DNA of 43,576 bases from Bacteroidales bacterium (GTDB taxonomy: Bacteria > Bacteroidota > Bacteroidia > Bacteroidales > VadinHA17), in NCBI GenBank assembly GCA_003141415.1, contig PLLX01000076.1, positions 1 through 43,576 on the forward strand, read 5' to 3'. The position numbers were made by a program, and so were the translations under genes. A model generated the notes under the pieces. The model saw only the letters and a list, made by a program, of their open reading frames with translations. It was not told where the DNA came from and did no database searches. Every line of letters starts with the position of its first letter. Position 1 is the first letter of the stretch. Positions 1-43,576 of the stretch are shown piece by piece.

Positions 1-91
1 CACCATTTATGAACATCCCTAATTGAGTAACCATCTTTTGTGCCTTGCTCATCAAACTATAATGCCGGAAAAACCAGCGATTCATGTTCAT
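1..91 (-). CDS. Possible start of a downstream gene, cut by window edge
   Basis: A minus-strand frame opens with ATG at 91 (second ATG at 85) and stays open for 30 codons to the window edge. It begins 8 bases after the serpin stop codon, a spacing that fits a second gene in the same transcript. The visible residues (MNMNRWFFRHYS...) are too few to assign a family. It could also be a chance open frame. Confidence 0.3.
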   Translation of the reverse strand, partial: MNMNRWFFRHYSLMSKAQKMVTQLGMFING

Positions 92-99
92 GCTTATGT

Positions 100-1344
100 T
101 CACTCCGCCAGCGGGTCTGCAACTCTGCCCATAAAAAGTATAGAATTAGTACTGGTCTCTCTTATAATGTATAGGAATGAATGGTCAATATTAAGATTGA
201 GAGGCTCAATTACGGCCGTATTTGAGATTCCAACAATGGTAGCTGCGGCAGCTTCAGTACCTTCTTCATTTGTTTCAATAAATGCCTGGTGGAGGACTAA
301 ACTAATATACAACTGAATATCAGAGATATTTGAAAAATCGGCATTAGAGCCAAAAGCAATTCCCATTCCCATATCGGCTAATATTTCGCTAAGCTCTTTT
401 TTGTACCCATATTTGAATCGTGGAAATGAAAGATCGGTCTTGACTTTAATTGTCTGATCGAGCCATCCTTTTAAATTATTGTCTGTTAACAATGGTAATA
501 TGTTTTTTATTCCATTGTTATCGTCAGGCAGGATCATATCCATCACAAAATTGCCCTGACCGTAAGGGAATTCAGCTAAAGTAAATCCTTCCCCCTTATG
601 AATCTTAAACTCCGAAGTCTGTTTCATCATTGGCACTGTTGCTGTTACACCATCTGGTTTATAAAATGATCCCTGGACAGTATTCTCTTTATCAAACTGA
701 GATTCCCATTTCCCTTTAAAATAGATTGCATTTATCAAAAGCATCACCGTGGTTGGATCAAGTTGGTCGATCATATTCTTTATCAATCCGTTTGTTTTAC
801 TCTCAATCCAGCTATTAATCTGTGCTGGTACCTGGGGATCCAGGATATCAAATGACTTTGATTCAGTATTATAATACTGAGTCAGGATATCGGTGAAGGG
901 TTTTTTTACGACAAAATTTTCCTCTGTCCAAACTGAATTGGCTATTGAGATCAAAACCCGGTCATCAACCTTAAGCAGGCCTTCGGTTAGATTTTTGTAT
1001 GAGTTATTAATTATTTCAGAAGTTACGCCATTCATTCTTAATGCAGCCAGCATTGAATCGCGCGTTGCTCCGTTAGCACCGTTAAGTGTCATTGATAAGG
1101 CAGATGAGATGCTTAGAGGTGAAATGATAATATTATCCAACGCAGTAGAATTTTCAATAACTTTTTTGAAAATGTCCAGCGCAAACGTGTTTTCTGAATT
1201 TATGAGTGAAACCTGATCAGCAGTAATATTTATCACAACAGGATCCGTCGGAAGAGTTTCAACAGGTGATTTTTTACAGGATGAAAAGATCAAAGGTAGT
1301 GTGACAAAAAATGCAATTGCGGCTTTAAACATTATTTTTTTCAT
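100..1344 (-). CDS. Serpin family serine protease inhibitor, lipoprotein
   Basis: This 414-residue protein has the full serpin length and fold signatures. The N-terminus is a hydrophobic leader ending in a lipobox-like FSSC with Cys23, so it is probably a lipoprotein anchored in the envelope. The family N-terminal stretch NIIISPLSISSALSM lies near residue 71, LINAIYFKGKW near 203, and the C-terminal DHSFLYIIRE...ILFMGRVADP signature near 387-411. The reactive-centre hinge at 360-369 (E-E-G-T-E-A-A-A-A-T) matches the small-residue hinge of inhibitory serpins, so active inhibition by loop insertion is predicted. Counting from the hinge puts P1 near Thr/Asn 375-376; that assignment is uncertain. 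The start ATG is preceded by AGGAG. It may protect the cell from host, predator or own proteases; the target is unknown. Confidence 0.93.
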   Translation of the reverse strand: MKKIMFKAAIAFFVTLPLIFSSCKKSPVETLPTDPVVINITADQVSLINSENTFALDIFKKVIENSTALDNIIISPLSISSALSMTLNGANGATRDSMLAALRMNGVTSEIINNSYKNLTEGLLKVDDRVLISIANSVWTEENFVVKKPFTDILTQYYNTESKSFDILDPQVPAQINSWIESKTNGLIKNMIDQLDPTTVMLLINAIYFKGKWESQFDKENTVQGSFYKPDGVTATVPMMKQTSEFKIHKGEGFTLAEFPYGQGNFVMDMILPDDNNGIKNILPLLTDNNLKGWLDQTIKVKTDLSFPRFKYGYKKELSEILADMGMGIAFGSNADFSNISDIQLYISLVLHQAFIETNEEGTEAAAATIVGISNTAVIEPLNLNIDHSFLYIIRETSTNSILFMGRVADPLAE

Positions 1345-1445
1345 ACTCCTGAGGTTAATTGGACCAATAAAACCGGATCACGGAAAATCCAATTTAGTTA
1401 AGTCCTGGTTATCAATTGAAAATAGGCAAAAATCATGCCATATGG

Positions 1446-2006
1446 CTATAATTTCTTTTTTCGTTTTTTTGAAGTTTCCTGATATGCCCTGAGATAAATA
1501 AACGATATAACAAAAAAGACCATACCCAGCAAAAGCAGCATTACAAAAGCAAAAACTGATGGTTTGTCAAGTCCCGGGATTGGATGTTTAAGTCTGAAAA
1601 AATATCCGTAAATAGTATAAATCAGTACCATAATAGAGACAATAAAACTGAAAATTATTGTTGTGCCATCAAAGATCCTTGTGGTTTTGTAAAACTGTGT
1701 GTTCTTGAATGTTCCATAGGATGTCCGGGCATATACTGTGGCTCTTTTCCGGGACCTGTTCTGCCTGTATTTTCTCCAGTCTTCCATTGCCTGCTGGTAT
1801 GCCTGATCATCAGAATTGATCTTTTCATGATTTGCAATTAAAAACTCGTACGCTTCGGTTATGCTTATGAATTGATCCTTTGCATCAGGGGCCGGATTAA
1901 TATCGGGGTGGCAGAGGCGTGCTTTTTTCCTGTAAGCCTTTTTTATCTCTTCGATTGTTGAGTTTGTCGGCAGACCAAGAATTTTATAATAATCTGTAAG
2001 TGTCAT
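1446..2006 (-). CDS. J-domain (DnaJ-like) membrane protein
   Basis: The first 65 residues form a J domain with the invariant HPD tripeptide at 33-35, the motif that stimulates the ATPase of Hsp70/DnaK. The G/F, zinc-finger and C-terminal substrate domains of true DnaJ are absent. A basic, charged linker (about 75-95) is followed by two predicted membrane segments (about 114-135 and 151-172) and a lysine-rich tail. This suggests a membrane-tethered co-chaperone recruiting DnaK to the inner membrane. It begins 4 bases after the recG stop, so the two are probably co-transcribed. No client can be inferred. Confidence 0.88.
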   Translation of the reverse strand: MTLTDYYKILGLPTNSTIEEIKKAYRKKARLCHPDINPAPDAKDQFISITEAYEFLIANHEKINSDDQAYQQAMEDWRKYRQNRSRKRATVYARTSYGTFKNTQFYKTTRIFDGTTIIFSFIVSIMVLIYTIYGYFFRLKHPIPGLDKPSVFAFVMLLLLGMVFFVISFIYLRAYQETSKKRKKKL

Positions 2007-2010
2007 ATTT

Positions 2011-4122
2011 TCAACTTATATTACTCCACGATTGCTTTTGACTGAAAAGCCGTTTTAGTTCGGATCTGAAGATCAGGTTCTGATTATTTTCAAGTAAGGG
2101 ATCGAGGTTTAGAATCTCTTCGGCAATATGTCTTACGTATTCAATTAATTGTCCGTCTTTGCTGAGGTCGGCAATCTTCAGGTCGAACGGAATACCGCTC
2201 TGAAGAGTTCCTTCAATATCGCCCGGGCCCCGGAGCTGAAGATCAGTCTCGGCAATTTCAAAACCATCGTTGGTACTTATCATTACTTCAATTCTCTTTG
2301 CTGCTTCTCTTGAAAGTTTGTCTGAAGTCATAAGTATGCAATATGACTGATCGGCGCCTCTTCCCACACGTCCCCTTAACTGGTGAAGTTGTGAGAGGCC
2401 AAATCGTTCTGCACTTTCAATAATCATTACAGTAGCATTTGGTATATCAACACCTACCTCGATAACGGTTGTAGCAATCAGAATGTGTGCCACTCCATCT
2501 TTAAAAAGCTTCATTGACATCTCCTTGTTCGCAGGAGTCATCTTCCCATGAACAATACTTATACAATATTTCGGAGCCGGAAAGATTCTTGAAATAGTAT
2601 CCCAACCATCCTCGAGATCCTTATAATCCATAGTTTCAGATTCCTTTATCAGAGGATAAACAATATAAATCTGGCGGTTCTCGTCTATCTGGTTCCTGAT
2701 AAATCCAAAGACCTTATTCCTTTCAGAATCAGTAAAATGCATTGTTTTTATAGGAACCCTGCCAGGAGGTAATTCATCAATTACAGAAACATCCAGGTCT
2801 CCATAAAGAGTCATTGCAAGAGTTCTTGGAATTGGAGTGGCAGTCATAACAAGAATATGTGGCGGATTGAGGTTTTTCTGCCAAAGCCTTGCCCTTTGGG
2901 CAACTCCGAACCGATGCTGTTCATCGATAATTACCAATCCAAGATTGGCAAACTGAACATTTTCTTCCAGGAGTGCATGAGTACCGATCAGTATATTAAG
3001 TGATCTGTCAAGAAGTGCTTCGGCAATTGTTTTACGGGAGGACTTTTTTGAGGAGCCGGTAAGAAGTCGTATTTTAATATCAATTCCATCAAGTAATTTA
3101 GTGATAGTCTGAAAATGCTGGTTCGCGAGAATTTCTGTCGGGGCCATGATGCATGCCTGGTATCCATTGTCTAAAGCAATAAGCATACTCATCAAAGCCA
3201 CTAGTGTTTTCCCGCTACCTACATCTCCCTGAAGCAACCGGTTCATCTGTTTTCCTGAACCGAGATCTTTTCTTATCTCTTTCATTACTCTTTTCTGAGC
3301 CTCGGTAAGAGTAAACGGTAAATTGTTATAATAGAAATTATTAAAATTATCTCCCACACTTGAAAAAACAAATCCCTTAAATTTAAGGTTACGGTTTGTT
3401 TTAAATCTCAGGAGGTTAAGCTGAATATAAAACAGTTCATCAAATTTAAGACGGTGCCGTGCCTTTTCAAGTTCCTCAGGATTCGCCGGGAAATGTATCT
3501 TATGCAGTGCCTCATGAAGTTCCATTAGTTTATAACGTGAAACCAGGTAGGAAGGTAGTGTTTCAGACAATCTTATCTTAATCTGTTTCAGCATATTGCC
3601 TATCAGCTTACTGATTGTTTTTGATGAAACAAACTGATTTTTCAGCTTCTCAGTAGTACTATACTGTGCCTGAAGAGCTGAATTAATCCTTTCTGCCATC
3701 TTATCGGCAGCTTCAATTTCAGGATGGATAATATTAATAATTCCGTTAAAAACACCAGGTTTCCCGAACACAATGAATTCAACTCCTGGACTAAAGCTTC
3801 CGGTTATCCACTTTCCACCCTTGAACCAAACAAGCTTTAAGTTACCTGTTTCATCTTGAAAATCAGCAACTAACCTTTTCCCGACTCCATGGCCCTCTGT
3901 GGAATACCCTTTTATAATACCTCTTATCTGAACAAACGGAAGGTCAGGATCAAGTTCAGCAATCTTATAAAACCTTGTTCTGTCAATATATTTGTAAGGG
4001 AAATAGTATAGCAGGTCGCGGAAAGTAAAAATATTCAACTCCTTATTTAGCAGTTCTGCCCTTTTTGGACCAACTCCCTGCAAATAAGTAATGTTTGTAT
4101 CGAGAAATTCCTGTATAATCAT
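2011..4122 (-). CDS. recG: ATP-dependent DNA helicase RecG
   Basis: RecG remodels stalled replication forks and branch-migrates Holliday junctions. At 703 residues it matches the family length. The N-terminal part contains a helix-hairpin-helix-like YLQGVGPKRAELL (13-25) and the OB-type wedge region. The SF2 motor follows: Walker A GDVGSGKT at 299-306, DEQH at 400-403, and TATPIPRTLAMTLYGDLD near 427-444, a RecG hallmark. The QLRGRVGRG motif VI and the C-terminal RSELKRLF are also present. It leads a probable two-gene transcript with the J-domain gene. Confidence 0.97.
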   Translation of the reverse strand: MIIQEFLDTNITYLQGVGPKRAELLNKELNIFTFRDLLYYFPYKYIDRTRFYKIAELDPDLPFVQIRGIIKGYSTEGHGVGKRLVADFQDETGNLKLVWFKGGKWITGSFSPGVEFIVFGKPGVFNGIINIIHPEIEAADKMAERINSALQAQYSTTEKLKNQFVSSKTISKLIGNMLKQIKIRLSETLPSYLVSRYKLMELHEALHKIHFPANPEELEKARHRLKFDELFYIQLNLLRFKTNRNLKFKGFVFSSVGDNFNNFYYNNLPFTLTEAQKRVMKEIRKDLGSGKQMNRLLQGDVGSGKTLVALMSMLIALDNGYQACIMAPTEILANQHFQTITKLLDGIDIKIRLLTGSSKKSSRKTIAEALLDRSLNILIGTHALLEENVQFANLGLVIIDEQHRFGVAQRARLWQKNLNPPHILVMTATPIPRTLAMTLYGDLDVSVIDELPPGRVPIKTMHFTDSERNKVFGFIRNQIDENRQIYIVYPLIKESETMDYKDLEDGWDTISRIFPAPKYCISIVHGKMTPANKEMSMKLFKDGVAHILIATTVIEVGVDIPNATVMIIESAERFGLSQLHQLRGRVGRGADQSYCILMTSDKLSREAAKRIEVMISTNDGFEIAETDLQLRGPGDIEGTLQSGIPFDLKIADLSKDGQLIEYVRHIAEEILNLDPLLENNQNLIFRSELKRLFSQKQSWSNIS

Positions 4123-4160
4123 TATGTAAAAAAGTAGTTCAATAGATATCCGAAAATACG

Positions 4161-4168
4161 TAATTTTG
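4161..4168 (+). promoter_or_regulatory. Possible -7 box (TAATTTTG) for the methyltransferase
   Basis: TAATTTTG fits the Bacteroidota TAnnTTTG -7 consensus. No clear TTG -33 element lies about 20 bases upstream. Transcription would begin near 4175, downstream of the TTG at 4166, which favours the ATG at 4202 as the start of the next gene. Confidence 0.25.
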
Positions 4169-4201
4169 AAAACCTGTCCTAATTATAATGTAAGTACTGA
4201 A

Positions 4202-4990
4202 ATGATTTTTTCCCGGGCAATCAAATACCTGAATTACATTCTGCTATCACGTCACCGGAAAGGACACGGAATTCACAGTCCATTTGTTTTTGATCTGGTT
4301 TCAAGGGTCTTCAGAAATAAAATTGATCCTGCTGTTATATTTAATATAGAACTGGTCAGAAAGAAGTTGATCTCAGACAAGCGAAGAATAATGGTTCGGG
4401 ATCTTGGTTCCCGGTCAGAATTGTTGAAAACAAACTTAAGAAAAATATCAAAAATTGCCAGGTTTTCACCAGTTCCGGGGAAATATGGTGCTCTATTGTC
4501 AAATATGGCTGCTGAATTCGGAAAACCATTGATAATAGAGTTTGGCACTTCCATTGGAATAAGCACAATGTACATGGCGGCTTCATGTCCCGGCACAACG
4601 GTATGTACTATAGAGGGTTGTCCGGGAACAGCAGCTATTGCAAAGCAAAATTTTATTGAAGCTGGTCTGAATAACATAAAGGTATTAGAAGGCCCGTTTG
4701 ATGAGTTTCTTCCAGGTTTTTCAACTTCCGGTGTTAAGCCCGGACTGGTTTTTATTGATGGAAACCACCGAAAGGCACCGGTTATAAAATACTTCAACCT
4801 GATAGCAGAACTGGCAGACACCAAAACAGTTATTATAATTGATGATATCAACTATTCCAAAGAAATGGCTCATGCATGGGATGAAATAAAACGTCATAAG
4901 AAAGTCTCTGTAAGCATAGATATTTTCAGAATGGGAATTCTGTTTTTCAGAGAGGGAATTAATCATAATGACTATATAATCAGATATTAA
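4202..4990 (+). CDS. Class I SAM-dependent O-methyltransferase-like protein
   Basis: A 262-residue protein (from the ATG at 4202) with a Rossmann methyltransferase core. The SAM-binding motif I is IEFGTSIGISTMYMA, followed by an acidic strand end (VCTIEG) and the motif LVFIDGNHRKAPVIKYF, which resembles the IDGdH signature of class I O-methyltransferases. The frame extends upstream to a TTG at 4166, but a promoter-like box overlaps that position, so the ATG is preferred. The substrate cannot be read from the sequence. It sits alone between the divergent recG and the ABC ATPase. Confidence 0.8.
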   Translation: MIFSRAIKYLNYILLSRHRKGHGIHSPFVFDLVSRVFRNKIDPAVIFNIELVRKKLISDKRRIMVRDLGSRSELLKTNLRKISKIARFSPVPGKYGALLSNMAAEFGKPLIIEFGTSIGISTMYMAASCPGTTVCTIEGCPGTAAIAKQNFIEAGLNNIKVLEGPFDEFLPGFSTSGVKPGLVFIDGNHRKAPVIKYFNLIAELADTKTVIIIDDINYSKEMAHAWDEIKRHKKVSVSIDIFRMGILFFREGINHNDYIIRY

Positions 4991-5062
4991 TAAAAATTAG
5001 GGATTTAAAATTTATTATTTGACATATTTAATCTAATTTCGGAAATTCAAATTTTAATTGTT

Positions 5063-5764
5063 ATGGATAAAGTAATTGAGATTCACGATATTGTTAAGAA
5101 TTATCAGGTTGGATCTGTGATTGTTAGAGCTTTACGGTCAGTCAGTATAAATATTGATAGGAATGAATATGTTGCAATCATGGGACCATCAGGGTCAGGT
5201 AAATCTACTTTAATGAACCTGCTTGGATGCCTCGATACTCCATCGAGCGGCAGTTATATTCTTAATGGTACCGACGTAAGTAAAATGGAAGATGATTATC
5301 TCGCAGAAATCAGAAATAAAGAGATTGGATTTGTATTTCAGACTTTTAACCTTCTCCCCAGGTATTCAGCACTTGAGAATGTAACCTTACCTTTAATATA
5401 TGCCGGAGTACCTAAGGCTGACAGGGAAAAAGTGGCTGTGGAAACCCTTGAACAGGTAGGCCTGGCAGACAGGATGACTCATAAACCAAATGAATTGTCC
5501 GGTGGGCAACGTCAGCGTGTTGCTATTGCCAGGGCTCTTGTAAACAAACCATCTATTATACTAGCAGATGAACCGACCGGTAACCTCGATAGCAAGACAT
5601 CAATCGATATAATGGGGTTACTCGATGATATTCATAAAAAAGGGAATACAGTGATTGTTGTTACACACGAAGAGGATATTGCTAAACATGCAGCCCGTAT
5701 AATCAGGTTGTTCGATGGGGAGATTGCTCAGGACTACCGGAATGAAAATTATAAAAAAGCATAA
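5063..5764 (+). CDS. ABC transporter ATP-binding protein, LolD/MacB type
   Basis: All ABC ATPase motifs are intact in 233 residues: Walker A GPSGSGKS at 41-48, Q-loop glutamine at 93, signature LSGGQ at 145-149, Walker B IILADE at 165-170 followed by PTGNLD, and an H-loop VTHEED. The [10 protein letters not shown] extension and short length are typical of the LolD/MacB/FtsE group, which drives mechanotransmission or lipoprotein/peptide export rather than import. No partner permease lies next to it, so it must work with a membrane protein encoded elsewhere. Confidence 0.93.
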
Positions 5765-5814
5765 AGTACTTGATCTGAGTTAATTACACTTCTTGTTTGT
5801 CCTTTTTCTGAATC

Positions 5815-6357
5815 ATGAAGATTTATACCCTTACAGGTGATGATGGAACAACTTCATTGTCGGGAGGCAGAAGGATTCCAAAACACTCAATACGATTGGA
5901 AGCGTATGGTTCTGTAGATGAACTTATTGCATGGATCGGACTCCTTAGGGATCACAAAGAAAATCAAAAACGTAAAGAGCTTCTTATTTATGTACAGAGC
6001 CAGCTTATGAAATGTGCTGCTACCCTTGCCTACGACAATAATAACATTAATAGTAAAAAGATATTTCCTGATCCTGACTGCATATCAGTGATTGAAAAGG
6101 AAATTGATCTTATGGAAGAAACCCTTCCTCCGTTGAAGAACTTCATTCTTCCTGGAGGGAATATACTCGTATCATATTGTCATATAGCCCGATGTGTATG
6201 TCGCAGGGCTGAGAGGGCAATTTCAAGGTTAAACAGAACCGAAGAATCGCCTGAAATCGTGAATAAATTCCTTAACCGACTTTCCGATTTTTTATTTGTA
6301 TTGTCCAGAAAAATTTCCTTAGACCTTGATATTGAAGAGATTAAGTGGATAGTTTGA
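5815..6357 (+). CDS. Cob(I)alamin adenosyltransferase, PduO type
   Basis: This enzyme transfers the adenosyl group of ATP to cob(I)alamin, making adenosylcobalamin. The 180-residue protein carries the PduO/MMAB signatures: ATP-binding GDDGTTSL at 8-15, YGSVDEL near 31-37, LPGG at 112-115, CRRAER at 129-134 and NRLSDFLFVLSR at 154-165. The usual length is about 180-190 residues, so it appears complete. No B12-dependent enzyme is adjacent in the window, so the consuming pathway (for example methylmalonyl-CoA mutase) must be elsewhere. Confidence 0.94.
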   Translation: MKIYTLTGDDGTTSLSGGRRIPKHSIRLEAYGSVDELIAWIGLLRDHKENQKRKELLIYVQSQLMKCAATLAYDNNNINSKKIFPDPDCISVIEKEIDLMEETLPPLKNFILPGGNILVSYCHIARCVCRRAERAISRLNRTEESPEIVNKFLNRLSDFLFVLSRKISLDLDIEEIKWIV

Positions 6358-6383
6358 AATGTAAAAAAACTTAAAATAGGGTA

Positions 6384-6415
6384 TTGTTTTTTAAGTAAAA
6401 TAATATATATATTTG
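6384..6415 (+). promoter_or_regulatory. Bacteroidota-type promoter before the DUF2795 gene
   Basis: TATATTTG at 6408-6415 is a perfect TAnnTTTG -7 box. A TATTG with TTG at 6384-6386 lies 21 bases upstream, matching the -33 element and spacing of the Bacteroidota primary sigma factor. Transcription would start near 6421, about 30 bases before the ATG at 6452. Confidence 0.55.
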
Positions 6416-6451
6416 CAAACTTTGTTTTAAGCTTTACTTAAACAGGAAAAT

Positions 6452-6673
6452 ATGTACTGGACACTTGAATTAGCATCAAAACTTGAGGATGCTCCATGGC
6501 CTGCCACTAAGGATGAGCTGATTGATTTCGCCATTAGGTCGGGTGCCCCAATGGAAGTTATTGAAAACCTGCAGGAAATTGAGGATGAAGGGGATATATA
6601 TGAAAGCATAGAAGATATCTGGCCCGATTATCCCAGTAAGGACGACTTCTTTTTTAATGAGGATGAATACTAA
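6452..6673 (+). CDS. DUF2795 domain-containing small acidic protein
   Basis: A 73-residue, strongly acidic protein. The central part (APWPATKDELIDFAIRSGAPMEVIENLQEI) matches my memory of the DUF2795 family, small proteins common in Bacteroidota; the domain resembles short helical modules found in stress and DNA-associated proteins. The C-terminus is rich in Asp, Glu and Phe. It has its own promoter and ends on a strong terminator, so it is a single-gene transcript, probably highly expressed. Molecular function is unknown. Confidence 0.85.
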   Translation: MYWTLELASKLEDAPWPATKDELIDFAIRSGAPMEVIENLQEIEDEGDIYESIEDIWPDYPSKDDFFFNEDEY

Positions 6674-6708
6674 AAAGAGGCTGGTTCTAATCGAATCAAC
6701 CTCTTTTT
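6672..6708. terminator. Bidirectional intrinsic terminator
   Basis: AAAAAGAGG (6672-6680) pairs with CCTCTTTTT (6700-6708), and inside it TGGTTC (6682-6687) pairs with GAATCA (6693-6698), leaving a 5-base loop. Runs of A and T on the two sides give a U-tract in either direction. It separates the DUF2795 gene from the convergent OstA-like gene, whose stop codon overlaps its right end. Confidence 0.85.
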
Positions 6709-8273
6709 CATTTATTAAATATGTCAGCCTTTTTTTTCGGCCTCAGGTGATCGAACCATTTGTATCCTTCAAGCCTGACAGAGTTAAGAGGAAGGGGCGG
6801 ATCAATAACACCTTCAGGATTCTCATACTCATAAATTTCAGTTACTTTACCTTTATCAACAATAATCTCCATATTCGCACATTTGGATTGATCCACACCT
6901 GCAACATTTTCTCCATCAAGAAGATAATAAAGTACTTCACCATTACCCTTGATATCTATCTTAAACAATTCATTGTTTTTGAAATGACCGGTAAGTGACC
7001 GGCCTTTTATCTGGTCAAATCTTGCAGTATCCACCTGACTTACAATAAACGCATTATTATATAATTCCAAGTGGTCCGTCTGACGGTTTTTAGTAAAAAC
7101 TGCCATTGAATCAGATGTCAGTTGGTCTTCATCTGACCAGATCACAGGGATCCTATATAGTCTGATAACAGAATCCTGAAAGGAATATGAAAGTGAATCA
7201 CATTTAGCCTGAAGAGTTTTGCTGAAAACACGGCAACCATAGTAGGCCCTCATCAGTCTGAACTCTTTCCCGGATGTATCAGATACTGTAATTGAACTAA
7301 TAGTATCTGCATGCAGAAACAATGAGTCCTGGTTTGAAATTTGAATGAATACTGCCCTGTTTGTAACCATGAATTTTTCAGGTTGTTTATAATACCATGC
7401 ATAATTGCCCTCAACAGCCATATTGTTTGTAGTGTCTTCAATGACCACATTCCTGAATGATTCTCCATAACCGGTACTATCATTAAAAAATAAGGAATCG
7501 CCATGAACGATTTGTTGCCGGTTGTCTATCATGGCATTTTTCCAGATTGAGGTAACTTCTTTTTTTGTGTCGTACCAACCTCTTTCGCAATAGAGATATA
7601 AACTATCTCCATTTAACTCAGTGGGACCGTGGAAATATGCAATTTCTGATGCTGTATTGTAATCCATTGTATCAGCGGTCATGACATAATCAGGATTAAC
7701 GATTTTTACGCTATCTTTGAAATGAAATAGGTTTTGCGATACATAGAAAACACCAATAATACTTGTCAGTGTATTTTTAGCGTTTGTAATTCTGCCTCTG
7801 TCATTGTACCGTGCGATTCTGTTACTTACATCATAATTGATAGAATCTGTGTACAGATGGGTTTCCTTATCAATTAGTTCAACGTTGCCTTTTACAAAAG
7901 CATTCTCAGTTGTCCCATCATAAAAAAGGTAATTGCCATAAAGATTTAAAGTATCGCCCTGGACAATATGAACTTTACTGAAAGCCCTTACCTGGTTTTT
8001 ATTCTTGTAATAGTAAGCGCTGTCGCAATACATCAAAACATCGTTGTGTTTTATTTTTATATTTCCCAGAAGACGGTTTAGATCCTTATCAATTTTATCA
8101 TTTATTAACCATACATCAGCGTTAAGGATTTCAATTTTTTTTGCTTCATTTTTAGAAGAGGCAGCTACCTGCGGGTATAACTTTACAGGAATAAATATTA
8201 ATAACAGTACATATAGAATATGTTCAAGTGCAGATAACGAAATATGAGACTTTAATAATTTTATTTCAGCCAT
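6708..8273 (-). CDS. OstA-like (LptA/LptD-related) envelope protein
   Basis: A 521-residue protein with an N-terminal hydrophobic leader (about residues 15-35) and then repeated beta-strand segments of the OstA type, such as GNIKIKHNDVLMYCDSAYYYKNKNQ and GNYLFYDGTTENAFVKGNVELID. This fold is used by LptA and the LptD N-terminal domain to shuttle lipopolysaccharide across the periplasm. The protein is longer than E. coli LptA and resembles Bacteroidota OstA-like proteins, which may be the functional equivalent. It overlaps the upstream SurA-like gene by 13 bases, placing it last in the guaB-PPIase operon. Exact role in LPS transport is inferred. Confidence 0.85.
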   Translation of the reverse strand: MAEIKLLKSHISLSALEHILYVLLLIFIPVKLYPQVAASSKNEAKKIEILNADVWLINDKIDKDLNRLLGNIKIKHNDVLMYCDSAYYYKNKNQVRAFSKVHIVQGDTLNLYGNYLFYDGTTENAFVKGNVELIDKETHLYTDSINYDVSNRIARYNDRGRITNAKNTLTSIIGVFYVSQNLFHFKDSVKIVNPDYVMTADTMDYNTASEIAYFHGPTELNGDSLYLYCERGWYDTKKEVTSIWKNAMIDNRQQIVHGDSLFFNDSTGYGESFRNVVIEDTTNNMAVEGNYAWYYKQPEKFMVTNRAVFIQISNQDSLFLHADTISSITVSDTSGKEFRLMRAYYGCRVFSKTLQAKCDSLSYSFQDSVIRLYRIPVIWSDEDQLTSDSMAVFTKNRQTDHLELYNNAFIVSQVDTARFDQIKGRSLTGHFKNNELFKIDIKGNGEVLYYLLDGENVAGVDQSKCANMEIIVDKGKVTEIYEYENPEGVIDPPLPLNSVRLEGYKWFDHLRPKKKADIFNK

Positions 8274-9619
8274 CCTTTTTGTAAAAATTCACATGATTTG
8301 AATTCATCGCTTATTTTAATATAAGTGATATCAATTTTGTTTTTAACCCATTTATCAAATACATCCGCCCTCTCCTTAACCATAGCATCATCATACAGGC
8401 TCTGATAATCATCTTTCAGGTTTGCTGAGTGTGCCGGTAATACATTGTCTAGCTTAACTATCCTGAACACCTCATTATTATTCTCATCAGTGGTTTTAAA
8501 AGGATCAGATATCTCCCCAACCTTCATGTCCCTTATTTTTACATACATCTCCGGGTTTAATTCTTCAAGCGTGAACCATGTGATTCGAGAGGAAGGATTT
8601 GTACTTACTAATTTACCTCCATTGATCTTGCTGTCTTTGTGAGTAGAGAAGCGCAATGCAGCTGTTTCAAACTTCATACTGTCTTTCCTGATCAGATTGG
8701 CCAGGCTGTCGAGTCTTGCCATTGCTTTAGTTGCCTGTTCAGGTTTTACTTTCGGTCTGATAAGAATATGACGAGTATTAACCATATCACCTTTACGATC
8801 GATTAGTTGAATAATATGAAAGCCATATTTGCTTTCAACAATTTTAGAGACAGTATTTTTTGTAAGACTGAAGGCAGCATCAGCATATGGCTTTTCAAGT
8901 TCACCCCTTACACGGAATCCTATTTCTCCTCCGGCTTTCGCCGATTCGGTATCTTCAGAGTACATAATTGCCAGAACATTGAAACTCTTGCCTGCAAGAA
9001 TCTGACTTCTGATGTCAAGAAGCTTCTGACGGGCTTCAGCTTTATTATCTTCATTGTCGGGCGGGTCAGCCTGAATAATACTTATTTCATATTTTGCAGG
9101 AACAACTGGCAGACTGTCCTTAGGAAGAGAATTATAAAACTTTTTTAAGGCAACAGGTGTAATTGTGATATTCTTGGCAATCTTGCTCTGGACTTCCCCT
9201 ACAACTTGTTGTTCTATAAGGGTTTTCTTAATATCCCTCTTGATTTCAAGCATGCTCTTTTTAAAGTACGTTATAAGGGCCTCTTCACTTCCTGCCGTTC
9301 TTATAGCGTCATTCATCCTCATGTTCAGGTCACCTTCCACTGCATCATCTGTAACCGTTATACTATCAATCCTGGCCTGATCCATAAAGAGCTTTGACAC
9401 AAGCATCTGCTGGAGTATCCTGCATGTGAGTTGATCGACAGGAGTCTTATCCCCGTTTCTTCTCTGATCTGAAATCGTATTCTCCAGGTCAGAAAGATAG
9501 ATAACTTCATTCCCGACAATAGCTGCTACTGATTCAACTAGTACTTGAGAATTAGCAATAAATACTCCTGGCAGAAACAAACATATCAGTGTCAGGCAAA
9601 ATTTCAATTTTCTTTTCAT
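8261..9619 (-). CDS. SurA-like periplasmic peptidyl-prolyl isomerase
   Basis: From the ATG at 9619 the product is 452 residues with a signal peptide ending near IANSQ. An N-terminal SurA-type chaperone region (VESVAAIVGNEVIYLSDLE...) is followed by two parvulin-type rotamase segments; their signatures are AKAGGEIGFRVRGELEKPYADAAFSL with YGFHIIQLIDRKG, and RHILIRPKV. It is predicted to escort outer-membrane proteins through the periplasm. The open frame reaches upstream to 9706, but that would overlap the preceding gene by 74 bases and place a long extension before the signal peptide, so the internal ATG is preferred. Confidence 0.9.
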   Translation of the reverse strand: MKRKLKFCLTLICLFLPGVFIANSQVLVESVAAIVGNEVIYLSDLENTISDQRRNGDKTPVDQLTCRILQQMLVSKLFMDQARIDSITVTDDAVEGDLNMRMNDAIRTAGSEEALITYFKKSMLEIKRDIKKTLIEQQVVGEVQSKIAKNITITPVALKKFYNSLPKDSLPVVPAKYEISIIQADPPDNEDNKAEARQKLLDIRSQILAGKSFNVLAIMYSEDTESAKAGGEIGFRVRGELEKPYADAAFSLTKNTVSKIVESKYGFHIIQLIDRKGDMVNTRHILIRPKVKPEQATKAMARLDSLANLIRKDSMKFETAALRFSTHKDSKINGGKLVSTNPSSRITWFTLEELNPEMYVKIRDMKVGEISDPFKTTDENNNEVFRIVKLDNVLPAHSANLKDDYQSLYDDAMVKERADVFDKWVKNKIDITYIKISDEFKSCEFLQKGWLK

Positions 9620-9632
9620 CATTATTATTATA

Positions 9633-10481
9633 TCAATATATCTTAAAACTATTCTCTTTAAGCGCATCATTATAAATTCCATTCTCAAGTGATTGAATAA
9701 ATTCAAATCTTCTGGAATTCCAGATAATTCTCTTTATATCATCTTTGACATATTCAAATGGAGCAAGAGAAGACCTTAATCTGTAATCCCGAATCGAAAC
9801 AAGATATAATGAAGTGGAATCACGTGTTTCCAAAAAAGTGTTTCTTTTCAGGAAATTCTCTTCATTTTCAATATTCTGCTGTAGTTCAACCGAAAGCTTG
9901 TCCATTGGAACCCATTCTTCATTAAAATCATCGAACTTTTCAGCAAACTGGTAGCAATAACTTTCCAGTTGCTGAAGATCGTTATGATCACTTGAGCGTG
10001 CAAGTGACCTTATTTTATCGAGATCAGGAGTTTCCAACGGTATTTTTATGAAAAGAGCTTTTACTATATTTGAACTTAGGACAAAACTATTTTCGTTGGC
10101 GGCATAATAATTCTCAAGTTCTGAATCAGTCAGTACTGTATCCAGTTTTTCAAGAATCATTTGTCGCTGATACTGATAGATTACCAGATTTGACCGCGTT
10201 TCCTCGAGTTGTTTAGCTATTTCATCTTTTATTGAAGGAGTTAGATTATCTTCAGCTTTCTGCAATAAAAGTTCTCTTTTGGCCCATTTATTAATATAAT
10301 TCTGAAACAAAGCTACGGAGTCAGCCTCATTTATCCCTCGCTGAATAAGCTTTGGCATTTCATCATAATAGAGAACAACTTTACCAACTTGCGCAACAGG
10401 CATTCTTTTAGCCTGGTTATTGTTATTTTTACAACCCGCTAAAAGGAGAAGACTACATATTATGACAATTGATTTATTCAC
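9633..10481 (-). CDS. SurA_N-like periplasmic lipoprotein, no visible rotamase domain
   Basis: A 282-residue protein with a short lipoprotein signal (LLLLAGC, Cys17). The body begins PVAQVGKVVLYYDEMPKLIQRG, like the start of SurA/PpiC chaperone modules, and continues as a mostly helical region. I see no parvulin signature (no HILI/GYHII-type motifs), so it is probably a chaperone-only relative of its two neighbours. It overlaps the preceding gene by 8 bases and is followed 13 bases later by the SurA-like start, consistent with translational coupling. Confidence 0.75.
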   Translation of the reverse strand: MNKSIVIICSLLLLAGCKNNNNQAKRMPVAQVGKVVLYYDEMPKLIQRGINEADSVALFQNYINKWAKRELLLQKAEDNLTPSIKDEIAKQLEETRSNLVIYQYQRQMILEKLDTVLTDSELENYYAANENSFVLSSNIVKALFIKIPLETPDLDKIRSLARSSDHNDLQQLESYCYQFAEKFDDFNEEWVPMDKLSVELQQNIENEENFLKRNTFLETRDSTSLYLVSIRDYRLRSSLAPFEYVKDDIKRIIWNSRRFEFIQSLENGIYNDALKENSFKIY

Positions 10482-12441
10482 TTTTCAATTTCTTCTTCAC
10501 TTCATCGAATATCAAATTATCAATCTTAACGCTATATTTTTTATTTAATTGTCTTGTCCATTCACTCTCAAGTAACTCCTGATATCCCGTCATCACTTCT
10601 CCCTGTACTTCATCAAATTTCAAAGGGGATGGCTCCATTACTCTTTTGATCAGGATAATTGACGGATAACTGCCATTGGTGAAAGAATGTGAGCCACTTA
10701 CCCATTCAATTTTATCAATTTCAGGATTATCGCCTTTAAACCATGTGCCATATTTAATGATAAGCAATGTATCATTAAGTTTATTGAATTTTTTGAGGAG
10801 AAGGTCATCCAAATCAGGTTTCTGAGAATATTTTTTGAATGCTGCTGCTAATAAATTCTCTCCGTCAGCTGATTTAAGTGTATAAATCTTTGCCTCAATT
10901 CCTCTTCGCGACAACCAGTTTTTTTTATGCTCGTCATAATAACGGTGAAGTCCTGACGAATCATTACTCACCCTGTTCCATACATTTTTTTCCGATATTT
11001 CAAAAAGAAGCATCCCGTCGTGGAATTCGTTCATAAGGTACCTGAATTCCGGATATTTCTTTTCGAGAACTGAATTCTCATAACTAATCATATGATCAGA
11101 TACTCTGGTGTCAATTAATCGGTTAATAAATACTGATGAATCTTTTGTGACAACCATTGATCCTCTCTTTTCAATATAATTTGCAAATTCATTATTTGTA
11201 ATATATTGATTTGCAAATGAATACAAATTTCCATCAGGAATAGAAGTCCGATCGTATTTTTTTAATCCCTGTATTACCAGCGTATCGGTGTGAATTACAA
11301 ACCAGTTATAGGCATTCTGGTTAATCTGGAAATTATATTCTTTTTTTAATTTCTCGACAAATGATTTTTTACTTATGGAGTTGAGATATGACTGATTGAT
11401 TTTACTTTCGAGAAATGATCTTGATTCTTCAAAAGTACCAGGTGCCTTTTTATCCAGGAGTTTAATAATATGCCATCCGTAAAGTGTGTGAATCGGTTTT
11501 GTATACTTACCGGTATCTGTAATTGCAAATGCTGCCTCTGAAAAATCGCTTATAATTTCGCCTGTTCCAAACCACTCAAGTTCACCTCCTTTTACAGCTG
11601 ATTCTTTATGATCGGAGTACTTTTTCGCGAGTTCGGCGAATGAAGTTCCTTCCTGTAACATTTCATAAATGTTATTTATCTCATCTTCAGCCTTTTTAGC
11701 TTCTTTCTCATCAGTACCTGGTGAGACAGCCTTCATTATGTGTGCTACTTTTATCCTGCCTTTTGAAGGACGTTTATCTGTTACCTTAATAATATGATAT
11801 CCGTAGGGTGTCCTCACTGGCATTGAAACAGCACCTTTCTTCAGGGCATATGCAGCATCCTCAAACGGCATTATCATCTGAAAGACCGAAAAATAGCCAA
11901 GGTTTCCTCCGTTTATTTTCACCGATTTATCATCAGAAGTTCCCCGCGCAACACTTTCGAAAGGTTCGCCTTTAATTATTCTTTCCCTGACATCGAGGGC
12001 TTTTTGCCATGTTTTCAACGTATCTTCATGAGAAGCTTCCTGTGGCATAGCAATCAGAATATGCCAGGTGTTTATTTCAGTTAATGATCTCTGGTATGCT
12101 TTTTGTAAGAGTTTTTCCTTAGATTGAGTGTCGGTGAGATAATTCTGTGCCAGCTGGTTCCGGTAGCCATTCAGCTCATTCCTGAATGATCTTGTAGTGT
12201 CGTAACCTTCACCGAGAGCGTCAGCTACTTTAAGTTTGAAAACTATAAATTGCTGCAGATAGCTGTCGATATCCAATGTTTTTCCTGGCTCAGCACTTTT
12301 TTTATACATCCTGACAAATTCTCCTGCCTGTATCTTGTTTCCATCTACAGTCATCAATATTTTAGAATTCAAATCCTGTGCCTGGTTTACAACCGGGAAC
12401 AGAAATAACATAATGATTAAATAAGATAATCTGATCTTCAT
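10474..12441 (-). CDS. Periplasmic peptidyl-prolyl isomerase with two parvulin domains
   Basis: About 655 residues from the ATG at 12441, chosen because it begins a normal signal peptide (MKIRLSYLIIMLFLFP...); an ATG at 12468 would overlap the guaB stop by 8 bases. Two rotamase domains are visible: NTWHILIAMP ... GGNLGYFSVFQMIMPFEDAAY ... YGYHIIKVTDKRP, then KVAHIMKAV ... KGGELEWFGTGEIISDFSEAAF ... YGWHIIKLLDKKA. A long C-terminal region with no recognised domain follows. The second gene of the guaB operon, it should act on outer-membrane protein folding together with the two genes after it. Confidence 0.9.
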   Translation of the reverse strand: MKIRLSYLIIMLFLFPVVNQAQDLNSKILMTVDGNKIQAGEFVRMYKKSAEPGKTLDIDSYLQQFIVFKLKVADALGEGYDTTRSFRNELNGYRNQLAQNYLTDTQSKEKLLQKAYQRSLTEINTWHILIAMPQEASHEDTLKTWQKALDVRERIIKGEPFESVARGTSDDKSVKINGGNLGYFSVFQMIMPFEDAAYALKKGAVSMPVRTPYGYHIIKVTDKRPSKGRIKVAHIMKAVSPGTDEKEAKKAEDEINNIYEMLQEGTSFAELAKKYSDHKESAVKGGELEWFGTGEIISDFSEAAFAITDTGKYTKPIHTLYGWHIIKLLDKKAPGTFEESRSFLESKINQSYLNSISKKSFVEKLKKEYNFQINQNAYNWFVIHTDTLVIQGLKKYDRTSIPDGNLYSFANQYITNNEFANYIEKRGSMVVTKDSSVFINRLIDTRVSDHMISYENSVLEKKYPEFRYLMNEFHDGMLLFEISEKNVWNRVSNDSSGLHRYYDEHKKNWLSRRGIEAKIYTLKSADGENLLAAAFKKYSQKPDLDDLLLKKFNKLNDTLLIIKYGTWFKGDNPEIDKIEWVSGSHSFTNGSYPSIILIKRVMEPSPLKFDEVQGEVMTGYQELLESEWTRQLNKKYSVKIDNLIFDEVKKKLKSE

Positions 12442-12460
12442 CAGGAGTTGCTGATACCTG

Positions 12461-13942
12461 TTATTCAAATGATTTTCTGCTATAATTAGGAGCTTCCCTG
12501 GTTATGGAAACATCGTGAGGGTGACTTTCTATGATACCAGAGTGTGTGATCCTTACAAATTTTCCTTCTTTTTTGAGAATAGCAATGGTTTTGGCTCCCA
12601 GGTATCCCATTCCGGCTCTTAAACCTCCGGTCATCTGGTAAATTACTTCAGCGAGCGTTCCTTTATATGGCACTCTGGCCTCAATTCCTTCCGGGACAAG
12701 TTTTCTTATATCATCCTCAATATCCTGGAAATATCGGTCTTTTGAACCTTGCTGCATCGCTTCAATTGACCCCATTCCCCTGTATGCTTTAAACTTTCGC
12801 CCGTTGTAGATAATAGTGTCTCCAGGAGATTCTTCAACTCCGGCAAATAGAGATCCGGCCATTATTGAATCGGCTCCAGCTGCAATTGCTTTAATAATAT
12901 CACCCGAATACCTGATTCCGCCATCAGCGATTACGGGAATTCCCGAGCCTTCAATAGCTTTTGCAACATTGTATATAGCAGAGAGTTGTGGTATTCCTAC
13001 TCCTGCAATTATCCTGGTTGTACAGATTGATCCAGGCCCTATCCCTACCTTTACTGCATCGGCACCTTCATCGGCAAGCTTTTTAGCTGCCTCACTGGTA
13101 CCAATATTTCCTGCAATTACCTCGACATCAGGGAAATTTCTTTTTATTTCCTTCAGAATATTAATTACACTTTTTGTATGTGCATGTGCCGTATCGATGG
13201 CTATTGCATCTACACTTGCATTTATCAGAGCTTCAACCCTTTGAAGAGTATCTGAAGCAATACCGACTGCACCGGCCACTCTGAGTCGTCCTTTGTCATC
13301 CTTACAGGAATTCGGACGATCTTTGGTTTTTGTTATGTCTTTATAAGTGATCAGACCCATCAGCTTACCAGAATCATCTATCATCGGAAGTTTTTCTATC
13401 TTATGTTTCTGAAGTATCCGGGCCGCTGCTTCCAGGTTAGTCTGGTGATTTGTGGTGATCAGGCTCGTTGTCATTACTTCTGTTATCTTTCGGGCCCTGT
13501 TATTCTCAAACCTAAGGTCCCTGTTTGTGACAATCCCTTTCAGAATGCCATCTTTGTCAATAACCGGTATGCCACCGATTTTATATTCACTCATTAAATT
13601 CATGGCTTCAGCCACAGTGGCGTCGAGGTTAATAGTTATCGGATCAAAAATCATGACATTTTCAGCCCTCTTGACTCGCTTTACCTGAGCAGCCTGTTTC
13701 TCAATAGACATGTTCTTGTGGATCACACCGATTCCACCCTCCCTGGCAATGGCAATCGCAAGCTCATCTTCTGTTACCGTATCCATGGCAGCAGAGACAA
13801 CAGGCGTATTGATACGAATGTTTCTTGTGAACATGGAGCTGAGGTCAACTTCCCTGGGAAGTACCTCAGAATATGCAGGAACCAAAAGGACATCATCAAA
13901 TGTTAATCCTTCATAAAGTATCTTATCTTTTAAAAATGACAT
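12461..13942 (-). CDS. guaB: Inosine-5'-monophosphate dehydrogenase
   Basis: GuaB oxidises IMP to XMP with NAD+, the first committed step of GMP synthesis. The 493-residue protein has the TIM-barrel start LTFDDVLLVPAYS, two CBS domains between about 95 and 205, and the active-site loop GSICTTR with catalytic Cys307. The DGGIRYSGDIIKA phosphate-binding strand and the YRGMGS flap region follow. Length is standard. It is the first gene of a five-gene minus-strand run whose other members are envelope chaperones; the link is probably one of genome organisation rather than function. Confidence 0.98.
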   Translation of the reverse strand: MSFLKDKILYEGLTFDDVLLVPAYSEVLPREVDLSSMFTRNIRINTPVVSAAMDTVTEDELAIAIAREGGIGVIHKNMSIEKQAAQVKRVKRAENVMIFDPITINLDATVAEAMNLMSEYKIGGIPVIDKDGILKGIVTNRDLRFENNRARKITEVMTTSLITTNHQTNLEAAARILQKHKIEKLPMIDDSGKLMGLITYKDITKTKDRPNSCKDDKGRLRVAGAVGIASDTLQRVEALINASVDAIAIDTAHAHTKSVINILKEIKRNFPDVEVIAGNIGTSEAAKKLADEGADAVKVGIGPGSICTTRIIAGVGIPQLSAIYNVAKAIEGSGIPVIADGGIRYSGDIIKAIAAGADSIMAGSLFAGVEESPGDTIIYNGRKFKAYRGMGSIEAMQQGSKDRYFQDIEDDIRKLVPEGIEARVPYKGTLAEVIYQMTGGLRAGMGYLGAKTIAILKKEGKFVRITHSGIIESHPHDVSITREAPNYSRKSFE

Positions 13943-14045
13943 CAGAAGAGATTTTAAGTTTTTGATGGCGCAAATTACGAAAAAAAACAGAACTCATAAA
14001 AAATCTCTTTCATTTAACCTTCATAAAAAATTGAATAACAGTTAT

Positions 14046-14053
14046 TACATTTG
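14046..14053 (+). promoter_or_regulatory. Possible -7 box for recQ
   Basis: TACATTTG fits TAnnTTTG. A -33 TTG at the right distance is not obvious; a TTG at 14031 is too close. Transcription would start near 14060, so the in-frame GTG at 14060 is unlikely to be used and the ATG at 14072 is favoured. Confidence 0.35.
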
Positions 14054-14071
14054 TAGATAGTGCAATCTGTA

Positions 14072-15982
14072 ATGAATATTGAACCATATAAACAGATTTT
14101 AACAAAATACTGGGGATTCACCTCATTTAAACCGTTACAGGAAGAGATAATAAGATCTGTTGCTCAAGGAAGGGATACCCTTGGTCTTATGCCAACCGGT
14201 GGTGGAAAGTCCATTACTTTTCAGGTACCTGCTCTCGCGCAGGAGGGAATCTGTCTGGTAATAACTCCTTTGATTGCCCTGATGAAAGATCAGGTAAATC
14301 GTCTTAATGATCTGGAAATAAAATCTATAGCAATACATTCAGGAATGTCCGGTGAAGAGATAGATAATGCTCTTGAAAATTGCATCTTTGGAGATTATAA
14401 GTTCATGTATGTTTCCCCCGAAAGAATTTCGACAAGGATATTTCAGGCTAAGGTAACACGACTTAATCTATCGCTGGTGGCAATAGATGAAGCACATTGT
14501 ATTTCCCAATGGGGATACGACTTCAGACCATCATACCTGAAGATTGCATCACTGAGAGATCATATTTCCGAAAAAGTTCCGTTCCTGGCCCTTACAGCAT
14601 CAGCGACTCCTCAGGTAATTGAGGATATAATGAAGAAGCTGGCCTTCAGGGAAAAGAATGTTCTCAAAACCAGTTTCGACAGGAAAAATATTTCCTACCT
14701 GGTGCGGAAAGTAGAAGAGAAAGGTAATTACCTTATCAAAACCCTGCAAAAAATAAAAGGAAGCGGCATTGTGTACGTCAGAAGCAGAAAAAGATGCAAA
14801 GAGGTTGCCGAACTTTTAGTGGCTAATGGTATAAGTGCCGACTTCTATCACGCCGGATTGACGGATGATCTTCGTGACAAAAAACAAGCATCATGGACAA
14901 TAGGAGAGACCCGCGTAATTATTGCCACGAATGCTTTCGGAATGGGTATCGATAAATCTGAAGTAAGATTCGTAATTCACTGGGATATACCTGATTCTAT
15001 TGAGAGTTATTTTCAGGAGAGCGGAAGGGCCGGCAGGGATGGAAAACCTGCCTTCGCAGTTCTTTTGTACACACCTGCGGACAAAACCCGCCTGAGAGAT
15101 ACAATCAGAAAGAAGTTTCCCCCAATTGAAAAAATCAAAGACACTTACGAGGCATTATGCAATTATCTCCAGGTTCCGCTAGGTTCGGGGAAAGACAATG
15201 TTTTTGATTTCAATATGTATGATTTAGTGGCAAAATACAGGTTGCCGGTTATCGAAACCTATAACAGTCTTCAGTTCCTTCAGAGAGAAGGTTACATGGA
15301 ATTCACCGAAGAAATAAATAATCCTTCAAGGGTACATTTTATTGTCAGTCGCGATGATCTGTATAAATTCCAGGTAGCAAACGAATCATTCGACGGATTT
15401 ATTAAACTTCTTCTGAGATCCTATACCGGGATGTTCAGCGAATTTGTTCCTGTCAATGAAGAAGCGCTTTCCCGAAAATCAGCTGCAACACGCGACACTA
15501 TATATCAATATCTTGTGAAATTGTCCTCATTGAATATTATCCGGTATATTCCCGGTAAAAAGACAGCACTCGTAATTTTTACCGAAGAAAGACTGGTAAG
15601 AAAAGCTTTAATGATCTCACCAGATAATTATCTTCATGTAAAGGAAAAATATGAGATCAGGTTAAATAAAATGATTGAATATGCAGATTCGGACGAACAT
15701 TGCAGGTCAGTATATCTGCTAAATTATTTTGGGGAAGAGTCCGACCGGTGCGGAATCTGTGACGTATGTCGGGAGAGGAATGAGCTGGACCTGAGCAAGT
15801 ATGAATTTGATCTGATTCTTGAAGAGATAAAAAGTATTCTGAGTGAAAGGAATCCTGATGCAGAAGAACTTGTTAAACAGATTGATTATCCCGAAGACAG
15901 GGTCATCAAAGTGATCCGCTGGCTTCTCGACCATAATAAGATAGTTCAGGATAAGGATCATAAGCTTAGCTGGAAATCCTGA
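14072..15982 (+). CDS. recQ: ATP-dependent DNA helicase RecQ
   Basis: A RecQ-family 3'-5' helicase of 636 residues. Motif 0 (F.SFKPLQEEII), Walker A PTGGGKS at 41-47, DEAH at 139-142 followed by CISQWGYDFRPSY, and FQESGRAGRDG (motif VI) are intact. The RQC zinc-binding region shows four cysteines (HC...CGICDVC, about 549-572). A winged-helix segment follows, but there is no obvious C-terminal HRDC domain, so this is a shorter RecQ form. It acts in recombination and fork repair. It is divergent from guaB and convergent with the dehydrogenase gene, the two stop codons lying 6 bases apart. Confidence 0.95.
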   Translation: MNIEPYKQILTKYWGFTSFKPLQEEIIRSVAQGRDTLGLMPTGGGKSITFQVPALAQEGICLVITPLIALMKDQVNRLNDLEIKSIAIHSGMSGEEIDNALENCIFGDYKFMYVSPERISTRIFQAKVTRLNLSLVAIDEAHCISQWGYDFRPSYLKIASLRDHISEKVPFLALTASATPQVIEDIMKKLAFREKNVLKTSFDRKNISYLVRKVEEKGNYLIKTLQKIKGSGIVYVRSRKRCKEVAELLVANGISADFYHAGLTDDLRDKKQASWTIGETRVIIATNAFGMGIDKSEVRFVIHWDIPDSIESYFQESGRAGRDGKPAFAVLLYTPADKTRLRDTIRKKFPPIEKIKDTYEALCNYLQVPLGSGKDNVFDFNMYDLVAKYRLPVIETYNSLQFLQREGYMEFTEEINNPSRVHFIVSRDDLYKFQVANESFDGFIKLLLRSYTGMFSEFVPVNEEALSRKSAATRDTIYQYLVKLSSLNIIRYIPGKKTALVIFTEERLVRKALMISPDNYLHVKEKYEIRLNKMIEYADSDEHCRSVYLLNYFGEESDRCGICDVCRERNELDLSKYEFDLILEEIKSILSERNPDAEELVKQIDYPEDRVIKVIRWLLDHNKIVQDKDHKLSWKS

Positions 15983-15987
15983 ATTTA

Positions 15988-18816
15988 TTATTTTGCCTTT
16001 GGACTGCTTACTCTGTCTACAAGGTAAGCAATCGATTTATAAGATATACCTGTATTCAGACTTAGACCGATCTCACAGGTCCGGCTCGTTGAATATCCAT
16101 TTTTTACAATCTCAGGCACTTGACATTTTACATTGGACAAACCGTGTCTATTCAATTCAGGATAGGTAAAACCACGGTCTCCGGCAAATCCGCAACAATT
16201 TGTTTCTGGTACTATTACCTCTCTGGCGCAAATCCTGGCCAGGTCAGCCAGTTTTCCATCCATCTCCATCTTTTTCATACTGCAGACAGGGAATATAGTA
16301 ATGACTTCATCCACAGGTGTTATAATCAGGTAGGGCAGGAGGTATTCTGTGATAAATTCCACGGGTTCGTAAAGTTTAAGATTTGACTTAAAGTTTTCTT
16401 TCATTGTATACAAACACGGACTCATATCGCAAAGTACAGGATAATTTCCATTTTCACTTGCTTTCAGAAGAGCTGCTTCCAACCCGGCAGATTTTTTTTC
16501 TCCTGATTCCGTATAACCCTTACTTAAGAATGCCATACCGCAACACAAATTATTCAGGTTTTCAGGGTAAATAACATCATATCCTGCTTTTTGCAATAAT
16601 TGAATCATTTTTTCTGAAAGCTGCATCTCTTCTTTGTGATCTATCGAAACACCCATTGACCGGTTTATGCATGATGGAAAATATACAACCTTACGAAGAT
16701 TGACTGAATTCACCTCATTATGTGCCTTAATAGCTCTCGCTCCCTTAGGCATAGATGGGTTCCATGCAGGAATCCTGTTCCCGGATATTCTTCGTAAACT
16801 ATCTGAAACACTTTGCATAACATTGGTACCCAGTATCGTATGGAAAAAGCTGACAATTGAAAGTGCTCTTCTTGCTGCAGCAGTTATCAGACTCATATTA
16901 TTGGCTATCCTTATTGCACGGTTATGCCTCCTTTCAACTTTTTCTGATCGAAGGTTTTTAATAAACTTACCTGTGTCTATTTTAACCGGACAACTTATTG
17001 CACATAGTCCATCGGTAGCGCAGGTCTCATTCCCGGAATAATCAAAAGACTTTGCAAGCGATGCAGCAATATGTGGCTCATGTCCGCTTTTTGAAAGCGA
17101 AACTATTTCCCTGTGGATGACAATTCTTTGACGCGGGGTGAGTGTCAGTCCGGCTGAAACACATGAGGATTCGCAAAAGCCGCATTCAGTGCATTTATCA
17201 ATGATCTCACTGGCAGCCGGAAGAGGCTTCAGGTTCTTCAGGTGAACCTCTTTATCGGAATTCAGAATCACACCCGGATTAAGAATATTCGAAGGATCAA
17301 ATATATGTTTGATTTTCTTCATTAATTTGTAAGCATCCTTTCCCCACTCCATTTCAACAAAGGGTGCCATATTACGTCCGGTTCCATGTTCAGCCTTCAG
17401 TGATCCGTCATATTTATTAATTACCAGCTCTGAGACTTCTGTCATAAGCTTAGCATAACGATCAATCTCTTCCTGTATATTAAAATCCTGTGTGAAAACA
17501 AAATGCAGGTTTCCTTCAAGTGCATGTCCAAAGATCACCGCTTCATCATATCTGAATTTTTTTAAGAGATTTTGAAGGTCAAGTGTAGCTTCTGCTAGTG
17601 ATGCGACCGGAAAAGCAACATCTTCGATAATGACAGTTGTACCGGTTTTTCGCATTGCACCTACTGAGGGAAATAGTCCTTTCCGGATTTTCCACAAGAG
17701 CTCATATTCTGAAGAAATATCGGTAAATGTAACAGCTCTATCTACAGGAATGCTTTTTATGGAATTCTTAATTATTTCAATATTTATATTTATTTCAACT
17801 TTATTTGCACCTACAGTTTCTACCAGTAATGCACATACATTACCCTGAAGCAATTTCAGGAAGTCAGGAATCCCCTTTTCGTTTTCAACCGAGCGCAATC
17901 CGGCCCTGTCAATCAATTCGACTGCGGAAACGGGTGCAGCTTTAAGAAATGATACAGCTTTGCATGCTTTTCCAATATCAGGGAAAATCATGAGTGAGCT
18001 TGCCTTATAAGGATATTCAGTGACTGTTTTGAAACTGATCTCGGCAATAAATCCCAATGTACCTTCCGATCCGATCATAAGGTGTTCAATTATATCGAAA
18101 GGATCGGTGAAATCGATAAGAGCATTAAGGCTGTAACCTGTAGTGTTCTTCATTTTGTACTTATTCCTGATCTTTTCGGCAAGAGATGTATTTTCAACAG
18201 CAGATTTTGCAAGGGTTTCAATATCCGAAAGAAGTTTTGAATGTGATTCCCTGAAGGACTCCTTCCCTGACTTATCTCTTGTATCAAGGATGGTTCCATC
18301 AGCCAGAATAATCTTCATTCCTGCAACAGTTTTATATGAATTCTCTGCTGTACCACAACACATTCCACTTGCATTATTTGCGGCAATTCCTCCAATCATT
18401 GCTGCATTTATCGATGCCGGATCGGGACCAATCTTCCGACCAAATGGAGCAAGAAGTGAATTGACTTGTCCGCCGGTTAATCCTGGTTGGAGGCTTATTT
18501 CAGAACCATTTTCATTAATATGGAATTTTTTCCAGTGACTCCCTGCTATCATTAACACAGAATCGGTTATTGCCTGTCCTGACAGACTCGTTCCGGCAGA
18601 ACGGAATGTTACCGGAATAGAGAGTTCAGAGCTCTCTTTCAATATCAGGGAAACTTCATTTTCATCCAAGGCCCTGATCACAAGCTTCGGGATCAGTCTG
18701 TAAAAACTTGCATCGGTTCCGTATGCCAGGGTATATAAAGGGTCGTGAAAAATCCTTTTCTTATCGATTGATTCAATAAGCCGTTCGAACAGGATTTTGT
18801 ATTTTCCGGTAAGCAT
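15988..18816 (-). CDS. FAD-linked oxidase / Fe-S fusion dehydrogenase (GlcD-GlcF type)
   Basis: A 942-residue fusion. The N-terminal half is a PCMH-type FAD domain (VTFRSAGTSLSGQA, IGGIAANNASGMCCG) with an FAD-oxidase C domain (KAEHGTGRNMAPFVE). The second half carries ferredoxin-like cysteine motifs CTECGFCESSC and CATDGLCAISCPV and two CCG motifs (NNLCCGM, NCCGFAG) that bind Fe-S clusters or couple to quinones. This arrangement occurs in D-lactate, glycolate and 2-hydroxyglutarate dehydrogenases; the substrate is not decidable here. The ATG at 18816 is preferred over the one at 18843 because a -7 box at 18851-18858 would put the transcript start near 18844. Confidence 0.9.
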   Translation of the reverse strand: MLTGKYKILFERLIESIDKKRIFHDPLYTLAYGTDASFYRLIPKLVIRALDENEVSLILKESSELSIPVTFRSAGTSLSGQAITDSVLMIAGSHWKKFHINENGSEISLQPGLTGGQVNSLLAPFGRKIGPDPASINAAMIGGIAANNASGMCCGTAENSYKTVAGMKIILADGTILDTRDKSGKESFRESHSKLLSDIETLAKSAVENTSLAEKIRNKYKMKNTTGYSLNALIDFTDPFDIIEHLMIGSEGTLGFIAEISFKTVTEYPYKASSLMIFPDIGKACKAVSFLKAAPVSAVELIDRAGLRSVENEKGIPDFLKLLQGNVCALLVETVGANKVEININIEIIKNSIKSIPVDRAVTFTDISSEYELLWKIRKGLFPSVGAMRKTGTTVIIEDVAFPVASLAEATLDLQNLLKKFRYDEAVIFGHALEGNLHFVFTQDFNIQEEIDRYAKLMTEVSELVINKYDGSLKAEHGTGRNMAPFVEMEWGKDAYKLMKKIKHIFDPSNILNPGVILNSDKEVHLKNLKPLPAASEIIDKCTECGFCESSCVSAGLTLTPRQRIVIHREIVSLSKSGHEPHIAASLAKSFDYSGNETCATDGLCAISCPVKIDTGKFIKNLRSEKVERRHNRAIRIANNMSLITAAARRALSIVSFFHTILGTNVMQSVSDSLRRISGNRIPAWNPSMPKGARAIKAHNEVNSVNLRKVVYFPSCINRSMGVSIDHKEEMQLSEKMIQLLQKAGYDVIYPENLNNLCCGMAFLSKGYTESGEKKSAGLEAALLKASENGNYPVLCDMSPCLYTMKENFKSNLKLYEPVEFITEYLLPYLIITPVDEVITIFPVCSMKKMEMDGKLADLARICAREVIVPETNCCGFAGDRGFTYPELNRHGLSNVKCQVPEIVKNGYSTSRTCEIGLSLNTGISYKSIAYLVDRVSSPKAK

Positions 18817-18850
18817 AGTGTAAAGCAAAAAAATAAGCCACAAAGGGACT

Positions 18851-18858
18851 CAAAGGTA
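18851..18858 (-). promoter_or_regulatory. Possible -7 box for the FAD/Fe-S dehydrogenase
   Basis: On the minus strand this reads TACCTTTG, a TAnnTTTG match about 35 bases before the chosen ATG at 18816. The -33 position is weak. Confidence 0.35.
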
Positions 18859-18920
18859 TAATCAAATAACCATTTCAGTATTAAAATAGTTTTTTTGATC
18901 AAATCCCCTTTAATTTAAGT

Positions 18921-19006
18921 TGTCCGGGCTGTCGACTTCGTCTGACTAAGGCGACTACATCGGCCGAAATCCGACTGAGTCAGACGAAGCCGACATTAGC
19001 CGGACA
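18921..19006. repeat. 86-base imperfect inverted repeat / hairpin
   Basis: TGTCCGG (18921-18927) pairs with CCGGACA (19000-19006). Inside it the 17-base arm 18931-18947 (GTCGACTTCGTCTGACT) pairs with 18978-18994 (AGTCAGACGAAGCCGAC) at 16 of 17 positions. The loop is about 30 bases. No U-tract follows and no gene reads into it, so a terminator role is unlikely. It may be a transposon end, a recombination site or a folded RNA. Confidence 0.8.
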
Positions 19007-19021
19007 TTCGAATTATTTTAC

Positions 19022-19066
19022 TCTCGAGTGCTACATCACTGGGACTTTGAACAGCTTGCATAAAAC
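19022..19066 (+). repeat. Left copy of spaced island-flanking repeat
   Basis: TCTCGAGT, then 21 unrelated bases, then ACAGCTTGCATA-A-AAC. The same two blocks with exactly the same 21-base spacing occur in the same orientation at 27026-27070 on the other side of the six-gene operon. Confidence 0.7.
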
Positions 19067-19120
19067 GGCCCGGTGGTAGGATTAGTTGCCGTCCGTGTCA
19101 GCCGATGGCGTGGTTTTTGC

Positions 19121-19313
19121 AAAGTCCCGGTAGATGGCCGCATGTTTTCTCGTCACGGCGAAATTGTTCAGTCCCTCAGTATGGGTACATATGGCCCCCA
19201 AAAGAGTAATTTGTTAAAAGATTAAAATTCAACGCTTTAAAAAAGTAGTTACTTAAGAGATGGCGTAGTCCCGGTAGACGACCGCGAGTTGTCCCGTCAC
19301 GGTAAAATTGTCT
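19121..19313 (+). repeat. Two direct copies of an AGTCCCGGTAGATG-like repeat
   Basis: The copy at about 19123-19167 and the copy at about 19267-19312 share AGTCCCGGTAGA-, -CCGC-, -GTT-TC- and -CGTCACGG-, then AAATTGT, with only scattered mismatches over about 45 bases. GATGGCGT precedes both, with an 11-base insertion in the first. A shorter match lies at 26953-26970 beyond the operon. Confidence 0.7.
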
Positions 19314-19748
19314 TGGTGGAGATGCAAAAACCATGACAGCAAGCGCGTTGGCCGGCAGCCCTATTGACTTTGTCTCGGCAACAGGATTAGTCATGGTACA
19401 CAAAATTTTATAAGTTATGAGGTGGCTTCTCGCATAGACTTTAGGGGCTGATTGAGTAGTTGTCCGGGCTGCTGAAGGCAATTATCCATAGCACCATCCG
19501 TGTTATAGGATGGCTTTTATTCCTATCTCAGTACCAGTAATTTGTCTCGTTATAATTCTTTTGTTTATTGTCAAGGCTGATCAAGATTAATGTCATGTTG
19601 CAGGATTAATTTTTAGTCAAGGGAGTGGGGAAAATTTTAAAATTCTATCCTTTCTGGTTTGCAAGCTCTTTGACAAAGCTTTGGTTTTAGTGAAGGCAAG
19701 TGCGGCTTTGGCAATGTGCTTGCAAATAACAATCATTTGAGCCTATAT

Positions 19749-19788
19749 TGAGCCAACTATGAGCCAATTGAGCCAACTATGAGCCAAC
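19749..19788 (+). repeat. 20-base tandem repeat (2 copies)
   Basis: Two adjacent 20-base units built on TGAGCCAACTA-TGAGCCAAT differ at one position (19 of 20 identical). Each unit itself contains two TGAGCCAA blocks. The array ends 22 bases from the stop codon of the AlbA_2 ATPase gene. Confidence 0.85.
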
Positions 19789-19810
19789 TGTATAGAACAG
19801 GAATAGTTAA

Positions 19811-21169
19811 TCATATCAAATCACCATCAATAACATCAGCATAATAAGTTCTAAATAATTCGTAAACAGCACTAGATCCTTTTGTCCCTTTATTATGCAA
19901 CAACTTCTTTTCTTCTAATTCTGACAGATCACGTGATGCTGTGGCTTTTGAAACATTATTTAATTTCTGATAATCACGATTTGAAATTTGTCTCTTTTCT
20001 TTAACATATAAAACCGCTTTGACTTGCCTATCGTTAAGATTAAGTGATTTAAGATATTGCTCATAGAAAATGTCTTTTCGGAACTCCACAAAAAAACCAG
20101 ACATATCATAATAAAAGGATGGTAATGGATTACCTGACATTTCACATTCCTTAATCATTTTCAATGTTCCTCGTCCCCACGATTCTATGTAGCCGCTTCT
20201 GAAAAGGGAATTGGCAATATCCGGATTATAGGGTTTTGATGGATGTTTGGTTAAAAGACTTTCAATTGTCCAATTCTCTGGTAATTGACCTTCATTCCAA
20301 AAAATGATTTTGTCGTTGTAAACACTAATCTGGATGGGAACACCTCCTGAATAGTCTTTGTGAGCAATAGCATTTAACAGGGCTTCACGAACCGCATCTT
20401 TCGGATATTCATATTTTTCGACTCTATTGATACCCTCGTAACTTATTTCGGCTTTGATGTACTTGGTAAAAAGTAAATCCATTGCCTTTTCAATCTGTTC
20501 AAATAGATTACCGTGTATTTCGTCCTGAAATTTCAGGTCATCATCTGTTTCAAAAAAACCAATTTTGATGTATGCTCCGGTTATAAAATTTTCAGGCTTA
20601 GGATGAAATAGTAAAATAGCGGCCCGTTTTAGAAAAGTATTTTCTTTTAATTGAAGGTTTTCAATCAGAAGTTCGTTAGAGTCAGTTAAAACATCTTCTT
20701 CTATACGTTGACTTTTAAGAGCTCTTTTGCGAAAAAAGTCAAAAGTCTCTTGCTTTAATTCTGCTACAGAAATATTTGGTACTGGAACCCCGTCCCATCT
20801 TTTACCTTTTCTTTGCAAAAGGAATTTGTCTAATGCTGCTCCTTTTAATTCCTGCTTGGTAGTTCCGCTCCGGTAATGGTACTGACCTTTGTAATTGACC
20901 GGATAAGGATACTGTTCTACAATTATTTCAATAAAATCACCTTTGGCTGTAGGGTGCAAATTAACATCAACCAATATTCCTAATGTATCCCTCACCTTAT
21001 TGGGAACATCTTCTAATAATCTTTTAGCATTTTCTAAAGGAATAATTTCTCCTGCATCATTCTTCCCAATGAAAAGCCTTCCTCCATTGGCATTTGCAAA
21101 ACCACAAATCCATTTAAGGTATTCATCTTTCCAGGTTTCCTTAAATTCTATGCTTTGATTTTCAGACAT
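19811..21169 (-). CDS. AlbA_2 / Schlafen-like ATP-binding protein with winged helix
   Basis: A 452-residue protein of the AlbA_2 (Slfn) plus HATPase_c_4 architecture. The N-terminus (SIEFKETW...ICGFANANGGRLFIGKNDAG) is the AlbA_2 signature, residues 6-40. The GHKL-like ATP-binding region contains REALLNAIAHKDYS at 261-274, WNEGQLP at 291-297 and YIESWGRGTLKM at 327-338. A C-terminal winged-helix DNA-binding segment lies near 380-435. Such proteins are annotated as transcriptional regulators or are found in defence islands. It is the last gene of the six-gene operon, starting 4 bases after the helicase stop. It could be the operon's regulator or a nucleic-acid-sensing effector. Confidence 0.88.
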   Translation of the reverse strand: MSENQSIEFKETWKDEYLKWICGFANANGGRLFIGKNDAGEIIPLENAKRLLEDVPNKVRDTLGILVDVNLHPTAKGDFIEIIVEQYPYPVNYKGQYHYRSGTTKQELKGAALDKFLLQRKGKRWDGVPVPNISVAELKQETFDFFRKRALKSQRIEEDVLTDSNELLIENLQLKENTFLKRAAILLFHPKPENFITGAYIKIGFFETDDDLKFQDEIHGNLFEQIEKAMDLLFTKYIKAEISYEGINRVEKYEYPKDAVREALLNAIAHKDYSGGVPIQISVYNDKIIFWNEGQLPENWTIESLLTKHPSKPYNPDIANSLFRSGYIESWGRGTLKMIKECEMSGNPLPSFYYDMSGFFVEFRKDIFYEQYLKSLNLNDRQVKAVLYVKEKRQISNRDYQKLNNVSKATASRDLSELEEKKLLHNKGTKGSSAVYELFRTYYADVIDGDLI

Positions 21170-21173
21170 ATGG

Positions 21174-23312
21174 CTATTTTAATAGTTTATTATAATACCG
21201 GTTTCGCTGTTTGAACATTTTGTCAAAATAATCAATTTTTGAATCCCTGTAATCGAAAATTACAGGTGGTTTTCCCGAACGTTGGATTCGGCCAATATAT
21301 TGAATCAATTTCCCTTCAAAGGCAAATGGGTAAACGATAAAAAGGCATTCTAAACTATCAAGATCAATACCTTCTCCGAAGTATTGTCCTGTTGAAATTG
21401 CAATTTTGTAATGACCTTGTTTTAATTGTTCCAATTTACTCTTCCGGCTTTTTTCGGAATCATCCCCATAAATGGAGATCGTCTCATATTTGTCTTTAAG
21501 GTAAAGGTTCAATATCTCTACATGGGCTTTTCGCTCAGTGAGAACTAAAACTGATTTAAAACGGCCAATATTATTTTCCAGGTCTTTAATTATAAGAGAA
21601 TTACGCTGAGTATCATGAATCAAAATCCGTGAAATTGTTTCGTATTTATCGATTTTGTAATCAAATGGAGCATAAAGGTCTGTTACCCTGATATTAATCT
21701 CAACTTTAGTTTGGTTTTTTTTAATCTGATTTATCTGATTAGCATTGTATAAAATATTCCCGATATAAACATATATAAGTTTTTCGTCATTATTCTTGCG
21801 TTTTGGAGTAGCTGTCAAACCATACAAATAGAATGAATTGAAGTTAACAATTGCCTCCCTGAATGATTTTGCTGGTATATGATGACATTCATCAATTATA
21901 ATAGTTCCAAAACAATCAGATATTTTATCGATTTCATCGTTCCGGGCAAGAGATTGAATCATCGCAACAGTTATCTTTTTGCCAACTTTAAACTTCTGAT
22001 TGCCAATCTGGCCAATCTCTTTTTTGGAGATTTTAAGGAAACTCTGTATCCGGTCAATCCATTGATCAAACAATTGTTTCCGATGAACAATGATTAAGGC
22101 TGGTTGTTGTTTTTGCGAAATAATTTCAAGGCCGATGATAGTTTTACCTGAACCGGGAGGAGAAACAATTACTCCAAAATCTTTGTCTAAAGTCTTTTCG
22201 ATAGCTAATTCCTGATGTGGCAGCAATTCAATTTCCGAATCAAAATCTATGAAATCAAGCTTCTTACGATTATCAATAATCTTGAACGAAAGGTTTTCAT
22301 GCTTGCAGAAACTGACAAGTGTAGCAACAAAACCTCTGGGGATAATTACCCCATCTGAAGTTTCTTCAATTAACCTGAAATATTTTTCAAGGTTATAAGT
22401 TGCTCTACCCATGTTTTTTTTAACCAGATAATCTAAATTAAGAAAGTTCAGATTATCACGGAGAAATTCGATAAGTTTTTTGTTTAGCTGCAAACGTTTA
22501 AGGTAAATCAGTCTGTCAATTTGTATTTCAACTTCATTATGAAAATCTGAGGAAAAATTTGATTTCATGAACTCCTGTGGTTTCTGGTCAAAGAAGTTTT
22601 CATACAGAATCAGAAAATTTGCTTTTGATAGTCTTCGAAAGCTTCTTATCGCTTCAAATTGATCAACAAATGCTTCAGAAGTATCTGGATTTAAGAATGT
22701 GGAATTGTTTTTCTGAAGAGCTTTCCCGTTTAAAGGTAATGCAATCAGGTTCCCAAGTCCCTTGCCTGTATGGAAATCCTGATTGGGAAATAACCTGTCA
22801 AAACTTGGTTCTTTCTCGAAGGGTGAAATAATTGAAGCCTCTCTTAATAGTTCAAACAATAATTTCCTGGTTTGCTCTGCCGGAAGGATTTCTTCGAAGA
22901 AAACCCATAGATGTCCACCATTACCAGAACGGGAACGTTCAATATATGAAGGTATATCGTATTTAATACAAGTTGAATATAACTTAAAAATAGATTCTTT
23001 CCAATTTTCATCGTCAAAATCGGCCGCAATAAAATGTGAGGTATTATCTTCTAAAAGCGGATAAATTCCAACTGTCTCGCTTCCCTCAAAATGTCGAAGA
23101 ATTACTTCATTGGTAAAAGGAAGGTATTCTTTCTTAGAATAATCCTTAAATGTTCCTCCTTTAGCTATGTGCTCCTTGTAATCACTCCAATCAACCTTGT
23201 AAGCAGGCATATAACCACTTTTGCCGTCTTTTTCCCAATAAGTAGCAAATACATACTGCCTGCCATAGAAAAGGGACTTGAAAAAGTTTATATTGTCTGA
23301 TTCGAAATTCAT
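21174..23312 (-). CDS. TOTE-type archaeo-eukaryotic primase fused to SF2 helicase
   Basis: The 712-residue protein starts with a primase domain of the TOTE conflict-system type: metal-binding DFD at 98-100 within HFIAADFDDENW, the SRSGNGGHLWVFF strand at 127-139, FDRLFPNQD near 171-179 and GLGNLIALPL at 185-194. A linker leads to an SF2 helicase with Walker A PPGSGKT at 385-391, DECHH at 474-478, LTATPKR at 499-505 and QYIGRIQRSG at 671-680. The frame ends soon after motif VI, so no C-terminal nuclease or other effector domain is present. The start overlaps the methyltransferase stop (ATGA), implying translational coupling. A defensive role is inferred from family and neighbours. Confidence 0.87.
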   Translation of the reverse strand: MNFESDNINFFKSLFYGRQYVFATYWEKDGKSGYMPAYKVDWSDYKEHIAKGGTFKDYSKKEYLPFTNEVILRHFEGSETVGIYPLLEDNTSHFIAADFDDENWKESIFKLYSTCIKYDIPSYIERSRSGNGGHLWVFFEEILPAEQTRKLLFELLREASIISPFEKEPSFDRLFPNQDFHTGKGLGNLIALPLNGKALQKNNSTFLNPDTSEAFVDQFEAIRSFRRLSKANFLILYENFFDQKPQEFMKSNFSSDFHNEVEIQIDRLIYLKRLQLNKKLIEFLRDNLNFLNLDYLVKKNMGRATYNLEKYFRLIEETSDGVIIPRGFVATLVSFCKHENLSFKIIDNRKKLDFIDFDSEIELLPHQELAIEKTLDKDFGVIVSPPGSGKTIIGLEIISQKQQPALIIVHRKQLFDQWIDRIQSFLKISKKEIGQIGNQKFKVGKKITVAMIQSLARNDEIDKISDCFGTIIIDECHHIPAKSFREAIVNFNSFYLYGLTATPKRKNNDEKLIYVYIGNILYNANQINQIKKNQTKVEINIRVTDLYAPFDYKIDKYETISRILIHDTQRNSLIIKDLENNIGRFKSVLVLTERKAHVEILNLYLKDKYETISIYGDDSEKSRKSKLEQLKQGHYKIAISTGQYFGEGIDLDSLECLFIVYPFAFEGKLIQYIGRIQRSGKPPVIFDYRDSKIDYFDKMFKQRNRYYNKLLK

Positions 23313-25393
23313 TTCTTTATTTCGGAGCTGTCAATTATTATTTCATCTCCTGAGATGTTTCTGATTTTCATTTTGAATTTGTCAGTTGTCAGTTTGTAAA
23401 CAGCTTTGATCTTCTCTTTCACTCCTGCTTTATCTTCCAGATCAGGATTGCTTGTCCAAACTCCATCTTCGCGAAGCGCTGTGTCGAATTGTACTGCTTC
23501 AATTAACTCAAGTCCACTTTCGCTGATTTGAATTTTCGGTTTACCATTTGGTTTTTCTTCTTCGTTACCATTTCCATTCTCTCCATTTTCATCCAGAGTT
23601 TTTTGTTTTGGTTTTACTTTCTTGTTGTTGAAGTCGTCAATTTTATTTTTAAGATAACTGCTGAAATATTTTTTGATTTCAACAATCCGGAGTTTTCCTT
23701 CATGTTTGATCTCAATAACAGCATTGTCTGGTGTGTAAAGCACATCAGCTTTTTGTGAAAGCAATTCATCTAAAGAAACCAGCTCTGCCTTTATGCCTGA
23801 CTTTTTAGTTTGCCTGATCGTTTTATTCACATAATCCTGATTCACCTCTTGTTGTTTGTATGCGTAAATTATTTTTACGTCAGGGATTTTATTTTCTATT
23901 CCGCTATCCGTTTTAATATCTTCCTGGTTGATTTCTTCAAGTCCTATGACTTCTTCAATAATCACATCGACTAATTCCTTTGTGAGCTTCCTGTCAATAC
24001 CAATGAACTTTACCGGTGTAAATGTTCCCCGTTTGTTTATCATACCTCCGTCCCAAAATTCTCCCAAGCCCAATTCTGCCCTGTCTTTATATCCATCGAG
24101 CAGACTGAAAAGTTTTGCAACAGTTTGAACCGGGTTACGGAACAAACTAACGCCATCGTTGATTTTTAAAGTATCAAACTCTGCTTTTGCCTTTACAAGG
24201 CGATCTCTTGTTGTTTGAATGGCATTGATCCCAATATCGCATGCAATAAATTTCTTTCCTAAATCATTCGCCATTTTTACGGTTACACCGCTTACGCAAA
24301 AGAAATCGGCAATTACAAAATCACCAGTAGAACCACTAGTGTTGATTATTCTTTCAAGCAATTCTTCGCTCTTTTCAGTGGAGTAATCATTGCCGAATGA
24401 ATAGGCAGGTATATCATCCCAGAGAGAATCACATAATGTTTCATCTGATGCTGGAATGAAATATTCCGGTTTAAATGTCTTACTGTGTTTTCTGATAAAA
24501 TCTTTTTTCTCCCCGGTTTCTTGCCAAAAGTCAGTAAGCGTTTTTTTGTCAGAATGATTTTTTAGCCAATCATCATAATTTTTAATAGCAGTTTTTGTTT
24601 TTTCTAATTCCCATCTCAAATGATTATTTGAAGCCGGATAAAAACCAAATAATTCATAGTCCATTCCATTTCTAAATCCTGATGCTTCAAATGAATGCCA
24701 TCTCTCATCTTTTTCCTCTTCCTTGGTCGGTGGTAAGTATTTTATTTCATCATGTATTGCATAAACGAAGATCATATCAGTCGCATTATTCAATGATTTA
24801 ACCAACTCTCTTTCTCTAACATTCTTTTTAATTCTCTTTACAATAATTTCATTCCTAAAATTTTCTTCTCCGAAAACTTCATCCAACAACATTTTTACAT
24901 AATGCCCTATGTGCCAGTCAAGATGCACATAGATGCTCGAATTGATACTCATCACATCTTTGATAGCAAGTAATCTTTCATAAAGCCAGTTCAAATAATC
25001 TTCCTTTTGCCAAATATCACTATACATTATTTCTTCACCTATTTCATTTGCACTATTCTCAAATGCAGCTTTACCGTTGCCTGTTCTCAGATTAATTTTC
25101 TTAGCATAGTTAGCTCCGCTGGCAAACGGAGGGTCAATATAAACTAGATCAACTTTTATATTTTCGCTTTTCAGGTAAGCACAAGCGCTCAGGCAATCAC
25201 CATGAATAAGAAGGTTCTGGAAATCGACATTGAGTTCGGAGTCCATTTTTAATTTCTTTTGTCCACTCTGACGCACCTCTTCCGTTACTTTTGTTTCAAA
25301 TAACTCAATCTTTTCAGGCAATCTTCGACCCTGGAAATTTAAAAGGGCTTGTCCTTTGGCTGGTTCAATTGTATAATTAACTGGTTTCTTCAT
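23309..25393 (-). CDS. DNA methyltransferase, type III Mod-like (beta class)
   Basis: A 694-residue amino-methyltransferase with the catalytic motif DPPF at 87-90 preceding the SAM-binding motif, the beta-class order found in type III Mod and related enzymes. YDI/SDIWQKEDYLNWLYERL, IYVHLDWHIGHYVK and the middle recognition region fit this family. Motif I reads DFFCVSGVT (363-371) where DFF(A/C)GSGTT is expected, so a glycine and a threonine of the SAM loop are both valine. Residues 400-694 form a long extension with a low-complexity Asn/Glu/Lys stretch near 600-620. Its start overlaps the preceding small gene by 17 bases. Probable role: protective modification in the island's system, if still active. 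Confidence 0.87.
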   Translation of the reverse strand: MKKPVNYTIEPAKGQALLNFQGRRLPEKIELFETKVTEEVRQSGQKKLKMDSELNVDFQNLLIHGDCLSACAYLKSENIKVDLVYIDPPFASGANYAKKINLRTGNGKAAFENSANEIGEEIMYSDIWQKEDYLNWLYERLLAIKDVMSINSSIYVHLDWHIGHYVKMLLDEVFGEENFRNEIIVKRIKKNVRERELVKSLNNATDMIFVYAIHDEIKYLPPTKEEEKDERWHSFEASGFRNGMDYELFGFYPASNNHLRWELEKTKTAIKNYDDWLKNHSDKKTLTDFWQETGEKKDFIRKHSKTFKPEYFIPASDETLCDSLWDDIPAYSFGNDYSTEKSEELLERIINTSGSTGDFVIADFFCVSGVTVKMANDLGKKFIACDIGINAIQTTRDRLVKAKAEFDTLKINDGVSLFRNPVQTVAKLFSLLDGYKDRAELGLGEFWDGGMINKRGTFTPVKFIGIDRKLTKELVDVIIEEVIGLEEINQEDIKTDSGIENKIPDVKIIYAYKQQEVNQDYVNKTIRQTKKSGIKAELVSLDELLSQKADVLYTPDNAVIEIKHEGKLRIVEIKKYFSSYLKNKIDDFNNKKVKPKQKTLDENGENGNGNEEEKPNGKPKIQISESGLELIEAVQFDTALREDGVWTSNPDLEDKAGVKEKIKAVYKLTTDKFKMKIRNISGDEIIIDSSEIKK

Positions 25394-25817
25394 CTTTGTA
25401 TGGTATGTTTATGACTCTGGCTGTTTCCAATAATTCCTTAATTCGTTTCGGGGTGAATTTAAAAGTTCTTCCATCATCTTTGCAATATGCCGTTATGGGA
25501 TATTTAGGCCTGGAAGTAAAAAGCCCGGTAATTGTAAAAATATAACCGTCTAAAAGAAACTCACTTCCGATGAAGTCGGGTGGTAATCCGTGTACCGATG
25601 CAAAAAAAATTGATTCGTTCAGTTCATAGTTTTCAGTTACAGGATTCTGTACTTTTCCGATTATTTTTGCAGTGAAAGAAGATAAATCAAAACGGATACC
25701 GCCAAGTGAGAGTTGAGAAAGCCCGTACTTTGATTTGATCTCATCAAATGCTGATTGAATTTCCTTTCTTAAAATGGTCACCTCCCGGGGACCTAATTGG
25801 TTAATATTGATTCCCAT
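25377..25817 (-). CDS. Small protein of unknown function, phage-like
   Basis: A 146-residue protein I cannot assign to a named family. Its second half has the pattern G-(4)-F-x-I-x-G-L-x-x-x-R-x-K-Y-P-I, then D-D-G-R-T-F-K-F-T and a terminal K-x-L-L helix. From memory this resembles small hypothetical proteins carried by phages and other mobile elements; that recollection is unverified. The N-terminal helix (VTILRKEIQSAFDEIKSKYGL) leads into a beta-rich body. It lies between the SEC-C gene and the methyltransferase, overlapping the latter's start by 17 bases, so it is an integral part of the operon. Confidence 0.7.
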   Translation of the reverse strand: MGININQLGPREVTILRKEIQSAFDEIKSKYGLSQLSLGGIRFDLSSFTAKIIGKVQNPVTENYELNESIFFASVHGLPPDFIGSEFLLDGYIFTITGLFTSRPKYPITAYCKDDGRTFKFTPKRIKELLETARVINIPYKDEETS

Positions 25818-25827
25818 AAATATTGAG

Positions 25828-26088
25828 TTATATCAAACAACAATGTTTATACTTTTTCCCGCTGCCGCAGGGACAGGGTTCGTTTCTCCCAATAGTTATT
25901 GTTTTGGTTATTGGTTTGGGTGGAGTTAATAAACGTTCAACATCCGAAATATCTTCGGGTTTATCTGGTTCAATACCGACTATAACCTGCCAATTATTTT
26001 CATTGCATAATTTCATAATCTCCTCTGCACGTTCCATTGTTTCTACGTGAACAATTGCCGGTTTTTCTTTTGATCCAAGTTTTGCCAT
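25828..26088 (-). CDS. SEC-C motif small protein (PBPRA1643-like)
   Basis: An 86-residue protein ending in the zinc-binding SEC-C motif [13 protein letters not shown] (about 72-84), the same module found at the C-terminus of SecA. The body ([46 protein letters not shown]) is like the small SWIM/SEC-C proteins named PBPRA1643 family. It starts 1 base after the stop of the preceding gene. Function is unknown; as part of this operon it could be a zinc-dependent adaptor for the DNA-acting proteins. Confidence 0.82.
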
Positions 26089-26089
26089 G

Positions 26090-26779
26090 TTAAAAAGCCT
26101 TAATTATTTTTTTAAGTTCAGCCAAATGTTTGCTAAAATCATTTCCCCCTTCGTCAACAAAACACAAATATTCAAAGTTCGGGTTGTATTTTTTGAAAGT
26201 AGTTTTTACAAATTGTTCTTTTTGCTGAAATTCCGGTGTGTAATAAGGTTTGCCCTTGGTTTCAATCATCAGCGCTTTTTCAATAGTTCCCTTTTGTTTA
26301 TCTGATGCAAACTCATTTTGTGTTTTATATGTTTTTACTGCACCCATTGGCAAACTGAACAAGTAATTTGGGTATTCAAAATCGTGAAGCAATTCATTCA
26401 AAACCTCATTCCAATTATGGATCAGGCCTTTAGGGTCGTTCAATAATTCTTTCTGAAGGTTTTTAAGTTCATTGTCCTGTGCAAAAGCATTTAGAAATTG
26501 CAGAGTATAATTATCTCCGAATACCTGATTATATTGATATTCTGCAACTTTGTTTGGATTAAACAACAAGCCTGAACGAATAATATCGGAAAGTTCTTTA
26601 TTCTGACCAACAAATTTTAACCAGAGATAAGTTTCAATTGATTTGAGTTGGGGTTCCCGAAGTTTGCCCTGCTTTTCAATATATTTAATGATATTCCCAA
26701 TAGCCGATTGGTTATCTTCCCGCTGCTCCTTAATCCAGGTTTCTGTTTTATTTTCAATAAGATCAAATATTGTTAGCAT
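26090..26779 (-). pseudogene. Probable internally deleted DEAD/DEAH helicase-nuclease (restriction subunit relic)
   Basis: The 229-residue frame opens like the N-terminal region of large type III-like DEAD/DEAH restriction helicases: LTIFDLIENKTETWI, then LREPQLKSIETYLWLKFV (40-57), which resembles the segment before the motor. At 141-150 it reads FSLPMGAVKT, where MGAGKT (Walker A) would be expected. Immediately after, the sequence switches to EKALMIETKGKPYY (167-180), which looks like an E-x-K nuclease strand near the C-terminus of such enzymes. The simplest reading is an in-frame loss of the whole motor. It is the operon's first gene. It could instead be a genuine short nuclease; confidence applies to the homology. 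Confidence 0.6.
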
Positions 26780-26806
26780 TTCTTACTATTTCAAAAAATA
26801 ATCAAT

Positions 26807-26814
26807 CAAAAATA
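26807..26814 (-). promoter_or_regulatory. Candidate -7 box of the six-gene island operon
   Basis: On the minus strand this reads TATTTTTG, a TAnnTTTG match. It would start transcription near 26800, about 20 bases before the ATG at 26779. No good TTG -33 box is seen, so the promoter may be weak or activated. Confidence 0.4.
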
Positions 26815-26850
26815 CTATAATATTTCTGTCCTTTAAGTGCGTTGGTAAAA

Positions 26851-26915
26851 TTTGGCTCTTTTGATTTTGCATTGTGATTAGGCTAGTGCGTAAGGGCAAA
26901 AGCAAATGCGCCAAA
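26851..26915. repeat. 18-base inverted repeat upstream of the island operon
   Basis: TTTGGCTCTTTTGATTTT (26851-26868) pairs with AAAAGCAAATGCGCCAAA (26898-26915) at 15 of 18 positions with a 29-base spacer. It lies just upstream of the candidate promoter, so it could be an operator or a mobile-element end. Confidence 0.55.
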
Positions 26916-26952
26916 TGTGGGCTAACAGAATTTTAAATTTTTTACGCGAGGG

Positions 26953-26970
26953 CAAAGTCCCGATAGATGA
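26953..26970 (+). repeat. Right-flank copy of the AGTCCCGGTAGATG-like motif
   Basis: GCAAAGTCCCGATAGATG matches GCAAAGTCCCGGTAGATG at 19119-19136 at 17 of 18 positions and in the same orientation, nearly 8 kb apart on opposite sides of the operon. Confidence 0.6.
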
Positions 26971-27025
26971 GTAAGAATTAAATGTCAAGACAAAAGTTTG
27001 TTAAGTGTGTAAATCCAACAAATTG

Positions 27026-27070
27026 TCTCGAGTAGAAAAGCTGTCAGGTCGCATACAGCTTGCATACAAC
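27026..27070 (+). repeat. Right copy of spaced island-flanking repeat
   Basis: TCTCGAGT, 21 unrelated bases, then ACAGCTTGCATA-C-AAC: the same blocks, spacing and orientation as at 19022-19066. Confidence 0.7.
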
Positions 27071-27279
27071 TCTTTAATTGCGTTAATAAAACTACATTTT
27101 AAAATCGAAGGCGTATCAGATATGATTATGTTATTTTCTTATATCTGACAAATTCTTTTCTCACATAACGAATTTAAACAGAGATTATTTAACAACAAGT
27201 GGCTCAGGGATGAAGTTTGCCACATTAAGTTGAACACACTCTGATCTGATATGCGTTTCTTTTACCTGTCAAATTTTAT

Positions 27280-27287
27280 TACTTTTG
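27280..27287 (+). promoter_or_regulatory. Possible -7 box for the DUF5063 gene
   Basis: TACTTTTG fits TAnnTTTG but lacks a clear -33 partner. It would give a leader of about 125 bases containing the hairpin CCTG-GCGATTT / AAATCGC-CAGG (27329-27361). Confidence 0.2.
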
Positions 27288-27419
27288 GCACCTGGCAGAT
27301 TAAATTTGATTCCTTGCCTGTCAGACGACCTGGCGATTTTATTAAAAAAATCGCTAACAGGCTTAAAATAAGGAAGTAAATTGATTAATATTAATTGCGG
27401 CACAACTTAATTAAGTGTT

Positions 27420-28043
27420 ATGGATACCAATTCAGTTCCGGTATATTCAAGAAATGTTGTTGAATTTGTTGCTGTAGCAAATGAATTCTGCAAATATGCA
27501 GAACATGCTTCGGAACTTAAAGGTGATGAGCTGCTGAAGATACTGCAACGAATTCTGCCTCTAATGTACCTTAAAGCTTCTCTTTTACCGCAATTAGATC
27601 CTTTCTTTGAAGATGGTAATGAAAAATTCGTTACTGAAGCTGATTGGACTATTATTAATAATACTCTTCAGGAAAAGTTTGGAACCGCAAACGACTATCT
27701 CGAGGTGTTCGATGAAAAAATAAATGAAACGGAAGGGCCGATCGTATCAAGTATTTCTGAAAATATGGCTGATATCTACCAGGATATGAAGGACTTCCTT
27801 CTTCTATACCAGACAGGTACCGTAGAGGTAATGAATGACGCCGTATGGGAATGCAGAACGAACTTTGAAAATTTCTGGGGTCAGAAACTTGTAAATTCGA
27901 TGAGGGCCGTTCATAAGTTCATCTACTCGGGTGAGGAGATTGGAAAGATTGAAAAAGAGAATGATGCAGATGATGAAAACAGAAACACTGCCAACTGGTT
28001 TATAACAAGAAGACAAAAAGATTTAAGAGGAGAAAGTGAATAA
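27420..28043 (+). CDS. DUF5063 domain-containing protein
   Basis: A 207-residue, mostly helical acidic protein without signal peptide or membrane segment. The pattern FVAVANEFCKYAEHASELKGDELLKILQRILPLMYLKASLLPQL fits DUF5063 as I remember it, a family of unknown function in Bacteroidota. The stop overlaps the in-frame GTG of the following exonuclease and lies 2 bases before its ATG, so the pair is co-transcribed. The neighbour suggests a role in nucleic-acid metabolism, but this is only context. Confidence 0.82.
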   Translation: MDTNSVPVYSRNVVEFVAVANEFCKYAEHASELKGDELLKILQRILPLMYLKASLLPQLDPFFEDGNEKFVTEADWTIINNTLQEKFGTANDYLEVFDEKINETEGPIVSSISENMADIYQDMKDFLLLYQTGTVEVMNDAVWECRTNFENFWGQKLVNSMRAVHKFIYSGEEIGKIEKENDADDENRNTANWFITRRQKDLRGESE

Positions 28044-28044
28044 T

Positions 28045-28626
28045 ATGTATAAGGAGAATATTACAGTTGAGGAACTGGCGCAACATGAACTCTCATGGTT
28101 TAAGGGGGAAATAGTATTAGTAGACAATCTTAGAACATTTTATGAGGTCTTTCCAAGGCTTCTGCGATCCGACCTGCTGGGTTTTGATACAGAGACGAGG
28201 CCCACTTTCAAAAAAGGCAAGAAAAATTCAGTGTCACTTATCCAGCTTTCGACAGGAGACCTGGCATGTCTGTTCCGAATAAATAAAATAGGAATCCCTA
28301 ATGAATTGACTGATCTGTTATCAGATCCTTCCATTATAAAAGCCGGTGTAGCGGTACATGATGACATAAGGTTTTTAAAAGGGATAAGGAAGTTTTCCCC
28401 TGACGGATTCATCGATCTGCAGACGCTCGTTAAAGATTTTGGTATTCAGAGCTCAGGGTTGAAAAAACTGGCTGCTATAATCCTTGGATTCAGGATATCC
28501 AAACGTCAGCAGGTCACCGACTGGGAGGCAGAACAGCTTACTGAGGCACAACAGATATATGCAGCAACTGATGCGTGGGTTTGTTATCAGATTTATGAAA
28601 AGCTTGTAAATGGATATGAGGTTTAA
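28045..28626 (+). CDS. RNase D-like 3'-5' exonuclease (DEDDy)
   Basis: A 193-residue stand-alone DEDD exonuclease domain. Exo I is LLGFDTETRP, with the two metal ligands D and E; Exo II is AGVAVHDDIRFL; Exo III is YAATDAWVCYQIYEKL, with Asp and a Y-type spacing. There is no HRDC domain, so it is shorter than E. coli RNase D and resembles the small Bacteroidota proteins of this group. An AGGAG at 28028-28032 sits 12 bases before the ATG at 28045 but only 3 before the GTG at 28036, so the ATG is chosen. It could trim RNA or DNA 3' ends. Confidence 0.9.
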   Translation: MYKENITVEELAQHELSWFKGEIVLVDNLRTFYEVFPRLLRSDLLGFDTETRPTFKKGKKNSVSLIQLSTGDLACLFRINKIGIPNELTDLLSDPSIIKAGVAVHDDIRFLKGIRKFSPDGFIDLQTLVKDFGIQSSGLKKLAAIILGFRISKRQQVTDWEAEQLTEAQQIYAATDAWVCYQIYEKLVNGYEV

Positions 28627-28810
28627 GAAGAAAGATAAAAGATAAAAGTAAAAAGACAAAAGTAAAAAGGTAAACCAAATAATTCCCCTCCAAGAGGGGA
28701 GAAGGGTGGATTTAAGATGATTACAAAATCTAAAAACTGACACAGAGAAACCTGAGAAAAACTACCTGATTAAGCCCCCCAGGGAGGGATGGGGGTAAAA
28801 ATAATAGAAA
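28627..28810 (+). repeat. Dispersed intergenic repeat cluster
   Basis: An oligopurine tract built from AAGATAAAAG/TAAAAAGACAAAAG units (28627-28670) is followed by a short hairpin CCCCTC-CAA-GAGGGG (28685-28699), a CACAGAGAAA fragment (28741-28750) and a C/G-run element (28774-28797). Similar pieces occur at 33900-34166 (inverted), 36655-36690 and 37755-37880. Confidence 0.6.
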
Positions 28811-28816
28811 CAAGTA

Positions 28817-30001
28817 ATGCAAGAACGAGTTAAGATAGTTCTGAAATCCGGCAAAGAGCAATCCATCCGCCGTTTCCATCCCTGGATATTCTCGGGTGCA
28901 ATCAAGAAAATGTATGGTAGTCCTGTCGAAGGAGATATTGTGGATGTTTACGATAATAAAGATACGTTTCTTGCAGTAGGTCATTATCAGCCCAGCTCAA
29001 TTGCAGTAAGGATACTATCATTTATACAGGAAACACCTGATATTAATTTTTTCAGGGAAAAGATAAAACGTGCTATAAGTTACAGGAGAGCCATTGGCAT
29101 TATTGATAACGCTCAGGTAAATGTTTTCAGACTTATTCATGGTGAAGGAGATGGTTTACCGGGTCTGATAGTTGATTATTATAATGGCATAGCAGTTATG
29201 CAGATGCATTCAATAGGTTTTTACAGGATCAGGAAGGAGATAGCATCTATCCTTGCTGAACTCCTTAATGACCGGATCATTGCTGTCTATGATAAAAGTG
29301 AAGGTACAATTCCCCATATGTCGGGCATTACAGCTAAAAATGAATTTCTTTTCGGAAATTCCGATCCGGTTATTGTCACGGAAAACGGGTATAAATTTAA
29401 AATTGACTGGACAACAGGGCAGAAAACCGGTTTCTTCATTGACCAGAGAGAGAACAGGAAACTTCTCGAAAAATATACCGAAAGAAGAACAGTATTGAAT
29501 ATGTTCGGTTACACCGGCGGATTTTCAGTTTACGCTATGAAAAATGCAGCCGTTGTTCATACTGTTGACAGTTCTTACCCGGCTATTGAACTTGCAAACG
29601 AAAATATTAAAATCAATTATGGCGAGGATAAGAGGCATGAATCATTCCAGGTTGATGCATTTGATTATATGAATCATATCAAAGATCAGTACGACCTGAT
29701 TATACTCGATCCTCCCGCATTTGCAAAGCATAATAATGTTCTGGCAAATGCTTTACAAGGCTATAAAAGACTGAATATAAAGGCAATTGAGCAGATTAAA
29801 CCGGGTGGTATAATTTTTACTTTCTCCTGTTCGCAGGTTGTCACAAGAGAAAATTTCAGGAAATCGGTCTTTGCCGCCGCTGCCAATACCGGTCGTAGTG
29901 TCAGGATTTTACATCAGATGAGTCAGCCACCCGATCATCCTGTAAATATTTATCACCCCGAAAGCGAATATCTGAAAGGTCTGGTTATTTATGTTGAATA
30001 A
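28817..30001 (+). CDS. Class I SAM-dependent rRNA methyltransferase, RlmI-like
   Basis: A 394-residue protein with an N-terminal PUA-like domain (HPWIFSGAIKKMYGSPVEGDIVDVYD) and an RlmI/YccW-type methyltransferase. The core shows the family segments GQKTGFFIDQRENR, VLNMFGYTGGFSVYA (SAM motif I) and VDSSYPAIELA, the catalytic DPPAFAK motif and CSQVVT. RlmI methylates cytosine 1962 of 23S rRNA in E. coli; the same position is plausible but not provable here. Its end overlaps the upstream-most ATG of tex by 11 bases, so the two are likely one operon. Confidence 0.93.
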   Translation: MQERVKIVLKSGKEQSIRRFHPWIFSGAIKKMYGSPVEGDIVDVYDNKDTFLAVGHYQPSSIAVRILSFIQETPDINFFREKIKRAISYRRAIGIIDNAQVNVFRLIHGEGDGLPGLIVDYYNGIAVMQMHSIGFYRIRKEIASILAELLNDRIIAVYDKSEGTIPHMSGITAKNEFLFGNSDPVIVTENGYKFKIDWTTGQKTGFFIDQRENRKLLEKYTERRTVLNMFGYTGGFSVYAMKNAAVVHTVDSSYPAIELANENIKINYGEDKRHESFQVDAFDYMNHIKDQYDLIILDPPAFAKHNNVLANALQGYKRLNIKAIEQIKPGGIIFTFSCSQVVTRENFRKSVFAAAANTGRSVRILHQMSQPPDHPVNIYHPESEYLKGLVIYVE

Positions 30002-30008
30002 TATCACT

Positions 30009-32150
30009 ATGGATACAAACAGAAATATTTTACTTGTTGCTAAAAAGCTTGGTCTCCACGAATGGCAGGTCGAAAACACTATCAGGCTGATGGATGGAGG
30101 AGCTACAATACCGTTTATCAGCAGGTACAGGAAAGAGATGACCGGCAGCCTTGATGAAGTGCAATTGATGCATATCAAAGAGGAGTATGACAGATTGAAG
30201 GAACTGGATGCAAGGAAAGAGTCTGTAATAAAGTCAATTGAGGAACAGGAAAAGATGACTCCTGAGCTGCGTCAAAAAATTGATGCAGCAATAACAATGT
30301 CTGAACTTGAGGATATTTACCTGCCTTATAAGCCCAAGCGGCGCACACGTGCTACAATTGCCAGGGAAAAAGGACTGGAACCCCTTGCCGCACTCATTAT
30401 GGATCAGAAAGAGAATGATCCGGCACTTAAAGCTGAAGGTTTTCTGAATGAAGATGTTGCTACTGTTGATGATGCTATTGCCGGCGCCTCTGATATTATT
30501 GCAGAATGGATAAATGAGGATGAACAGGCAAGGAAACAACTCAGATATCTGTTCGACAAGGAAGCTGTTGTTTATTCAAAGGTTGTGAAGGGAAAAGAAG
30601 CGGAAGGTATTAAATATAGTGATTATTATGACTGGTCAGAGCCTCTTGGAAAGTGTCCGTCTCACAGACTTCTTGCTATGAGAAGGGGTGAAGAGGAAGG
30701 CTTTCTGAGGTTGTCCGTTGAACCCGATGAAGAACACGCTCTTAATTTGCTGAATTCTATTTTTATAAAAGGACGGAATGCATTATCTGATATTGTCACT
30801 GATGCTGTGAAGGACAGCTGGAAAAGGTTGCTCTCAGCTTCAATGGAAACGGAATTCAGGAATATTTCAAAGGGAAAAGCGGACATCGAGGCAATTACAG
30901 TTTTCGCTGAGAATCTTCGTCAGTTGCTTCTCGGATCGCCTCTTGGTGAGAAAAACGTTCTCGCAATAGATCCTGGTTTCAGGACCGGTTGTAAAGTTGT
31001 TTGTCTCGACAGGCAGGGTAATTTCATTCATAATGAGACAATCTATCCCCATCCTCCCCAGAATGAGACTGCGATGTCGATAAAGAAGATTTTATCACTT
31101 GTAAATGCATATAAGATTGAAGCGATTGCAATCGGGAATGGTACTGCCAGCAGGGAAACAGAAGATTTTATAAAATGGGTCAAGTTCGAGAACGATATCC
31201 AGGTATTTGTTGTCAGTGAAGCCGGCGCTTCAATTTATTCTGCTTCCAAGACCGCCCGGGATGAATTTCCTGATTATGATGTAACCGTACGAGGTGCTAT
31301 ATCTATCGGAAGAAGGCTGATGGATCCATTGGCTGAGTTGGTTAAGATCGATCCCAAATCAATAGGAGTGGGTCAGTATCAGCACGATGTGGATCAGCAA
31401 AAATTACAGAAATCTCTCGACGATGTAGTAATGAGCTGTGTCAATGCAGTTGGCGTGGAGGTGAACACGGCGAGTAAACACCTGCTTACTTATGTATCAG
31501 GACTTGGACCGCAGCTTGCTCAGAACATTGTTGATTACAGAACCGAAAACGGACCCTTCAGAGCTCGTAAGGAGCTTCTTAAAGTGAAAAGGATGGGAGA
31601 TAAGGCATTTGAACAATCTGCCGGGTTTTTGAGGATCAGGAATGCAGTGAATCCGCTCGATGCAAGTGCTGTTCACCCCGAGAGTTATCATGTTGTGGAA
31701 AAAATGTCCAGGGACCTTGGCTGTGAGGTGAAGGAATTGATTACCAATGAGAGCAAGCGAAAAGAGATTAAGCTGGAGCGATATGTTAGCCTCATCACGG
31801 GACTCCCGACACTAAAAGATATTATTGATGAACTGGCAAAACCGGGACGTGATCCACGGTCAAAAATAAAAGAATTCAGCTTTGCGGATGTCCATACAAT
31901 GGAAGATCTGATCGAGGGAATGATTATTCCGGGTATTGTAACAAATATTACAAAATTCGGAGCCTTTGTCGATATAGGAATAAAACAGGACGGTCTCGTA
32001 CACATTTCAAATATGAGCAGAACATATATATCCGATCCGTCAACGGTTGTAAAGCTCCACCAGCATGTTATGGTGAAGGTTTTGGCAGTTGATATCGAAA
32101 GAAAACGTGTACAATTATCCATGAAGGATGTGGACCAGAAGAAAACATAG
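30009..32150 (+). CDS. tex: Tex family RNA-binding transcription accessory protein
   Basis: A 713-residue Tex protein. The N-terminal helical region (GGATIPFISRYRKEMTGSLDE; LEDIYLPYKPKRRTRATIAREKGLEPLA) is diagnostic. The YqgF/RNase H-like domain begins NVLAIDPGFRTGCKVV, helix-hairpin-helix repeats follow (TYVSGLGPQLAQNIVDYR, FLRIRNAVNPLDASAVHPE), and a C-terminal S1 domain (GIVTNITKFGAFVDIGIKQDGLVH) binds RNA. Length matches the family. An ATG at 29991 is also in frame but would overlap the previous gene; the ATG at 30009 is chosen. It ends on a strong terminator hairpin. Confidence 0.96.
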   Translation: MDTNRNILLVAKKLGLHEWQVENTIRLMDGGATIPFISRYRKEMTGSLDEVQLMHIKEEYDRLKELDARKESVIKSIEEQEKMTPELRQKIDAAITMSELEDIYLPYKPKRRTRATIAREKGLEPLAALIMDQKENDPALKAEGFLNEDVATVDDAIAGASDIIAEWINEDEQARKQLRYLFDKEAVVYSKVVKGKEAEGIKYSDYYDWSEPLGKCPSHRLLAMRRGEEEGFLRLSVEPDEEHALNLLNSIFIKGRNALSDIVTDAVKDSWKRLLSASMETEFRNISKGKADIEAITVFAENLRQLLLGSPLGEKNVLAIDPGFRTGCKVVCLDRQGNFIHNETIYPHPPQNETAMSIKKILSLVNAYKIEAIAIGNGTASRETEDFIKWVKFENDIQVFVVSEAGASIYSASKTARDEFPDYDVTVRGAISIGRRLMDPLAELVKIDPKSIGVGQYQHDVDQQKLQKSLDDVVMSCVNAVGVEVNTASKHLLTYVSGLGPQLAQNIVDYRTENGPFRARKELLKVKRMGDKAFEQSAGFLRIRNAVNPLDASAVHPESYHVVEKMSRDLGCEVKELITNESKRKEIKLERYVSLITGLPTLKDIIDELAKPGRDPRSKIKEFSFADVHTMEDLIEGMIIPGIVTNITKFGAFVDIGIKQDGLVHISNMSRTYISDPSTVVKLHQHVMVKVLAVDIERKRVQLSMKDVDQKKT

Positions 32151-32162
32151 GTAATGAAAACG

Positions 32163-32192
32163 TGCAGGGACTGGTCGCAACCAGTCCCTGCA
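32163..32192. terminator. Strong hairpin terminator between tex and the M28 peptidase
   Basis: TGCAGGGACTGGT (32163-32175) pairs perfectly over 13 bases with ACCAGTCCCTGCA (32180-32192), with a 4-base loop. T-rich sequence follows on the plus strand and ACGTTTTC on the minus strand, so it can serve both convergent genes. Confidence 0.85.
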
Positions 32193-32232
32193 TCATATTT
32201 TAATTTATACCAGTTTATTTCAATTCGCATTA

Positions 32233-33795
32233 TTACATCCTTGGTCCCTGATTGGCATTCTGCGTTGGTTTCATAACCGGTTTTCCCGGTAGTTTTGTAT
32301 TACGCATTGCCGCATTATAGACAAACGATGCGGTGATTACTGCATTCTGTTTCAAATCAGCCATTACCAGTCTTTCATATGTATCCATTACGGTATGATA
32401 ACCACGATCATATTCGATATCATCCTGGATGAACTGAAATCCGGGAAGACCCACGCGGTCAAATGAAAGATGATCAGTACCGGAAGTATTTCTTATAGTG
32501 ATAGTTGAACAACCCATATCTTCAAAAGGCTTTAACCATTCTTCAAAAATTGGTCTTACAAGTTCATTTTCCTGAAGATAAATTCCACGATATTTTCCTG
32601 AACCATTATCCATGTTAAAATATGCAGCAAACTTATCATAATCAGCTTTGTGTTCTTTGGTTACAGGATCGACAAGATACTTCTCCACATAACCCGAGGA
32701 TCCGTATAAACCCTGTTCCTCACCACCCCACAAAGCTATCCTGATTGTTCTGCGAGGAGCAATGTCGAGACTTTTAAGGATTCGTAGAGCTTCCAGCATT
32801 ACAATACATCCTGATCCATTATCTGCTGCTCCGGTACCGCCATTCCACGAATCAATGTGTGCACCCAGAAGGACTATTTCATTTTTAAGAAGTTTGTCTG
32901 TACCGGGTATTTCACCTATTACATTATAAACAGTTGGGCTGTCAAAGAATTTGTTTTGTATTTCAATCTCCATTTCAACAGGAACGCTGTGTTGTAGCAG
33001 ACGAACCATTCTGCCATGATCTTCAATTGGAAGATTTAACTCTGCAATCGGTTCTTTATCACCTGATTTGTAATTTTCACCATTTGACCTTGGTACATTA
33101 AAAGTTCCGGAGCTATTCAGAATCACTGCAGCACCTTCACTCTTAAGGAAATCATATATTTTTGATCGCAAGGCCCGTTGAGCCATCATTGCAACACGGT
33201 CAAAGAGTGGCCTTCTTGATGGTGCAGATGAAGAAGCCATTGAGAGATCTTTTAATTGTGCATCAGTCAGACGGCTTGCAAGGGGTTCATAGCTAACCTC
33301 ATAAGTTGCAGAGGAAGGCATCAGGACAATTTTCCCTGCAACTTTTCCTTTGTACTTCACAAGGTCACTATCTGCTTTAACATCCAGGAAAACAACCGCA
33401 CTTTTTACAATGCCGTTTGTACTTCCCGACCATGCAACCGGATTGCATGCGAAATTTGAATAGTATGGAGCAGTCATTGCTGCATAAGTTTTGAGGTTAT
33501 CCCAGCCACCACGACTGAAATCCTTTGCAGCTTCAATCCTTACATTCTGAAATCCAAATTCTTCCATTTTCTTTTTTGCCCACTCATTTGCATGGCTGTA
33601 CCCGCTGGAGGCAGTCAGTCTCGGACCGATAAAATCAGTTAGCCAGAATGCTATATCTTCGACATTTGAATTCTTTAAACCTTCCTGCTTGATTTTATAA
33701 ATCATTCCGAGGTCAACATTTTCGCTCTGCGACATTAACCATGCCGGGTAAAAAAGAAGGATCAATAATGCGGTTGAGATTCTCTTAATTTTCAT
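32233..33795 (-). CDS. Secreted M28 family zinc metallopeptidase
   Basis: About 520 residues from the ATG at 33795, with a signal peptide (MKIKRISTALLILLFYPAWLMSQ). A PA-like insert is followed by the M28 dizinc catalytic domain: LGAHIDSW (His), GAADNGSG (bridging Asp), GGEEQG (catalytic Glu pair), YFNMDNGSG (Asp) and GYHTVMDT (His). All metal ligands are present, so it should be an active exported aminopeptidase or carboxypeptidase. An upstream ATG at 33870 exists, but a -7 box at 33829-33836 lies between, favouring 33795. The C-terminus is rich in Asn, Gln and Pro. Confidence 0.92.
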   Translation of the reverse strand: MKIKRISTALLILLFYPAWLMSQSENVDLGMIYKIKQEGLKNSNVEDIAFWLTDFIGPRLTASSGYSHANEWAKKKMEEFGFQNVRIEAAKDFSRGGWDNLKTYAAMTAPYYSNFACNPVAWSGSTNGIVKSAVVFLDVKADSDLVKYKGKVAGKIVLMPSSATYEVSYEPLASRLTDAQLKDLSMASSSAPSRRPLFDRVAMMAQRALRSKIYDFLKSEGAAVILNSSGTFNVPRSNGENYKSGDKEPIAELNLPIEDHGRMVRLLQHSVPVEMEIEIQNKFFDSPTVYNVIGEIPGTDKLLKNEIVLLGAHIDSWNGGTGAADNGSGCIVMLEALRILKSLDIAPRRTIRIALWGGEEQGLYGSSGYVEKYLVDPVTKEHKADYDKFAAYFNMDNGSGKYRGIYLQENELVRPIFEEWLKPFEDMGCSTITIRNTSGTDHLSFDRVGLPGFQFIQDDIEYDRGYHTVMDTYERLVMADLKQNAVITASFVYNAAMRNTKLPGKPVMKPTQNANQGPRM

Positions 33796-33828
33796 GGATT
33801 TATTATTAAGGTTTTTAATCACATGATT

Positions 33829-33836
33829 CAAATGTA
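33829..33836 (-). promoter_or_regulatory. Possible -7 box for the M28 peptidase
   Basis: Reads TACATTTG on the minus strand, a TAnnTTTG match. The expected start near 33822 gives a 27-base leader to the ATG at 33795. Confidence 0.4.
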
Positions 33837-33899
33837 TATAAAAATGAAACCCCATATCAGCATTTGACAATATGATTTAACAATAATTAACGTGTGGAT

Positions 33900-34166
33900 A
33901 TCGCCTCTGCCCAACCCTTCCACCATGAGGGAGGGGCAATTGCATTGAATATAACCGTATTACCACCTTCTCTCCTGGGAGAAGGTGGCCGAGCGTAAAG
34001 AATTTGACCAATGGGTAAATTTAGCAAGGAGCCCGACTGTAGGGGTGGCCAGGGGAATGAGGCAAAGAAAGTATGGAGATGTTTCTTTCCCCGCTATACT
34101 TCCCTTATTTCTTTTTACTTTTGCCTTTTAACTTATGTCTTTTATTTTTGTCTTTTATCTTTAAAC
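33900..34166 (+). repeat. Dispersed repeat cluster upstream of mutS2
   Basis: It contains a C/G-rich element (CCCTTCCACC...GAGGGAGGGG, 33913-33938), a 10-base perfect hairpin CCACCTTCTC / GAGAAGGTGG (33963-33988), and an oligopyrimidine tract (34101-34163) that is the reverse complement of the oligopurine tract at 28627-28670. The mutS2 reading frame happens to stay open through the last 156 bases. Confidence 0.6.
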
Positions 34167-36647
34167 ATGATTTATCCGGAGAATTTTGAAAATAAGATAG
34201 GTTTTGACAGGATACGAAATCTGCTGAGTGAAAAATGTCTTAGTCCGATGGGACTCGAAAAGGTGGATGAAATTAAATTCATTGATGATTACGATAATTT
34301 ATCTCACATATTATCTGCAACATATGAATTTCAGCAGATCCTTATATTTGAAGATTTTTTCCCATCTGAGCATTACTATAAGATTTCTGATTGTCTGAAT
34401 AATATAAGGATTGAAGGTACATTTCCAGAAGTACAGGAAGTGTTTGATCTTAAACGTTCACTTGAAACTGTTAAAATAATTCTGAATTTCTTCAAAAATA
34501 AAGATGCTGCAAAGTATCCTGTTCTGAGTTCTATGTGCAGTTCAGTTAAAACTTATCCTTATGTTCTTGACTCAATCGACAGAATTATTGACAAACGAGG
34601 AGTGGTAAAGGATAATGCTTCCACGCGGTTGAAAGAGATAAGAGCTGAGCTTATCGGGAAAAGCATACATGTAACCAAAAGGCTGAATGCAATTCTTAAA
34701 CAGGCACAGTCTGATGGAATAGTCGATTCGGATACTTCAGTTTCAGTGAGAAACGGCAGAGGAGTAATCCCTGTAAGTTCGTATGATAAAAGAAAGATAA
34801 AAGGCCTCATTCATGATCAGTCAGCATCAGGAAAGACAGTTTTTATTGAACCCGAGGAGATTGTTGAAATCAACAATGATATCGTTGAACTTGAATACGA
34901 GGAAAAAAGGGAGATTGTCAGGATTCTGACGGCCTTTGCAGATAATATTAGACCCTATATCGATGATCTTCTTGAATCAAATATATTCCTTGGTGAAATT
35001 GATTTCATACGGTCAAAGGCAATTCTTAGTAACCATCTTCACTCAATAAAACCTGTTCTTTCAAACAAACCATTTCTGGCATGGAGAGGTGCAATCCATC
35101 CTCTGCTCTCAATGACATTTGAGAAGTCTGCCGGTAGAAAAGTGGTACCTCTCGAGATTGTGCTTGATGATGAGAACAGAATATTATTGATCTCTGGTCC
35201 CAATGCAGGTGGTAAGTCGGTATGTCTTAAGACGGTCGGACTGCTTCAGTACATGTTGCAATGCGGCTTGACGATTCCGGTTGCCGATGGATCAGAAACG
35301 GGGATATTTAAAAATATTTTAATTGATATTGGTGACGAACAAAGTATTGATAATGATTTAAGTACTTATAGTTCTCATCTTATTAACATGAAATACTTCG
35401 TTAAGAACGGTAATGATAAGACACTGATTCTTATTGATGAATTCGGTACAGGAACGGAACCGATGCTGGGAGGTTCAATAGCCGAAGCTATCCTTGGGGA
35501 GTTGAACAGGAAGAAGGTATTTGGTGTAATCACAACGCATTACACTAATCTGAAGCATTTTGCATCTCTTACAGACGGAATAGTCAATGGTGCTATGGCT
35601 TTTGACAACCATCTTATGCAACCTCTCTTTCAGCTTACAATCGGTAAACCAGGCAGCTCTTTTGCATTTGAAATTGCACGAAAAATAGGACTTCCTGAAG
35701 ATATACTTGAAGTAGCTTCAGAAAAAGTCGGAATAAAAAACATTAATTATGACAGGCATCTCAAAGATATTGCCCGGGATAAACGATACTGGGAGACCAA
35801 ACGGCAGAGTATCAGGCAACAGGAGAAAAGATTAGAAGAGTTAATGGCTGAATATGAAAAGGAACTTTCAGGAGCCAAGACTCTCAGAAAAGAGATCATC
35901 ACAAAAGCTAAAAACGATGCTCAGCAATTGCTGAAAGAATCTAACCGGATGATTGAGAATACCATCCGTCAGATTAAAGAGTCACAGGCAGAAAAAGAAA
36001 AAACTAAAGATATCCGGCAGCATCTTGAAGAGTTTAAAAATGTAATTGAAGAGGATACAAAACCATTAGAGACTGAATCGGAAGAGAAGATTGCCATATT
36101 GGGTAAGCGAGCAAAAAGAATTAAACTTGAGCCTGAAACTGTAAAGGAAAAACATGTACCTTCTCCTTCCCACGTACATCCGCTTAAACCCGGAGATGCC
36201 GTCAGGATGATTGATACTCAGGCCGCAGGTGAGGTAATTGAGATAAAAGATAAAATGGTTCAGGTTGAAACAGGTAGCCTGAGATTTTTTGTCCCGCTCG
36301 ACAAAATTGAGAGAATAACCAGATCTGACCTGAAAAAGAGCCTTAAGGCTAATCAGGTTTTCAGGGAAAATGATCCGGGTCTGGTTCAGCGCAATATTAA
36401 TTTTAAGCCTGAAATCGATATTCGTGGTATCAGGGGAGAAGAGGCCATTAATCAGGTCAGGGACCTTATTGATAATGCACTTATTGTGCAACATCGCAAT
36501 CTTAGAATACTGCATGGTAAAGGCAATGGGATACTTCGACAGCTTGTGAGGCAATATCTTGCCACAGTTGATGTTGTAAAATCCTTCCGCGATGAACATG
36601 TGGAATTTGGAGGAGCAGGTATTACGGTTGTGGAGATGGATTTTTAG
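34167..36647 (+). CDS. mutS2: Endonuclease MutS2
   Basis: From the ATG at 34167 the product is 826 residues, the usual MutS2 size. The ATPase has Walker A GPNAGGKS at 344-351, DEFGTGTEP as the Walker B region and STYSSHL before it. A long coiled-coil segment (about 560-660, QQEKRLEELMAEYEKELS...) leads to a KOW-like region and a C-terminal Smr nuclease domain with IDIRGIRGEEA and LRILHGKGNGILR. MutS2 acts in recombination suppression or on collided ribosomes. The frame extends to 34011, but that part is translated repeat and is excluded. Confidence 0.95.
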   Translation: MIYPENFENKIGFDRIRNLLSEKCLSPMGLEKVDEIKFIDDYDNLSHILSATYEFQQILIFEDFFPSEHYYKISDCLNNIRIEGTFPEVQEVFDLKRSLETVKIILNFFKNKDAAKYPVLSSMCSSVKTYPYVLDSIDRIIDKRGVVKDNASTRLKEIRAELIGKSIHVTKRLNAILKQAQSDGIVDSDTSVSVRNGRGVIPVSSYDKRKIKGLIHDQSASGKTVFIEPEEIVEINNDIVELEYEEKREIVRILTAFADNIRPYIDDLLESNIFLGEIDFIRSKAILSNHLHSIKPVLSNKPFLAWRGAIHPLLSMTFEKSAGRKVVPLEIVLDDENRILLISGPNAGGKSVCLKTVGLLQYMLQCGLTIPVADGSETGIFKNILIDIGDEQSIDNDLSTYSSHLINMKYFVKNGNDKTLILIDEFGTGTEPMLGGSIAEAILGELNRKKVFGVITTHYTNLKHFASLTDGIVNGAMAFDNHLMQPLFQLTIGKPGSSFAFEIARKIGLPEDILEVASEKVGIKNINYDRHLKDIARDKRYWETKRQSIRQQEKRLEELMAEYEKELSGAKTLRKEIITKAKNDAQQLLKESNRMIENTIRQIKESQAEKEKTKDIRQHLEEFKNVIEEDTKPLETESEEKIAILGKRAKRIKLEPETVKEKHVPSPSHVHPLKPGDAVRMIDTQAAGEVIEIKDKMVQVETGSLRFFVPLDKIERITRSDLKKSLKANQVFRENDPGLVQRNINFKPEIDIRGIRGEEAINQVRDLIDNALIVQHRNLRILHGKGNGILRQLVRQYLATVDVVKSFRDEHVEFGGAGITVVEMDF

Positions 36648-36654
36648 ATTGTCT

Positions 36655-36690
36655 CTCCCTAAATCCCTCTTCAAGGAGGGAGGGACTTGA
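36655..36690 (+). repeat. Short C/G hairpin repeat after mutS2
   Basis: CCCTC (36665-36669) and GAGGG (36676-36680) form a short hairpin inside a TCTCCCTAAATCCCTC...GGAGGGAGGGAC context that resembles the elements at 28685 and 37850. Confidence 0.5.
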
Positions 36691-36730
36691 AAATTTCTTT
36701 GAAAATATTACAAATTCAATACGAACAACA

Positions 36731-37753
36731 ATGAAACGAAAAATGATAATTCTTGAAGCATTGCTGATCTTCGGATTAATACTTTCTTCTTGTAAAACTG
36801 ATAAGAAAACAGCATCAGGTCAGGCTATAAGTGCTTCAAAACAAAAACAGGAGTGGGCAATAGTAATCCATGGCGGTGCAGGCGGAATGACAAAAGAGAA
36901 TCTTACCCCTGAGCTGGATAAGGAGTACAGGGCATCACTCGTTGAAGCAATTAGTAAAGGAAAGAAGATTCTTGCTGAAGGCGGATCAGCTCTCGATGCT
37001 GTTGAACAGACGATCAGAACCATGGAAGACAATCCTCTCTTCAATGCAGGAAAGGGGGCAGTTTTTACTCATGAGGGCAGAAATGAACTTGATGCAGCTA
37101 TTATGGATGGATCAAATCTTGCTGCAGGTGCAGTGGCTGGTGTTACAGATATAAAGAATCCTATCACGGCAGCCAGAAGGGTAATGACAAATTCTCCACA
37201 TGTAATGCTCGCCGGAGCAGGTGCCTCACAATTTGCTAAAGAACAAGGTCTTGAAATTGTTCCACCATCATATTTTTATACTGAAAAGCGATTTAACGAA
37301 CTTCAGGAAATATTAAAAAAAGAGAAGAATGGTACAGTCGGGTGCTGCGCTCTTGATAAAAACGGAAACCTGGCTGCAGGAACATCAACAGGAGGTATGG
37401 CAAATAAACGATATAACAGGATAGGTGACTCACCCATTATCGGAGCCGGTACTTATGCAAATAATAACACTTGTGCCGTTTCAGGAACAGGTCATGGCGA
37501 ATATTTCATAAGATGGACCGTTGCACATGATATTTCAGCCTTAATGGAATATAAAGGTCTTACTCTCAGGGAAGCTTCAGAGCTTGTAGTAAATGATAAG
37601 CTTGTCAAGGCAGGAGGGAGTGGTGGAGTTGTATGCATGGACAAATATGGTAATATTTCTATGCCTTTCAATTCCAGTGGTATGTTCAGAGGGTTTGCTA
37701 CTTCTGATGGCAAGGAAGGCATATTCATTTATAAGGATGAGGGGATAAGATAA
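36731..37753 (+). CDS. Isoaspartyl peptidase / L-asparaginase, lipoprotein
   Basis: An Ntn-hydrolase of the plant-type asparaginase family, 340 residues. A lipoprotein signal ends at LILSSC (Cys21), so it is exported and lipid-anchored. The domain starts WAIVIHGGAGG (42-52), and the autocleavage site is NGTVGC with nucleophile Thr202; processing would yield alpha and beta chains. GTSTGGMANKRYNRIGDSPIIGAGTYA (217-243) and GTGHGE supply the substrate pocket. It removes isoaspartyl residues from peptides or hydrolyses asparagine, here probably in the periplasm. Confidence 0.94.
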   Translation: MKRKMIILEALLIFGLILSSCKTDKKTASGQAISASKQKQEWAIVIHGGAGGMTKENLTPELDKEYRASLVEAISKGKKILAEGGSALDAVEQTIRTMEDNPLFNAGKGAVFTHEGRNELDAAIMDGSNLAAGAVAGVTDIKNPITAARRVMTNSPHVMLAGAGASQFAKEQGLEIVPPSYFYTEKRFNELQEILKKEKNGTVGCCALDKNGNLAAGTSTGGMANKRYNRIGDSPIIGAGTYANNNTCAVSGTGHGEYFIRWTVAHDISALMEYKGLTLREASELVVNDKLVKAGGSGGVVCMDKYGNISMPFNSSGMFRGFATSDGKEGIFIYKDEGIR

Positions 37754-37754
37754 A

Positions 37755-37880
37755 AACAAAAGTCACAATATAAAAGTAAGAAATGGGAAAATAGGAACTG
37801 TCACAGAGAGGCACAGAGAAGCACAGAGAAAAATCATTTGGTGATAGACCCCCTATATTGAGGGGCGGGGGGTAAAAAAG
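37755..37880 (+). repeat. Dispersed repeat cluster with 10-base tandem CACAGAGARG repeat
   Basis: Three perfect-period 10-base units (CACAGAGAGG, CACAGAGAAG, CACAGAGAAA) occupy 37802-37831. A CCCCT/AGGGG hairpin lies at 37850-37865, and an A-rich tract with AAAACAAAAG-like units precedes them. The same components are found at 28627-28810. Confidence 0.7.
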
Positions 37881-37907
37881 GTAGGAGAGAACCGCCTTTG
37901 TGGCAAT

Positions 37908-38978
37908 TTATTGAATAGTCAACTTCCCTGAAGTTGCCCTGATCCTTATAAGAGATTTTGTCTCCTTATCAGGTCCCGCAGTTCCAAGAAGAGTAGTTGA
38001 AAAATTGCTTTCAGTTTTTTTGATCCCCGGGTATTTTACTGCAGTAAAATCTACCATTGCATCCGCTGCAATAATATCGGCCATAAATGATATACCATGC
38101 CCGGTTTTTAAGGTTACCTGGGCCTGCCCTGCAACAATGTCGATGCTGCTGAACCCTTTATTCAAATCTGAGATACTTATTGAGCCATATATTACCTTAG
38201 ACTTTAATTGTCCGTTAAGCCTTCCAATTTCATATTCAGAGTAGGTACTTTCTGACACAATATTATTTATTGATTTGATATTATAACTGTCAGATTTAGA
38301 ATTGCTGACTACTGAACTGATATCTCCCATCGATATTTTTGAGATAACTGAAGTCATCATAAGCGCCTGTGCTTTTTCGATATTGACCGATGGACAATTT
38401 TGAAGGGTTAAAGTCATCCAGTTCAATTCATCGATATTTACATTACTATGGTCAGCATAAATAGTGCTGATCGGCTTTACATTTCCTTTTGTCAGTCTCT
38501 TCGCACTTAGATTGCCCTGGGAAAGCCTGACATTTAATGTTCCTGAAAGCTCTTCTACTGAGACATTGCCAAACTCATTGGTAATAGTAAGATCCATATA
38601 AGAAGGCATTTTGATAAAGTAGTCAACACTGAAGCTTTTCCTTCCTTGCCTTAATGCCTCAGAAAAAAATTTCTTATCATATAATGTTGAAACGAAAACT
38701 GTGTCTTTTAATTTGTTGGTGCTGATAGTGACGAGTTTCATACTTTTCTGGACCAGGTCATTATTATCCTGTACTATTGTAATCGTTGCACAAACAAAGA
38801 GCGAATCATTTTTGTCTGTGATCACATTTATATCTCCATATTTATTTGAAAGTCTGAGGGTTGTTCCCTTATTGACTGGGAAAGTTTTTTTGATATTGCA
38901 ATTATTATTTTGCGCTGAAAGGGTGGTTGTAATAAGTACTAAAATTAACAGACCTGATATTTTTTTGTCAATTTTCAT
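37908..38978 (-). CDS. Secreted DUF4097-like beta-repeat protein (paralogue 2)
   Basis: A 356-residue exported protein with signal peptide ending TLSAQ. It is a paralogue of the next gene: both have LxxSNKYGDxxV near residue 45, xKKFRxDYxIKMP/VDYFIKMPSYMDLTITNEFG, RGNIKP / KGNVKPIS and a closing LxxxxTSGKLTIQ or LASYGNVKLN. The repeated short strand-turn units suggest a beta-helix or beta-solenoid as in DUF4097-type putative adhesins. It follows an intrinsic terminator behind its paralogue, so it may be expressed at a lower level or from its own promoter. Function is unknown. Confidence 0.78.
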   Translation of the reverse strand: MKIDKKISGLLILVLITTTLSAQNNNCNIKKTFPVNKGTTLRLSNKYGDINVITDKNDSLFVCATITIVQDNNDLVQKSMKLVTISTNKLKDTVFVSTLYDKKFFSEALRQGRKSFSVDYFIKMPSYMDLTITNEFGNVSVEELSGTLNVRLSQGNLSAKRLTKGNVKPISTIYADHSNVNIDELNWMTLTLQNCPSVNIEKAQALMMTSVISKISMGDISSVVSNSKSDSYNIKSINNIVSESTYSEYEIGRLNGQLKSKVIYGSISISDLNKGFSSIDIVAGQAQVTLKTGHGISFMADIIAADAMVDFTAVKYPGIKKTESNFSTTLLGTAGPDKETKSLIRIRATSGKLTIQ

Positions 38979-39060
38979 TTTCCTGCATCTTAAAATTTAA
39001 AGAACTTTCTGACTCTTCGTTTTCTTCATATTAAAGACTGCATTTAAATGATATTGCTGC

Positions 39061-39095
39061 AAAAAAAGGCGGAAATGTTGTAACATTCCCGCCTT
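39061..39095 (-). terminator. Intrinsic terminator between the two DUF4097-like genes
   Basis: On the minus strand AAGGCGG-G-AATGTT pairs with AACATT-T-CCGCCTT, with one mismatch, and the hairpin is followed directly by a run of seven T. It lies 25 bases after the stop of the upstream paralogue and about 80 bases before the downstream start. Confidence 0.88.
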
Positions 39096-39119
39096 GAAAT
39101 ATATATTGTAAGGTAGTTA

Positions 39120-40193
39120 TTAATTGAGCTTTACATTCCCATATGATGCAAGTATATTAACTCTTGATGAAGGGTTTTCTTCATTTCCGACTGTTCCGGA
39201 TACCTCATGTGAGTTGTTCTCAACAATGCGTCTTTGATTTTTAAAATTGTCTTCATTGTATTTCAATCCGCCATACGTGACTTTTGCTTCGAGTTTATAG
39301 CTGGCTGATTCTTCGATTCCAAGTTTAACTCCCATATAATGTGTTTCCACATCTAAGGATTCAAATCCGGCCGGGATGCGATCTATTGAAAATGAGCCAT
39401 AACTTCCATTATAAGTGAGCTTTTTTGTCAGTTCACCGATGTTGACTTCTGTATATCCATTCTCAAGGACCAGGTTATTTATGTTTTCAATCTTAATATT
39501 GTCATACTTACTTTCACCTACAATTGAACTGGTTTCACCTATCATTATCTTGGAATACTTACTATCAAGAAGTAGTGCCTGGCTTTTTGCTATCTCCATG
39601 CTTCCGACATATCTTTCATTAAGATCGAGCCAACCTGTTTCATCAATTGTTCCTTTTCCGTAAGCCAGGACAAGTTTGCTCAGAGGTTTAATATTTCCTC
39701 TGGTAAGTTTTCCGGCAGTAAGATTGCCATACTTGATCTCAATATCCATTAATCCGTGAAGCTCATCGATATCTGTATTCCCATATTTGTTTGTAAGAGT
39801 CAGATCAGTTCCAACAGGCATTTTTATGTTATAATCTATTCTGAATTTTTTTGAATCGCCCCATCCTGAAAAATTGAAACTGTCATCAATCACAGTTTTT
39901 GCCGAGATCACATTGGTACCTTCTGAAAATTGAATATCTATCTGGTCAAGGAATCTCTGGGCTTTTTCTTTATTCGACATATCAACAGTTACTTTAACAT
40001 TGATAATTATCTGGTCCTTATCCCAACTCTGAATTTCCACATCTCCGTACTTGTTGCTTATATCAAGTGTTTTTGTCCCTGCAGTATACTCCTTATGGAA
40101 TTCCTTTGTTACCTCCTGTGCAGATAATGTGAAAGAAATTAAAAAGAGTGATATGAAGAAGAACATTCCTGGTTTATAATCTGACTTTTTCAT
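39120..40193 (-). CDS. Secreted DUF4097-like beta-repeat protein (paralogue 1)
   Basis: From the ATG at 40193 (preceded by AAGGAAA) the product is 357 residues with a signal peptide ending TLSAQ. Repeated strand-turn blocks with SNKYGDVEI, TNKYGNTDI, EIKYGNLT, YGSFSID and ASYGNVKL recur about every 20-50 residues, typical of DUF4097-type beta-helix proteins. It lies directly downstream of an ECF sigma factor and an anti-sigma-like gene, overlapping the latter by 20 bases, so it belongs to that operon and probably responds to an envelope signal. A further ATG at 40217 is possible. Confidence 0.82.
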   Translation of the reverse strand: MKKSDYKPGMFFFISLFLISFTLSAQEVTKEFHKEYTAGTKTLDISNKYGDVEIQSWDKDQIIINVKVTVDMSNKEKAQRFLDQIDIQFSEGTNVISAKTVIDDSFNFSGWGDSKKFRIDYNIKMPVGTDLTLTNKYGNTDIDELHGLMDIEIKYGNLTAGKLTRGNIKPLSKLVLAYGKGTIDETGWLDLNERYVGSMEIAKSQALLLDSKYSKIMIGETSSIVGESKYDNIKIENINNLVLENGYTEVNIGELTKKLTYNGSYGSFSIDRIPAGFESLDVETHYMGVKLGIEESASYKLEAKVTYGGLKYNEDNFKNQRRIVENNSHEVSGTVGNEENPSSRVNILASYGNVKLN

Positions 40194-40755
40194 TTTCCTT
40201 CTTATTATGGTTATCATTCCTGATTGTTTTAAGCTGATTTACTATATAAGTCATGACTTCTAGTTTAGTCTGGTAATGCTCTATCATTGCATTTATTATC
40301 CTTTCATCGGTTGGATTTGCTTTGAGTTCTTTCTGCAAAGAGACATATGTTGAATCCATGCTTTTCATCTCTTTCATAAGCATCGTTTTTTGTGCCGGAT
40401 TATTTTTCAGATCTACATTTACGATTTCCCCTTCCATAAGGTTTACCTGGTGAACGTAATAGTTTTCAACCTCTTTGTATTGAGGAGAGATCTGTCCGAG
40501 TGTCATCCTGCTGCTGCCGGTACGGATAAAATGGTCCCATGTCCATAGTGAAGAGAGAGTGATCAGAAGGGTTACTACAGCTGCCTTTAGCAGGTAAGGG
40601 ACAATACTTCTTTTAATTGTATTGACCTGAAACCTTTTTTCAAGCTTCCTGTTAAATCTTTCCAAGTGACCTGTCGAAGGTTCTGCGTCATCGAAAAAAT
40701 CCTTATTGTTCCTGATTATGTCCTCTATGCTTTTCATATCCGTAGAATTTTTCAT
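40174..40755 (-). CDS. Probable anti-sigma-like single-span membrane protein
   Basis: A 193-residue protein with a cytoplasmic N-terminus (GHLERFNRKLEKRF, 29-42), one predicted membrane segment (about 52-72) and a mostly helical periplasmic C-terminal part ending in a charged tail. No zinc-binding anti-sigma motif is visible, so the anti-sigma call rests mainly on gene order: its start overlaps the ECF sigma stop by 4 bases (ATGA). It is followed by secreted DUF4097-like proteins, a common Bacteroidota arrangement. Confidence 0.65.
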   Translation of the reverse strand: MKNSTDMKSIEDIIRNNKDFFDDAEPSTGHLERFNRKLEKRFQVNTIKRSIVPYLLKAAVVTLLITLSSLWTWDHFIRTGSSRMTLGQISPQYKEVENYYVHQVNLMEGEIVNVDLKNNPAQKTMLMKEMKSMDSTYVSLQKELKANPTDERIINAMIEHYQTKLEVMTYIVNQLKTIRNDNHNKKENEKVRL

Positions 40756-41312
40756 TTTCCTTTTAATTCTCCAATGAGTTTTTGTTTTGCTCTTGAAAGT
40801 TGTGATCGTGATGTACTGCTGTTGATTGAAAGTATTTCTGCTATTTCATCGTGATCGTACCCTTCAAGAAGGTAGAGAGATAATATAACTCTGTATCCAT
40901 CGGGTAGTCTTTCAATAGCCTCTTTTACCTCTTCAACCCTGACATCAATCTCCTCATATCTGGCGGTATCTTCGCCGCTTTCATCTCTTATACCAACATG
41001 TGCCTCAATATCTTCAAAGACCGCTTTTCTTTTATTCAGGGCATCAAGTGACCGGTTAACTACTATTTTTTTGAGCCATGCACCGAAACTTACAGTTCCT
41101 GAATAAGTGTCAATTTTTTCAAAGGCCGACAGGAATGATTCCTGCATTATATCTTCAGCTTCCATTGTGTCACTTACAATCCTCAGACTTGTATTGTACA
41201 TAGCTTTGTAGTACAACTTGTAGATCTGAAACTGTGCCTTCTGGTCGCCATTTTTACACCCGTCCAAAAGATCCTGGTGTAGGTTTCTGAATGCCGCTTC
41301 TACATTTGCCAT
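40752..41312 (-). CDS. ECF-type RNA polymerase sigma factor
   Basis: A 186-residue sigma-70 family factor with regions 2 and 4 only. Region 2 is seen as YKAMYNTSLRIVSDTMEAEDIMQESFLSAFEKI and SFGAWLKKIVVNRSLDAL; region 4 as LPDGYRVILSLYLLEGYDHDEIAEILSINSSTSRSQLSRAKQKL. The frame reaches upstream to a GTG at 41354, but the ATG at 41312 begins a normal ECF N-terminus. It should direct transcription of an envelope-related regulon including the genes behind it. Regulation presumably passes through the adjacent membrane protein. Confidence 0.93.
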   Translation of the reverse strand: MANVEAAFRNLHQDLLDGCKNGDQKAQFQIYKLYYKAMYNTSLRIVSDTMEAEDIMQESFLSAFEKIDTYSGTVSFGAWLKKIVVNRSLDALNKRKAVFEDIEAHVGIRDESGEDTARYEEIDVRVEEVKEAIERLPDGYRVILSLYLLEGYDHDEIAEILSINSSTSRSQLSRAKQKLIGELKGK

Positions 41313-41432
41313 CTTTACGTAAAGACTAGTTTTTATATGTGTTGCTGCACCCACCTTCTATTAAATTTCTAATCAATAGACGGGGTAAATTTTTTAATGT
41401 TGCACTCAATTTAAGAAATTTTAAAAGAAATT

Positions 41433-42269
41433 TCAGAAAAAGTTAAGAATTATTCCCTGAGTTACAGTACCGCTGGAGTAATTTAACTCTGAACCAAACA
41501 GACTGTGAGGTATAGAAAATACCAGCAGAAGTACTAATGCAGCCAGGACAGTATAGAGTGGTCTCTCACTTTTTCTGTTCATGACAACAGCTAAAATCCA
41601 GAATATTAATGCAATAAGTGTTTTATTATCAGTCAGATCCCATCCAAATGGAATCCCGCTCCAGAAATCGCTAAATGCATAATACTGAACAATAGGACCT
41701 AGCACCATACCCCCTGCAATAAAAAAGATTAAGGTCCATAAGGCATATTTCTTATACAGAGGATATTTTATTAATGCCATTAATCCGGCAAGTGTAGAGA
41801 AAAGCATAGCAATAAACATTAATAGTATATGAGGAATCAAGACAAAAGCTGGTACATCACCTTTGAATCTTATAACTACCGGACTTTCTTTGAGATATGG
41901 ATGAGATCCATTCAAATCGGTAATCTCAATATAATATTGCAATTTACCGGCAACAGGTTGCTGTGGAATATCTGCGAAGAATCCTGCATGTTTTGGATCA
42001 GCTCTGTAAGAAAATTCTTCAACCTGATATTCGTTAGCAGATTTGTACTGTTTAAAGAAAAGCCTGGCCCTGATATTCGAATCGTTCAGATCGAGTCTTA
42101 CTTCAGCTTTTTCACTAAGACTAAGGCTGCGCAATAGCTTTAGTTCATGGACAGTATTATTAACTGAAACCTTTATTCGCTTCGGATAGGTAGGTCCGGT
42201 CATGCGCTGATAGATTGCAGCACTAAACGTTATCAGGAATGCCAGAAACCATAGAATAAATTTTTTCAT
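41433..42269 (-). CDS. Multi-pass membrane protein of unknown function
   Basis: A 278-residue protein with an N-terminal membrane segment (4-20), an extracytoplasmic beta-rich domain (about 30-135, containing DLNDSNIRARLFFKQYKSANEY and LQYYIEITDLNGSHPYLKESP), and four further predicted spans (about 140-167, 174-195, 216-231 and 237-257). The soluble part looks like an immunoglobulin-like fold, but I recognise no family. It follows the M28-PDZ peptidase by 44 bases and could be co-transcribed with it. Confidence 0.7.
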   Translation of the reverse strand: MKKFILWFLAFLITFSAAIYQRMTGPTYPKRIKVSVNNTVHELKLLRSLSLSEKAEVRLDLNDSNIRARLFFKQYKSANEYQVEEFSYRADPKHAGFFADIPQQPVAGKLQYYIEITDLNGSHPYLKESPVVIRFKGDVPAFVLIPHILLMFIAMLFSTLAGLMALIKYPLYKKYALWTLIFFIAGGMVLGPIVQYYAFSDFWSGIPFGWDLTDNKTLIALIFWILAVVMNRKSERPLYTVLAALVLLLVFSIPHSLFGSELNYSSGTVTQGIILNFF

Positions 42270-42313
42270 TTGGGAATTTTTTAAGTTCAGATAGGCCTTA
42301 GACGCATATTCCT

Positions 42314-43576
42314 TTATAATTGTATCACTAAAACCACTTTTTTATCGTTACGTAAAACTTCAACGCTGATTGTCTGACCATGTTTAAGCTGACCCATTCT
42401 GAACATATAATCCTGGATATTATTAACCTGTTTTCCGTTAATAAAAGTAATTATGTCTCCTTTTTGCATTCCTCCCAGGGCTGCAGGTTTTCCCGGAGTG
42501 ATAAAATCAGCGCGCAAACCGTTTTTAATAACTCCTGCGAAATCGGGCATAATACCCAGTGTAACTCCTTTTCTCCTGGGATACCTGTTAATCTCTGCTT
42601 TCGGACCTGCTTCTTTAAATTGTAACCTTGAATTCTCTGATGCAAGCTCTTTTGCTACATTGAAAATCAAACCGGAGACTTCAACCATACCTTTGAAGTT
42701 TATTTTTTCCCACGTATCGGTTGGTGTATGATAATCCATATGAGCCCCAGTAAAATAGAACAAAACCGGAATATTCTTGCCATAGAATGAGGAATGATCC
42801 GATGGACCGTAACCTTCTTCTGAAAGGGTAAGTTTAATTATTGAAGTGTCGCTATGAGCATAAACAATATCTTTCAGCCCTGTCGCAGTTCCAACTCCGG
42901 AGATATCCAGATTATTTGTTGCATTTAATCTGCCAACCATATCCATATTTATCATCACATTCACTTTGGAAAGCTTTATCCCGGGATCATCAACAAAATG
43001 TTTTGACCCCAGGAGCCCTTCCTCCTCACCGCTAAAGGATAGGCATATAATGCTTCTTTTATGACTTCCTTTTGTTCCGGCAAATTTTTCAGCAAGCTCA
43101 AGCATCATGGCTACGCCGGATGCATTATCATCTGCACCATGATGAATGCCGATTGTGTCTAATGCCCTGCTTCCGGAACCTGGTCCACCCATACCAAGAT
43201 GATCAAAATGGGCGCCAAGAATTATATATTCGTCTTTAAGCTTTGGGTCCTGCCCTGGAAGCAACATTACAACATTCCTTGTATTTGCCAACTCCCTGAC
43301 AATTTCAGCTTTCCCATTCACAGTAACCCTGGTAGAAAATGACAACGGGTTTTTCGCGTCATTAAGTTTTTTCTCAAGAGAGGCAATCGTATTCTTTGAT
43401 TTTGCTAAAATGATATCAGCTACCTCTTTTTTAATTCTCAAAACAGGGATATCAACCGAATAACCTTCTAAGTTGAGCGATTCAAAAGCATCCTGTGGAT
43501 CGAATACAGGACCTGAAACCATCAGGACACCGGCTGCTCCCATATCTTTTGCTAAAAGTGCTTTATCCCTGTCTGC
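42314..43576 (-). CDS. PA / M28 peptidase / PDZ protein, N-terminus outside window
   Basis: The frame is open to the window edge, so the beginning (signal peptide and first part of the PA domain) is missing. Visible parts are a PA-like segment (DMGAAGVLMVSGPVFDPQ), the M28 domain with LGAHFDHLG, GADDNASGVA, SGEEEGLLGS, INMDMVGRL and DYHTPTDT (all five metal or catalytic positions), and a C-terminal PDZ domain (GLRADFITPGKPAALGGMQKGD). It is a probable secreted zinc aminopeptidase with a PDZ regulatory module. It is related to, but clearly distinct from, the other M28 peptidase in this window. Confidence 0.92.
   Translation of the reverse strand, partial: ADRDKALLAKDMGAAGVLMVSGPVFDPQDAFESLNLEGYSVDIPVLRIKKEVADIILAKSKNTIASLEKKLNDAKNPLSFSTRVTVNGKAEIVRELANTRNVVMLLPGQDPKLKDEYIILGAHFDHLGMGGPGSGSRALDTIGIHHGADDNASGVAMMLELAEKFAGTKGSHKRSIICLSFSGEEEGLLGSKHFVDDPGIKLSKVNVMINMDMVGRLNATNNLDISGVGTATGLKDIVYAHSDTSIIKLTLSEEGYGPSDHSSFYGKNIPVLFYFTGAHMDYHTPTDTWEKINFKGMVEVSGLIFNVAKELASENSRLQFKEAGPKAEINRYPRRKGVTLGIMPDFAGVIKNGLRADFITPGKPAALGGMQKGDIITFINGKQVNNIQDYMFRMGQLKHGQTISVEVLRNDKKVVLVIQL

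Follow-up and report, generated by a model that had tools for sequence, protein, structure and literature searches.

Organization of the locus

The window, by which we mean the whole stretch of 43,576 nucleotides that was analysed, contains a tightly spaced run of six minus-strand frames. Their coordinates and spacings as described in an earlier note on this DNA (gaps of 1, 10 and 4 bases, overlaps of 17 and 4 bases) were reproduced, and its domain assignments were upheld by profile matches: SEC-C in g2, N6_N4_Mtase in g4, AEP-TOTE with ResIII and Helicase_C in g5, and SLFN_AlbA_2 with HATPase_c_4 in g6.

g1, 26090-26779, minus strand: 229 aa, type III res remnant with its two ends fused in frame (blastp, alignment)
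g2, 25828-26088, minus strand: 86 aa, SEC-C zinc-motif protein of the TIGR04102 (PBPRA1643) family (profile score)
g3, 25377-25817, minus strand: 146 aa, no family
g4, 23309-25393, minus strand: 694 aa, type III Mod-like DNA methylase (PF01555, 5e-28)
g5, 21174-23312, minus strand: 712 aa, AEP-TOTE primase with XPB-like SF2 helicase, motifs intact
g6, 19811-21169, minus strand: 452 aa, SLFN_AlbA_2 with HATPase_c_4 and a weak C-terminal HTH match
Left flank, 19258-19507, strand not assigned: dispersed genus-wide repeat, among the matches listed
Left side, 19064-19171: second repeated stretch
Right flank, 26850-27045, strand not assigned: dispersed repeat, among the matches listed

The flanking FAD-oxidase and DUF5063 genes lie directly adjacent to each other, without the cluster, in three of the 12 same-genus stretches viewed (L252, L253, L258), and the island-free site was found in genomes G737, G736 and G731. 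Because the flanks can adjoin without the cluster, and because the 4-base spacing of g5 and g6 is repeated in a second genome (G784), we regard the cluster as more than a chance assemblage. The left repeat folds no better than its shuffles (z 0.81), the right flank folds slightly better as DNA (z -1.88, with 11 of 200 shuffles equally good), and Rfam gave nothing at gathering scores between 18800 and 27460. Our ORF script discards overlapping frames and may miss short genes, so the absences of genes reported here are lower bounds.

In PADLOC, profile matches to g2, g4, g5 and g6 include methylases, PrimPol and partial matches (mREase_IV, PbeA, pAgo, CARF-type and SEC-C-bearing families), while g1 and g3 matched none of the individual profiles.

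The restriction and modification genes

The earlier note had listed g1 as an unknown small gene. As a new family it is ruled out by the match of both its ends to Res: blastp and alignment identify it as a disrupted res gene whose two ends have been joined. There was no usable match to g1 in Pfam, PADLOC, NCBIfam or PHROGs, while its two ends match, in order, a single intact Res, first noticed with L039 and seen again with L182 (residues 1-151 at 72%, 3e-71; residues 157-229 at 66%, 6e-29; blastp E-values for a small local database).

g1 residues 1-151, 26327-26779, minus strand: N-terminal part of Res, as far as its altered Walker A
g1 residues 157-229, 26090-26311, minus strand: Res C-terminus with the nuclease E-x-K (LMIETKG), PD part deleted

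The L182 Res bears PF04851 ResIII and PF19778 RE_endonuc and lies 21 bases upstream of the g4 relative at that locus; neither it nor the intact Res of L196 matched PADLOC at E <= 0.001. Relative to such proteins, g1 has lost about 700 residues in frame, from Walker A to beyond the nuclease "PD", and its Walker A is joined to the post-PD linker; the GKTY of Walker A and the K-x-Y of the linker are alike at the join, as judged from relatives and not from the parent gene. The Walker A reads MGAVKTY, where nine of ten aligned relatives have MGAGKTY and the tenth MGAGKTF. Because of this loss of some 700 codons, the g1 product would have neither a helicase with Walker A and DExH, as homology stops after MGAVKTY, nor a complete PD-(D/E)xK nuclease, as ExK is retained and PD is gone. 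Judged by its sequence, the restriction half of the locus is dead. Full-length Res is encoded upstream of methylase relatives in 28 of the 37 named methylase-family loci, and the g1 deletion is in none of those 28; the remaining nine lie near a contig start (L185, L187, L200, L202, L203), are interrupted (L189, L209) or gave no Res match (L195, L207).

The nearest solved chains to g4 include the Mod proteins of Mbo45V and EcoP15I. Its frame is fully open, and an intact motif IV (D87-P88-P89-F90) precedes motif I (around 363-371), the order of an N6/N4 amino-methylase, which we take to mean the beta class.

g4 codon 367, 24293-24295, minus strand: Val replacing the first Gly of the AdoMet motif FxGxG

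All 35 aligned relatives (frames of up to 350 aa having been excluded) have Gly at this site, so that FxGxG is not intact in g4. Elsewhere g4 is less remarkable: 5 of 101 invariant columns are altered, and two of the 32 full-length sequences (g4 included) deviate more, L191 at 7/103 and L192 at 7/102; in a closer group of 12, g4 (12/185) is second to L191 (15/188). Since g4 is not the most deviant at invariant columns, the argument that mod is decaying depends mainly on a single residue, and G367V might instead be an erroneous base in the draft. From its sequence, the methylase is possibly impaired. Not all the relatives have a complete Mod: it is split at two loci (L201, L209) and partial at four (L189, L205, L208, L218).

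In the window, g1 and g4 are res-mod neighbors on one strand with g2 and g3 between them. Relatives likewise have res upstream of mod, directly adjoining or with one or two intervening genes, and the cargo found in that slot comprises AAA ATPase, nucleotidyltransferase, HepT-like, RhuM and AlbA_2 genes. A scan of viral contigs with the methylase alignment gave at least 80 loci, the best among the matches listed being 38% identical, while a single-protein viral scan with g4 gave no match. All six window genes were compared with those loci and 12 further ones; the gene-by-gene reading covered two loci in all, L090 and L093.

The SEC-C gene and the orphan g3

At 85.5 bits, g2 scores above the curated cut-off of 68 bits for the TIGR04102 family and belongs to it; a literature search on SEC-C returned nothing evidently relevant. 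Distant homologues of g3 occur on alphaproteobacterial plasmids, mostly rhizobial, and adjoin a "recombinase family protein" in two of the four neighborhoods viewed. Within the class, g3 was found in one of 395 genomes, that of the window itself. Plasmid, phage and viral searches yielded no function for g3, and neither did a single-sequence fold (pLDDT 36).

The primase-helicase and AlbA_2 pair

The AEP-TOTE domain of g5 (PF22548, whose Pfam description supplies the name) is complete at 1.4e-75 and is followed by an SF2 helicase. At the sequence level g5 is thus an AEP-TOTE primase-helicase with its catalytic residues intact: every catalytic motif checked, under what we presume to be the usual motif names, is kept, and three of 179 invariant columns are changed in a comparison with 12 of the 22 g5 loci viewed. 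Likewise g6 carries both the AlbA_2 and HATPase_c_4 domains of an SLFN_AlbA_2 ATPase-like protein. By the Nei-Gojobori method (our own script), dN/dS for g5 is 0.106 against G784 and 0.100 against G758, and for g6 it is 0.161 against G784; both genes are under purifying selection.

Matches to g5 were found in 25 other genomes, of which 13 were viewed. The g6 gene stands directly behind g5 after a 4-base gap in the window, in G784 and in G758, where it is a stub, and in G761 the two frames overlap by eight bases. This restriction-modification (R-M) system does not accompany the pair in G784, where split type I HsdR genes and a resolvase adjoin it, or in G761, where none of the three neighbors scanned was an R-M gene. 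A 46% relative of g6 adjoins a type I HsdR gene in G202. Viral matches to g5 cover the primase part only. Relatives of g5 also lie on 94 plasmids, and in three such neighborhoods viewed, with an incomplete gene table, no methylase or restriction gene is annotated. One of these three, in Acinetobacter lwoffii, does encode a HipA toxin, along with an additional helicase and an "ATP-binding protein".

Recurrence and alternative explanations

The earlier note had suggested that these six genes may belong to one new or rearranged system linking modification to the primase-helicase. Beyond the tight gene spacing, such a system could call on the congener G755, whose contig carries, collinear and at 84-93% identity, the N-terminal end of g1, its C-terminal end with an intact g2 and the start of g3, and the 3' ends of g4 and g6, which shows that another genome, too, once had most of this layout. 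No scrap of g5 is among these pieces, however, and in the sample examined the set has left no further trace than this decayed remnant. Within that sample the proposal fails the recurrence test that the earlier note had set for it: by blastp (E <= 0.01 or 0.001, with stretches often ended by contig ends), g5 was found in none of the 37 loci holding methylase relatives, and a g4-like methylase in none of the 22 g5 loci viewed. Together with the single occurrence of g3, the broken state of g1 and the plasmid neighborhoods of g5 relatives described above, these counts make joint action of all six genes highly improbable. It is very unlikely, too, that the g1 deletion is an error of assembly or consensus and that an unbroken type III R-M operon with cargo really stands here. 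The genome is a draft (81.75% complete, 279 contigs), but the homology at the join, about three codons by our estimate, would probably not be long enough to lead an assembler astray, g1 remains in frame, and the res gene at the same locus in G755 has a different in-frame deletion. Two observations count against the decay that we favor below: in-frame deletions in both genomes are more than decay alone requires (a chance of about 1 in 9), and the first 86 codons of g1 compared with G755 give a dN/dS of 0.095, from only five synonymous and two non-synonymous changes.

Part of the joint-system idea does survive in a weaker form, without the primase-helicase coupling. At L299 in the congener G767, one strand encodes in order a SEC-C protein (49% to g2), a type III Mod (MTase_III in PADLOC, 1e-67), a Res-like helicase (REase_III) and an AlbA_2 plus HATPase_c_4 protein (28% to g6). 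Since the Mod of this locus and g4 are only 23% alike, the R-M genes are non-orthologous and the arrangement is not one of simple descent. One might suppose an accessory architecture for type III systems, with SEC-C first, R-M in the middle and AlbA_2/HATPase last, the accessory proteins serving to control the R-M or as its backup; this is compatible with the explanation we prefer below. An AlbA_2 gene between Res and Mod in L213, and the fact that in G755 g2 (93%) alone of the set survives intact, would fit as well. On the other hand, SEC-C was found in none of the 37 methylase-family loci (blastp and pattern). On Vibrio and Pseudoalteromonas replicons, four TIGR04102 genes were viewed and none has an R-M gene annotated nearby, and around the G794 copy blastp detected nothing like g4, g6 or Res in 5.4 kb. 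SEC-C lies beside type III R-M at only three loci of one genus, two of them the same locus, and we consider the accessory architecture unlikely. (One of the four Vibrio and Pseudoalteromonas genes is near a retron.) The further proposal that the genus has a recurrent architecture of this kind, with the in-frame Res stub and SEC-C kept by selection, in the window's genome and in G755, once restriction was lost, strikes us as distinctly unlikely; if it were true, the stub and SEC-C would be a pair with its own function, in an island that swaps R-M cores and acquired a TOTE primase-helicase. It is also quite unlikely that g4 is an orphan epigenetic methylase, one that still methylates and has taken on gene regulation, a role suggested for the phase-variable mod genes of type III systems. 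The 694-aa mod frame did stay open while res was lost in frame, and excerpts of PMC2667262 describe an in-frame res deletion with a proposed role in gene regulation. Against this stand the Gly-to-Val change in the AdoMet motif and the G755 contig, where mod is reduced to a 112-base scrap. Moreover, g4 has no long simple repeats of the kind that mark phase-variable mod genes, only 7- and 10-base units in 2.3 and 2 copies, and hence no phase switch of that kind.

A probable decaying defense island

We conclude that the locus is most likely gene ruin with working passengers and not a new defense system. That it is a composite, defense-type locus around a type III-like methylase, as the earlier note held, is borne out. 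On the sequence evidence we assign a probability of about 0.78 to a decaying, accreted island on a type III R-M core with independent g5-g6 cargo, as opposed to a six-part system. A type III res-mod operon would have been inserted between the FAD-oxidase and DUF5063 genes as the core of the island, with the SEC-C gene g2 and the orphan g3 placed between res and mod, and g5 with g6 placed behind mod as a separately mobile module. Restriction would then have been lost, and methylation weakened or lost; excerpts of PMC2667262 offer a published precedent in Neisseria gonorrhoeae, a 250-aa in-frame deletion in res. The part still worth keeping would be g5-g6, perhaps a self-standing pair for nucleic-acid surveillance. 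To judge by their domains, g5 may prime and unwind foreign DNA, while g6 may bind nucleic acid through AlbA_2, its ATPase-like and HTH-like parts acting as a regulator.

Read in this way, an apparent six-part novelty becomes a concrete example of how a defense island may be assembled and rot, an in-frame deletion killing the type III core while selection still maintains the independent cargo. The locus also points to a group of Res proteins missed by the PADLOC models (two members tested) and to a res-mod slot that takes up varied cargo, and it offers the TOTE-AlbA_2 genes, g5-g6, as a testable pair.

Comparison with known systems

Like the type III systems EcoP15I and Mbo45V, the locus has a Mod in which DPPF (motif IV) precedes FxGxG (motif I), and g1 is similar at both ends to a Res that carries the ResIII and RE_endonuc domains. 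Unlike them, its Res is without the helicase and half of the nuclease site, its Mod has a Val in the AdoMet motif, and two genes stand between res and mod. With the restriction-dead, phase-variable type III systems of Neisseria and Haemophilus, as described in excerpts of PMC2667262, it shares a res lost in frame or inactivated and a mod that is kept, but the window mod is without a repeat tract and its motif I is altered. As in other AEP-TOTE primase-helicases, a whole AEP-TOTE domain in g5 precedes an SF2 helicase; g5 differs in that no Pfam nuclease domain was found in it and in that several relatives are frames of about 1000 aa, which therefore have an extra C-terminal part. Finally, g6 resembles the SLFN_AlbA_2 plus HATPase_c_4 proteins in having both domains, and has its relative beside a type I HsdR gene, but departs from them in standing directly behind a TOTE gene.

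Locus and insertion site

The locus is most likely a decaying type III restriction-modification (R-M) core with a separately mobile, selected TOTE-AlbA_2 gene pair behind it, rather than one new six-gene defence system linking modification with a primase-helicase, as the earlier note had proposed. Re-examination of the window confirmed the coordinates and spacings of the six minus-strand frames (g1 to g6, from 26779 down to 19811), and domain searches upheld the assignments of g2 (SEC-C), g4 (methylase), g5 (TOTE primase-helicase) and g6 (AlbA_2/HATPase). The draft genome (G000) is 81.75% complete, with the locus on contig C243 (52585 bases), and the G+C content of the locus (34.7%) is lower than that of window positions 1-18900 (38.2%) and 27400-43576 (39.1%). 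In three of the 12 same-genus stretches viewed (L252, L253 and L258) the FAD-oxidase gene sits directly next to the DUF5063 gene, without the cluster, and in L251 two other genes separate these flanking genes; the cluster is thus an insertion at a variable site.

Dispersed repeats (window 19064-19171, 19258-19507 and 26850-27045; about 70-260 bases, 72-91% identity) border the island on both sides and are frequent across the genus among the matches listed. A search of Rfam at gathering score gave no match to them, and the left repeat folds no better than shuffles. Directly downstream of g6 (19736-19789), TGAGCCAACTA-type units form a small tandem array.

The res remnant

The first gene, g1, had been regarded as unknown, but both of its ends are the ends of a Res subunit. 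When 395 genomes of the phylum were searched, g1 had one match outside its own genome. It falls at the beginning of a large frame interrupted by stops, whose product, a Res-type helicase, aligns with both g1 ends. Against the intact Res of L182, which carries ResIII and RE_endonuc domains, g1 residues 1-151 correspond to residues 19-169 (72%) and residues 157-229 to residues 877-949 (66%). Conserved type III features include AdoMet motif I, motif IV (DPPY/F), Walker A/B and PD-(D/E)xK (PMC8259958, excerpted text). The g1 deletion runs from Walker A to the linker just past the YTPDFL motif, which removes the helicase and the PD aspartate and leaves the ExK half alone. Walker A reads MGAVKTY in g1 versus MGAGKTY in relatives; judged from relatives, the sequences at the join are alike (Walker A GKTY and a K-x-Y linker). 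Of the 37 loci with a g4 relative, 28 encode a full-length Res upstream of it (928-1047 aa frames), and a g1-type deletion is absent from all 28.

A 1.3-kb stretch of the same-genus genome G755 is collinear with window positions 27063-26522 (93%), 26134-25675 (90%), 23469-23358 (90%) and 19999-19717 (84%), so this congener formerly carried a largely similar arrangement. Its res is a 100-aa frame, also shortened in frame, followed after one base, the same spacing as in the window, by an intact g2 (93%), while mod and g6 persist as scraps only. No g5 scrap was found on that contig; another G755 contig holds a g5-like fragment (48%, blastp).

The methylase and its relatives

The order of motifs I and IV distinguishes methylase classes (PMC3036652, excerpted text). 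The g4 product is a type III Mod-like methylase, and its closest solved chains are Mbo45V, a Mod subunit and EcoP15I Mod. Scanning genome contigs with g4, in a collection described as 84,980 species, yielded the 37 loci, which include Bacteroidota, Scalindua, Spirochaeta, Patescibacteria, Clostridiales, Deltaproteobacteria and Elusimicrobiota, and one on a contig filed under Altiarchaeales. Residue 367, part of the AdoMet motif, is valine in g4 and in none of 35 aligned relatives. At otherwise invariant columns g4 departs in 5 of 101, third highest of 32 full-length sequences after L191 (7/103) and L192 (7/102), and it ranks second (12/185), behind L191 (15/188), in a closer group of 12. Since L191 and L192 deviate at more invariant columns, G367V is the main argument for damage to g4.

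Varied cargo genes occupy the space separating res from mod in this family:

L196: AAA ATPase
L201: RhuM
L203: nucleotidyltransferase
L208: HepT-like
L213: AlbA_2-like, by blastp to g6

At L201 (9821-11848, Pedobacter segetis) a Mod split over three frames lies behind a full-length Res, thus decay in this family occurs elsewhere too. A viral-collection contig (L090, 4750-11907) carries in a row a Mod (38% to g4), a Res-looking helicase-nuclease and an Argonaute-looking 732-aa gene, the latter two labelled by eye, without a profile search.

The TOTE-AlbA_2 pair

Twenty-two g5-like loci were viewed (in sets of 13, 6 and 3); seven of these stretches also contain a g6-like gene or a piece of one, and none had a g4-like methylase by blastp. 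By the same method g5 was found at none of the 37 methylase loci, and a g6-like gene at one (L213, in the order Res, g6-like, Mod). The AEP and helicase motifs of g5 are intact, and it departs at 3 of 179 invariant columns among 13 sequences compared. The two genes g5 and g6 occur together in G784 (91 and 86% identity), adjoining split type I HsdR genes and a resolvase, and in G761 (75 and 77%), where the three upstream neighbours scanned are metabolic; G758 has g5 (92%) and a 24-residue g6 stub, with an AAA_15/AAA_21 ATPase and a DUF4276 gene ahead. The dN/dS ratio of g5 is 0.106 against G784 and 0.100 against G758, and that of g6 is 0.161 against G784. Relatives of g5 are found on 94 plasmid records, with cover of at least 80% in 85. 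No methylase or restriction gene is annotated in the three plasmid neighbourhoods viewed; the one in A. lwoffii includes another helicase, a HipA toxin and an "ATP-binding protein". We infer the roles of g5 and g6 from their domains only.

The SEC-C gene

Near-complete TIGR04102 proteins occur in four of 58 same-genus genomes, three above the cut-off and one, in G767, under it (62.7 bits; cut-off 68). Two of the four genes are those of the window locus and the G755 ruin. In G767 (L299, 1264-7582) the SEC-C gene comes first, followed by a type III Mod, a Res-like helicase and an AlbA_2 protein, this R-M being non-orthologous to that of the window. Around the G794 gene, blastp over 5.4 kb found nothing like g4, g6 or Res, and no R-M gene is annotated near the four further members examined, from Vibrio and Pseudoalteromonas replicons. 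One of these four, at L357 (5920-8961, Vibrio sp. HDW18), has a retron St85 system and a short integrase gene in its vicinity. There is a hint, not proof, that SEC-C is an accessory to R-M, and relevance of the gene at this locus is possible but unproven.

Comparison with known systems

In N. gonorrhoeae, res carries inactivating mutations and a 250-aa in-frame deletion, and a regulatory role has been proposed for mod, according to the excerpted text of PMC2667262.
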